From: Limonium bicolor
Taxonomy: Eukaryota; Streptophyta; Magnoliopsida; Caryophyllales; Plumbaginaceae
DNA length: 64,000 nt
Assembly: GCA_023374045.1 (NCBI GenBank)
Contig: CM041777.1
Span: forward strand, 82,454,300 to 82,518,299
Reading direction: 5' to 3'
Shown here: positions 1 through 64,000 of the stretch, in pieces
How the letters are laid out: every line of letters starts with the position of its first letter
Position numbering within the stretch: the first letter of the stretch is position 1
Notes under the pieces: model-generated
Told to the model about the DNA's origin: nothing
Databases searched by the model: none
The model's input: only the letters and a program-made list of their open reading frames with translations
Translations under genes and position numbers: made by a program

Positions 1-2592
1 GATGTATATTGTTCTGGAAAGAGAATTCTGAGCTAGAGCATTGTTCAAGTTGTGGCCGTTCTAGGTACAAGAACACTTCTAAGAATAAACGAATCTCAGC
101 TAGAGTGCTTAGTTATTTCCCCATTACACCAAGGTTGCAAAGATTATACGCAACTAAAACCATAGCCGAGAAAATGAGATGGCATGCTGAGAATCCCGTG
201 TTATTGGTAAAATGTCACATCCAAGTGATAGTCCAGCATGGAAACACATTGATTCAAAGTTGAGGAATTCGCATCAGAGTCTCGAAATGTCAGATTGGGG
301 ATGTGCACAGATGGGTTTGCACCACATGGAAAATTGGAGGTAAGTACTCATGTTGGCCTGTTATTCTTACTCCATACAACTTGCCCCCTTCCTTGTGTAT
401 GAAGAAACCGTTCATGTTCTTGACATTAATTATACCTGGACCGAAGAACCCCAAGGGAAATCTAGATGTTTTTATGCAACCATTGATTGAAGAATTGAAA
501 GAGTTATGGGAAATGGGGCTTGGACTTATGATGTGTCTACAGACAGAATTTCAGATTAAAAGCCATGATCTTGTGGACGTTAGTGACTTCCCAGCATATG
601 GCATTATCCGGGTACTCTACCGCGGGAAATTGTGCATGCCCAATTTGTATGGAACGCACAGAGCCTTTTATCTACGTGAAGGCCGCAAGATGTCTTGGTT
701 TGATTGTTCACGCCAGTTTCTACCTCGGGATCACCCATTTAGAAAGAGCAAAACCGGTTTCTTTCTAAATAGGGAAGAGAAACGAAATCCTCCACCAAGA
801 TTGAGTGGGTCTGATTTGTGGAAGTGTGTTCAAGGCTACCAAAAGTGACTGATCGTGGTTTTGATCTTAAAAAACTAAAGAGACAAAAGCTAGTATGGAA
901 CAAACAAAGTATCTTGTGGGAGCTTCCATATTGGCCAGATTGCTATTGAGACACAACTTAGATCTCATGCACATTGAGAGAAACTTTTTGAGCAGTTAAT
1001 GAATACACTAATGAATGTCAAGGGGCATACAGCTGACACAGTTAGCGCACGGCGAGACTTGAGTACTTACTGCAAATGTCCTCATTTGGAGGTTATGGTG
1101 GATAGTTTTGGTGGAGTGAACATTCCTAGGGCACCATATGCATTGACAAAGGAGCAAAACAAGGTACTGTGTGAATGGTTGATGCAACTAAATTCCCAGA
1201 TGGTTATGCATCAGATTTGGGTAAGTGTGTGGATCTTCAAGCACTTAAGTTGTCTGGAATGAAGAGTCACGATTGCCATGTGTTTATGGAGAGGTTGATT
1301 CCTATTGGAAACAAAGCACGGGTAGAGGGTTCAATACGCAATGCTTACTTAGCAGAGGAAATCTCAAACTTTTGTACCCAATACTTTGGAACAAAAGTAG
1401 ACACAAAATCAAGAGATTTAGGTCGAAATGTTGTATTGGTAGATGTGCATGAAAACTTTGATGCAAGTGTTCCTGCTCTTTTCGTCATAATTTTGGGCGT
1501 TCATCGTCCAATGGGCGTACAAGGTTCTTGCATGAGAAAGAGTATAATCGTGCTCATCTCTATGTGTTAACAAATTGCGGCATACTAGGAGAGTATGAAC
1601 GGTATGCAATTTCATAAATCGGCTAATGCTAGTATACCCTTTATCATTTGGTATCTTATTCTAGCTTAATCAACAGGATGTTTGAGGATTATGTTAGTGC
1701 ACAACTTCCAAGGTTAACAACAACACAGATGAATGCTATATTTGAAGAGCAGTTTGCTGATTGGTTTCATCAATATGTAAGTTATCTAGCAAACATCATC
1801 TAGTTGATATTTGAACTTTTGTACTTTTAGAAAACACTAAGACATATGAAAAACTATTAGGTCGATGGAAATGAAGTCATGGATGATGTCATTCGAGCTC
1901 TTGCATGGGGTCCTTCGAAGAAAGTAAAGACATTCAATCAATATTACATTAATGGTTTCAACTTCCACACATTTGAGTATGGAAAGAACAAAGCTACTAT
2001 GAACTATGGTGTGGGTGTTAGAAGCCATGAAGACTTGGACTATTATGGTATTTTGGAGGAAGTGATTGAGCTGAGCTATTGTGGCCATCAAGAAGTATAT
2101 ACAACTGTTTTGTTCAAATGTACTTGGATGGACTCATTCAATGGGATGAATGTTCATGAACATTACAAGCTAGTTGAAGTGAATCATACAAAAAAGTATC
2201 CAAAGTATGATCCCTTTGTTTTGGCATACCAAGCACACCAAGTCTATTATGCTCATTATCCAAGTATGAAAAATGATAGACGTAATTGGTGTGCTGTTAT
2301 TAACACAAGGGCCAGAACTACAATTGATGCTCCTGTTGACAAGGCTTGTTTTCAAGAAGAAGCGATAGAGGATCCTCCACTTTTGTCAGAGCCAATTCTC
2401 GAAGATGATGATACAAATGGTGATGAGGAGGTTGAGGAGGAAGATTTTGAAGTTGATGGAGAAGAGGATGAGGAGGAGGAAGAAGAGGATGAGGAGGAGG
2501 AAGAAGAAGATGATGAAGAGGAGGAGGAAGAGGAAGAAGAAGATGAGAGAGGAGAGATGAAAGATGAAGGGGGAGATGAAGATGATGCATAG
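1..2592 (+). pseudogene. TNP2-like CACTA transposase (Transposase_21, DUF4218 and DUF4216 regions), N-terminus missing
   Basis: In CACTA elements this protein is the transposase that cuts and joins the element ends. Visible parts in order are: a segment with a CSSCGRSRYK cysteine pair and a YFPITPRLQRLY motif (9-200); the transposase core with LTPYNLPPSLCMKKP, IPGPKNPKGN and QPLIEELKELW (about 365-520) continuing to SWFDCSRQFLP and GFFLNREEKRNPPP (to about 835); a DUF4218-like part with GMKSHDCHVFMERLIP and YLAEEISNFC (about 1200-1400); and a DUF4216-like part (1879-2320) with YYGILEEVIELSY and VLFKCTWMDS. The C-terminus (2401-2580) is a long Glu/Asp run. The frame is broken near 260-330, where a stop and a shift are seen, and introns probably separate the later blocks. 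The family assignment is secure. Activity is unlikely. Confidence 0.88.
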
Positions 2593-2845
2593 ATTCTAGT
2601 TCATTTTGTGATGTTTGCGATTTAAAAGCTAACTAAAGATTTGAGTTTCAAGTTGTAGTTCTTTTTGCTGTATTCATACTTTTATGATTGTTAAAGTTTG
2701 AGTTTATGGGATTTTTCTACTTTTGTGATTCTCTATTGTGTTTGATAATGTTATTTCCACATAGTTGTTAATTGTGTTATTAAATTCTTATAATCATTCT
2801 CAACTTGCTCATTCTTCTTAAACAGGGAACTAATGGTTAAAGAAC

Positions 2846-3490
2846 GAGGGGCTAGTACAAGTCGTGGAGGGGCTAGTATCGGTCGAGGAAGGTCTACTTC
2901 TACAGAGTATCATAGTGGTCAGAGAAGATAGCATCAGTGTTGGCCAAGAAAGACCTCCACGTAGTGGTAGAATTGAAGGGGCTAGTATTAGAGAAAAACA
3001 ACCAACACGGGTTGTTCGTACTCTTGGAGCTTCTACTTATCCCAGAGATGATGGACATAGTGCTGGTCATGGAGGGGCTAGTGTGACTCATGGAGGAGCT
3101 AGAATAAGTCGTGGAGGGGCTAGTATCGGTCGAGGAAGGTCTACTTCTATAGAGTATCATAGTGGAAGAGGAGATAGCATTAGTGCTGGCCAAGAAAGAC
3201 CTCCACATAGTGGTAGAATTGAAGGGGCTAACACTAGAGAGAAAAACAACCACCACGGGTTATTCGTACTCTTGGAGCTTCTAGTTATCCCAGAGATGAC
3301 GGACATAGTGTGGTCGAGGGGCTAGTACAAGTCGTGGAGGGGCTAGTATCGGTCGAGGAAGGTCTACTTCTACAGAGTATTCTGGTGGAAGAGAAGATAG
3401 CATTAGTGCTGGCCAAGAAAGACCTCCACGTAGTGGTAGAATTGAAAGGGCTAATTCCAGAGATTATGGACATAGTGGTTCTGGTCATGG
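2846..3490 (+). repeat. About 2.5 imperfect copies of a ~230-bp repeat encoding Arg/Gly/Ser-rich sequence
   Basis: The phrase GGGGCTAGTATCGGTCGAGG recurs near 2871, 3115 and 3339. Each copy is followed by sequence encoding GRGRSTS, then QERPP.SGRIEGA. Read in the best frame it gives RGGAS/GRG-rich low-complexity protein, but stops and frame changes break it. It lies between the transposase and the second ORF and may be the N-terminal part of the latter. Confidence 0.7.
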
Positions 3491-3497
3491 AAGAACG

Positions 3498-5143
3498 ATG
3501 TTATGTGATGATAACCCTGCCCTTCATGACGATATGGATGACTCCGACTTTGGAGATGATGAGGAGGATGAGAATGAAGAGCATTTGCATATTCAAGCAC
3601 CAGATTCTGACCCGTCAGCTTCAGGCCCATCAGCTGTAGGTCCATTGGCTTCAGATGCTGATTCTTCTTCCATGATGAAGAAGGAATTAATTCCTGGCAC
3701 ATTCTGGTAAGTCATTTTAACAATGCAAAAGTAGTTGTTTAATTAATGCTTTGGTTGCATAAAGGTTTCATAGAAATGGTGAAGTTACTCGCGCAGTCAC
3801 TCTCAGCATCTTTGAGCACTACAATACATTCTTTTCTAATTGGACAGAAACTCCAACATGGCAAAAGATGCAATGGTTTTGTGCTTTTAAGGTGATTTAG
3901 TTAATATATTTTTTTCATAATCGTTGTGATGTTATTATTTTATTTCAATGTTAACTTCTTCACATTTGTATTTTGAAGAAACGATTCACATGGAAACCGG
4001 AATTGGAGAAGGAAGTTTTGAAGCTTTCGAAAAGTGCGGGAGGAAAAATTTGAAAAACAATGTGTCAAAGGCTAGGAAGAGTGGAAAAAAACCTCAATGG
4101 ATGTCAGATAAGGCTTACAAAATGTTGAGAAAAAGAAGTGCAGAACCATCATTTAAGAAAAAGTCAGAGTTGGCACGTAAGAATAGGTGTTCAGGTTCAG
4201 AGGATGGCCAAGTTAATTCAATCGCACATGTTCAGGGTTCAGTCTCAGCTCTGGAGTTGGCTGACGCTTGGTATTCTTTTGTTTTTTAAGTTCGTTAATA
4301 TTATCTTGAAGAGGATATATTATAATTCTTACTTATCAATCTATATATGTAGGCAATTGCTAATAAGGGTGTGCTCCCTTCTGCTGCTGATCTATACCTT
4401 GAAACACACTCCAAGGTGGATCCTGAGACAAAAGAGAGGATTTTCATAAGTGAGAAAGCCGAAGAAACTATGGTAAGTACATTCTGATTTGTGGAAAGTG
4501 TCTTAGACTTGATTGTTTATTTAAGTGTTTTTCTTTTTTGTTTTCCTTTCTAATTCTATATGCAAACAAGCTTGATAAGGTGTATTTTATCAAGTGATTG
4601 TAAGATAAATGTAGTTCATCATGTTGTATAACACATCTGATTAACCATATATAAATTGCTATTATTGAGGATGAAATGTGACTTCTTCTTTTTCATTGGT
4701 CTAATGTTTGTTTGTTTGCTTTATAGGCTAACTTTAATAGGCAACGTGAACAATGTGAAATAGACGGCTCACATAAGTCCTTGGATGAGATTTTCTTTGA
4801 TGTCGTGGGAGGATATGAGAAAAACAAAGTATATGGATTAGGGAGTAGTGTAGAGTTGTACTTTATGAAGCCTTCAAGTTCTCGCTCGTCTACTTCGAAA
4901 GCATCATACATTCCCCCTGACGTAAGCAGACTTCAACAAGCTCTAGAAAATCAGAAAAAAGAGACTGAAGAGTTGAAGCAAAAACATGAAAATCTGTCAA
5001 GTTATGTGGAGACATTGAAGCCATTACTGGATCAACTCCTAACTAGATGCAATCCAACATCACCTGTTATCCAGCCACATGATAGTCCAGATGATCCATC
5101 CAGTGTAAATGCAGCGGCTTTTGCTGCTCAAAATAGATTATGA
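3498..5143 (+). pseudogene. Second CACTA gene, plant Transposase_24-type (Ptta/En/Spm) protein
   Basis: Several exon-like blocks line up in one direction. They are: an acidic block (3498-3710); a block with FEHYNTFFSNWTETPTW (about 3775-3890); a block starting KRFTWKPE and running to a basic stretch and QWMSDKAYKMLRKRS (3978-4265); a short block GVLPSAADLYLETHSKVDPETK (about 4355-4470); and a final block with a coiled-coil-like stretch QQALENQKKETEELKQKHENL (4726-5143, stop TGA). Plausible GT-AG introns separate them. In CACTA elements this second gene is the TNPA-like DNA-binding partner that recognises subterminal repeats; that role is inferred from family and position. I could not verify a single unbroken spliced frame. 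Confidence 0.8.
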
Positions 5144-5519
5144 GGTACGAATACTAGAACACTTGATTTGTTACATTATTCTCATCTCACTACCTTATTC
5201 TGGCTGCGCTGCAATCATCATGTAGAACACTTGTAGGAGTGCTGGTGGAGTTGAATGTGATTGTTGTGAGGATGAGTTGTGTCTGAGATAGTGATGCAAG
5301 TGTAGGGGGATCAAGTTTTGCTCTCTGCAAGTATTCTGAGTTGAATTGGAGTGCCATGTCTTCTGTGGAGAGAATCTCTTGCTTGCTTCTGAATGTGTTC
5401 TCCAAATTAACAACTTCCCTTTACCCTCTAAAAACCCTCTAATAAACTGTCAAATTTGATTAAATTATGATATTGGATTTGATTGAATTATCTTGCATGT
5501 AATAACATTTTAACATTGA

Positions 5520-5960
5520 TTTGGTGCTGCTGCTGTTTTTGCGATACTACTGCTGTTGTTTTTGTGATGCTACTGCTGTTGTTTTTGTGATGCTGCTGCT
5601 GCCAATTTTGTGATGTTGCTGCTGATTTTGTGATTAAGCAGCTGCTGTTTTTGCGATGCTGCTGCTGTTTTTGTGATGCTGCTGCTGCTGATTTAGTGAT
5701 GCTGCTGCTGCTGATTAGTGATGCTGCTGCTGCTGTTTTTGCAATATTGATGCTGCTGTTTTTGCAATGTTGCTGCTGCTGTTTTTGCGATGTTGCTGCT
5801 GCTGCTGTTCTGGTGCCATTGCTGCTGTTTTTGTGATGCTGCTGCTACTGTTTTTGTGATGCTGCTGATGCTGCTCATTTGGTGCCGCTGCTGCTGCTCA
5901 TTTGGTGCCGCTGCTGCTGTTCTGTGCCATTGCTGCTGTTTTTGTGCTGCTGTTGCTGTA
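5520..5960 (+). repeat. GCTGCTG-rich minisatellite (TGCTGCTGCTGTTTTTGYGATG)
   Basis: Roughly 20 imperfect units of 20-25 bp combine runs of GCT with TTTTTGTGATG or TTTTTGCGATG. It lies inside the CACTA element, just before the subterminal repeats. The Leu/Ala/Cys-rich frames it opens are by-products of the repeat. Confidence 0.9.
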
Positions 5961-6295
5961 GAATGTGTATTACTCCATCTGATTTTGTACTGATGCTATT
6001 GCTACTCGTCATCTAGTATTGTATTACTCCTATCAACTATACTTGTCTTAGGGTGGTTTTAATTTTAGTTTAAAAACTAATGCTCTTTATTTTATTTGTA
6101 AAGATGATTCACTTTAATATGAGCATACATTTGAGCTATTATAAATAGTTTTATATTTAGATCAATTGTGTCTTAAATCAATAAATTAGAGATATAAAAT
6201 GTAAAATTTGTGACATATGAGAGCAATTTAATATTTGTAATTACAATTATGTACGAAAAATGTAAAATTTGTGACATATCAATTTAATAAATATT

Positions 6296-6660
6296 TAGCG
6301 TCCGAAGATCTAAATTAGCGTCCAATGAGCAGAGTAATTCAGCGTCCGATTAAGTGGCTTGCGACCATTAGTAGACGCTAGTTAGCGTCCGAAGATTTGA
6401 TTTAGCGTCCGATAGGTAGACACAGTTTAGCGTCCGAAAAAAAACGGATGCAAAGCTGTAATGAATCAATTAGCGTCCGACAAGCAGTTTGCGACCATTT
6501 AGCAGACGCTATTTAGCGTCCGATGTTGGACGCTAACAAGTAGACGCTAAATAGCGTCCGAACCAAAAATGGACAATGGACGCCAATTAGTGTCCGCGGA
6601 CGCAAAAAAAAAAATTAGCGTCTAGGCTTTTAGCGTCCGAAATCGTTGGACGCTAAATCC
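6296..6660 (+). repeat. CACTA subterminal repeat array, TTAGCGTCCGA in both orientations
   Basis: About a dozen copies of TTAGCGTCCGA or one-base variants occur in 360 bp, with several inverted copies (GGACGCTAA) and a companion motif GCGACCATT..AGACGCT. Such short repeats near the ends of CACTA elements are the known binding sites for the TNPA-type protein. Two close head-to-head pairs (about 6511-6536 and 6632-6656) could fold or bind dimers. Confidence 0.93.
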
Positions 6661-6662
6661 TG

Positions 6663-6676
6663 TTTTTTTTGTAGTG
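6663..6676 (+). other. 3' terminal inverted repeat end of the CACTA element
   Basis: The sequence TTTTTTTTGTAGTG is the complement of a CACTACAAAA terminus. It directly follows the last subterminal repeats and fixes the right boundary at 6676. The base triplet after it is GTA, which would be the 3-bp target duplication if the left end were available. Confidence 0.85.
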
Positions 6677-6679
6677 GTA

Positions 6680-8330
6680 TAACGATACTTTAACAAATAA
6701 CTGTTGAAATCCGGGGATGAGAAAGGTCGGGATTACTTGTGTTGTTCAGATTTACCAAGCTTAAATAAGTCATGTGGATTGACTTGTAGTTGTGTTGATA
6801 TTAGATCGTGTCACCGACGAAGGCGCTTGACGAGATAGTGGTATACTGCGCAACCTATAGGTCATGTAAAGGGGTCTGATCTGAGATGTCCTGAGGAATT
6901 CCCGGGCTCAGATAGTGTTGTATAACGAGTGTGTTGCATATATGTGTGTATGTGTTTGTGTTATGTTATTTGATGTGTATCTGTTTAAATTCCCTCATCA
7001 TTAATTGTGCAGCGAACGTCCTTCGGGACTAATACTACGTCGACTATAGATCGACTTAAAAAACACTATATGTTTAATGTGATTGATTGCTGTTAACTGA
7101 TATAACACATCTAATACTATGATGGTAAATATGTATACTAACCTAAGTAAAATACTTAGGTACGGGACACGACATTGTCGGTCTCTAGAGCATGACTCTA
7201 ACATGTATATGATAGACGACTTCTAGGTATGCGTAAGACCCGTAGGCGGCTAAGTGATAAGTGAACTCGTTATAACCAAAATTATACCTTCAGTATTTGA
7301 CTAATAATTAAACACTAATTGAACATTGTGGAGGAGAATAAGTCCAGGTAGTCTCGGACGGACTATGGCTGCGTAGAGAGATCTCTTGAGTGTTTCTCCC
7401 GGATCGGGTTTAGACTCTAGTGTTGCCACAAGCCTACATAGAGATCGTTGGTCTGTCATATCAGTATGGTACTCGGCCTTTGGCCCCAAACTAAATGACG
7501 CCTTTTAGGCAAAGAGGGAAGTCCCGAGATCTTATATCTTTGGCCGGAGTGCACTGCTGTTGGTGCCACCAGGACGACTGTCCATAAAAAATACAAATAC
7601 GGGTTGTCCTAACTGACACCCACTGACATTGTGTTGTGATGTGATGGATCCGGGGGGGGGGTTCTTGTGATTAACTAAATAACCAAACCGTACTAACGGC
7701 TACTCGTTTAATGATGTTGTTGTGATATATTGTGGTTGTGTGTTGTGTTGTGTGTGAATTGTAGGTGATTGCCTCAACTGTTTATTTTACGCCATTCATG
7801 TGTTTACTGCTTTATATACCTGTACACCGGTAAAGCATGTAACGAAACCTAATAATGGCGACCATGACTATTAAGTGACCAATAGGGTCCAGGCCTGGCA
7901 TACTCAGCGTTTATCGCTGAGCCTTTATGGCATTACGTGCAGGTGTGATGATTATCACGGAAGCCAAAGAGCGGGACCTGGGTAGTTAGGGTTTTTATTT
8001 ACCGCACGCGTTTTTCGTATGTATTAGGATGTCCATTAGTTTAAGTGTTTATAACGTTGTATACTTTGGGAATACCTAGACGCTCACTTGTTGTTAAAGT
8101 TACATTTGGTTTAGAACGATGTATAGGTTAGTATTCGTTATCACTGCGGTTATGTAAGTATTAACAGTATTATTTCTTATTTAATTATTGCTGCTTCTTT
8201 ACATGTATGGGCGAGTAATGGATATGTTCCAAGTGAGTTTATTACTATGTGACTTCCGTTGTGAGACGTTATTAATTAATGCTACGTGAGTGACTATACG
8301 TGATTATGAGTGAGGTGTTACAAAAATTTA
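6680..8330 (+). other. Non-coding; possible degenerate LTR fragment ending GTGTTACA
   Basis: There is no coding sequence. The block contains phrases that look like plant gypsy LTRs, such as GGGTCCAGGCCTGGCATACTC near 7887, and it ends near 8321 with GAGGTGTTACA, an LTR-like 3' end. I found no matching start, target duplication or second copy. A run of nine G lies at about 7653-7661. Confidence 0.3.
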
Positions 8331-9470
8331 TACTTTGCATCATGTTATACATTAGTAACCAACTCTTACCTTAACATAATTATGATGCAATTTTAGTTAG
8401 TTAGTAGTTTCATTATGGTGAGAAGAGTATAATAAGGTATGTTCGTAGATAGTTATTAAATTTGTATCGAATTGTAGTAAATTGTTTTTCATCTAATAAT
8501 GGTGACTACTTTGGTACCTATTTTGTGAGGGTAACGTACCTCTTTCCTTAATCCAAGTACAAACTTGACATGTGAAATTTATTTTATAATATTTTTAGAT
8601 TTAGATAGTGTCTTTAATTACTAGTCCTTGAGTTAACTAACTTAAAGGACTTAATTGAAAATGGAAAAACTTTCTTAAATATTTATAACTTAGTAACTTC
8701 CCACCTAATATCAAATACATCAATCGTCTATTTTTTTCTTCATCAACCTATTTAATGAGTACGAGATTTAATTTAATACAATTTTTGACAAAAATAAGAC
8801 TAAATTTACTAGTGATTATGTATAGTTGAAGAAAACTTTTATAAATAAAATATATACTAGTGATTATGCTCAAGTCGTATTTCTCTATGGTTTTTGTTTC
8901 ATAGCACTTGAGGATGATGAATTTGTAGATGCGATGTGAACTAGAATTCAACAGAACCTCATGGACAACATCTTAATTAGTTGTGAGGTTATTTCTTTTC
9001 TTATCTTTATGCCATGTTTTTGTTTGGTTGGTTGTACATAACTGCTTTTCCTTGTGGCAAAGAATGAAAGGGAGAATCTATTCAATGAAAATTACTCACG
9101 AACAGCTCAACTACCCATTCTTTTGTTTCTATTCTTAGTCGGTTCATATCTTCTTAATGTGGTATTTTTATTTTCTTTTAAAGGTTTTGTCAGATCCTTA
9201 AAGCAACATTTTCTAGTTGACTGCTTGATATTCATGTCTCTTTTGGTACCACAACCCCATGATACCATTGTAAACATTGTTCGTATTTTAATGTTATGGT
9301 GCTAGAGTTTTTGGTATCTAATTGTAGTATTGTGGGATATTGTTCAGTGTTGTATGATACATAATCTAAATACTGATTGTATTCAAAATATAGATATAGT
9401 ATGGAATTCTATTTCATCCATTATCTCCTATGATTAATATTGTAATATATTCTTTTAAGTCACATTGGAT
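8331..9470. other. AT-rich stretch with no recognisable feature
   Basis: Only short frames without family motifs are present. I see no repeats longer than simple A/T runs. Confidence 0.5.
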
Positions 9471-9474
9471 ATTC

Positions 9475-9760
9475 ATTCGGATCAACATAGATTTGGTTTG
9501 GGCAGTTCAGTCGGTTTTGGTTGGCCGGTTGGGTCAATTCAGATTTCGGGTCATGGTCGAATTATGGGTGACTTTGGTTGAACGACTGTGGTTCAGATGG
9601 TTGTGGATTGTGGTTATTCTTGGTTTACAATAATACGGTTCGGTTGGTCGGGCGGTTTGTTTGATTCGGGTCATTTTTCAAGTTATAGTGTTGGTTGAGA
9701 TTCGATTCAGATCGAATTGGTTCGGTTCGGTTTTTCGGGTTCGGATCACTTTTGCTGGTC
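9475..9760 (+). repeat. GGTTCGG/GGTCGGG-rich low-complexity tract
   Basis: Variants of GGTTCGGTT, GGTTGG and TCGGGT recur through the tract, densest at 9630-9750. Plant hAT-type small elements often have such interiors, but no terminal repeats were found here. Confidence 0.45.
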
Positions 9761-11570
9761 TAGTCCGTGGGCACAGACAAGGTGTCTGGGACACAACCTA
9801 TTTCTCCCTTATTGAATTTTTGCCGCCATCCGTGGGAGGTCCGGGATCCCAGACACGGTGTCTGTGGTCCTGGACATGGCGCCTGTGGGCCCATACCACC
9901 ACTGAATGACAATTTTAAGGATGTTCCCGACATTGTTTTTAGCTCACTGTTTATGGGCGTGTACCTTGAAAGATTCTAAACATGTTAGTGATCCAAAGTT
10001 TTCAATTTGAAGTCAAAATTAACACGAAACATAGCAAACAAGTAAACATATAGATAGTTACGTAAACACATAAACACGTAATTCGGAGTCGATTTTTGGC
10101 TAGAAATTATGTGAGGAGTATGTGGAGTTTCTAGGTTTAAGAAAACCGAGACTTCTAACTTGTTTGAAAGCTCCAAGTGTTTGTCCTCTCACGTTAGGAT
10201 TCCTTGATCGGTTCGTCGGTTAACCTCCGGTTGGGCAACTACTTATAGCTTCTAGACAAGCTTCCTCTCTGTTGTTTTTCACATTTTGGAAGCATTTTGA
10301 TGGTTGATTATGTTTGGAATTTTGGTGAAAAGTAAAGGTTGTGTTTTTATTGATTTTGGGAGTGATTTTGGTAGAGTTTCGTTGGCTATCGGCTTTGACT
10401 TCGCAGGGGGAAAGTTTGGAAGAGGATGACCTTATGTGTGTGTTTTGGTCATTTGGGAAGGTCTGGTATATAGGGAAAGATGTGGCCAATTGATAATTTT
10501 TTTTTTATCAAAATCTTTATAGGCTCCAAGAGAAACTAAATTTTTTACTAGCCTACATGACAAATTAAATCATGAAATTTTAACCATATTTTAAAAAATG
10601 ATTTTGGGAATTTTGAGAGCTAGAATCACTTATTTGAATAAAACCCGATTTTATAGAAATGCTTCATTCTGGTACCTCTCATAATTCATAACTATTATTG
10701 ACAATTCAAAATTTTAAAATTCTAATGGGGTTATTCTCTAAATACCATCCCCTATCATATGATAAAATTTCATGACATTTTGACTTGATTTAGGTATTTC
10801 TATAGGAGAGAGAACATTATAAAAGTGTTTGAATTTCTCTTTAAAAATTTAGGCTTAGACTCCAAATAGAGTTTGTCTAGTTTATGATTGTGTAGCCATG
10901 TGAAAATTTTATTTAAATGTGTGAAGGCCTTTCTTCCTATTTTTAGGTAATTCTATGTGTTAATTATTAAGAAAATAACTTATAATATGAAAAAAGCTAT
11001 ATTTCCCAAAAAAATTACCTGAATTGTGAGAATGCCTTTCATAATGACAATGATATTTGAGATTTTGAGTGGCAACGAGTCATATGAAAATAGAAAGTTC
11101 CAAGAATATCTGTGGAAATCCTGACTTTACGCAGCTTGACCAATCTACCGTTGCCTTTGCTTTTGCACACTAGGGCCTTTCCCGAGGGTCAACAACCTAG
11201 GTATAACATTGTCCCCCGTCAACTAGACTTTGTAATGAAGATGAAAAGACAAGTTGATGCTTGAGTGACATCCCAAATGTTATCCTTGATCTTTCACAAA
11301 AATCACTTAGTTGTGCCGAGCTATCTAAGGCACTGACTACCCCTAAGAAGATTCTGGAAGTTTTCGGGCTATATGGAGGCGCCGACCTCCTAAACGTGAA
11401 GAAATTTAATATTTCCTAGTCACTTTTGGGGTCTGGATCTGTCCGAGTGATGGTAGTTAACCCAGGCATTTTAGGGGCCTGGGACTGTCCTTGGTAAAAT
11501 GTGATGTGATTCGGATGCTTTTGGAACATGTCCATGCTCTGATGCGTCTGGGGACCAATTAACCTGTTCT
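9761..11570. other. Intergenic sequence, no gene seen
   Basis: A GTGTCTGGGACAC-type inverted motif and short local repeats lie near 9780-9890. The rest is AT-rich and has no coding signature on either strand. Confidence 0.45.
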
Positions 11571-11579
11571 AAAACAAGA

Positions 11580-12030
11580 AGACAACTCGGATGCATTTGT
11601 GGACTGAAAACCCATTTCAAAAAGAAAACTCGGGTGCATATGGGGGTCGAAACCCATTTCAAAAAGAAAACTTGGATGCATCTAGAGACCGAAACCCATT
11701 CCAAAAAGAAACATGGGTGTATCTGGGACTGAAACCCATTCCAAAAATAAACTCGGATGCATCTAGGGACCGAAACCCATTCCAAAAGAAAACTTGAGTG
11801 CATCTAGGGACCAAAACCCATTCCAAAAGAAAATACGGATGCATCGGGGACCAAAACCCATTTCAAAAAGAAACCTCGGATGCATTAAGGATCAAAATCC
11901 ATTCCAAAAAAGAAAACTCAGATGCATCTGGGGATTGAAACCCATTCCAAAAATAAAACTGGATACATCTAGGGACCGAAACCCATTCTAAAAAAACTCA
12001 AATGCATTTGAGGACAAAACCCCATTCAAA
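11580..12030 (+). repeat. Minisatellite A, ~44-bp unit, about ten copies
   Basis: The unit is close to GATGCATCTAGGGACCGAA followed by ACCCATTCCAAAAAGAAAACTC and is repeated head to tail with about 10-20% variation. The apparent reading frames with repeated NPFQKE on one strand and MGF on the other are products of the repeat. Confidence 0.9.
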
Positions 12031-12299
12031 ACGCTCTTGGTTGGTATGATGGGGACTTATTGCCTCTTCCCACCAACTGGGGTGTAGGGATAACTCCTTG
12101 TATAATGATGGGGACTTATTGCATTTACCACTATTTGTTAATCCCTAAACAAGTTGACATAACAAAAGAGGATTTATTGCCATCACCTCTTAAACTTGGT
12201 TAGACTAAAGGAGGCATCGGTAACCCGTCATGCAAATGATGTAATGATGCATAATGTTTGATGATGGCAATGTGTTTGATGCAAGGATGGGTGTGAAAG

Positions 12300-12565
12300 A
12301 AAAAATAGGAACCAAGTGCATCTAGGAACCAGAACTTGTTCAAAATGTAAAAATTGCAATAAAAACACGGGTGCATCTAGGGACCGAACCTATTCTAAAA
12401 TGTGAAAAGTGTAATAAAAACTCGGGTACATCTGGGACCGGAACCTATTCCAAAATTGAAAATGCAATGAAACTCGAGTGCATCTAGGGACTAGAACCTA
12501 TTCCAAATGTAAAATACAATGAAAGTCGGTGCAACTAGGGACCATAACTATTCCAAAATGTAACA
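12300..12565 (+). repeat. Minisatellite A', diverged ~55-60-bp relative of minisatellite A
   Basis: The GTGCATCTAGGGACCGAACCTATTCC core returns about five times, now separated by AAAATGTGAAAA/GCAATAAAAACTCGG spacers. It is clearly related to the array at 11580-12030 but has a longer period. Confidence 0.75.
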
Positions 12566-12654
12566 AATATGATTGTAGAAATGCCAAACATCGCAGTGAT
12601 CGAGAACCTGTGAATTATCCTGAAAAAGACAAACATGCTTTGGAGGATGTGTGC

Positions 12655-13090
12655 TTTTTTTTTCTATGGTGCTTGAGGCTTATAATGAGCTCAAGGATTT
12701 TTTGTGAGGTGGTAGTGATTTATGACGTCTTAAAGCTTTTGTGGTTTACAGTTAGGACTTATGACGGGCCTAAGGTTGGAATGATGACTTTTGTGGATGA
12801 TGATTAGGATAACGGGCCTAAGGCTTTGAAGTTGGGGCTTTGGAAGGTGTGGGTTTATGAATGGGTTAATCTTATGATGAGCGTGTGGTTGGGTTGTGAT
12901 GTGAGATGGTGGGTCAGGACTTATGATGAGCCTGTGGTTTTGAAGTTTGGGTTTTGAGTGGTGTTCAAGACTTATGACGAGCCTGAGGTGGAATGGTCTT
13001 TGGATGTGTGGCACTTTAGGCTTATGTCGGGATTAAGGATTTTAGTGAGATGGTAGTCAGGACTTATGACGAGCCTGAGGTACAATGGAT
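12655..13090 (+). repeat. Minisatellite B, ~48-bp degenerate unit around GACTTATGACGAGCCTGAGGT
   Basis: GACTTATGACGAGCCTGAGG and variants occur about nine times with 40-60 bp spacing, separated by GTGGTTTTGAAGTTTGG-like sequence. The unit is unrelated to minisatellite A. Confidence 0.75.
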
Positions 13091-16000
13091 GATGGGCTTA
13101 AGGCTTCAGGTTCCTTTGAGGTTGGTGCTGCCCTGGAAACTCCCCAGTATTTCTTTGAGCAATCAGAGCTACATCGATTGCCCTCAGTATTTTTATGTGA
13201 AACGTGTGAACAAGTCTGTCCTTACAAGGTCAAGGCTCATGTTTTCAATGTGGTGTTTTTCTACCTACACTCGATGTGTATGGTCTTTGCACTTGTTCCT
13301 CTCATACAATCATAACTTAAAGACCATTGAATTTGATAATTGTAATGTGTTTGGTCTATTACTTCACTCGATTAGATACACAACTATCAATTTGAAAGTC
13401 TTTGAAGCTTATAACGGGGCCATCGGGTGTGACTGAAGGAATAGTACCATGGAGGGATGTTTTGGGATGTGTGGAGCTTAGGGGTGACCAAAGCTGCAAC
13501 TTACCCTTCTCTCAAACTCGTATTCCTTGCTCTGAAGTGGTCTTGCTACTTTGTGTTAATTTGCTTTCGGCTTTGGACTTCAAATTTTTTAAGTGCCCTT
13601 CGCCATTTTTCATTGTTAGGCATTTCCTATTTGCCTTTTCATTCATCTTTGGGGTTTTTATGTTTCCCGGCTTTTGCATTGTTTTGACTTGTCTTAGGGT
13701 TCTTGTGTCTCCCAGCTTTGAGTTGTTTTGACTCGTATTCAAGGTTCTTATGTTTCCTGGCTTTAAGTTTTCAGAGTTGTTTTGATGTGAGCTATTTAAT
13801 CCTGGGTCGCTTTGGGACCGTTTGTGGATTTCTGTCATGCTTCTTGTAGCATTGCTCCTTCTTCTGGACTTGTGTACTCGTTATCTGAGAGTCGGGCTCT
13901 TCGCTTCCTTTGGTCACCAGGTAGGATAATCATCACAGCTGGATTATTTTGTGGGCTTAATGATTCAAAAGGGGGATGTATGAAAGGCTCAGCGGAGGTG
14001 CCTAGGGTTTAATATCAGGGTTTCACAAGCTTTTTGGCTATGTGGTGGTATGCCTAAGTGCTTCGTCATTCCTGATAGTTGTGTATATGTCCTTGTTACT
14101 TTTCTCATGTCTAAAGTAAATCTACAAATTATTTCCTTCGATCGGAGTTATGTTGTTTAGCACTTTAGCTCACCTTTGTGTAGCCTCATTGGAGTCATGT
14201 AAAAATAACTCGCTCATTCACTCATGGTTTTTCCACTCAAGGCGCTCTCATAAATTTTCACTCAGAGAGATTTGCTCACACGCTTACACGAAAGTTTGAA
14301 ATTAACAAACTTAACTCAGATTGCCGCCAGTCTTGATTTGGGGTTTTCACATACTTTTGATAATTGTGTGCTTTGAACTGTTTGATAGGTTGCTTTGGTG
14401 ATTTTCTTTTGTTAGAGCATGTTCATCTTTAGAAACAATGACAAGCTTTGTAATAAGGAAATGTTTTGTTATAATTCAAACAAGATATGAAATTCAAAAC
14501 ACAGAAGTACAAAATTTAAAGAGTATTCCACAATACGAAAACAAAAGAAAGTCTCAAAAGCCATAAAATCATGAAGTCTAAACATGAGATCTAAAATGAT
14601 GATAAGGAGAAATGAAACCTATACTACTACTACCCAGGGGAGGAGGTCATGGGAAGACCGAGTACATGTGTGACATAAATGAGTCCATAAGGTCATCCAT
14701 GTGCGCCTGTCTACGCTCCATGCGGATGTGCCTGCACTCCATGAGACTTTGGGTAATGTGCAGGGCTTGAATATCTTTCTGCGAAGTCTCGATCGTAGCT
14801 GGCTGAAGCGAAGGAGCTGGTGAAGCAAAATGAGGAGAGAGAGGCATGGATACTTGGAGTCCTCGTCCATGGGGCCTGACCTCTCCATGGTAAATTCGTC
14901 GTCCTCTGACAAGATACTACCATGAAGGTGTTAAGAAAAAACTACTCTAAGCAGTAAGACCAAGCTAAAACGGGCAAGTGCGCCAATTCGTTGCAATATA
15001 ACAAGTGTCGTATCCAAAAGAAAATTGGTTTCTAATCCCAAGCTTCGGTACTTTAGTAAAGTGCGAACAAAAACTGTAAACGGGGGTTTAGCCGGAGGCA
15101 AGCTTAGTTGTTTGTAATGATGAAAACAATAAAAATAGTAATTAAGTGTTTGATTAGGATGGATGGAAAGAGTACCCTAGGACAGTGGATATCACCAAAG
15201 TTTCCTAATTGCATTCATAAACATACCTCAAATTAGTTGCCTATTAGAGCTAACATCATGATTGCCCAAATCTTGGACTAATCAATTCTCACCTAATTAA
15301 TCACACTCCCTCATTCAAGGCAAGCTAGAGTCACTAGGTAGCATTAAAATCAAGCTCTTAACAATAGCCCTAACACAACACTTCCCTAAATCTAGAGCAA
15401 TGCAAGTTAAGGTTTACCCCTCACATTCCCAGTTTCTAGCTCAACACTAATTTCACTAAAAATTGCAAGAAATGCCATGAGTGATCAATCCAAGACATTA
15501 ATGAAGCTTCAATGGAGATAAATCAACTATAATAAATGAAGTAAGTTTACAAGCTACAAAAGAGCATCTAAGGTTCAAATCCCATCCTAGAGCACAAATG
15601 AAGACTACTCAAACATAGAGAGGAGTAGAGTAGAGAGAGTGAGAAGAAGCCATTGAGGTGGTGGAGAGCTTGGGGAAGAAGATATTTTTTCTTCTTCTTC
15701 TTAATCCCGTGGCGGTCCAGACCAGAAAGAAAAATGTGTGACAGACTTAACCCCGACTGGCCCACAGGGGCGGTTGCCTGGGGCGGTCCAGACCAAAGGA
15801 AAATTTGAGCTTTCAAACCGCCCTACACGGGCGGTACTTAGGGTAGGTCTTCACCGGAACGGTATTTCTGCACTGAAATCGTCCCTATTTGACCTATAGT
15901 CTTTGGCACACTCCTCATGACAGTAAAGCTTGGCCACAAGATCTTGAGAGTCTTCAAAAATCATTGCTCGAATGATCTTTTACCTATATTTTGACCAAAA

Positions 16001-16500
16001 TTATATAAGTTCACCTATATTAATGAAATGCTCTATAAAGTAGTGAAATAGGTCAATGGTTGCAGGAAATGAAGGAAATAAAGACCTTCTAATTACATTA
16101 TTTCACCACTTATCAAAGGGCCATCATCCGGGCCCACTGCCTGCTGTCCTCGTCTAGGGCGGACTGGCCTCTGGGAGAAGACTCTAGCCCATGAGGAAAA
16201 GACTAGCCTTGACCAGTAGAAAACCCTAGGGATTGCAGCATGTCCGTAATGTATGAGGGATAAAGACGCTCCCAAACATCGTCAACCATTGGGACACCCA
16301 CACACTCGCACATCCACTTCATTTAAGTTGGGATAAACCAAAGCGTGACGACCGGCCTGATGCGCTGTCAGCAAGTGGTTTCTTATTAGGATAGATAACT
16401 GTTGTCTCTTAAACCCCAGTACACGTCCACAATTGGTCATTGACGTGTCACACAGATGTCGTAAAATAGGTAAAGAGGATAAAATAAGGTAGAGGACTAA
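13091..16500. other. Repeat-derived non-coding DNA, no gene seen
   Basis: I see no protein motif on either strand. At 15700-15870 the motif GGGCGGT/GGCGGTCCAGACC recurs several times. The stretch 14940-15100 (GGCAAGTGCGCCAATTCGTTGC and following) resembles the leader or LTR of plant LTR retrotransposons, by general impression only. Confidence 0.4.
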
Positions 16501-18060
16501 AGTAACTTTAAACTTGAAACCTATTTGATTGAGAATTACACCCTAGAAATTCACTCTATCTCCCTCCCGCCCAACCTATAGACTCGGGACGGTGCACTGA
16601 AAGTGAAATTCAAATCTCTATGTTGCGCCTCTCTTCTAAATCTGCTTCGTTCTCTTCCGTGACACCGATACACCGCCACTAGGCACCACCGCCACCAGGT
16701 GGTCCACCGATATAACTAAACTTATCTTCTTCATCTCCTCGCTCCCGATATACTAAACTTATCTTCTTCCTCTAGCTTTGGTAGTAATATATAGAACTTA
16801 TCTTCTTCCTCGGTCTCGAGTCTAAGATCTCTAAGTCCAAAGTTGGTGTAACAACTCATATGCTGTCAAAGCTGGTTAAGAATAATACTCTCAACTGAGG
16901 ATGAAGAAGTAGTCATTGAGTTGAAGAAAAGGTATCTTAAATAACTTGAAAATTTTAATATGAATAGACTAATCACTTGTATATAAAAACAACCTTGATG
17001 TCTTCTAGATGAATATATATGAATTATATTTTGACATTATGTCATCGTTTAAGGAACGTTCAAGTACTCAATCAACCAACAATCTTGAGTGATAAGATGA
17101 AGTGTTAAATTCTTGGTAAGCTTTCTTCATTGTTCTTTGTTTTTACTTGCCATTAAACTGTTCCGGGCAAGGTTATCATCACATATTTTGTGACTTTGTC
17201 TTTTGTGTATGTTGTTGTTATATGATAATATTACAAGTTTATTTTAGTTGTTTCCATGCATAGTGATAGCTTTCAACAAACAAAGAATAGGGAAAATCGC
17301 TCAAAAGTTATGTGTGTGCGTAGTGACAATTTTCTTTTAGTGTTTTCTGGTTATCATAATTCTGTACATATACAAAACTGTGACCTTATGGTTCACCCTT
17401 TATTGATACACTATTTTTCTTTTGCAGGCTAATCCTTTTGATTAGGTGGGATTGGGCAGCTTAATGAGTTTTATATAGATAATGGAATTTTTATTATCAT
17501 AATAATATAATCTTAAGATTTTTTTACTACTAATTTCAGTCATGGTATGGTAATAAAAAACAACAGGGAGAACATATATGCTACCGTGTCACAGCAACAG
17601 AATTGTGTGCATCACTGTCTATTTTGGTGTTTGGATATTTTTTCTACTATTATGTTTTTGGTTTTTTTTATTTCGGTTGACTGAAAACCAAATAGAAAAT
17701 CAATTTTCTATTTTTTTCATATATTTCGGTTAATTAAAATCCGAACTAACTAAAATTTGGATTTCAGTTCGGCTTTCGATTTTCACTAAAAAAATTCAGT
17801 TTTTGGAGGTAACAGTTAATTCAGTTTTGGTCAAAATTTGGATAATTCAGTTTTTAGCAGAAATCCATTTTTTTATAATTTGGATTTCTATAAACCGAAC
17901 TATCGAAATGCTCACCCCTACTATAAAGTGTACCACACACATTTAAAATCACGGTTATCCCAAGAGCCGTGATTTAAAGTCCTCATTCAAAGTGCGGGTG
18001 ATTCCCTCTAACTTGTAAGATAATACAACCATTGTTATAGATCTAAAATGTTTACTTAAA
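16501..18060. other. Intergenic, with one hAT-like end near 17906-17922
   Basis: No gene is seen. Sequence at 17640-17925 is rich in CGGTT/AACCGAA and ends GCTCACCCCTA, which is a typical terminus of plant hAT-derived small elements (TAGGGGTGAGC). I did not find the partner terminus, so no element is called. Confidence 0.4.
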
Positions 18061-18064
18061 CATT

Positions 18065-19388
18065 TGACAGGGTCGAGAGCACTCATTCTGTTCTTAAGGC
18101 GAGACTAAAGAGTGCCAGACACACTTTGGATGTAATATTTCTGAAAATCCATGACCACGTGAACACTAGCATCAGGGAGCTGAAAAAGGACTGCGAGTCT
18201 GCAAGGACGAAATACAGAAAAGAGCACATGAGGGTTCCAATTACTGATCTGATCGGGAAGGTTAGTATCCTATGCTTGGATGAGCTAGTAAAGGAGCTTG
18301 GTAGGGGGACTACATTCTAATGGATAGCTCAATTTATGGGTGTGACAAGGTAACCTCTCATGGATTACCATGTACATATAGACTAAACTACATGTTGGAT
18401 AGTGGTATCCTGTGTTCAAAGAGGGATGTACATCGTTTCTGGTACACCCTGAGCTAGAAGAATCACGAATCAACAACTGATATGCTAGACTACAAGGAAG
18501 TAGAGCAAAACAGATGGCATGCTATTGCTGCTGAGATAACATAATCAGATGATCCGACCCTGATAGCAGATGTTACAGTCACTTCCAGAACTTCCTTCAT
18601 CCAGATCTGGCATGCCAATTAGGAGAACCTTTAGAGCAGCTCGGGATTGGTAGACCTACCGGGACATCCAAACCAAACCGACAGGAACCTTCAGCTTGGA
18701 AGCGTAACCGACCACGGGCAAGCCAGTCCTAAGGAGCATCATCATCTGGAAGATCACTGAATAGAGGATCATCATATCCGACTCGATTCATGTCTATGAA
18801 CAACTTCTCATACTACCAGCATTACCAACCTAACCTATATCATATATCATTGGATATATTGATGTTCGTGGAGATGGTAATTGTGGATTCAGGGTGGTAG
18901 CTGATTACCTGCATTCAGACCAGGATAGGTGGAAACAAGTCCGTAAAGGATTGTGCCAAGATATGAAGAATAATGAGTCGGTGAACCATGCATACAGGGA
19001 TATGTTCAATCAAACAATGTACAACCAAATGTTAGGAGAGCTTCGTTGGACTGAAGATGGGCCAGCACCTCCTAAGAAATGGATGAGCACTGAAATAGGG
19101 ACCGTGATCGTGATGCGGTATACTGCGATAGTAGTGTTCTACTCTATTGTAATGCTAGTATGGCAAGTGCCATATACCTTCCAATCAAAAATCATACCAA
19201 TCATGATAGACCAAAGGAGAGATCCACATCGGAGTTTGCCCCAGGGTCATTTTGTAAGGTTTTGTATTGTTGATGATTCTCTACTCCCCCTTGTCTATCT
19301 GCAGTGGTTTTATTATAGAAATCCAAACACTTTTGGAACTTGGATTCATCATTTACAATCTATGTTAGATAGATGGTCTGTAATGTAA
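18065..19388 (+). pseudogene. MULE transposase C-terminus joined to an OTU-type cysteine protease domain
   Basis: The first part (18071-18320) reads in one frame with VLKARLKSARHTLD, RELKKDCESARTKY and VPITDLIGKVS, the conserved tail of plant MULE transposases. After a decayed linker (about 18320-18840), a second frame gives DVRGDGNCGFRVVA (about 18860-18902), the OTU catalytic Asp-Gly-Asn-Cys motif. It continues to a PQGHFVRFCIVDD segment (19237-19280) with a plausible catalytic His and ends at 19388. Some plant MULEs carry such a protease; its role there is not established. Stops at 18318 and in the linker show the copy is broken. The OTU part alone is open for about 170 codons. Confidence 0.82.
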
Positions 19389-19890
19389 CTTAGTTGTTGT
19401 AACTTAGTTATTGTAACCATTTTGACTCAAATTTGATCATTCAATATGTTATGTAACTTAGTTGTTGTAACTTAGTAGTTGTAATTGTTTTAGATGTCAA
19501 TTCTCATTTGTTTCGAAAAAAGGGTCTCTCCACAACATTCCAACTTATTCAACTAAGTTTGGTGAAAAAAAATTGTACTGCAGATAATAAAGTTGACTTC
19601 ACTGCAGTACAAATTTATTTTAAATCATATTAACAGTGTAAACACGTTAAAATGTCTCCCCATCCATTTCGGTGTGTGTGCACCACGACAATAATATTCA
19701 TTTACAACAGAATTATATATATGGTAACATATGATTGATACAGATTAAGTTTATGCTTGTATTTCAACATTTATTCAACCCAAATAATTGATTAATATTA
19801 CTTAAATCATAATTAAAAATGTAAGTATTTTAAATTTATCCTTCAAAAGAACAGATCAAAAATTTCAAATCTAAGGCAAATGTTAGCTTG
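19389..19890. other. Short intergenic gap, no gene
   Basis: AT-rich sequence with a few short TTAGTTGTTGTAAC repeats near 19388-19490. Confidence 0.5.
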
Positions 19891-19895
19891 CCTTC
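19891..19895 (+). repeat. Left target-site duplication CCTTC
   Basis: CCTTC directly precedes the TG of the 5' LTR. The same five bases follow the last base of the 3' LTR at 42564-42568, so the outer boundaries of the chromovirus are exact. Confidence 0.95.
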
Positions 19896-22800
19896 TGAAA
19901 TACCCCGTAATTAAAAACAGTGATTAATTAGGCTAATTATATTTTTAAAGGCTTAATTACACTTAAATAAATACGAGGGAACAAATCCCGAAGAAAACGG
20001 ACCTTTAAAATGGGTTAAAAGCATAAACGAACCTTAAAGCGCGTTTTTCGAGGAAACCGGGAAAACGTGACTTTAAGCGGGTCAAATAGACTCGTAACAG
20101 TTTTGGTCAACTAAATAATCATTAATAAATATTAGTGAAGCTTTAGAACCAATAAAATTAATTAAACGAGAAAATTCTGGAAAACGGGTACCGGATAGTA
20201 AGAACTGTAACAACCAGGAAGTTGTGGGGTAAGAGTACAAATAAACAAAGCTAGTGTGTCCACTTTGCAAATAAAAATAAAATGTGAGTGTGTGTGGGTG
20301 TGTGGGATCGGCAGCCTCCCTCTCTCACTCCCCTTAATTCCTCTCTTATACACATAAAGACAAAACAATAAAAGAAGAGAAAAGAAAACAAGTACAAAAG
20401 TAAAAATAGAAACTCTCTCTCCTCTAGCAACCCTCACTCACGATTTTTCCCCCCTCCTTCTCTATTTTCTTCTCCTTCCTTGCGATGGCCATGGAGTTTT
20501 GAAGAAACCCCCACAAACCTCTCATTCTCTCCTCTCTTTGAGTACTCAAACCTTCTCCAAATCCAATAAAAATTATACCATTGCAACCCCCTTGCAGAAG
20601 AAAACACATTCCACCTTTCAAAAATCGAAAACAACCGTTTTCATCTCCATGGGTATTCTCCATTTGAAGCTTGAGTACCACCATTAGAAGCACCTTCACC
20701 TCCTTGTCATTTTGAGGTAAAAATATTCTTGAAAACCTATCTTTTTCTAGCCCTTATATACAAAACGAAAATTCAAAGTGAGTCTTGTTTTACTCCTTGC
20801 ATTCCAGCCGATTTTGGCTGCTCATTTGGGCTAGGAATCTTGTTCATTTGCTAGACAAGGACTCCACACATTGGTTGGAAGGTAATACTCTTTTCTAAAC
20901 CCTAAAACATCTAGATTCTAGGGTTAGTATAAAGTGAATGCTAAATGGTTTGTGTGGATTGGTATGGTGGTTGTAGTATTGTGCATTGTGTGAGGAAGAA
21001 CAAAGAAGAAGGAAAGAAGGAAGGAGAAGACAAGAAAGAAAGGAAAAACTAGAAACACAAGGTAATTACCTTTACCTTGAGCTTGTTTTGTATAGTAGTA
21101 GTGTAACAGTTTTTGAGTAGTAAAATGAGTAATGTATTTGAGTAATGAGTAGTGGTAATGTAGTAGTGTATTGGAGAAGAGAATGTAACAGTTTTGAAGA
21201 TTTTAAATGAGTTTTAAAAGCTTGGGAAAACCTTGGGTAGTATGTGTATATGTGCAGGAATTTGATGTTTATAGTAGTGTTGAGATGTGTATATAAAGTG
21301 TTGTATAAAACAGGTTGTGAAAATGAGCCATTGTGAGCTGAAATAGTGTGTGAGCAAAGTAAGAATTATAGGGGAGACTATGTCAAATTTTGTGTAGGAA
21401 TGAGAGGACTTAAGTTGTTTAAGAAGAGGAAGTATTTGGAGAGTTGAAAGGAGTGTTTAGTATCTTGTAACAGATTTGGATATGAGTTTGTAAACGGGAT
21501 GGAAATAGGTTGTGAGTTGATGTATTTAAGATGCTAAAAGTGGCATTGGATGAGGGAGTATTGGAGGATAAGTGTTGAGGGAAAAATCTGTAGCATAATG
21601 GAGGAAACAAAATCTGTAGCATTAGTGTGAGGAAACTAGTATAAGAGTCGAAATGAAATGAGAAAAATGTGTAAGTGAATGTAAGGATTGAGTAGTAAGC
21701 TTGGTGGATGAACCAAGGTGATTTAGAGGGTGTAATTAGTGCTAAATCATGTGGGGAAGTATTGGTAAAGATTGGGGAAGCAATGGGTAAAGAGAACACC
21801 CAAAAACAAATTTTAAAACTGAAGTACTGGGCCGGACCGACCTTAGGACCGAACTTGCAAGGTCGGTCGAGCCCATATTTACAAAGACGGGAAACCTTCT
21901 GGAATCGACCGACCTTGCGACCGGGCTTGCAAGTTCGGTCGGACCAGAAAATTCTCCCGTCAGAAACCTACTGGAATGGACCGAACTTGCGACCGGACTT
22001 GCAAGTTCGGTCAGCCAGAAAAATTCCCGTAATGCAAGCTACTGGAATGGACCGACCTTGCGACCGGACTTGCAAGGTCGGTCGGGCTAAAATTTTCAAG
22101 GACGAAACTTACTGGAATGGACCGACCTTGGGACCGGACTTGCAAGGTCGGTCGGCCCTGAAATTTTCACACGATGTAGCCTACTGACTTGGACCGAACT
22201 TGCGACCGGACTTGCAAGTTCGGTCGAGTCAAAAAAAAATGTTTTATTATATGATTATAGTTATCATATGTATATATATATGCCTATACAAATATAAGCA
22301 TATGTATGTAGTAATACACCATTAATGAAGTAATAATGGTGAGAAAGTAAGTGAATGAGTAAGGAAACAAGTTTAAGAAGTAGTAAAGAAAAGAATGGTT
22401 TTGTAACCAAGTAAGAAGGTAATAAAGTAGTAAGTATATATTGAAAGTATCAATGAAGGAGTAAGTATATCAATAATAGATCATTGATCATACTACTTCA
22501 TGTATGTATAGGAATCAAATAGTTGATCCTCGAAGGAACCCGGTAGTAGTATACGACGGTGAACGGTATGATTTCTTCATGCCCTGTATCCTAACTTGGT
22601 TACCCCGATTTGTGTGCTTATGTGATCACCAATAAGATAAATGCATGAATCGGACTTTTATTACGCTTAATTGTGTTTGGACTATATTGTTCTTGTTGTA
22701 TCTTCTTGAACAAATAGTTTGTATAATTCATGAAATGTATGAATGAGGATGAAGTATATGTGTAAGTATGAGTACTTGGGTATTGTATTGATGTACGGAA

Positions 22801-23922
22801 AGAAAGTATGGACTTCTACTAATTCCTAACAATCTAACTCCTAACATGAGTAATGAGTATAATGGAATGAGTAGAAGCCCGATATAGTTTCGGCCACGCG
22901 TGAGGATAAGGAGACACAAGAGGTTGGATCCGAATCCTGGCTATAATCTTTTCCTTGGACCAATCCCCTTGAATGGGTAGCATCCTGGATTAGTGGGCCA
23001 CCCTAAAGCCCTGTGGTGGGATGTAGTAATCCCTGCCCGGAGGTCATACCGACTTAACTGGAAGTAAAGTATGTAAGGAATAAGCATTGTATGTGTATTG
23101 GTCTTGACTATTGTAAGTCATTGACCCGGAGTAAAAGAGTATTGAACACCCGATTAACCCGGGTGTGTAAAGAGGCTAACAAGACCTTGAATGTATTGGA
23201 GAATTGTATCTCCGTAATGCGGTGAGTATGGGTAAGTATAATCGGTTGACTTGAATTGTCGTCCTTATATGTATTGTATGTACGTATGCCTTGTGTATGG
23301 AATGTATTGTATTGTATTGTATAAAGCATGTATGTATGTATGAATGAAACGAACCGCATGTACTCGACCAATTAGTTGGCGTACCCTCGCTAGCACGCGG
23401 GTATGCGGTTATCATATGCAGCGTAAGCTGACCCCCTAGGGGGAATGTTTTTACTCCACAGGTACCCGCGAGGCGTGATGGTAGGGTAAGGACGGGATGT
23501 GATCCTTTTTTATGTAGTTAGTAGCATTGGAATAGTGTACCGAGTTGTACACGGCTAGGCCATTTTGAGTAGCCGGTGTACCATGTGGTACACCTTTTTG
23601 GATATTGAATTCTTATTTGGATAGTAAGGAGAGGATGTATAAACTCTTCATTTTCGGGAAGTAGTCTTGGAATGTAATTTATATATTCAGTATACTCGGT
23701 AATCAAATGTAATTAAGTATTTGGTATTGTAAAGTAAGTAGTATGTATTTGGTTTATTCTAATCATCAGACCGACACGGTAAGTAGTAGTAGCCTTGTTA
23801 ACCTTGGATGGTTAACGGCGTTGTATCACCCGCCGGGAGTAAGTAAGTATTCCACTGCGAGTAAGTAAGTAAGTATGAGAATGATTAGAGGATAATGGAA
23901 GGATTAGCGGTTGGGATGTTCA
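19896..23922 (+). repeat. 5' LTR of the chromovirus (4,027 bp)
   Basis: It starts TGAAATACCCCGT and ends GGGATGTTCA, five bases before the primer binding site. It matches 38544-42563 nearly base for base with scattered substitutions and small indels. A TATATAAAG at about 21291-21299 is a possible TATA box, but the start site cannot be fixed from sequence. It includes a hairpin-repeat array at 21834-22228. Confidence 0.96.
21834..22228 (+). repeat. Array of six ~70-bp units each with a hairpin (ACCGACCTTGC ... GCAAGGTCGGT)
   Basis: Each unit has an 11-bp left arm, a GACCGGACT-type loop and the complementary right arm. Units 1, 4 and 5 use ACCGACCTTGC/GCAAGGTCGGT (unit 1 has a slightly changed left arm). 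Units 3 and 6 use ACCGAACTTGC/GCAAGTTCGGT, so both arms changed together. Unit 2 is mixed. A ~160-codon open frame across the array (21708-22187) is broken in the other LTR and is probably not a gene. Confidence 0.88.
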
Positions 23923-23927
23923 AAAAG

Positions 23928-23939
23928 TGGTATCAGAGC
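23928..23939 (+). other. Primer binding site, tRNA-Met type (TGGTATCAGAGC)
   Basis: TGGTATCAGAGC is the standard plant initiator tRNA-Met primer site. It lies five bases after the LTR. Its 3' half is part of a perfect 8-bp inverted repeat, CAGAGCGA-AGTC-TCGCTCTG (23934-23953). Confidence 0.93.
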
Positions 23940-23998
23940 GAAGTCTCGCTCTGATGATTAGAACCCTAAGTGTAGTGATTACCGAGTTAGGATTTCAA

Positions 23999-24054
23999 CC
24001 GTTTTAAAACGGATACTTAGAAACCTAACTAGGAATTACCGTTGTTAACAACGG
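23999..24054 (+). other. Two perfect palindromes in the leader, CCGTTTTAAAACGG and CCGTTGTTAACAACGG
   Basis: A 14-bp palindrome at 23999-24012 and a 16-bp palindrome at 24039-24054 both start CCGTT, end AACGG and are followed by ATAC. They lie between the primer site and the gag start. In retroviral RNAs palindromes in this region can seed genome dimerisation; that role here is inference. Confidence 0.7.
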
Positions 24055-24147
24055 ATACCCTTGACGTCTGCAAGGACGATACCATTGTTGAATCAAGACC
24101 ATAAGGTCATAGTTTCACCGTATCTAATGTAATCCACACTTGTTCAG

Positions 24148-25607
24148 ATGTCAGGACGAGGTCCAGGTCGTCCCAGAGGAGGGACTAGTGACGGACCAAG
24201 CGCGCAGACGATAGCTGAAATCGTCGCCGCCACGGTAGCACAGATGCTACCGGATGTAATCACTGCTGTACAGCAAACACAACAAACTCAACAACAGCAG
24301 CAGCAACCCGGCCCACCTCATCCCCGTGAGACTAATTGGGTAAAGGCAGTCGCCGACCTTCGACCTCCATGCTTTAGAGGCGAGAGCGACCCCGCCAAGC
24401 TCGAGGCTTATCTCTCTGAGATGGAGACGGCCTTCGAGACACTTGAGACTCCCACTGGAGTTCGAGTGAGGATAGCTGCGTACTACCTCAAAGACGTGGC
24501 TATGGACTGGTGGAAGCTCATTAAGGCCGAGCATGTAGCCGACCCTGCATTCGGATGGGAAGCATTTACCTCTCTCCTCCGATCTAAGTACTATCCCGAG
24601 CATGTCAAGACCAAGAAAAGGCTTGAGCTCGATGCCCTAAAAATGACAGAGAAGATGACGGTTGATGAATATTACCGCACCTTCACCTCTCTTCTCAGAC
24701 TTCTACCCGACCTTGGGTATACCGGCCAAGTCTTGGTCGACCGCTTCTACGGCGGATTGAGCCATCGACTCCGGTATGGCATGGGCTTCACACGGTTTAC
24801 CTCCCTTCAGGTAAACAAGTTGAACCCTTAAAAGCCATGAGTAATGTGAATTAGTATTCCCGTATGTAAGTGTAACCTAATGCCTAAGTAATTCAGGAGT
24901 GTTACCACGCGCATCTCGAGTTGAGATCACCTGCCAGCTGAGAGATGAGGAGCAAGCACTGAAGCGCAAGGTGAGCGGCAAGGGTAACACCTCCGACGAC
25001 CAAAACCAAGCCAGACCTTGGAAGAAGAAGAAGGGGAAGCATTCCCACCACAAGAACACTTCAGGAGACGGCGGAGCCCATACTGAGAAGGGCAAGGCAG
25101 CTGAACCGCTACAGATTGCCTACACCGCACCAGTGGCAGCGAAGCCACTGAGGTCTCAGCACTACAAGGGTAAGAACCCGAAACCGAATTAGAACACTTG
25201 TGAACACGTATGTATATAGAGTATTGTAAGTATACCGAACCTTGCTAACTTGGAAGCTATAGGTTCTGGATTTGGCCAAGGCAAGAACCAATCTGATGGC
25301 CGCAGCTACATATGCCGAAACTGCAACAAGGATCATCCCGACACAGATTGCCAAGGAAGGGAGATCCGCTGCTACACTTGCCAGAAGCCGGGGCACCGTG
25401 CTAATGCATGCCCAGAAAACTCTAAGCCCAAGGGCAACTATCAGGGCTACAAGCAGCGTGAGGGCAAGGAAGCTGCATCTGGCGATGCTCATGCCCAGCA
25501 TACCTCACAGGGACAGGGATCCCGAGGTCCGCAGAAGGGCGCACCGCAGAGGCAGCCGGCCTTACACATCATTGACCGTGATGGGACCGGGACTAAGTCC
25601 GGCCCAG
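24148..25607 (+). CDS. Gag polyprotein of the chromovirus, split into three exons (one frame break)
   Basis: Gag packages element RNA into particles. Exon 1 (24148-24810) starts at ATG just after CAG and encodes a Gly/Arg-rich start, a Gln run and the Retrotrans_gag domain (motifs MDWWKLIKAEH, SKYYPEHVKTKK, TVDEYYRTFTSLL). Intron 1 is 24811-24896 (GTAAAC..TTCAG). Exon 2 (24897-25169) encodes a basic linker and shows a one-base frame break near 24907. Intron 2 is 25170-25262 (GTAAGA..CTATAG, with CTAAC as branch site). Exon 3 (25263-25607) encodes two zinc knuckles: CRNCNKDHPDTDC (CX2CX3HX4C) and CYTCQKPGHRANAC (CX2CX4HX4C). Exon 3 ends in phase 1 at CCCAG|GTAACT. Introns inside gag are unusual for this group. 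Splice sites are predictions from sequence and phase. Confidence 0.85.
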
Positions 25608-25888
25608 GTAACTACCGTAACCTTTAATCCTTGAAGAGCATGACTAAGTATTAAAGTAATTGTATGAATGGGAGTATGAATGCGTAAGTACTTGAAGTAT
25701 GAAATTGAACATGAATAAGTAACATGGAAGTATGTATTGAGCATGAAATGAATTAGTAAGCCTAGAACTCACTCTAGATATAATTTACCACCTTAGGGAA
25801 ATTCCTTATCTGTTACCCAATACCTTCAAACTCACCTCATGAAGAGACCGACATCGCCACTCACCACTTCAACAACGAACAGTGTCAG

Positions 25889-26535
25889 GTCATCGCCCAG
25901 GTATGATCTTGTTAAAAGGATATCTGACACCCGAAGCACAAGTTTCAATCATCCGACGATGCAACGAGTTAGGAATGGGTCCAGGAGGATTTTATACACC
26001 CGAATTCCCCGGTGGAGCCACAATGAAGCTAAAGATAATGTGCTTGGGAAAGGATTGGAACCCTTATACCAAGGCATACCAAACAACGCGAGCAGGAGAC
26101 GGAGCAACACCTCCAGCAATACCCCCAGAATTCCAAATGCTTGTCACTCAAGCTGTAGAAATTGCTCAACAATGCGAAGATGAACCAATCCCTGCACTCG
26201 AAGCAGACCTATGTATCGTCAACTTCTATGAGAAAGAAGGACGACTTGGCTTGCACCAAGATAAGGATGAGACAGTGGAATCTCTTGAACTAGGAGTGCC
26301 GGTAGTGTCTTGGTCCATTGGTGACGATGCCGTATTTTTGTATAGCGAGCAGAAGCGTGTGGACCTCGCAGAGAAATTGGTATTGAGATCAGGAGATGTT
26401 CTAATCATGGGTGGAAAATCAAGGTTGCTGTATCACGGGATCCAGAAGATCAAGTTGAATACGGCACCACCGGCAATAATCAATGCCACACACATGAAAC
26501 CAGGACGCCTGGACCTTACCTTTAGAAAGTATTAA
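25889..26535 (+). CDS. AlkB-like (ALKBH1-type) 2-oxoglutarate/Fe(II) dioxygenase carried by the retrotransposon
   Basis: AlkB enzymes oxidatively remove alkyl or methyl groups from nucleic acid bases, using Fe(II), oxygen and 2-oxoglutarate. The frame is open from 25882 to the TAA at 26533-26535 (up to 217 residues). Metal ligands are visible as LGLHQDKDE (His and Asp, H-x-D) and LLYHGIQKI (distal His). GRLDLTFR provides the two arginines expected for 2-oxoglutarate binding, with Asp at the usual Asn position. CIVNFYEKEGRLGLH, VVSWSIGDDAVFLYS and SGDVLIMGGKSR complete the core fold, and KIMCLGKDWNPYTKAY is typical of plant ALKBH1 proteins. This suggests capture from a host gene rather than from a plant virus. 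Two acceptor sites (exon start 25889 or 25901) both keep phase with Gag exon 3. The stop is followed by AATAAA 70 bp on. Confidence 0.93.
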
Positions 26536-26604
26536 TCTTGTAGTAACATGTAATCCAGTAGTAACGTGTATTAGAGACACAGTATGTATGATGGTTGGTT
26601 ATTC

Positions 26605-26610
26605 AATAAA
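26605..26610 (+). terminator. AATAAA polyadenylation signal after the AlkB stop
   Basis: ATTCAATAAAAGC lies 70 bp after the AlkB stop codon and before the protease exon acceptor (26677). It would allow a short Gag-AlkB transcript to end here. Plant poly(A) signals are loose, so this is suggestive only. Confidence 0.5.
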
Positions 26611-26677
26611 AGCAGTGTTGGTCATTAAATTCCACTTGCGTTCCACCATCTTTACTTATAATCTCATGAATCAATAG

Positions 26678-27462
26678 GTTGTGGACTCGGTACCGAAGGT
26701 AACTTGAGCATCCTCACCGAAGAACAAGCCGGCAAAAGCGGCACCATTCTAACGGGAATATTCCCAGTAAATGGCATCGAAGCCTCAGTATTATTCGACT
26801 CCGGCGCCTCTCACACCTTTGTATCGCCATCATTCGCTACAAGGTTGGGGCTAGACGCAGATGAGCTACCGAATTTCTTGGTGACTCTCCCGTCAAAGGA
26901 GCGGGTAAAGTATACTAAGTATTACCACACCGCCACCATTCAAGTCAAAGGTGAAGCGTTTCCCATTTCCTTCATTGAATTCAACGGATTGGGATTCGAC
27001 CTAATAATTAGAATGAACTGGTTAGAGCGGCACAAGGGACGGATTCTATGCGCCGAGCACCGATTGCTGCTAAAGAGTCCATCTGGGGTCACTGTTTCAT
27101 ACCACCAGAGGCCAAGAGAGCCTTCAACCACAGTCATCTCCGCTATGACAATGTATCGGGAGCTCAGAAAGGGACATGAAGTGTATTTATGCCATGTGAA
27201 AGACCTGGAGAGAGATCCAGAATTCAGTGATGATGTAACAGTAGTCTCAGAATTTCCTGATGTATTCCCGAAAGAGCTACCTGGTATGCCACCACAAAGA
27301 GCAGTAGAGTTTGAAATCGACCTTGTACCTGGTACTGGTCCCATTGCTAGGGCACCATACCGCATGGCACCTGCAGAAATGAAAGAGCTGAAAGAGCAAC
27401 TACGTGATCTTCTCGACAAAGGGTTCATACGCTCGAGCGTATCACCCTGGGGAGCATCAGTC
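26678..27462 (+). pseudogene. Protease and start of reverse transcriptase (Pol, 5' part), cut by a nested element
   Basis: The exon begins after CAATAG in phase 1, matching Gag exon 3. It encodes an aspartic protease with LFDSGASHTFVS (about 26790-26825) and a linker, then the start of the gypsy RT (FPDVFPKELPGMPP, then LLDKGFIRSSVSPWGA). At 27462 the frame runs straight into the LTR of the nested element, and the RT resumes at 35462. The open frame up to that point is intact. Confidence 0.93.
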
Positions 27463-28044
27463 TGAAGAGGGCAAAAATATGACGAGACTGAAGAGCCAAG
27501 ACGGTCCAAACCTTAGATCCCGGCTCAGGCCCCAGGCCCCCTTCAGGACCCTGTTCAGGCTCCAATCTGGACACCAAGCGTCAATCCAGATCCCGCAACA
27601 GTACTAAGTCCGGGCACTAGACCTCATGACTAGGTCCAGGATCCCGCACCCGGCACTCTACGTCCGGGCGCCACATCCCGCGTCTCGTATTCTGCATCCG
27701 GGCATCGCACCCCGTACCCCACACTTTTAGACCGGAAGGCTTTACAAGGAGGAAAGTGTCGAAGTTAGGAAGGCAGCTCCTATAAAGCAATGCTACATGT
27801 TCAAGGGTTTAGAGATAGACTTCACCCTAGAAAGTCTATAAATAGAGATGGGGGGCTCATTTGTTAGGGGACACAAGATTAGAAGAGAGAGAAAACACTA
27901 GAAAGCTCTCTAACGTTGTAATACCAAAGAAAGGAATAAAGATATTGTCAAGAAGTGGATGTAGGCCGGATTATTGGCCGAACCACTATAACTCTCGTTG
28001 TTCTGTTCATTGGTGAGATTTGAGGGACAAATTATACGTTTTCA
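27463..28044 (+). repeat. 5' LTR of the nested element (582 bp)
   Basis: It runs from TGAAGAGGGC to CGTTTTCA. It contains a TATA box (27837-27844) and an AATAAA (27935-27940), giving a complete U3-R-U5 layout. Confidence 0.94.
27837..27844 (+). promoter_or_regulatory. TATA box of the nested LTR promoter
   Basis: TCTATAAATAGAG is a textbook plant TATA box. Transcription would start some 30 bp downstream, near GGGGGCTCATTTG. The same box is at 35251-35258 in the 3' LTR and could fire into the remaining chromovirus pol. Confidence 0.8.
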
Positions 28045-28046
28045 TT

Positions 28047-28064
28047 TGGCGCCGTCTGTGGGAA
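28047..28064 (+). other. Primer binding site of the nested element (TGGCGCCGTCTGTGGGAA)
   Basis: It lies two bases after the 5' LTR. The TGGCGCC class of primer site is common in plant gypsy elements. I do not assign the tRNA with certainty. Confidence 0.8.
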
Positions 28065-29380
28065 TCGAACTGCAAGAAAGCAACCACGATTAAGCCACGT
28101 TTATTCACGATTCTGTTTGTTGCTTCGGAGTAGAGAAAGCCACGATGAATTCGACGTGGGAAACGAATGGTCGGAAACGACAACCACGAAACCACCGTAA
28201 TCCAAAAGAAACACCACGCAAGGGGAATCAGATCAAAAAAAATTAAGAGATACATCTACGAAAGATCGACCTCAAAGATTGAATCGTTGTTGGTTCATCC
28301 ACGGAATTCAGAAAATCAACTTGCGTCTTTGAAGGAAATAGCGAACAAGGATCTTGAAGTACGGGTCGGACTACCGAAGTTCATAATTCTATCATGAGCA
28401 AGATGAGTTTGCTCTTAAAGGAAGATGAACGATTCGCCGGTTGATTGAAAAATTTGTAGAAGGATACTATCACCATCGATTGGCTTCCAGAGCCGATTGA
28501 TCCAAGAAGTCGATCGATCCATCAGCCTTCAAGAATTTCACTGGCACTCAGGAAATTCGTCAAAGCGAGCATCGAATTCTCAAACGTCGGAGCTTATTCA
28601 GATCTAAAATAAGGTTCATCCGTTGGTGATTCACGATGCGAGTAAATATTCGAGAAGTGATAAACGAAATGAGTCCATGTACGGAGAACCAATTCTCGAT
28701 TAAGAAAGAAACGGTTAAAGGCGATCTCAGATCTAGGTCTACAACTCATCAAGAAGGAGTGCGAATTGTCCTTCGTTCAGGAGACGGCGACCTCTCAGAC
28801 TTCAAATCGAGATTTAACTGACAAATCTCAGTTGACGATAGCGTTTCCTTCTAAATCTGAATCTACGAAAGGGAAACTCATTCTCCCCCTTATATGATCG
28901 ATCAGATTTGTTAAGCTCATGTGTTGTTCTCCATTTCACCAAATTTGTTTCAATCGCAGGGGGCAATGACGATCAACAGAACAGAAACCCTTGCCTCTAA
29001 GAAAGGCTTTACAGTTTGACAACCATGGAACAAAGGCAATTTGATAAGTAGGGAGGCTTTCGTCCGGAGGTCCCCTGTCCAGTCTTTGAAGAGCTGAACC
29101 AGTATCGAAGTTTTGATAACAAGCAAGGAGCGAGAGAAAAGCCACATATTGCAAAACTCCCTCACAACACACTCAACCGGATGTTGTCCTCAGTCCAATG
29201 CCAAGCGACGTCTTCCCTCCAAACAAAGATGGAGATTCATTTTCAGACATTAATGATCGATAGAGCTTGGAGTCAAGTCAAGTCGAGCGCTGATTAAATC
29301 AAAGAAAGAAAGAGTAAGAATTCCTAAGTTCAACGCAACCTTGGAAGGTATACGCATCTCCTCTTTTCTTCTCAAAAACA
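28065..29380 (+). other. Leader and internal region of the nested element, no gene seen
   Basis: Only short frames without family motifs are present. A gag-like motif was looked for and not found. Confidence 0.5.
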
Positions 29381-29384
29381 AGGC

Positions 29385-29960
29385 TGACCGGAAGCTCCTT
29401 GACCGGAAGCCGGAAGCTCCTTGGCCGAAAGCCGGAAGTTCCTTAACCGGAAGCTGGATGACAACGACCGGAAGCTCCTTGACCGGAAGCCGGAAGCTCC
29501 TTGGCCGGAAGCCGGAAGCTCCTTGACCCGGGTGCAGGCCGCAATTCCAACTCCCGGGAGATGTTTCCAAGTAACCAGGCAACCGGGAGGTTTTCTTCAT
29601 GACCGGACTGCATCGCTGAGCATCTCTCAGACCGGAGCAGAATCACCACGACCGGGCAACAACCAGTCGATCACCTTCAAGCTCAACGACCGACCGGACG
29701 TAACCTCGATGATTCTCAACTACCGGGCGCAACTTCCGGTCAAGCTTTTTCTCTCAAAGAATGACCGGGCATAGGGTACCGGTGCAACTTCAGGCCAGGC
29801 ACAGCATTGGCCGGGCGCAACCCCAGGCCAGACCCGGCGGTGACCAGGCGACGTTTCCTTTGAAATGACCGGGCAATGTTAACCGGACGATGATTTTTAT
29901 CAAAAGTAACCGCGCGGCATTTCCTTTGGGGCGACCAGGCGATGTTCATTCAAGTCTAAA
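29385..29960 (+). repeat. GACCGG-based short tandem repeats
   Basis: At 29388-29525 a ~22-bp unit, CCGGAAGCTCCTTGACCGGAAG, repeats about six times. From 29590 to 29945 a looser ACCGGGCAA/GACCAGGC motif recurs every 15-30 bp. Arg/Lys-rich frames here arise from the repeat. Confidence 0.75.
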
Positions 29961-32900
29961 GATGGCATCTGAGCTTCAAGCCCATGCGTGACTATTTCTA
30001 AACTCCACTCGCCATGAAAGACATCAATCAAGCTTGGTCCACCAAGAGCAAGTCAAAGTCTCTAAAAGTTTTCGACAGGTATGAATCCAAAATTGGGGCA
30101 AGCTCACAGCAGTCTCCATTTTTTCAAACTTCTTTTGCAGACTAGAGGTAAATTCTCCGACCCTTAACTATGTCGCAAAAGCTTGGAATTGGCTGAGATT
30201 TCTATGTCCATGATTTTGTCTCCTACTTACCAATGCGAATTACGAATTCATCTGCTTTCATCTCTACCAGCGTCTAAATATCACTATCAAAATATTGCGT
30301 TATAGCATTTGCCAAATAAATAACAGTTTCCTCTAATGCTGTGTACAAAGCACAAGGCATTATGTCCTGTTTTCATGGATTCAAAATCGTTAAACATGTT
30401 CTTATACCTCATATTTCCACTGCTTACTTCTATGGGTAAAATGAATTTCAGCCACCTACCTGTTGTCAGTAGGATATGTTTTTGTTTGGTTTTCAGTGAA
30501 ATTACACATCTATAAAGAAAAATCCTTCCTTCTTTATCTATAAAGTTAGTTAATGCATTAAATGCTGATTACTTCTTAATTCATAGCGGTAACATAGTTT
30601 ATTTAAAATTTAATTAGGCTTTACACAGAATAAAATGTATTCCCAACTGGGCATCATGCTATTTTGGCAGCTTCAAATAAAAACAAAACTGGGGAACAGT
30701 CCTCCTGTCTCAGCATTATTTTATGCTAAAAATTCTTTAGTTATGATTAATCGTGAACTCTGATTCTTCAAGTTTTACTCTTGTCTGGTCTTTACCTTGT
30801 CCAACCACTCAAAACAAAACCATTCTCCTACAGCTCTTATTTCTTACTTACCCTATTTATGGTCTGACTTTACTTCCAAAGCATTTGGTGTTACTGTGAT
30901 ATATCTGACTGAAAGCTGGGTTATGCAACATTATAAAACCACAAACTGTCTTGAGACATAACTTGCTATTTGTTTTGTGTCTTTGGATATTCTCTTGATT
31001 AATTAACTAGTTCTTCCCATCACCTGTTGTATACTTCTGCAAATCTAAAACTTGCATTCTGCTCACGCTTTGCTACGAAGATGCCACTACTGCTGCTATT
31101 GATCATCCATTTGTTATTATTTTAAACCTTTTCTTAAGTATATCCCAGATTAGCCTCCGATTGAATTAGTTTCAGAATTGAAAAACCATATCTCTCTCAA
31201 AATCTGCAATTTGAAAACCGCCTCAGTCACTAATTCCAAACCTTCATTCGTAGTTTTTTAAGAAAGATGGTATAGAGCCTTATCAATCTGAAACAAAAAC
31301 TCAATCTTTCCTCTTTGTGTCACTGCTGCTATAGTATCTTCTTCTAAAAACGATTTTCCCTTATTTATCACGGTTTTTTGGAACAGTCTCATGGTTCATC
31401 TTCGCTTTACTATTTTATACTTTCCATTCTGTCTATAACACTTCTAGTTTTGATATCACTTTGTTCTGAAGGCTTAATTTAGCCTCAGATTAAGTTTTAT
31501 TCACACGTATCTTGCCATGCCTCTAGAGAAAACGCTTTGGCACTCTTTCTGTTGCTATATAATGTGATCTTTTTATTCCAGTGTTAGCTTTGCTTATTGA
31601 TATGTCTGTTGCTACATTCTTTGCTCAATTTTCCGGTATTATCTGGTATTTTTGATAAGTTGAAACATGTTTCTATTATTAACGATTTTAGATCTGTCTT
31701 GACAGATCCTTGGCTGTGGTTAGTTCATTGGTGTTCGAGTTTATCTCTGTTTTTCTGTGCTTTCTTAAATGAATGTTCGGTGCCCTGACCGGTATTAAAA
31801 ATCTTTCTATTACTTACTATTGGTTATCAGATTTATCCTATCAATAGACTTGGGACATGAAGTTTGTTTCTTCAATAAAAACAATGCATTCTATGTTCAG
31901 AGTGACGTAGAAGGAACGAGCTCTCAAATGCACATATGTTTCTAATATCAATGATTTCTATTACTACCAACATCCTCTTGAACCTTGATTTGTCTCTGAA
32001 AAACTATAGCACTGTTTCCAGAGTAATGTCTTCCACTACAGCAGAGGTCGAATAAATTTAAATTTGTGTTTAACTTGAATTTCCTCTAATCCACGAATTG
32101 TTTAGAATATTTAGTTTGGGTGTCAAAAGCAGCTCAAATTTACAATCTGTTATAGTATCTTGTAGGTACTTTAAGGTTTGGATTTACGCTTAGTACATTA
32201 AAGTTCCCCTTCTCATGACATGGTATGCCTTAATTTGGTTTAGCAGTTTGATTTTCATAGCTTACGAATAAATACCGTCTATAAATTTTTTGCTCCTTTT
32301 TAGATTCCTCCAGCAAAGACTAAATGCTATCTTTGCTTCTGTTCTATAGCTGACCTGATATGAATCCCTGTGTTAATCTGCACTGCTTTAAAATTACGTA
32401 AGATTGAAATTTAGGAAACTGACAAATATTCTATTCAAATTGAAAATACAAGGTTGTTTTCTTTTCTCTAATTTTACGGTACTAAGTTGCTCATTGCCTG
32501 AAGCTTTTCCCTGAACATTAAAAGCATGAGCTGTGGCTATTTATGTCCACTTGTCTGGAAGGAAAATCAGCATACATTTTTCACCTGATAAATTCACTTA
32601 TCTTAAATTGCTGCTGTTTATTCAAAATTTTCTCTAAAAACTCTCTGAACACAATTGCATGTTTTTTATTATCTGAGGAGCTGCATAAACCATGGACCGG
32701 GACGAAGAGCCCCTTCAAAATATCTGATGCAAATTTTAAAAGGAATGGCACAGTGGTTAAGAGCAGGTTTTTTCCAAGGTACCACGTAATTGTGATTCAA
32801 CCTCGCACAGCACTACGGCGCGGCCCCACGCACGAGCTACTACCTAAGTCAGGAGAATGCAAGGAAAAAGAGTCTCTGTTTCAACCTTTTCATCTATCTG

Positions 32901-33900
32901 TCACAAATGAGGCAAACTGATCTCAGCCATCAGAGAAAGCTATTTTAGCAGGTTCCGATTGAACAATTACCTGCCCAGGTCTGTTTAAATGCTCGAGCCC
33001 TTACTATCTGCATCACTCATCATGCTTACTTCCTACCTGTATTCATTACAAATTCTCTGCTTCTGATTTTTTCTATCAAAAATAGAGCTTCAGTGTGATA
33101 CTGAGCTTAATTCAACTGTCTAAATTATTCTTCTAAAGCGAATGATAACATCTATTCTATTACTTTTGTATAAATCAAACCTGATGTTTGCTGCTGTTTC
33201 ACTTGACCCTTATCATGAAATGCTTAAAATCTGAGAAACCCACCTCATTTAAGATATGGTTTATGACAACAATTATAACCATGACTGTTCCTGTTCTAGC
33301 CTGGCCTTTTAAGCCTTGATCATGTGCTAATGATTAACCTGTGATACCATGAATAACAAATCCATGCTGCGTCTGAATTCTACTTCTTCATAAAGATTAT
33401 TTTCAGCAGTCCATGGTAACAACATTATGCTTTGCTCCTACTTTGTGCTGTTATGAATGGCCACTGTTTGCATTACTCATGGCATAGACTGATCCATAAA
33501 ATGATTTGCATATGCCTCTACACTATCTTCTGTCCAGTATGGACAAATAACTCAAGCATAATAAAGTCTGCGTGAGACAACAATTTACTTGCTGTTTTAA
33601 AGGAAACACTAGTGCCATCCTTCTATGTCATGAAGATTATAACTATTGCATGATAAGGTTGTAATAGGCGTACACAAGTTCTTATCATAATATGCTTAAC
33701 TTAGCTTTAAACAAAGTTCAGTACTCTCATTTATTTCCACTCGTCAAAAAAAAGAAAGTATATGGCTACTAGAATATGATTTCAAAGGTACTAATACATA
33801 TTTGAAGGAAGCGCAGGTACTTTTTACCAGGGGACTGATCACCCCCTGAAGTATTCAAAGAAAGCAAGAACAAAGGCCATCATGCCTTGAAAGTAATACC
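29961..33900 (+). other. Long AT-rich internal region of the nested element, no coding signature
   Basis: Nearly 4 kb without a family motif on either strand. A tRNA-like A-box/B-box pair may lie near 32744-32815 (see findings). Confidence 0.5.
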
Positions 33901-33902
33901 TA

Positions 33903-34335
33903 CCCATGGACTTTCTGCAATAGATTTGCATATCCATGGTGAAAAGTAACACCTACAGGCTATCACGCCTTGAAAGTATACCTACCCATGGACTTTCTGC
34001 AATAGATTTGCATATCCATGGTGAAAAGTAACACCTACAGGCCATCATGCCTTGAAAGTAACACCTACAGGCTATCATGCCTTGAAAGTAACACCTACAG
34101 GCTATCATGCCTTGAAAGTAACACCTACAGGCTATCATGCCTTGAAAGTAACACCTACAGGCTATCATGCCTTGAAAGTAACACCTACAGGCTATCATGC
34201 CTTGAAAGTAACACCTACAGGCTATCATGCCTTGAAAGTAACACCAGGCTATCATGCCTTGAAAAGTAACACCTACAGGCTATCATGCCTTGAAAGTAAC
34301 ACCTACAGACTATCATGCCTTGAAAAGTAACACTT
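33903..34335 (+). repeat. Minisatellite: duplicated ~83-bp unit, then ~10 copies of a 30-bp unit
   Basis: The 30-bp unit is GTAACACCTACAGGCTATCA plus TGCCTTGAAA. Seven copies are almost identical (34027-34237), followed by a shortened copy and two more. Before them an ATGGACTTTCTGCAATAGAT-containing block occurs twice. Period-30 repeats open frames on both strands that are not genes. Confidence 0.95.
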
Positions 34336-34679
34336 TGGGTTGAAATGAAACCCGGCCATCGAGCCAACCCAAAAACCCATCTCTGGACCCATCAGGAGCT
34401 CTGGTCGCCTGTAATGGGTGAATTGTTAGGTGTGGGACGCCATACCATACTTGAATCACAAGTACCATCCTTTGGCTAGCATAAGCAAAGTTGGGAAAAT
34501 ATATTATCTATGTTCTCCCTTTGAGGGAATTACCATCCTTTGGCTAGTATAAGCAAAATATTGTATATCAGAACAATAAGGGATTCATCCACCAAGGTAT
34601 TATGGGATCCATCCATCAAGATATATTATCTCAAAGATTTATGTCCCGGAATTTCCAATTTGTCAGATTCAGAAGAAAG

Positions 34680-34877
34680 ACACTTGTGGGACTTTTTTTA
34701 TCGTACTTATTGTACCAACCTTTTTGTAAGTTCATTTTTCTTTGTAAAAGCTAAAAAAAAAAGAACTTGTGGGACTAGGAGATGGGAGAAAGGAAAGGTA
34801 GAAAGCTTGTAATTTTTTATCTTGTTTTTTGTAAGTTCCACTTTTTAAATGCCAAAAAGTAGAACTTGTGGGACTGA
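34680..34877 (+). repeat. Three copies of a polypurine-like ACTTGTGGGAC motif before the 3' LTR
   Basis: ACTTGTGGGAC occurs at 34682-34692, 34765-34775 and 34864-34874. The last copy sits three bases before the 3' LTR, where the plus-strand primer belongs. The latter two follow a TTTGTAAGTTC block, so a ~90-bp segment appears repeated. Confidence 0.65.
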
Positions 34878-35456
34878 TGAAGAGGACAAAAATATACGAG
34901 ACTCAAGAGCCAAGACGGTCCAAACCTTAGATCCCGGCTCAGGCCCCAGGCCCCCTTCAGGACCCTGTTCAGGCTCCAATCTGGACACCAAGCGTCAATC
35001 CAGATCCCGCAACAGTACTAAGTCCGGGCACTAGACCTCATGACTAGGTCCAGGATCCCGCACCCGGCACTCTACGTCCGGGCGCCACATCCCGCGTCTC
35101 GTATTCTGCATCCGGGCATCGCACCCCGTACCCCACACTTTTAGACCGGAAGGCTTTACAAGGAGGAAAGTGTCGAAGTTAGGAAGGCAGCTCCTATAAA
35201 GCAATGCTACATGTTCAAGGGTTTAGAGATAGACTTCACACTAGAAAGTCTATAAATAGAGATGGGGGGCTCATTTGTTAGGGGACACAAGATTAGAAAG
35301 AGAGAAAACACTAGAAAGCTCTCTAACGTTGTAATACCAAAGAAAGGAATAAAGATATTGTCAAGAAGTGGATTAGGCCGGATTATTGGCCGAACCACTA
35401 TAACTCTCGTTGCTCTGTTCATTGGTGAGATTTGAGGGACAAATTATACGTTTTCA
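34878..35456 (+). repeat. 3' LTR of the nested element (579 bp)
   Basis: Matches 27463-28044 with roughly eight small differences. TATA box at 35251-35258 and AATAAA at 35348-35353. It ends CGTTTTCA, followed by CGGTC and the resumed RT frame. Confidence 0.95.
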
Positions 35457-35461
35457 CGGTC

Positions 35462-38054
35462 CTCTTCGTGAAGAAGAAGGACGGTAGTCTCCGCCTTTGC
35501 ATCGACTACCGCGAATTGAATGCGGTCACTGTAAAGAACAAATATCCATTGCCACGCATCGACGACCTGTTCGATCAGTTGAAGGGAGCATCTGTCTTTT
35601 CTAAGATTGATCTCCGATCCGGATATCATCAAATTGCTATCAAAGAGCAAGACGTTGAGAAAACAGCATTCCGAACAAGATATGGCCACTATGAATTCAC
35701 GGTAATGCCATTCGGTTTGTCTAATGCACCAGCCAAGTTCATGGACCTAATGAATCGGTTATTCAGTGATCAGCTGGACACTTCAGTAGTAGTATTCATC
35801 GACGACATCCTTGTGTATTCGAAGTCAGCAGAAGAGCATGAAAGCCACTTGAGAAGAGTACTTGAGACACTGCGTGAGAATCAGCTGTATGCGAAATTCT
35901 CCAAATGCGAGTTTTGGCTAGATCAGGTATCATTCCTTGGTCATGTCATCTCGAGCGCGGGTATTTCAGTAGATCCATCCAAAATCGAAGCAGTGCGATC
36001 ATGGCCTAGACCTAAGACTGTTACCGACATCCGGAGCTTTCTTGGTTTAGCCGGTTATTACCAGAGGTTTGTAAAGGACTTCTCAAAAGTCGCTAAGCCC
36101 ATGACGTCATTGATGAAGAAAGATGCACCGTTTGTATGGACAAGCGAGTGCGAGGTATCCTTCCAGAGACTAAAATACTCATTGACGTCGACGCCAATTC
36201 TCACACTTCCAGAGGGCACAGAGGGATTTGAGGTGTATTGTGATGCATCGGGCAAGGGCATGGGATGCGTACTCATGCAGCATGGCAAGGTAGTAGCATA
36301 CGCCTCCCGCCAGCTGAAAAAGCATGAGGAGAATTACCCGACACATGATCTAGAGTTAGGAGCCATTGTCTTCGCCTTGAAGATATGGCGACACTATCTC
36401 TATGGGGTAAGCATCACCATCTACTCCGACCACAAAAGTTTACAGTATGTATTCACACAGAAGGAACTAAATTTGAGACAGATGAGGTGGATGGAGTTTC
36501 TATCAGATTACGACATCAACCTCCAGTATAAAGAAGGGAAGGCAAACGTTGTAGCCGACGCCCTGAGTCGTCGAGCACATTCGCTCCATTCGCTACTCGC
36601 TTCTTCTAGCTTGGTTGACGAGGTGCGAGACGCTCAGTTGAGCGACCCTTACTTCACAGAGATCAGACAGAAAATCACAGATGGTACCTTCGAGAGCCGA
36701 AAGTACGACTTCAAATTGCATGAAGATGGTCTGATCCGATTGAATGGCAGATTATGCGTCCCCCGAAGCAATGCTGAGCTAAGGGATCGCATTCTGTGAG
36801 AGTCATATTGTTCGACACTGCATGTCCATCCGGGAGCCTCTAAAATGTACAAAGACATGAGGAGATACTTCTAGTGGTCAGGAATGAAATCAGACGTGAC
36901 TGAGTATGTTCTGAGGTGTCTCACTTGCCATAAAGTGAAGTTCGAGCACTGAAGACCGGGAGGAATGGTGCAATCCATGCCCATTCCGGAATGGAAATTC
37001 CACGATATCTCTATGGATTTTGTTGTTGGACTCCCACCTGCTAGGGAGGACTCAACATGATCTGGGTAGTAGTCGATCGTCTCACCAAGGTTGCCCGATT
37101 CATACCGATGAAGGACACCTGGAAGGTGGCGAAGCTCGCAGAGCTATTCGACAAGGAGATCATCCGACACCACGGAGTCCCAAAAACCATTGTATCTGAC
37201 CGCGACACCAGATTTCTATCGAGATACTGGAGAGCAACACGGGAAGCGCTTGGTACTGAGTTGAAGCTTAGCACCGCCTTCCATCCACAGACCAACGGTC
37301 AAACAGAAAGGACCATCCAAACACTAGAGGATATGCTTAGGGCATGTGCCTTAGACTTTCAGGGGAGCTGGATTGAGAAGCTTCATCTTATCGAGTTTTC
37401 GTATAACAATAGCTATCATGCTTCGATTAAGATGTCGCCGTTTCAAGCCTTGTATGGTAGACCTTGCCGTACCCCGTTGTGTTAGGATGAGTCAAGCGAA
37501 GCGGTCATCATAGGACCGGAGTATTTGGAACAAGTACAAGCTGAGGTACAACAAATCCGAGCAAATATGAAAGCAGCCCAAGATAGACAGAAATCCTATG
37601 TGGATGTGCGACGACGCGACCTTGAGTTCGTCGTGGGTGACCAAGTGTTCTTGCGTGTCTCACCTATGAAGGGCGTCTTTCGATTTTGCCAGAAGGGCAA
37701 GCTGAGCCCGAAATTTGTAGGCCCGTATACCATTACCGAGAGGATTGGAGCCGTAGCTTATAGGCTAGCATTTCCTGAAGAATTGGGACGTGTTCATGAT
37801 GTCTTTCATGTATCACAACTCAAGAAATACATAGCCGATCCCTCTCATGTATTAGAACCCGAACACTTATCCCTAGAGCCGACAATGAGATATGTCAGAC
37901 TCCATTGCGAATCCTTGATACAAAGACAAGAGACACTCGCCATAAATCTGTACGAATGGTGAAGGTCTTGTGGTCTAACCACGATGTCGGGGAAGCGACT
38001 TGGGAATTAGAGGACGCCATGAAGGTGAAGTACCCGAATATATTTGTAGACTAG
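35462..38054 (+). pseudogene. Pol continued: RT, RNase H, integrase and chromodomain
   Basis: The RT resumes with [20 protein letters not shown], has DLRSGYHQI and the active-site FIDDILVYS (35795 on), then [11 protein letters not shown]. RNase H follows ([28 protein letters not shown]). The integrase has its His/Cys zinc finger (LHVHPG..CLTCHKVK, about 36820-36935) and catalytic D, D, E in [17 protein letters not shown] and NGQTERTIQ. A chromodomain (VKVLWSNHDVGEATWELEDAM, about 37956-38020) ends at TAG 38052-38054. Stops at 36797, about 36873, 36951 and 37483 and frame shifts near 37050 and 37900 break the frame. Confidence 0.95.
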
Positions 38055-38101
38055 ATGTCTAGTATCCGTATAGTACGGAGGGTACGAGGCGTACCCCTTT
38101 T

Positions 38102-38542
38102 AAGGGGGGTAGAGCCTTTTGCTTTTGCATTGCTTCGGGTTAGCATTGCGTAGTATGTATGTATTGTAATCGTATTTTGTTGGCACATGTAGTGCTAATT
38201 GTATCTTATTGGCACAAAGTAGTGCTAGTAGTATTCAGTATGTAGTACGATGAGTATGGTATGTGTATGGTATGTGTGTAATGAGTAATGCAATTGTGTT
38301 GTACGGTATACGACACGAATGACAATGTGAAGTGTATTGTGAATGTATCGTGGAATGTGTGAATTGAATTGTGTATTGTGTATGGTATTTGAACTGAGTA
38401 TGTTGCCTGGTAGTGTAAGAATTATTAACACCTTGTAAGGTGGTAGTAGAACGTATTGTGGCAATTGGCTTGCCAAAAGAATAGAAATGGTAAACCGTAA
38501 CCTTGAGCAACTTTGAGGGCAAAGTTTCTTAAGGGGGGTAGA
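38102..38542 (+). other. Two identical polypurine tracts, AAGGGGGGTAGA, 429 bp apart
   Basis: AAGGGGGGTAGA occurs at 38102-38113, shortly after the pol stop, and at 38531-38542, next to the 3' LTR. The second is the expected plus-strand primer. The sequence between them is non-coding and rich in GTATGTGTAT and GTAATG repeats. Confidence 0.75.
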
Positions 38543-38543
38543 T

Positions 38544-41500
38544 TGAAATACCCCGTAATTAAAAACAGTGATTAATTAGGCTAATTATATTTTTAAAGGC
38601 TTAATTACACTTAAATAAATACGAGGGAACAAATCCTGAAGAAAACGGACCTTTAAAATGGGTTAAAAGCATAAACGAACCTTAAAGCGCGTTTTTCGAG
38701 GAAACCGGGAAAACGTGACTTTAAGCGGGTCAAATAGACTAGTAACAGTTTTGGTCAACTAAATAATCATTAATAAATATTAGTGAAGCTTTAGAACCAA
38801 TAAAATTAATTAAACGAGAAAATTCCGGAAAACGGGTACCGGATAGTAAGAACTGTAACAACCGGGTAGTTGTGGGGTAAGAGTACAAATAAACAAAGTT
38901 AGTGTGTCCACTTTGCAAATAAAAATAAAATGTGAGTGTGTGTGGGTGTGTGGGATCGGCAGCCTCCCTCTCTCACTCCCTTAATTCCTCTCTTATACAC
39001 ATAAAGACAAACAATAAAAGAAGAGAAAAGAAAACAAGTACAAAAGTAAAAATAGAAACTCTCTCTCCTCTAGCAACCCTCACTCACGATTTTCCCCCCC
39101 CCTTCTCTATTTTCTTCTCCTTCCTTGCGATGGCCATGGAGTTTGAAGAAACCCCCACAAACCTCTCCTTCTCTCCTCTCTTTGAGTACTCAAACCTTCT
39201 CCAAATCCAATAAAAAGTATACCATTGCAACCCCCTTGCAGAAGAGAACACATTCCTCCTTTCAAAAATCGAAAACAACCGTTTTCATCTCCATGGGTAT
39301 TCTCCATTTGAAGCTTGAGTACCACCATTAGAAGCACCTTCACCTCCTTGTCATTTTGAGGTAAAAAATTCTTGAAAACCTATCTTTTTCTAGCCCTTAT
39401 ATACAAAACGAAAATTCAAAGTGAGTCTTGTTTTACTCCTTGCATTCCAGCCGATTTTGGCTACTCATTTGGGCTAGGAATCTTGTTCATTTGCTAGACA
39501 AGGACTCCACACATTGGTTGGAAGGTACTACTCTTTTCTAAACCCTAAAACATCTAGATTCTAGGGTTAGTATAAAGTGAATGCTAAATGGTTAGTGTGG
39601 ATTGGTATGGTGGTTGTAGTATTGTGCATTGTGTGAGGAAGAACAAAGAAGAAGGAAAGAAGGAAGGAGAAGGCAAGAAAGAAAAGAAAAACTAGAAACA
39701 CAAGGTAATTACCTTTACCTTGAGCTTGTTTTGTATGTAATAGTGCAATAGTTTTTGAGTAGTAAAATGAGTAATGTATTTGAGTAATGAGTAGTGGTAA
39801 TGTAGTAGTGTATTGGAGAAGAGAATGTAACAGTTTTGAAGTTTTTAAATGAGTTTTAAAAGCTTGGGAAAACCTTGGGTAGTATGTGTATATGTGCAGG
39901 AATTTGATGTTGTTATAGTAGTGTTGAGATGTGTATATAAAGTGTTGTATAAAACAGGTTGTGAAAATGAGCCATTGTGAGCTGAAATAGTGTGTGAGCA
40001 AAGTAAGAATTATAGGGGAGACTATGTCAAATTTTGTGTAGGAATGAGAGGACTTAAGTTGTTTAAGAAGAGGAAGTATTTGGAGAGTTGAAAAGGAGTG
40101 TTTAGTATCTTGTAACAGATTTGGATATGAGTTTGTAAACGGGATGGAACTAGGTTGTGAGTTGATGTATTTAAGATGCTAAAAGTGGCATTGGATGAGG
40201 GAGTATTGGAGGATAAGTGTTGAGGGAAAAATCTGTAGCATAATGGAGGAAACAAAATCTGTAGCATTAGTGTGAGGAAACTAGTATAAGAGTTGAAATG
40301 AAATGAGGAGGAAAAATGTGTAAGTGAATGTAAGGATTGAGTAGTAAGCTTGGTGGATGAACCAAGGTGATTTAGAGGGTGTAATTAGTGCTAAATCATG
40401 TGGGGAAGTATTGGTAAAGATTGGGGAAGCAATGGGTAAAGAGAACACCCAAAAACAGATTTTAAAACTGAAGTACTGGGCCGGACCGACCTTAGGACCG
40501 AACTTGCAAGGTCGGTCGAGCCCAGATTTACAAAGACGGGAAACCTTCTGGAATCGACCGACCTTGCGACCGGACTTGCAAGTTCGGTCGGACCATAAAA
40601 TTCTCCCGTCAGAAACCTTCTGGAATGGACCGAACTTGCGACGGACTTGCAAGTTTGGTCGGCCAGAAAAATTCCCGTAATGCAAGCTACTGGAATGGAC
40701 CGACCTTGCGACTGGACTTGCAAGGTCGGTCGGGCTAAAATTTTCAAGGACGAAACTTACTGGAATGGACCGACCTTGGGACCAGACTTGCAAGGTCGGT
40801 CGGCCCTGAAATTTTCACACGATGTAGCCTACTGACTTGGACCGAACTTGCGACCGGACTTGCAAGTTCGGTCGAGTCAAAAAAAAAATTATTATATGAT
40901 TATAGTTATCATATGTATATATATATGCCTATACAAATATAAGCATATGTATGTAGTAATACACCATTAATGAAGTAATAATGGTAAGAAAGTAAGTGAA
41001 TGAGTAAGGAAACAAGTTTAAGAAGTAGTAAAGAAAAGAATGGTTTTATAACCGAGTAAGAAGGTAATAAAGTAGTAAGTATATATTGAAAGTATCAATG
41101 AAGGAGTAAGTAGATCAATAATAGATCATTGATCATACTACTTCATGTATGTATAGGAATCAAATAGTTGATCCTCGAAGGAACCCGGTAGTACTTATAC
41201 GACGGTGAACGGTATGATTTCTTCATGCCCTGTATCCTAACTTGGTTACCCCGATTTGTGTGCTTATGTGATCACCAATAAGATAAATGCATGAATCGGA
41301 CTTTTATTGCACTTAAATGTGTTTGGACTATATTGTTCTTGTTGTATCTTCTTGAACAAATAGTTTGTATAATTCATGAAATGTATGAATGAGGATGAAG
41401 TATATGTGTAAGTATGAGTACTTGTGTATTGTATTGAGGTATGGAAAGAAAGTATGGACTTCTACTAATTCCTAACGATCTAACTCCTAACATGAGTAAT

Positions 41501-42563
41501 GAGTATAATGGAATGAGTAGAAGCCCGATATAGTTTCGGCCACGCGTGAGGATAAGGAGACACAAGAGGTTGGATCCGAATCCTGGCTATAATCTTTTCC
41601 TTAGACCAATCCCCTTGAATGGGTAGCATCCTGGATTAGTGGGCCACCCTAAAGCCCGGTGGTGGGATGTAGTAATCCCTACCCGGAGGTCATACCGACT
41701 TAACTGGAAGTAAAGTATGTAAGGAATAAGCATTGTAGGTGTATTGGTCTTGACTATTGTAAGTCATTGACCCGGAGTAAAAGAGTATTGAACCCGATTA
41801 ACCCGGGTGTGTAAAGAGGCTAACAAGACCTTGAATGTATTGGAGAATTGTATCTCCGTAATGCGATGAGTATGGGTAAGTATAATCGGTTGACTTGAAT
41901 TGTCTTCCTTATATGTATTGTATGTACGTATGCCTTGTGTATGGAATGTATTGTATTGTATTGTAAAGCATGTATGTATGTATGAATGAAACGAACCGCA
42001 TGTACTCGACCAATTAGTTGGCGTACCCTCGCTAGCACACGGGGTATGCGGTTATCATATGCAGCGTAAGCTGACCCCCTAGGGGGAATGTTTTTACTCC
42101 ACAGGTACCCGCGAGGCGTGACGGTAGGGTATGGACGGGATGTGATCCTTTTTGATGTAGTTAGTAGCATTGGGGATAGTGTACCGAGTTGTACACGGCT
42201 AGGCCATTTTGAGTAGCCGGTGTACCATGTGGTACACCTTTTTGGATATTGAATTCTTATTTGGATAGTAAGGAGAGGATGTAGAAACTCTTCATTTTCG
42301 GGAAGTAGTCTTGGAATGTAATTTTATATTCAGTATACTCGGTAAACAAATGTAATTAAGTATTTGGGATTGTAAAGTAAGTAGTATGTATTTGGTTTAT
42401 TCTAATCATCAGACCGACACGGTAAGTAGTAGTAGCCTTGTTAGCCTTGGATGGCTAACGGCGTTGTATCACCCGCCGGAAGTAAGTAAGTATTCCGCTG
42501 CGAGTAAGGTAAGTATGGGAATGATTAGAGGATACTGGAAGGATTAGCGGTTGGGGTGTTACA
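38544..42563 (+). repeat. 3' LTR of the chromovirus (4,020 bp)
   Basis: Starts TGAAATACCCCGT and ends GGGGTGTTACA, followed by the target duplication CCTTC (42564-42568). It contains the same hairpin array at 40483-40876, where unit 3 has lost a base and units 3-5 carry arm or loop changes. Confidence 0.96.
40483..40876 (+). repeat. Hairpin array in the 3' LTR, copy of 21834-22228
   Basis: Six units as in the 5' LTR. The switch between ACCGACC..GGTCGGT and ACCGAAC..GTTCGGT arms is present in the same units, so it predates this insertion. Confidence 0.85.
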
Positions 42564-42568
42564 CCTTC

Positions 42569-43580
42569 TTAGCTAATTTTGGCAACTGATGATAGATGTT
42601 TGAGGGAAGTGCTACTCACAAGAGGTGTTAGGAAGAAGATGGAGATTCCTGAAAAATAATAGGATAATAACAAGTGATATGTAAAATTACATAACTTCCT
42701 TAGACTATATATGTGCCATCAATGGGTCTCAAATATCTCATTTTATTTTTCCTACAGAATACACAAATATGAAATTATGAGTTATTCCCGATTAAAACTT
42801 AAAAGAAAAACATTAAAAAGGTAAAATATTTAGTGTTAAGTTTAAAGAGCCATCTATTTAAACTTAAACACTAACAAATTACTTATCTTCCAAATAAATA
42901 ACACCATAATATAGAACAACAACCCAAATTTCAAGGTAGTTATTATCTTTCTCAAAAGTTAAAGAAACAATATAGATAATTTAATGTCTTATAAAGTGTT
43001 AGAAAAATAAAAAAAATAAACTTTAACAATACTACTTTGAATAATATATGCAGTGAAACAAAGTGTATATATTAACTGATTATTAATTTTCATTCCCCAA
43101 TGCATTATATATGTTCCCTCATCCTAAATGCTGGAGGAATTAATTTATTCTTATTATCATGAAACACTTGTCCTTATGAATCATTTTAGGCCCCGTTGAA
43201 AAGCTAAATTTATTTGTTTTTTTTAAGTTAGATCATTCATGATCAAATCCCGAACAACAAACATTAGAAGTAGCAAAAGTCATCCAAGGGGAAGGGCCTC
43301 CAAGACCGCTACAATATGACCGATCTCATTGGAATGTCACACACGTAGCATATGATAAAGGACATAAATAAAGGGGATGGCAAGCTAAACAATCAGGGAC
43401 TCACACCATTGGCAAAGGGAAATACAGATGATTGAGAAGATAAACACACAACCTACAACACACAAAAACTAGCATTATTTTGTAATAGCGGGGAAGACCC
43501 CCCAAGGAGCTAGCTAGGCATTGAGACCAAACAAAATGATCAAGCCTGTTTCAGGAAGCACTCCTGGTAGCCCTAACTCC
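42569..43580. other. AT-rich intergenic DNA, nothing recognised
   Basis: No coding signature and no clear repeat. Confidence 0.5.
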
Positions 43581-43584
43581 TTGA

Positions 43585-44640
43585 TCAAGGCGGGGTGGTG
43601 GCCCGGATTGGTGGACGAGGTTGATAGTAAGGGTGGTGGAATGATGGGGGAAATGACTTCCATTTCTTACTAACTGTATCATATTGGCTACAAATCATAC
43701 CATCCTCACAAGGACCCATCGGCATACGCCGCTCAATACTTTCTCTTATTCCATGGAGGACAAATCGGGTCCTCAATGGCCATAAGGGCGGGGGAAGAGT
43801 CTGAGTATCCTCGGGAACCGTTGATCTCTTCTCAACATCACCTTCTCTGCAAGTAGCACCACGACAATCCACTAGTTTGAATTCTTTAGAGGATTTGGGT
43901 GACGGTTTCCTCAAGAGACCACGTGAAATATTCCAAAAGTCATCAGGTTCATCGAGAGGCTTCAGCTGTCCCAGTCGGTAGTTCGAGGCACGTAACCATG
44001 AACCATACGGGAAGCAACCAGCCCCATCTTAAGTATGATCTGTGCAATCTTTGGATGAATGAGTGAAGAGGCCACACTTGAAGCAAATCCCTGACATCCT
44101 CTCATAAGTCATTAGCAGGATATATTGGTTCCACCAATCGAGCTACTAACACAACAAAGGACTAACTTTAAGAGATCAACGAGTACCTTTATGTGCTTGT
44201 AGTCACTGCTAATACGTTCATCTTCTCACCAAAGTCCAAAAAACATCCAATCTGGTTGCCCATTATCCTTCATAATCTTTGTGGTGCAGAATGAAGGGAG
44301 GATCATGGACCCGCGCCCAAATGGGTATCCAATTAAACTCATGGTTGTGAGGGGCTTTTTGCTTGTCAATCCTTTGAAAGACAATGAGAGAACCATCATA
44401 GTCCATTGCCCACGAAAGAGGACAACATGGATCATGTCCATCCTTTCAAGTTCAAACAGGTAGAGACCCTTACCTGCTGCGTACCCACATCTTAAAATTT
44501 CCATCCAACTGCTACACTCGCCCAAGGAAGGATTCAAGAGCTTTAAGGTTTGCGGTCTTTGAGGAGAAGGATTTGCAGAGAAGGCAACGTGTAAATGGAA
44601 TCGATTCAGATTGTTCCTCCATATCCTTCATTACCAGGAC
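43585..44640 (-). pseudogene. DUF4283 plus zinc-knuckle (zf-CCHC_4) protein fragment, LINE ORF1-like
   Basis: On the minus strand a frame at about 44410-44275 gives LIVFQRIDKQKAP and FNWIPIWARVHDPP, the DUF4283 pattern. Further on (about 44105-44040) it gives MSGICFKCGLFTHSSKDC, a CX2CX4HX4C zinc knuckle, followed by a Pro/Ser-rich tail to 43585. Such proteins are the ORF1 of plant L1-like LINEs and occur as many host pseudogenes. Several frame shifts and stops break it. No adjoining reverse transcriptase or poly(A) tail was found. Confidence 0.7.
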
Positions 44641-46244
44641 TTCACCTTCCTTTGTCGTGAGGCAAAGTTTGGCTCAATGAGTCATAAGGTTGTCAACTGA
44701 TTCATGCTGCAGACGGGGCCACCATATTAAGGAAAGAAGCAGGGAAGAGAAGAAACCAGATTGAACGGGGTTTAGGAGGAGGAGGAGGCTCTAGAAGATG
44801 CTTGACATAGAAGATTGCATGTGTGGTTTAAGCAGTATATCACTAGCTTTGTTAACTATGGAATTGCATAGCATGTTCATTCTTAGGACCTGCAAGTTTT
44901 ATAGCTTTTGGAGATCCTGAGGTGGTAGTATGCCGCACCGGGATTGAAAGAGGAACAAGGGACGAAGCCCAAGATAAGTGCAAAAAAGATAATTGAACGA
45001 GCTTGAGGAAGAGGATAACAACAACGAGAACATTACAATTGAAGGGTTTTAAGCGGAGCTCCTGACGGGGGAGAACATCCCACCAACAATTTTTTTTTTA
45101 CAAAAACGTTATTTCGGAGATGAGGTGGTTGTATATCTCACTTCATGTGTTACCCATTGAGTAGATAGATTGATTTCATATTGAATTGAATGCGTTGGTA
45201 TTTGTTTGATTAAGTTAAAACCATGTTCTTGATGAATGTGTAGGTTCCACAAAAAAAAATATATATAAGATAGTATCAAATGAGAGGTAAAAATACATAA
45301 TGTGGTTCAAGGTATCTATTTTTATTCTTACATGCAACACTAATACTAAGAAACAGTTGTTCACATACTCTAAAAAAGAAAACATTAAAACATACACAAT
45401 TTTAAATGTTTGAGCACCTATAAACTCAGACAGTCATAAATTACTTATCTTCAACATAGATAACAACCAAAGACATCTTTATCTTTTTCAAACTTAGAGA
45501 AACCAATAGAACAAAAAATTAACATCTTATAAAGTTTAAGAAAAAAATATAAACTTATAACAATAATTATTTAAAAATGGATCTGATGAAATAAAATGTG
45601 TATATAATATGTTATAATAAACTTTAATCTTTTACATTTAACATAAGATTATACATATTCTCCATATATGATGTAAGTGCTTGCATATATTACTAGTAAA
45701 TTTAGATTAGTTAAAAATATGTTTTGTATCATGAATATACTTAAGCTTAGTATGAAACCAGATATATGAAGTATATTTTATAATATGTTTTAATCAACTA
45801 GAAATGAAATTTACAAAAATATGTATACATCGTGAAAATATTTGTATGCATTGAAAAATATACTATTATTATTATATTATTATTAGTTTTAAATATTAAG
45901 TAATATTTAATAAATTAAAAATATTTTTTGTTATTATGTTGTTAATTATATGTTTATTAACCGTATAAAATAGTCCCTGACCATTCTGTTTGTTTTATGA
46001 CACATATTTTCATTTCAATATTAAACATATAAGATAAAATAATTTTATAATACTAAATTTTGTAAATATAGTTTATCATGTAAGAAATCATATGTAAAAC
46101 TTAAATTTTTAAAATTATTTTATATTATATGTTAAATTAAATTCAAATAACATATCTTATTAATTTATAGAAATGCCCCCCCGTCCCAAAGCAGTTCTTT
46201 GACTGGAGCAGATAATTCGAGTTACTCTTGTCTTCCAAAAAGGA
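44641..46244. other. AT-rich intergenic DNA upstream of the OTU gene
   Basis: No coding signature. It is very AT-rich at 45540-46160. Confidence 0.5.
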
Positions 46245-46250
46245 AAAAAT

Positions 46251-46300
46251 GAAAAAAAAAAAAAAAAAAAAAAAAGAAGAAGAAGAAAGAAAAAAAAGTA
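46251..46300 (+). repeat. Poly(A)/GAA simple repeat
   Basis: A run of about 25 A is followed by AGAAGAAGAAG and a further A run, just upstream of the CT-rich presumed 5' leader of the next gene. Confidence 0.85.
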
Positions 46301-46429
46301 GAGTTACTCCTTACTCGCCTCTCTTCTCGGTTGCTCTCGGCCACCCGACCACTCACCATCAACCGTTCGATCACCCAATAAATTAAAAGATTCTCAGAAA
46401 CCAACGGCACGATGGCCGCTCCCTTCCAT

Positions 46430-49400
46430 CCTCAGCTCTTCTGGACTCAAGTAGTTTCCTCTTGTAACGCTCCTCAACTGTATATATCTCCACCGTTCAC
46501 AACTCTCTCGCTTTCTCCCACTCTCTGTATCTCTTTTCCCCGAGATCGCTGATCTTCTCCACCCACTCTGCATAAATTGTTCAAAAACCGTAAGTCTCTT
46601 AATCTCTGGTGAGCTTCTTTCTGTCGGCGTAGACGGTTCATTGCTTCTGTTGAGGATCGTACAAGCAGCTGTGATCTGCATTTATCATTCTACAATTGGG
46701 AAAGCGTGGCCATTCCATTGTATTTCTGCTGGTTACACCTTGAGATTTCCAGATGGATGTATCAGTTTTTGCTCAACCATCGGATTGCTGAAATACCAGG
46801 TTCGGCTATTTTTATGCGGTAACATGTAGCGTTTAACTATCCATTTGGGAATCATCATTTTTTTATGAACAAGGAGACTGATGCATTCCTTATAATTTAT
46901 CCATTTGTCCTCTAAAGCATTAAAATTTGTTTTGGTTCACCAATTGAACTAGTGTACGACGTCCTGCAGTCGCTGCATCTTTATTTTGGCGTTAGGAATA
47001 CGAATTCGTTAGCGGGGCTGCTAGTGGGGCACGAGTACCAGCGGGCCTGATTTTTCTATTTTTTTCAGTTAATAGCACGTGATTTTTAACATCAGCCAGA
47101 GAAGAATTATTTATAATGTCATTTTCATTTGGAATAGCTATATATGTATTGAATATATTCAGCTATAGAAGAACTTATCTAATATAATCCTGTGAATTAT
47201 CGAATGAGGAGGCCAGTGCTGCCGGATGGTGGTGAAGCAGCATCGTTCTCCTTTCTTAGATTGTGGGATCAGGTCATGGTTTTGGCCAATAATTTCGGAT
47301 CTAGTTCTCATAGTCAATCTGTTATTCCATTAGTGTTTTGCTTTTGTTATTCACTGAAAATTCTAGTTCATTTCCTGTGCATGGTCAGGGGAATTTGCTA
47401 CAAAGGTCTTGTTATGATCAGCAACTCATGGAAGACTTGAAATTTGAACTCATGTGGCGAAGACATAATATTTTGTGTGGCTAACTAACAATTGTAGTGT
47501 CAATAGCCACAAGATCATCTATTAATGAAAGACATTGTCTGAGGCCACTTCGCCTTCCTGTATCCTATTTATCTTCTTTCTATTGATAGACACCAGGACG
47601 AGTGACTAGAAGCTATGTCTACTCTACTTCAACCTCCCTGTAACCTCAACTCTGTTCTTATTGCTAGATCACAGAATATTAGTGCTTGAATCAGGAGGAT
47701 GACAACATTTGAGCCAGAGCAGGAGCCTGCCAGTTCATGGAGCACATTCTTGATATTGAATCCTTTTTCAGTTCCAACTATGGTGTTGATGCTAATCAGG
47801 ATAACGAGAGTGGGTATCAGGGGCAGTACTTGGGGGACTACCATTACAACTTGGACTACAATTTTGCCCACAATGATGTGCTTAACCCGGAACATACACT
47901 TCAAGGATTATCACAACTATCATTTGAAGAAGAAATAACTGACCTTCACACAGTGAGGAAGATCAAATTCAACGTACCAATATAACTTCAGATTGGGCTA
48001 GCTCCGTCAGCTACAAGCTATTGCCAGGGTATTAACATGATAAATTACCGTGCCTTAACTCTTTGCCCAAATGACGATTCTTGTTCCTTTACATGTTCTT
48101 ATATTTTGTAGAACATGAAGCTTGCCGCGAAGTTAGTGATGATACTGAACCCTCTACTTCATGCTCCAGCCCTGAAATCATACCATATGATGGAGAGGAG
48201 AATTATTATCACCTGGAGTTGATGGATGACCCCTCACTTGATGGAGAATTAGGAAAGAGGCTGAATCAAATGGTTCCTGTTCCTGTAAGTAATTATGTTT
48301 GCATTCCTTGTCCTTTTCATCACCCTCTATTTTAGTTGCATTAAACATCGACAGGGTGAGAAGCATTGTCAGTTACCTAGAATAATGAGTCCTTTTATCT
48401 ACAGCCCTTGCTTTCATGAAATTGTCATGTTTCAGGAAGATTACTATGTCATTGCCACAGTTCATAAGTTTTCCTCTAATGTGAATAATGTAGTGGCATC
48501 CATTAATGGGATCTTAAGGAACTAAGGTATAGTTTTAACTTGCACTATACGTGGGAGATTTGAAATCCATAAACTTTAATAGCTGTGATGCAGTGAAAAA
48601 TGCATGTCCTGAAAAATTTGCTTGCGGGCCATATCAGATTCACATAAATTTCCGTACCTCTAGAAACCGTTATGTATTGTTCTGCACAAAGAAGTCAGTA
48701 TATGCACTAAACCAAATTACATCGCCCAGCAGTTACTGGAAATCCTTGAGGTATGATATTATTTAAAATAAAGCTAGTCATTTATGCCACACCTCTCCAT
48801 GAAATTATGTTTGAGTTTGGAGGTTATATCATTCCTAGATTTTTGTTATGTTCTCTTACCCTAGATAATCTTTTTGATCTGCTCTTTTCATCATGCTACT
48901 AATAAATTGATAGTATACTCAAATTTGTATCTGGATTGTTACATTTTTGAAGATATGTGTATATATGTATATGTATGGGCATTAACTTTTCTGCACTGTC
49001 TTGTGGGAAGCTTTTTGTGATGCATTTATCGAACACTGTCTATTGGTTGTTGAATTACTAAATGTTAAATTTGGATGCATATATAATATAATATTTTTGA
49101 ACTTTACTAATTTTGTAGCACGTCCCAAGAATAAATGGGGAAATACCTTCAGTTGATGAGGCAACTTCTGATCATCAGAGACTGTTAGACAGGTACGGAT
49201 TTTTGTCTTTCTGCCTTTCATGATATTATTACTTATTGTAATAAGATAATTCTGCACATTTACAAACCATTCGCTTGTTTTTCATGTGCATAGTTTTGAG
49301 TATGTGAGTTTTCTCTTGATATATTGATATTGTTCTTAAGTTTTTGGTCATTCATCTTATTACGGTGCTGATTTTTAATCAAAAATTGCTATTTTTGATA

Positions 49401-52400
49401 GTAATGAACTGCAAAGTGAAACACGAGCCTATTCAAATAAAAAGAAAATACCACACTGGCAAGATAATGCATTGCTAAAGTTTCTTTCGAATGCGCCGGA
49501 CAGCTAGGGAATCACCACTTCACTACCTTCATTTTGAACTATGTATTTTTGTTATTTTCTGGTTGCTTGTGTTTACTATCATATTATTGCATGTATGCTG
49601 CATGTCTCTCAGCTCTCTGAATTAATCAAGGTTATATGAATTTTCATGATGCCTTCATTTTGTTAGTGACAAGTAGGTTGCATGAAGCAGATCACGTTTC
49701 TCTTATGTATTGGTGTTGTATCTCATCTTTAGGCTGCAGTTGTATGACTTGGTTGAGCGCAAGATTCAAGGTGATGGTAACTGTCAGGTTAGTTATATGT
49801 TCTTCTTGTGCGTTTCTATACCATCAGCTTGCTGGGGTCATAGTGATTGACTGCTTATTCTCTCACCAGATTAATGTTGAGCTCTATTGAAAAGCATCAA
49901 ATACTACATTTAACATAGAGGTGCATTGTGAGAGAAGGGGTGGGTTCCACTCAAAAAAAAACAATAAAAACATGACACGTGATGTTTTTTAAAGCTACAT
50001 TAATGTAGCTATAAATATAAAGGTCATGGGAGAACGGATACCGTTGGTTTTTTAATCCCACAATTGTTTCCTAAGGAGAAGATTTGATTTGGGAGATGTA
50101 GATAAATTCATCTGACTTAGCTTAGCTGTCTAGTATTTTATTGGATTGTGCAATTAAACTGCAATTTTCTCGAGACTGCTGATCTATTTACTGAGAACCG
50201 ACATTTTTTTCTCTGTCAGTTTCGTGCTTTGTCAGACCAGTTTTACGGTCACCTGAGCATCACAAGTTTGTGAGGCAGCAGGTTGTCAATCAGGTTTGCT
50301 TCCTCACTACAATTCATCCTTGAATAGGCAATCATAACTGTGACACGATGGGAAAATGATGTTTCATTTGCCGTTGTGCTTGAGCCAAAGTTTTTGTTAC
50401 AGGATGTCTATCTCATGCTCTGCTTTATTTCATGTATGACTAAAACATTCAACGATGTTTCATTAGATATAGAAATTTGGTCTTGATGCTTTCTTGATAA
50501 TATTGTGGCTTCTTGCTTTCTTCATTTGCCATTGTGCTTGAGCCAAAGTTTTCGTTCTATCTCATGCTCTGCTTTATTTCATGTATGACTAAAACATTCA
50601 ACGATGTTTCATTAGATATAGAAATTTGGTGTTGATGCTTTCTTGATAATATCGTGGCTTCATGCTTTCTTCTTTGAGTTTTGTTCTCATGTGCAGTTTT
50701 TTTAACGTTTCAGCTTAAGTTACATCCGGAAGACTATGAGGGATATGTTCCTATGGAGTATAGCGAATACCTGAGCAAAATGTCCAAGTATTTTCACACT
50801 TCTTTCTCAGGAGACTTCATATATATTACTTTTCTGGTATTGTGTAAGATTTATTTTTCTATCCAATACTATATCAAACACTTAATGGTATATGCAGGAG
50901 TGGCGAATGGGGAGATCATGTCACTTTGCAAGCTGCTGCTGATTCTGTAGGCACCACAGCTATCCCGTTACTTTTTCTTATCCATGAATATCTGTTGTGA
51001 TAACCTTTTTTGGCTTCATCTTGTGAGTTGAATTTCGTGAAGGCTTGATCCTCAGCTGTTGATGCTAGAGTTGTTGTAGGCATGTGGCCCGTAACTTTAA
51101 CTGGAAAAGCTTTTCTGAAAAATTAATTGGTTCTGGCCTGTTCGACTGTGTCTGGCTGCAATCTATTGCACCCGAGCAGTCCGTAAGTAACACCTATCCC
51201 GAGCAACAGTATTCTCTCTCACGGAAAATGGATAAACAGTCAGTTACTAAGTCTAACCTATATAGTACCACTGACCAATAATTGTAATGCTACATGCAAT
51301 GGAGAATCTAGTAAGTGGATCTAGAACCAAGGGATGATATCAATTGTTTCCTAGTGATGTTTGAAGATTCTATGTCCTGATACTAATCAAATTATTTTGT
51401 CACCAAAACTGGATGGCCAGATTTGTTGCCGTGCACAAAATATTACTCCCTCCGTCCCACGTGCAGAGTCCCATAAGTCTTTTTCTCCTGTCCCAAAATT
51501 GTGTCTCCTTTGTGTGTGTGAAGCTACAGTTTATACTCTACTTTTTGATGGTTTCTTAATATGTGTGTAAAAGGAGAAGGGACACGCGGATGGGACAGAG
51601 GGAGTATCTGTCTACCAGTTATGGCAGTCTTTTGTTTCATGTTGTCTGCACAGAATTTGTATGTTACAGCTCTTCGCTACATCATAGTGGATGCTTTATG
51701 GATTTCGGAGGTCTTGCCATAATTGAGATTTTTTTTTGCAGTATGGTCTAAAGATATTTGTTATAACTTCATTCAAAGATACATGTTACATTGAGATACT
51801 TCCAAAAGTTCAAAAGTCGGCACGAGGTGAGTCAAGAGCTTTAATGCAATAATTTGATCCTTGACATTTAAAGTAGGGATTCTAGATTTTTCATCCCGGG
51901 TAGACACTATGTTCTTTTATTACCTGCTATCTATATATTGCCTGTTCATTTAGCCCCAAAGCGTTTTCCTTGATAATTACGCTGGACATGTTCCTTTGCT
52001 TTTCTTAACCTTGAGTCCTGTTTGTGTTAGACTTTTCTACATTAAGTCATTCATGTCGATAATATGATACATGCCCCTTTAATTTGAATCTGGTTATAGT
52101 GAGTGTGATGAGTCTCTGGTTATATTCTGAATGTTGTTAGGATTTTCTACATTAAGTCATTTATGTCGATAACTGATATGATACATGCCCCTTTAATTTG
52201 AATCTGGTTAGTGAGATGTGATAAGTCTCTGGTTATATTCTGAACGTTGAAACTCTCATTCTTCATCTTCTACAGTTATTTTTCTAAGCTTTTGGGCCGA
52301 GGTGCACTACAACTCAATTTATCCCCAAGGAGGTCAGTGAGATCTTTAATTGTATGTAGTGCAATATTGGCTTCAATTTACCCCAAGAAAGTTGATGTTC

Positions 52401-53050
52401 TGCCAGAAATAGTGAGCTTTTCAACGTTATTCAGCCAAGTTACGGTTTTGGTGGTAAAATAATCTAGGCATTTAAAGTTTGCGATTTGTGTTTTTGTGCT
52501 ACTATTGGCTACTTGGTTCTTTGTTTGTTTTGTTCTAATTCACCTCTCAGACTGGGCACTTCTTGTTCAACTTCTCATTAAAAATGTCGCTTAATATAAA
52601 AAATTTCCATGAACAACCCTGTTTTGTTTCACCTGACTATAAGAATCTCCATATTCTGACCAAACCAAATAGTATATTTTTGGCTCAAGATAGACTTTTG
52701 TATTGTTTATGGCTTTTGTTTGTTAAGAAAAATTATTGTTGTTTTGTAAGCATATGAAGAGTTTATCAAAAGCTAGGTAAACCCAAATTAATAATGTTTA
52801 CTAATTCCTCGTAAAAATTTATTAACCATAATTAATTTAGGCTACCGTTCCATTCACTGATTTGCAGAGCTCCTCCATGTGAAGATAGAAAAGGAGGAAG
52901 AAATGGTGGCGTTCGGACATGAGAATTGAATCACCAGGCCTATCAGACATAGCTTTCTACTGACTGTATATAACAGTCTTAGGACGAGGAGGGTTTGTGA
53001 TTATTCCGTCGCAATAATCGTTCTATTATTCATCTGATGAGCACAGTATC
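46430..53050 (+). CDS. OTU domain deubiquitinase, OTU9/OTU10-like, multi-exon (several one-base frame breaks)
   Basis: OTU proteases cleave ubiquitin from proteins in the cytosol or nucleus. A CT-rich leader (about 46430-46588) ends in a GTAAGT donor. Coding exons are about 47699-48028 (ATG 47699; includes HILDIESFFSSNYG), 48112-48284, 49119-49192 (HVPRINGEIPSVDEATSDHQRLLD), 49733-49787 (LYDLVERKIQGDGNC, with catalytic Asp and Cys), 50220-50293, 50714-50787 (LKLHPEDYEGYVPMEYSEYL), 50898-50946, 51742-51826, 52276-52332 (WAEVHYNSIYP, catalytic His) and a last exon from 52868. All internal exons have GT-AG borders and compatible phases. One-base breaks are visible near 47745, 47955 and 50246 and twice in the last exon, so this is either a decaying copy or a good gene with sequence errors. 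Introns hold a Stowaway element and two local duplications. Confidence 0.88.
50365..50672 (+). repeat. 158-bp tandem duplication in an intron of the OTU gene
   Basis: CATTTGCCGTTGTGCTTGAG at 50365 and CATTTGCCATTGTGCTTGAG at 50523 each start a copy. The copies are nearly identical apart from a short gap and a few substitutions. Confidence 0.9.
51446..51604. mobile_element. Stowaway MITE (159 bp) in an OTU gene intron
   Basis: The ends are CTCCCTCCGTCCCA and TGGGACAGAGGGAG, perfect Stowaway (Tc1/mariner) termini apart from one base, flanked by the TA target duplication (51444-51445, 51605-51606). Confidence 0.93.
52024..52249 (+). repeat. ~110-bp tandem duplication in an OTU gene intron
   Basis: TTTTCTACATTAAGTCATT to GGTTATATTCTGAA occurs twice in a row, from about 52024 and about 52133, with small differences. 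Confidence 0.85.
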
Positions 53051-53340
53051 ATTAGTACAGAAGAAAACAAAAAGAGGTAGAGGATAATTTTTTGGTTGCA
53101 GCTCGGTATTTTGCTTGTTTCTGGCGAAAAGAGAAGACAATTCGTAATCAGGACGATAAAATCGGAACCAGTCTGCAGTCCGTTGGATATTTTGTTCGGT
53201 TTTATTGGCTGAACGTCTCAGATCGGTCATAATTGTTTATGCCAATTCACGACAACTTCTGTCTTTGGTCCGTTTAAGCCTTGGTTTTTGGCTGTTTCAC
53301 ATCGATAATTACTTCTGGACATGCTCTGCACATTGTACAT

Positions 53341-54209
53341 AGGGGTGGCAATTTTTACTCAACCCGATAATCCCCATACCCAACCCGAAAATAGTGGGTT
53401 TTGGTCACGATTATTGACCCATTTAATATTGGGTCGGTATGGGTTATCTATTTAATTGTTGTGGGTTGGGTATGGGTTCAAAGTCCATAACCGTAGTCAA
53501 CCCGACCGGTTTATTTTATTTTATTTTGTATTAATAATAAATTGGCTTAATTAGATAAAATCTATAAATGTTACTAAGTGATTAGTCTAACCATTAGTGG
53601 AGTTTAATACTGAGTTGTAGGATTGATTTGTAGCTATTTTTTTATGAGAGTTTGATAATACTACTTGTTGTAATTCTTTATAAAACAAAAACGAGAGTAT
53701 TCGTTCCGTGGATTGTCAAAAGACATTGTTCTGCCTCTTCGCTCCACAGCTCGCACTGTGGTCTATCTCTTTTGTACTCTGAAGATTTTTGTCTATGTTT
53801 GTGATTCTATATTCTGAAGGAGAAAAATACAGTTATTTTGCTCAGGCGCGTACACATCACCTTCTTTTTGTTAAGTGCTACTGAGCACGACAGTATGTGG
53901 AAAAGGAAAAAAGACGGAGGATAATGAAAACTCTGGAATATCTACCATATTGAATATATGATTTCATCATTTGTAACTCCGTTTGAGCAATCATATAAAA
54001 ATTTAATTCCAGGTCTTTAATTTTGCATAGCCTAATTATATTGGGTTAAACGTCGGGTACGGGTTTAATCATTTTATATGGTCGGGTAGGGTTGATAATT
54101 TGAACCCGATTATTATTGGGTCGGGTATGGGTCAATACAATTTTAAATCATCGGGTCGGATATGGATGAGCTTCAAGCCGACCCATTAACCCGAACTTGC
54201 CACCCTAAT
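53341..54209. mobile_element. Non-autonomous hAT element (869 bp) with 8-bp target duplication
   Basis: The left end AGGGGTGGCAA and right end TTGCCACCCTAA(T) are inverted repeats typical of plant hAT elements. TTGTACAT flanks it on both sides (53333-53340, 54210-54217), an exact 8-bp duplication as expected for hAT. The subterminal parts are rich in AACCCG/GGGTTATGGG. There is no coding sequence. Confidence 0.88.
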
Positions 54210-54449
54210 TTGTACATGTGTGCCGGGTGCACCACATCACACTACGCCAGTTAATATTGAGTTCATTTGGTCAACTATCAATTACCCAAATAAATAAAAC
54301 AATGACTGTAAAATTGGTCGCTGGTTAACGGAGCTATTATTCCGTGTTGATGTCCCTTATTCATTTCTCTTTATAGGTATTTTGGTTTTGACTGTTTTAT
54401 ATATTATCAAATATATCACCATAATACTAAGATGAATGAAAATTTTATA

Positions 54450-55945
54450 ATGATAAAGGATGCGTTCGCCACCACATTTTATGCGTATTTTTTGACAGCA
54501 TAAATATACAGCATATGCTGTTTTGGACTCCTTTATCTTTTTTTGTTGTTCGCCTAAAACAGCATAAATGTCAGCATAAATGACAGCATAAATGTCAGCA
54601 TAAATGCCCGCAGCAAATGATTTTTTTCGTTTTGTGCTTTCACTTCCGTTTCTTTACTCACTTCATAATGCAATTACTGTTACTATTGATTTAAAAAAAA
54701 GAAATTTTTTACAAGTTACTTTATTTATTACAAATTTACATGAATGCTTAAATAATTTATAAAAATAGTACTACATCTTTAGCCAAATTTACAAAAAATC
54801 ACATTTATAATACATCTATAATATATTATTTGTAATACCACATATTAATAAAATTAAAAAAATGAATAAATATACACACTTATTGATATATAAATTAAAA
54901 TATTAAAATAGTATTTAGAAATATGAATGCGTATAAATTTATTAACATACAAAGTTACAAAATATTATATATTATTAAAAGTTATAATTTCACTAAATAA
55001 ATTCACATAACATTATCAGAAAATTTGAAACGCCTTTTCTCTTTTTTTACGCTTTTATATTTGTAAGAATTATAAATTTAGATAATAAAAATATATTGTT
55101 TAGGAGTTACAAGTTTTACTTAAATATAGAAATAAAAATTTTATTGTTTGTAAATTTTTTTATTTATTTTTACTAACAAAATAAAGTTACGTAGTGTAAT
55201 ATAATAAATTATAGAGTAAATACTCAGAACCCCCTTGAGGATTTGGGATATTACAGTTAACCCCCTCGTGTTTATCATAATTATTGGTAACCACCTCAAG
55301 GTTAAGGTATCTTTGACTACGAGCCCCTGAACTATAACTCTGTGATCAAAAAGTTAACTATGTGTTAATCTATCAGCTCAATCACATTAATAATGCCAGA
55401 CTGGACAACAAAACTGCTTAATCAACATCATCTAACTCTCTTTCATCCCACTTTAGATGCATTTTCAAGGAATGGTTGACATTTTTTGGAAAATAACAAT
55501 GCAGATTAAGTAGTTTTTTTGTCCAGCATGACCGACGTTTAATATAATTAAACTGATAGATTAACACGTAGTAGTTCTTTCCTGATAATAGAGTTATAGT
55601 TCTCGGGGGCTCGTAGTCAAGGATACCTTAATCTCAAGGTGGTTACCAGTAATTATGATAAATACAAGGGGGTTAACTGTAATATCTCAAATCCTCAAAG
55701 GGGTTCTGAGTAATTTACTCTAAATTATAATTGTAATACGAAAAACGGTAAACACACTACATATAACTAACTTAACCAACACAGCTGCATATATGCTGCA
55801 CTGCCAAACAACATTTTTCAAAACAGGTGCATTTATGCCAGGACATTCCTGCCAGCAAATATGCTGCATTTATGCCAGCGCATTCTTGCTGCCAAATATG
55901 CTGCATTTATGCTGCCAAAACAGCCATGCCGAACAACTGATATAA
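54450..55945. mobile_element. Inverted-repeat element rich in CAGCATAAATG, type uncertain
   Basis: CAGCATAAATG recurs at 54510-54610, and its complement (CATTTATGCTG/TGCTGCATTTATGCC) recurs at 55795-55920. The outer ends are roughly GCGTTCGCCA and TGCCGAACAAC. No convincing target duplication was found. A separate foldback element (55214-55720) is inserted in it. Confidence 0.5.
55214..55720. mobile_element. Foldback MITE of Mutator type (507 bp) with 9-bp target duplication
   Basis: The two ends are inverted copies of each other for about 130 bp, from GAGTAAATACTCAGAACCCC inward, at about 90% match. TAAATTATA flanks it exactly (55205-55213, 55721-55729), the 9-bp duplication typical of Mutator-like elements. 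The interior is under 250 bp and non-coding. Confidence 0.92.
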
Positions 55946-56240
55946 CATAATAAATTTACTACTCCTTCCTTTCATTAATAATAGAAGGGGTCCATGAAAG
56001 TCTTTAGCAATGCACGCTATCAACTTATCCCGTCTGCCATACCCATATCTAACAAAAATTATTCGTACACTTTTGACATGACATAAAAGGGCTAAAAAAA
56101 AAGTTGTCATGGGCCATGCCTGTTATGGCAAATGTGCATAGTGCAGTAGCCCTCTTCCTTTAGACACACATTCTGTACTCCTGCAGCTGCGCCGTTAGTA
56201 TAGCCATTCTCTTTCTTTACGAAGCATCTGCGGTGACTAA

Positions 56241-56581
56241 GACCCCATTCTTTTGCACCGGAATCAACTGGTTATGATTTATCAGTTGGTTTATCAGCTC
56301 AGCTCATTCTTTTGTTGTATTATGGGTCAGATACCATTTATTTATGAAACTTATTCAAAACAGCATAATCAGTTAGTTAATCAGTTGATTTACGCATTAT
56401 CAGTCGCATTATCAGTTGGTTTACATATTGTCAGTCACATTATCAGTAGGTTTATCAGTTCAAAACTCTAATACAAAAAAACAATTTATATAGGTTTTTA
56501 CACAATCATCTAATTTTGAAATCAGTCATCAGTCCATATCAACTATCAGCTGGTTTATTCTTTTTGCAAAAGAATGGGGCC
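56241..56581. mobile_element. Tourist-like (PIF/Harbinger) MITE, 341 bp
   Basis: The ends GACCCCATTCTTTTGCA and TGCAAAAGAATGGGGCC are inverted repeats, and TAA flanks both sides (56238-56240, 56582-56584). The interior repeats TTATCAGTTGGTT many times. It ends 11 bp before the start codon of the glycosyltransferase pseudogene. Confidence 0.82.
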
Positions 56582-56592
56582 TAACCGTAGCC

Positions 56593-57209
56593 ATGGAAGT
56601 GACAGCCTCCATCCCCACCCACATCCTAGTGATCCCATACCCAGCTCAAGGCCACATGACACCGCTTCTTAGATCTGACCAGCCAACTATGCCTCAGAGG
56701 ATTGAAAATTACTATTGTTGTGACTCCCAAAAACCTCCCATTCATAAACCTCCTTCTCACCGCCTACCCATCAGTGCAAACCCTCGTCCTTCCCTTCCCG
56801 AACCACCCCAAGACTCCCGCTGGAGTCGAGAACATCAAGGACTTGGGTGCCACCGGCAACCCCGCCATGATCTCTGCTCTCTGCGTGCTTCAAGAACCAA
56901 TTGCGGAGTGGTTCAATGTACACCCATTCCCGCCGTGTGCCGTCATCTCCGACTTCTTCCTGGGATGGACTCATCACCTAGCTCTACATCTCGGCATCCC
57001 TAGACTGGCGTTCTTCTCTTCTGGTGCTTTCTTCCTTGCATGCGTCGTTTCCCACTTGTTCACCGACATGGATGTGTCTAAAGATCAGCAGGAAGTGGTC
57101 GAATTTATAAATCTCCCCCATTCCCCATCTTTCGAGTGGGGACACCTACCTTCTATGTACAGAGTCTACAGGCGTCCACCCCGTTTGGTGTGGTGTTTAA
57201 GGATGCGAT
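56593..57209 (+). pseudogene. UDP-glycosyltransferase (UGT89-like), N-terminal part
   Basis: Plant family-1 UGTs add sugars to small molecules in the cytosol. The start at 56593 (CCATGG context) gives THILVIPYPAQGHMTPLL, the acceptor-side motif with the catalytic His expected nearby. After a one-base shift near 56670 the frame continues with TIVVTPKNLPFINLLL, GVENIKDLGATGNP and SDFFLGWTHHLALHLGIPR, a pattern typical of UGT89. The gene is cut at 57209 by a Copia element, and the remainder resumes at 62756. UGT89 genes usually lack introns, which fits the continuous reading before and after the insert. Confidence 0.88.
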
Positions 57210-57474
57210 TGAAAAGGAACTATGAAGAACAAAACTCCATTGACAAGACACTCAGGTCGAAGCTCAAGTGGAAGGCTTGCCAAATATCCGAGCTTGAGAG
57301 CTCAAAGACGGAAAACGAAAAACGAAGAAGAAGCTACAGTGAACAGAAAGAAGTAAGACCCTAAAACCTAAAGAACGACTAATAAAGAAAAAAAAGACCC
57401 AACAGTCAAAACCCCAAAACATAACAAGCCCAACAGACCGGGCCTAAACACAAGTTAAACTAGACCCTCTAACA
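57210..57474 (-). repeat. 3' LTR of the Copia element (265 bp)
   Basis: In plus-strand terms it runs from TGAAAAGGAAC to CCCTCTAACA. The adjoining CACCCCCTCAAACG is the complement of the polypurine tract. Confidence 0.95.
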
Positions 57475-57523
57475 CACCCCCTCAAACGAGGAAGGTAAAC
57501 CATCCGAAAGTTTGAAAGAAACT

Positions 57524-60500
57524 TCAAACAGACTTAGGCAAATCTAGCAACATCCCCATCTTCTTGACTTGCTTAGGATAGGATCTTCCTGTCAATGGCT
57601 TAGTAAGCATATCTGCCATCTGCCCATGCGAACCTACAAACTCTACTGCAATGACCCCTTCTTGCAGCTTCTGTCGGACAAAGTGGACATCCAACTCAAT
57701 GTGTTTCGTTCTTTCGTGCAGGACGGGGTTTCGTGCAATGTAAATGGCGGATTGGCTATCACTTCTAACAGGAACTGGCAGAATGTTACTCACTCCCAGC
57801 TCATGTAAAAGTCTGGTAATCCAACTCAGCTCCGCTGTCACACTGCGCATGGCTCTATACTCCGCCTCTGCAGAAGACAAAGCCACCGTGGTCTGCTTCT
57901 TGGACTTCCAGGAGAGAGGACTCCCTCCCAGCTGTATAAAATAACCACTGATTGATCTTCTAGTATTAGGACATCCTGCCCAATCAGAATCACAGAAAGC
58001 AATAAGTTAAAATCATCCTTAGAATTAAAAAGAAGACCATAACCTAGGGTTCCACGGATATAATGTAATGTATGCATCACGGCATTGTAATGAGCATCAG
58101 TAGGGTTACTCAGAAACTGACTAAGTAGTTGTATTGTGAAACACAAATCTGGTCTACTATGAGATAAATAACCTATCTTACCTACCAACCGTCTGTAAAC
58201 AGAAGGATCCCCAAGGACACTTCCATCTTCCTTTCTAAGCTTAATATTAACAGGGACTAACAGAAATTTTCTCCCCATCAGGATCAAATTCTTTCAACAA
58301 ATCGTCACAATTTTCCTTTGCATCAGAACTATACCATTCTCTGTATGCAAGAATTGCATACCCAGGAAGAAACTCAGAATGCCCAAATCTTTAATCTTAA
58401 ACGTTCATCCAGTTTTTCTTTAATCAGCATGATAAAAACATGGTCATCACCAGTAATCAAGATGTCATCCACATAGACAGCTAAGAAACAACCTTATCAG
58501 CCTTGGTTCTAGTAAAAAGAGAATAATCATTCAGAGATTGCACAAAATCAAAGGGACTTAGAAACACACTAAGCTTATGATGCCACTGCCTAGAGGCTTG
58601 CTTCAGTCCATACAAGGACTTATTCAGTTTGCACACCTTTCCAGATTTCCCCTTTTTATAACCCTGAGGTATTTCCATGTAGACATTCTCTTCTAGATCA
58701 CCGTGAAGGAAAGCATTATTTATGTCCAGTTGGTTTATTTTCCAGTTTCTTTGGTGGCAACAATAATCAGGGCCTTTATAGTAGTGAATCTAACAACTGG
58801 TGAGAAGGTTTCCAAATAGTCGATTCCAAACTTTTGAGTATAACCCTTAGCGACAAGTCTGGCTTTAAACCTCTCAATATTCCCATCTGCCCTCAGTTTT
58901 ATTTTCTAAACCCATCTACACTTAATCGGTTTAACCCCTTCTGGCAAATCTACTAAAACCCAGGTGTGATTCTTTTCTAGTGCATGAAATTCCTCTTGCA
59001 TGGCTTTCTGCCATTCTGTTGCCTTAATGGCCTCATCATAGGAGCGGGTTCAGTGTGCTTATTCAGTGTAGCATGCAGACAGCAAAAGGGTGGGTTCAGG
59101 TCACTGACAACTAGATTAGCACTGGGGATATACTGGTGATACTATCATCATCAAAATAGAAAACCCAGCAACATTATCATGCATACAGGAATTAGAAAAG
59201 GAAGCAGCCAGGATTCTTTCACTCAGAATCTCAGTAAAACAGTCATGATTATGTGAAGTATTAAGTGTGACAGTAGGATAAGACTTATCTGATTTTGTGA
59301 CCGAAGATCCAAGGTCATAATCACTTAGATATTTTGGTGTCTGCTTTCTCCTTTCTGACCTCCTGAGATTAGTGAGTTGTTGCTCTGATTCTGTAAACGC
59401 TCTATCATCTGTGTCCCTTCTGTACTGGTGCCTCCCTTGTTTCCTCTTCAATTGATGTGATCACAACATCATTCCCAACCTCCCTGGTTCTTTCTTCAAC
59501 AACTGGAGACTGTTGTCTTGTGGAATTCTCCTGTCTTATACTTGCTTTACTCACATCAGATTCATCAAAACAATGACATTTTTCTCAAACAAATTTCCAA
59601 TCAGATCAGTAGAGGCATGTTTTTCTGTCTGTTTAGTGCAGTACGGGTAATTTTCTTCATAAAAACAACATCTCGGTTGTAAACTATCTTGTTGTTGTCA
59701 AGATCATAGAGTTTGTACCCCTTGGTGTTCTGCCCATACCCAAGTAACACGCATTTGATTGATTTGGAAGCAAACTTATCATGTTGAACCTTGTTTATAT
59801 TAGCGAAGCAAAGGCAGCCAAACTTCTAAGGAAGTTGTAATCTGGTTTATGTTTGTGGACTATTTCATATGGGGTTTGATGATCAATGCTAGAAAGAGGC
59901 ATTCTATTAATTAAAAAGGTGGCTGTAAGAACACTTTCTCCCAAAATTTTCTTGGGAGGCATGAGTGGAACATAAGGGCATGTGTTGTTTCAAGGATGTG
60001 TCTATGTTTCCTCTCAGCCACTCCATTCTGCTGAGGGGTATAGGGGCAAGAGGTTTGGTGCTTGATGCCTTTGATTCTAAAATATTCTATGCCCTCTCTA
60101 GAACTGCCAAGTTCAAACGCATTATCAGATCTAACACATTTTATCTTTTTGTTGAACTGTCTTTCCACCATGTCTATAAAGCAACTATCAATCCAAAACT
60201 GTCAGATTTTGAGGCAACAAGTTGAGTCCATGTTGCCCGACTTTTATCATCGACAATGGTAGAAATAAGAAAACCATCATGTGTTTTCAAATTGTATGGA
60301 CCCACAAATCCACGTGTATTAAATCAAATATATTTTGTGTTTTTATGGAGCTGGAGGGAAAGGTTAACCTATGGCTTTTGGCTCTATTGCAAGGTTCACA
60401 AATAAAGGGTTTTTGAGAGGAATTGTTTTTCAAGAAATTCAATGTCAGCATTTTTTCTCTAGGAAGGTGCCCAAGTCTGTGGTGCCACTGATTCAAAGAA

Positions 60501-60530
60501 ACTTGACAAACAGAAACACACATGCACACA
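57524..60530 (-). pseudogene. Copia Pol: integrase, reverse transcriptase and RNase H
   Basis: Read on the minus strand: the pre-integrase zinc finger WHHRLGHL..CEPCNRAKSH (about 60490-60390); the integrase core with [13 protein letters not shown] and NGVAERKHR (60320-59950); RT with [12 protein letters not shown] and the active-site YVDD (58464-58475); and RNase H with [25 protein letters not shown] and a C-terminal ADMLTKPL (57886-57540). Multiple frame shifts and stops show the copy is dead. Confidence 0.93.
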
Positions 60531-60999
60531 GTTTTTTATTATTAGAAACACTTTTCCCAGGAACAGAATCACTAAACATAGGTTTGTACGAGATATCAGA
60601 AAAACCTTTATTCAGTCTAGAATCAGAAGCAGTAGACACATACAAGGGTGTGTCTACCTTACAGTCTAAAGAACAATCAGCAAGATATTTCCCATCAGTA
60701 CACAGATTAGCAGATTCACTTTCTTTTTTATCAAACCCTTTGTCTAGGACATATAAACCTCTATGCAGTTGCCCATCTTCTTTTCCTCATTGTTGTTATA
60801 GGCCTGATAAAAACAGCATGTTGGATTAAAACACAGTTTTGCATTCACCTGACTCGATAACTTACTGACAGAAATAAGACCGAATCTAAAACTAGGTACA
60901 TAGAGAACCTCTCTAAGAGTCATAAGGCTATTGATCTTAACATCTCCAATTAATCTAACAGATTGTGGATGCCCATCTGGCATACCCACAGTATGAGGC

Positions 61000-62270
61000 A
61001 CTTCAAGAAAACAAACATTGCTAAAACAGATAGGTCACCGCACATATGATCAGAGGCACCACTGTCAATAATCCAATCCATTTTCTCAAACATATACTGC
61101 TAGAAACATTAAAAGTTATATAAGTGCTACCAGTAAAATTTTCAAGGTTAGGATAAGAAGACTTACCCACGAATCCACAGTTGGACTCTCCCGACTGCGG
61201 ATCCTTGTTGACCACACGAGACTTATTACTGATATAGTTTAGAAGCAGTTGATTTGTCTGTTGACAGAACACCATTAAAGGATTTTGGTATTTTCTTCCT
61301 TCCTGGTCATTGGCTCCGTTAGCTTGTGGCCTTTTATCCTTGTTGGTTCGCCACCCCGGTGGATATCCATGTTTTTGATAGCAGCGATCCTCGGTGTGGC
61401 TGGCCTTGAGACAGTGAGTACATTGAAGATTGTTGCGTCTGTTGGTGCTACCTTGACTTCGTCCAAAGACCTTATTTTCCTTGATTTACAGAGAAAGTTG
61501 ATGGGTTTCCTCCTTCCACATGGTTACTATCATGTCAACCCTTTTGCCTTCTTGGTGGATCAAGATTGAGAAGGCTTGCTCTACAGTAGGCAGGGTGTGA
61601 TCATCAAGATGTTCTCCCTCGCTCCAGTAAAATCTTTCATTTAGACCCATAAGGAACTTGATAAGTCTCTGAGTCTTGATGTATGCACTGAAAGCTTGAT
61701 CGGTGGAGCACGTACAGCTGGGAAGGGAGGTGGTTGCATCAAACTCGTCCAAATTACCCTTAATTTCGTGAAATACTCACCTACTGAATCATTCCCTTGC
61801 ACAGTATTTACTAGTCTCCGCTCCAATTCAAATAACCTGGTAGCGTCGACCTGATCGTATCTTGCGCAAAGGTCTGCCCAAAGTACAGAGGCGGGTTTTC
61901 GGAAAGAACAGAATCGGCGATTCTCTTCTCCGAGACTCATAAGCAGCCATGCTCGCACCATGTTGTCACACCTTACCCAGGCCTCTGCGCGGGTGGGTCG
62001 GAATCGGTGGGTTTGGTTACGGTTTCAAGAACAAAACCAATTTATTCTTGGAAGCTAGCGCGATTGCACTGTTCTTTCCAACAGGGAAAACCACAGATCC
62101 GCCGTCGAACTTTGTAGCGAGGATCTGCCTAGGACTTTCTGAACTGGCAAGATAGAGTGTGTCGCCGCTTTCAATCGCCGAGGCTCCGCTGCTATTCCCA
62201 ATCTCATCTTTACCTTTTGTTTCCCCATCTTTTCCTCCTTTAGACGTATTCTCAGCATCCAATCCGTAGA
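61000..62270 (-). pseudogene. Copia Gag, zinc knuckle and start of protease
   Basis: Minus-strand frames give a Gag N-terminus with DTLYLASSESPRQILATKF (about 62160-62105) and a Gag core with VRAWLLMSL and RYDQVDATRLFELERRL (61955-61800). A CTHCLKASHTEDRC zinc knuckle (about 61425-61385) and a protease DSGASDHM (about 61065-61040) follow. One-base shifts separate these blocks. Confidence 0.88.
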
Positions 62271-62477
62271 CATAATTGCGGTAACTCACAGCAGGTAAAA
62301 AACAGGAGCGAGGCGAAAAGAAAAAGGAATTGAAATTTTGTGGCCGAAACAAGAAGATTGAAGAATGAAAGGAAGGAAATGCGATCGAAGCGAAGAAGAG
62401 AAGGGAAAACGCAAAGGGCAAAGAATCATCATGAAAACGAGGAAGAAGGAAAACAGGAGCAAGGTCCCATGACCGCT

Positions 62478-62489
62478 GCTCTGATACCA
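62478..62489 (-). other. Primer binding site of the Copia element, tRNA-Met type
   Basis: The complement reads TGGTATCAGAGC, directly next to the LTR end, as in many plant Copia elements. Confidence 0.92.
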
Positions 62490-62755
62490 TGAAAAGGAAC
62501 TATGAAGAACAAACTCCATTGATAACAAGACACTCAGGTCGAAGCTCAAGTGGAAGGCTTGCCAAACATCCGAGCTTGAGAGCTCAAAGACGGAAAATGA
62601 AAAACGAAGAAGAAGCTACAGTGAACAGAAAGAAGTAAGACCCTAAAACCTAAAGAACAACTAATAAAGAAAAAAAAGACCCAACGGTCAAAACCCCAAA
62701 ACATAACAAGCCCAACAGACGGGCCCAAACACAAGTTAAACTAGACCCTCTAACA
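62490..62755 (-). repeat. 5' LTR of the Copia element (266 bp)
   Basis: Nearly identical to 57210-57474. It is followed in plus-strand terms by the target duplication GCGAT and then the rest of the UGT gene. Confidence 0.95.
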
Positions 62756-63638
62756 GCGATTCTTACAAACTTGTCCAGCTGGGGTTGTATCTTCAACTCC
62801 TCTAGGTACTTAGAAGGTGAATACATGGACCATATGGCAAAATTGACAACCCATGGACGGGTGTTTGGGGTCGGACCGGTCAACTTGCTTGGTTCTTGCA
62901 GGTTTTCAGCAGCAGCCGGCGGCTACCCGTACAGATCACCAAGGGGCGGACAACAGGGTGCTTGATTGGCTTGATAGTTGCCCTGCAAATGGTCTGTTCC
63001 TGGATATCTCCTTCGGAAGTCAAAAGTGGTTGACCGAACCACAGTCGGAGGCTCTGGCCATGGCGTTGGAGCGAGCGGTGGCCGTTTTTTCTCTGGGTGG
63101 CCAGGGCCGTGCCAGGAGAGAAACCTGTTCCAACTGGGTTTGAAGAAAGAGTGGCAGGACCGCGGATTTGTGGCTAAGGGATGGGTGGCGCAGGTAGAGG
63201 TACTGAATCACAAGGCGGTTGGTGGGTTTTGACTCATTGCGGATGGAACTCGATCTTGGAGGGTTTAACGGCTGGGCTTATGATCTTGGCTTGGCCCATG
63301 GAGGCTGACCATACGTTAATGTCAAACTACCGACGGATGATTTGGGTGTTGCTGTTCGAGCTTGCGAGGACGCGCCGACACAATACCTGAGGTGGATAAG
63401 TTGGCCCGGATAACCAAGGAGTTCATGGCTGCATGTGAGACTGTGCAGGACAGGCGAAAAAGGGTTCATGAATTGAAGGGGAAAGCCGTAGAGCAGTGGT
63501 AGAAGGGGTAAGTTCAATCAAGATTTGGACGAGATGCTGAAAGAGCTGACTAAAACCTTGCAGAGGCGGAACTTGCAACTGCAGTTGAATTGCATCAAAG
63601 AAACTGTGAGTCTGTATTACGACGTAAACTTAATTTAG
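62756..63638 (+). pseudogene. UGT89-like glycosyltransferase, C-terminal part with PSPG box
   Basis: Reading resumes with LSSWGCIFNSSRYLEGEYMD and HGRVFGVGPVNLLG, then WLDSCPANGLFLDISFGSQ. The sugar-donor PSPG box follows: WVAQVEVLNHKAVGG (about 63187-63230), a frame shift, then LTHCGWNSILEGLTAG and LAWPMEADH (to about 63310). The last box residue is His, where glucosyltransferases usually have Gln. Further shifts near 62905, 63100 and 63230 break the frame. The reading ends near 63638. Confidence 0.88.
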
Positions 63639-64000
63639 TCAGTGTATTGATTGTTAGCAGAGCAGTTCATTGAAAACAATAATTCAGATGAACCTTGCTA
63701 CTGACTTTCCATATTACGTGCAAAACTCTTGCTCTAAATATCATGGCACCCTTGGTTTTCAAAAAAAAATTCAGATGATGGCATATATATTTTTTAGATG
63801 GGTATTGTGGCAATCAAATTAATTTTGTTTCGAAGAGAAATGGTGCGATTTCCACCACTGAAAACTTTTTTAAAATTTCTTACTGATAATTTTAGAATCC
63901 TACCACCTAACATTAAGTGGTTGTACCAATAAAACAGTTACAGATATATATCATATAAGAATATGAAACAACCAGTATAGTTATAAATATGTCATAACCA
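63639..64000. other. AT-rich intergenic DNA to the window end
   Basis: No feature seen. Confidence 0.5.

What the first reader, a model, noticed from the sequence alone, without database searches (positions are those of the whole stretch)
25889..26535. An intact AlkB dioxygenase inside a gypsy chromovirus, between Gag and protease
The element has exact LTR and target-duplication boundaries, so the AlkB frame truly lies inside it, not beside it. The frame has the H-x-D..H metal ligands and the two arginines of the RLDLTFR motif, and it resembles plant ALKBH1, so it looks like a captured host gene. Some plant RNA viruses carry AlkB domains thought to repair or demethylate their RNA. A retrotransposon AlkB could remove m6A or 6mA marks from its own RNA or cDNA and so evade host control. 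The function is inference, and I do not know whether such elements have been reported.
Basis: partly seen in the sequence, partly recalled or inferred. Interest (0 to 1): 0.95.

Follow-up and report, generated by a model that had tools for sequence, protein, structure and literature searches.

The report
Retrotransposon carrying its own AlkB enzyme
A many-copied plant jumping gene carries, between its coat-protein and protease genes, an AlkB-type enzyme related to plant enzymes that strip methyl marks from nucleic acids; selection has preserved it, and it appears to be read out by RNA splicing.

The parts
19891..19895 (.). target-site duplication CCTTC, left copy
19896..23922 (+). 5' LTR, 4027 bp
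23927..23938 (+). primer-binding site TGGTATCAGAGC (initiator tRNA-Met type; the type is recalled, not from a call)
   Evidence: sequence read
24145..24810 (+). gag exon 1 (capsid region, PF03732/PF19259)
24811..24896 (+). intron 1 of gag (86 nt, GT-AG)
   Evidence: cleanly absent in 5 of 10 fetched intron-2-less copies
24897..25169 (+). gag exon 2 (broken by a frameshift in this copy)
25170..25262 (+). intron 2 of gag (93 nt, GT-AG, CTAAC branch-like site)
   Evidence: exon 2/3 junction at 17 genomic places; absent in 10 of 10 fetched
25263..25607 (+). gag exon 3 (CCHC zinc knuckle PF00098)
25608..25796 (+). intron 3a (189 nt): donor of exon 3 to AlkB acceptor; prediction
25797..26535 (+). 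AlkB exon with its own stop codon; N-terminal part homologous to P0118 and P0002 from the acceptor onward
25903..26532 (+). AlkB (ALKBH1-type 2OG-Fe(II) dioxygenase) domain, 210 aa
26605..26610 (+). AATAAA, the only one on the + strand of the element's own internal region outside LTRs and nested element
25608..26677 (+). intron 3b (1070 nt): skips AlkB and joins gag exon 3 to protease in frame; prediction
26678..27462 (+). protease and start of RT
27463..35456 (+). nested LTR element inserted in the RT gene
35457..36799 (+). RT and RNase H
37045..37962 (+). integrase core (weak rve) and C-terminal SH3-like domain, with a stop between
37857..38054 (+). chromodomain-like C-terminus (below Pfam cut-off)
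38544..42563 (+). 3' LTR, 4020 bp
42564..42568 (.). target-site duplication CCTTC, right copy

Best explanation
This is a high-copy plant Ty3/gypsy LTR retrotransposon, probably a chromovirus, that long ago acquired an ALKBH1-type AlkB gene and keeps it as part of its replication gene set. Its primary RNA is spliced: two short introns are removed from gag. From the donor at the end of gag exon 3 the RNA takes one of two routes: into the AlkB exon, giving a Gag-AlkB protein that ends at AlkB's own stop (perhaps with polyadenylation at AATAAA), or past it into protease, giving Gag-Pol. The Gag part would bring AlkB into the particle beside the element's RNA and single-stranded cDNA, where it would oxidatively remove N-methyl groups (6mA, m1A/m3C-type damage, or m6A) that would otherwise mark or block the template. 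Shown: element membership, selection on the frame, active-site residues, and clean absence of introns 1 and 2 from some copies. Predicted with high confidence: the ALKBH1 fold. Supported but inferred: the alternative AlkB exon. Inferred only: packaging, substrate and benefit.
Against: No RNA data. The exon 3-AlkB and exon 3-protease junctions were never looked up in the genome (the search machine did not answer), and 10 of 10 fetched intron-2-less copies still hold intron 3. The strongest donor-like site of the region is not one of the three but 25901, inside the AlkB exon, and the acceptors at 25796, 26677 and 25262 rank only 13, 16 and 19 of 215. No CTRAY-type branch motif in the last 60 nt before 25796 or 26677. 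The N-terminal stretch of the AlkB exon shows no clear constraint (shared 5 N/2 S). AATAAA arises in 546 of 5000 shuffles of its segment. No activity was tested, and an ALKBH1 fold does not fix the substrate. Only 16 of 45 protease-ranked copies have the AlkB domain open.
Confidence: 0.6

Rival explanations
1. AlkB is expressed as a free protein from its own start codon (25903 or upstream) by internal initiation or from a separate short RNA, not as Gag-AlkB, and acts in the nucleus or cytoplasm on host or element nucleic acid, as proposed for the orchid ORF2.
For: The domain begins at a Met also present in P0001, P0002 and P0003; the orchid AlkB is a separate ORF; the N-terminal part of the exon is weakly constrained.
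Against: Relatives P0118 and P0002 carry a homologous N-terminal extension that begins at the splice acceptor (0 of 2000 shuffles reach the score), and exon 3 to AlkB stays open in 21 of 67 copies against 1 and 3 of 67 with shifted acceptors.
Confidence: 0.25
2. AlkB is a recent passenger: a transduced host cDNA or exon carried without benefit.
For: LTR elements do carry transduced host gene pieces (PMC13317346, passages seen); 29 of 45 copies are broken in the AlkB domain.
Against: Shared variants 22 N/37 S against singletons 130/68; site-wise constraint between relatives 61-78% identical; an element-like clade with 100/93 support.
Confidence: 0.05
3. The enzyme repairs alkylation damage in the RNA or cDNA template rather than erasing regulatory methyl marks.
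For: The HQDKDE active-site stretch is identical to E. coli AlkB (alignment); repair is the role postulated for plant-virus AlkBs (PMC9289625 Discussion).
Against: The nearest solved relative, rice ALKBH1, is reported to have in vitro 6mA demethylase activity on ssDNA (PMC10469495, one passage). The two roles are not exclusive.
Confidence: 0.35
4. The gag interruptions are not introns but decay or insertions, and AlkB simply sits in a broken region.
For: The window copy does have frame breaks in gag exon 2 and in the AlkB exon. The intron-free copies could in principle be an older, intron-less form.
Against: Exon 2/3 junction at 17 places with reversed control 0; introns 1 and 2 absent in different combinations with exact ends; frame controls; lower GC of the interruptions (32-38% against 54-58% in gag exons).
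Confidence: 0.03

Closest known systems
Phalaenopsis Gypsy_Pa_2799 lineage with paALKBH5-like ORF2 (PMC9289625)
   Same: Plant Ty3/gypsy element with long LTRs that carries an AlkB-superfamily domain in many copies.
   Different: There: Tat/Ogre relative with dual RNase H, 25.5 kb, 6.4-kb LTRs, single gag-pol ORF1 plus separate ORF2, ALKBH5-type, in vitro m6A demethylase. Here: chromodomain-like C-terminus, 4.0-kb LTRs, split gag, AlkB between gag and protease, ALKBH1-type, no assay.
Rice ALKBH1 (PDB 5xeg/5xoi) and plant ALKBH1C/D-like genes
   Same: Predicted fold, active site, about 50-57% identity.
   Different: Element-like AlkBs form their own clade and have a shorter loop after residue 90.
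Spliced plant LTR retrotransposons: Ogre (Ty3/gypsy) and EVADE (Ty1/copia)
   Same: Intron-containing RNA used to make different proteins from one element (passages of PMC12786077 and PMC6317226; abstract and one section of PMC8892269).
   Different: In what I saw, one intron each and no added enzyme exon; here gag has two interruptions that are cleanly absent in some copies, and a third that encloses AlkB.
Retrotransposons with captured cytosine methyltransferases (PMC5890265, seen only in a search listing)
   Same: Nucleic-acid methylation enzyme captured by a retrotransposon.
   Different: Cytosine methyltransferases rather than a demethylase; dinoflagellates and charophytes.
AlkB domains of plant RNA viruses (named in PMC9289625 Discussion)
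   Same: A mobile genome carrying AlkB.
   Different: RNA viruses with a different replication cycle.

Membership tests
AlkB / ALKBH1 2OG-Fe(II) dioxygenases | PF13532 domain over full length | tested here: met
   E=2.3e-41, residues 1-208 of 210, profile 2-194 of 194
AlkB / ALKBH1 2OG-Fe(II) dioxygenases | HxD...H metal triad and two 2OG arginines | tested here: met
   H118/D120/H178/R202/R208 in the window; kept in 46/42/45/45/45 of 46 rows (window plus 45 protease-ranked copies)
AlkB / ALKBH1 2OG-Fe(II) dioxygenases | fold of plant ALKBH1 | tested here: met
AlkB / ALKBH1 2OG-Fe(II) dioxygenases | demethylase activity | not testable with these tools
   needs purified protein
Ty3/gypsy LTR retrotransposon | LTRs, 5-bp TSD, gag-PR-RT-RH-INT order | tested here: met
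   (integrase core weak: rve 22.3 bits against cut-off 32.6)
chromovirus | C-terminal chromodomain | tested here: inconclusive
   Pfam Chromo E=0.002, 18.4 bits, below cut-off 25.1; PDB sequence hit E=0.037; single-sequence model pLDDT 53
chromovirus | RT phylogeny with chromoviruses | not tested
   no reference RT set in hand
Phalaenopsis AlkB-Gypsy (Tat/Ogre) | ALKBH5-type AlkB | tested here: not met
   nearest by sequence and fold is OsALKBH1; human ALKBH5 7v4g is Foldseek rank 48, 15% identity
Phalaenopsis AlkB-Gypsy (Tat/Ogre) | AlkB in a separate ORF2 beside a single gag-pol ORF | tested here: not met
   AlkB lies between gag and protease
spliced LTR retrotransposons | introns removed from element RNA | tested here: met
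   met by genomic trace only: clean absence of introns 1 and 2 in copies; no RNA seen
spliced LTR retrotransposons | alternative splicing that changes the protein product | tested here: inconclusive
   frame and site conservation for exon 3 to AlkB and to PR; no RNA, genomic junction searches unanswered

The most novel reading that the evidence does not exclude
A retrotransposon uses alternative splicing to make two Gag fusions, Gag-Pol and Gag-demethylase, so that its particles package an ALKBH1-type eraser that acts on the element's own RNA or single-stranded cDNA before integration; with the orchid elements this would be convergent capture of AlkB erasers from two subfamilies, meaning that adenine methylation is a general host control on plant retrotransposons.
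Probability: 0.4. Interest if true: 0.9.

Novelty: new variant of a known kind. Interest (0 to 1): 0.73.

Why it matters
Two plant Gypsy lineages having each captured a nucleic-acid demethylase, from different AlkB subfamilies, would be convergent evidence that methyl marks on retrotransposon RNA or cDNA restrain them. The exon arrangement offers a concrete and testable delivery route (Gag fusion), and the intron-less genomic copies look like natural records that spliced element RNA was reverse transcribed. High copy number and open frames in part of the copies make RNA and biochemical tests straightforward.

Tried and rejected
Recent passenger or single-copy artefact: rejected. Assembly join: rejected, since the order recurs in 45 of 46 copies. 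AlkB as a retrotransposed cDNA with UTRs beside gag (my first idea, noted): replaced by the intron model after the junction tests. Annotated Gag-AlkB fusions of 330-1050 aa: no Gag domain in the Pfam column of the 120 listed of 218 hits. Viral contigs: AlkB single query 0 relatives, alignment query 3 distant loci at 29-43%, gag 0. Rfam: 0 at gathering score. Chromodomain model: too poor to use. Not done: a search for close relatives of the element that lack AlkB; the protease sample holds only the copies nearest to the window's protease.

Ascertainment and dropped rows. The 70-copy set was picked by AlkB score, and its second and third batches (L114-L133, L134-L153) were picked by hand from the list of 150; its AlkB N/S (shared 14/40, singletons 76/72) is biased, so I rest on the protease-ranked set. 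In the 70-copy set gag exon 1, exon 3 and PR singletons are 1.16, 0.96 and 0.94 of the neutral expectation and shared variants 0.15, 0.21 and 0.11. Dropped: 3 of 70 (a marker position in a gap); 1 of 46 (no AlkB DNA); P0118 left out of the trees (fragment); the 117-row tree used the first 110 of 160 thinned relatives. The intron background of the splice-site test includes the post-AlkB segment. Splice matrices are approximate frequencies from memory. 50,209 and 66,783 are first-look candidates, not copy counts; 150 and 144 were scored, so copy number is a lower bound. The neutral N/S of 2.94 was derived and reused. Of the 17 junction places, the 5 with one mismatch and 5 of the 12 with two were fetched.

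Full report
OBSERVATION. The frame 25843-26535 is open with ATG at 25903; its 210-aa product is a full-length PF13532 2OG-Fe(II) dioxygenase, E=2.3e-41. The surrounding element has exact ends: 5' LTR 19896-23922, 3' LTR 38544-42563, CCTTC on both sides, 65 differences in 4009 aligned LTR sites, K2P 1.64%, about 0.6-1.2 million years with rates of 1.3e-8 and 7e-9 recalled from general knowledge. Gag, CCHC, protease, RT-RNase H, integrase pieces and a weak chromodomain follow in Ty3/gypsy order. A second LTR element sits at 27463-35456 in the RT gene. So AlkB lies inside the element, between gag and protease. The copy itself is decayed: pol is interrupted and carries stops and frame changes, and gag exon 2 and the AlkB exon each have a frame break, while exon 1 to exon 2 reads open in 24 and exon 3 to AlkB in 21 of 67 copies.

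NOT A SINGLE COPY. The host assembly is 2.92 Gb. Searched with AlkB it gave 150 scored matches, 94-100% identical, most full-length without stops; this is a lower bound. Of 50 such copies examined, the window's own included, gag exons were found in 48-49, AlkB exon and post-AlkB segment in 50, protease in 50. Because these were picked by AlkB, I searched with the protease instead (144 scored) and read the 641 bases upstream of ranks 2-47 (plus six loci in hand): AlkB DNA is present in 45 of 46, with at least 90% of the domain in 44, at 92.5-96.5% identity to the window; the domain is open in 16 of 45, frameshifted in 15, stop-interrupted in 14. These are the copies nearest to the window's protease; more distant relatives without AlkB were not sought. 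In another, unnamed source, a Gag 64% identical (P0229) and an AlkB 72% identical (P0001) are both listed with a contig of 26,621 bases; that they share one contig is inferred from the equal length.

SELECTION. In the protease-ranked set, variants present in four or more copies (which should largely predate insertion) are 22 nonsynonymous to 37 synonymous; singletons (which should largely be post-insertion decay) are 130 to 68, with 12 stops against 2; Fisher p=1e-4; reading the same columns in the two wrong frames gives 43/16 and 51/8. Relative to the neutral expectation these are 0.20 and 0.65. Gag exons 1 and 3 and protease behave the same way in the 70-copy set (shared 0.11-0.21, singletons 0.94-1.16). 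Between element-like AlkBs, differing sites are those that vary among 220 other plant and bacterial relatives, z 3.4-7.9 in 11 of 11 pairs tested. Neutral drift to about 72% identity leaves an unbroken frame in roughly 2% of simulations, though database hits are biased to open frames.

SPLIT GAG. Gag is interrupted by three stretches of low GC (32-38% against 54-58% in gag exons) bounded by GT and AG. Among 122 GT sites the three donors rank 2, 4 and 5 with a recalled plant matrix; rank 1 is 25901 inside the AlkB exon, and the acceptors rank 3 (24896), 13 (25796), 16 (26677) and 19 (25262) of 215. For the three junctions testable in the window the best local donor-acceptor pair is the frame-restoring one. 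In the 67 of 70 copies that could be scored, reading through predicted splices keeps gag exon 1 (part) to AlkB stop open in 12 and gag to protease in 7; exon 3 to AlkB in 21 (1 and 3 with the acceptor shifted by one or two bases), exon 3 to protease in 13 (0 and 0), exon 1 to exon 2 in 24 (1 and 3); unspliced reading 0. One control is weak: exon 1+2 to exon 3 shifted by one is open in 9 against 15 (shifted by two, 1), because exon 3 has a long second frame. Gag exon 2 shows constraint only in the predicted frame: shared 17/28 against 38/5 and 37/7. Splice dinucleotides vary less than other intron and post-AlkB columns (1.44% against 3.91%; 230 of 5000 random column sets as low). Most telling, the predicted exon 2/exon 3 junction occurs at 17 places in the genome (5 with one mismatch, 12 with two), 0 for the reversed control. 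Ten of the 17 were read: intron 2 is absent in 10 of 10, intron 1 is also absent exactly in 5, present in 4, and unreadable in 1; intron 3 is kept in 10 of 10 and AlkB in 10 of 10, one with most of it deleted. These look like copies of spliced RNA. An older intron-less form is the other reading; for intron 1 the distant Gag P0229 ends at the same point (LQ, then VLS and the end of the frame), which suggests that intron 1 is old and was lost in these copies.

ALKB AS AN EXON. From the exon-3 donor at 25608 there are two in-frame acceptors: 25796, leading into AlkB, and 26677, leading into protease. Relatives P0118 and P0002 carry an N-terminal extension homologous to the window from the first acceptor onward (0 of 2000 shuffles reach either score) and no clear similarity before it (best case 28 of 500 shuffles). 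AlkB has its own stop, and the only AATAAA of the element's internal region (outside LTRs and nested element) lies 70 bases after it, present in 47 of 49 other copies. EVADE provides a precedent for splicing coupled to early polyadenylation in a plant element (PMC8892269, outline, abstract and one section read). Against: no RNA data, no genomic record of either exon-3 splice was obtained, branch motifs are missing there, and the N-terminal stretch is weakly constrained.

MECHANISM. Most likely the spliced Gag-AlkB protein assembles with Gag into particles and acts on the packaged RNA or on single-stranded cDNA. Rice ALKBH1 is reported to demethylate 6mA in ssDNA in vitro (PMC10469495, one passage), and m6A on plant retrotransposon RNA is reported to hold it in stress granules, from which a host demethylase releases it (PMC12786077, passages). 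That our enzyme does either is inference. Repair of alkylated template is an equally simple alternative.

AGAINST WHAT IS KNOWN. Phalaenopsis elements with an ALKBH5-like m6A demethylase are in print (PMC9289625; abstract, introduction, two of three parts of the results, discussion and passages read). That survey of 121 angiosperm genomes reports the 2-ODD domain only from two Phalaenopsis species. The present element differs in AlkB subfamily, position, split gag and LTR size. Plant LTR elements are said generally to lack introns, with Ogre and EVADE as notable exceptions (PMC12786077). I saw no report of an ALKBH1-type AlkB in an LTR element, nor of AlkB as an exon within a split gag, in the listings of ten searches of the PMC library; most subscription papers and bioRxiv are not held there.

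VERDICT. A real, selected, many-copied gene of the element; a new variant of a known kind, with an exon arrangement that is unusual in its own right.

Noticed in passing
26536-26675: The non-coding segment after the AlkB stop is the least variable non-coding part among 70 copies (minor-allele frequency 1.49%, against 4.3-5.4% in introns 1-3), as if it carried signals; the copies were picked by AlkB score, which may contribute.
   Followed up: partly
L194-L203 (10 of the 17 places): Genomic copies lacking intron 2, or introns 1 and 2, while keeping the AlkB intron: apparent reverse transcripts of partly spliced RNA.
   Followed up: yes
25901: The strongest donor-like site of the gag-AlkB region (CAG|GTATGA) lies inside the AlkB exon, at the PGM codons; whether it is used is unknown.
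   Followed up: no
27463-35456: Nested LTR element (LTR copies 98.8% alike) in which I saw no long pol frame, with 30-bp tandem repeats at 33995-34363; its target duplication looks imperfect.
   Followed up: partly
21800-22234: Six tandem copies of a 70-72-bp repeat inside the 5' LTR of the AlkB element; the 3' LTR shows matches at the same offsets.
   Followed up: no
264-2592: CACTA-type transposase remains (Transposase_21 and DUF4216), followed by direct repeats at 2846-3463.
   Followed up: no
56494-62729: A glycosyltransferase-like ORF (by eye; no Pfam hit for 56660-57361) beside a Copia-like element (by eye) with 205-bp direct repeats 5282 bases apart.
   Followed up: no
L004-L036: The closest prokaryotic relatives kept for the element AlkB are largely from Acidobacteria (up to 47% identity), a hint about the relatives of plant ALKBH1.
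   Followed up: no
P0121-P0123: Smallanthus sonchifolius proteins of 583-804 aa score far above single-domain AlkBs at only 43-48% identity, suggesting tandem AlkB domains.
   Followed up: no
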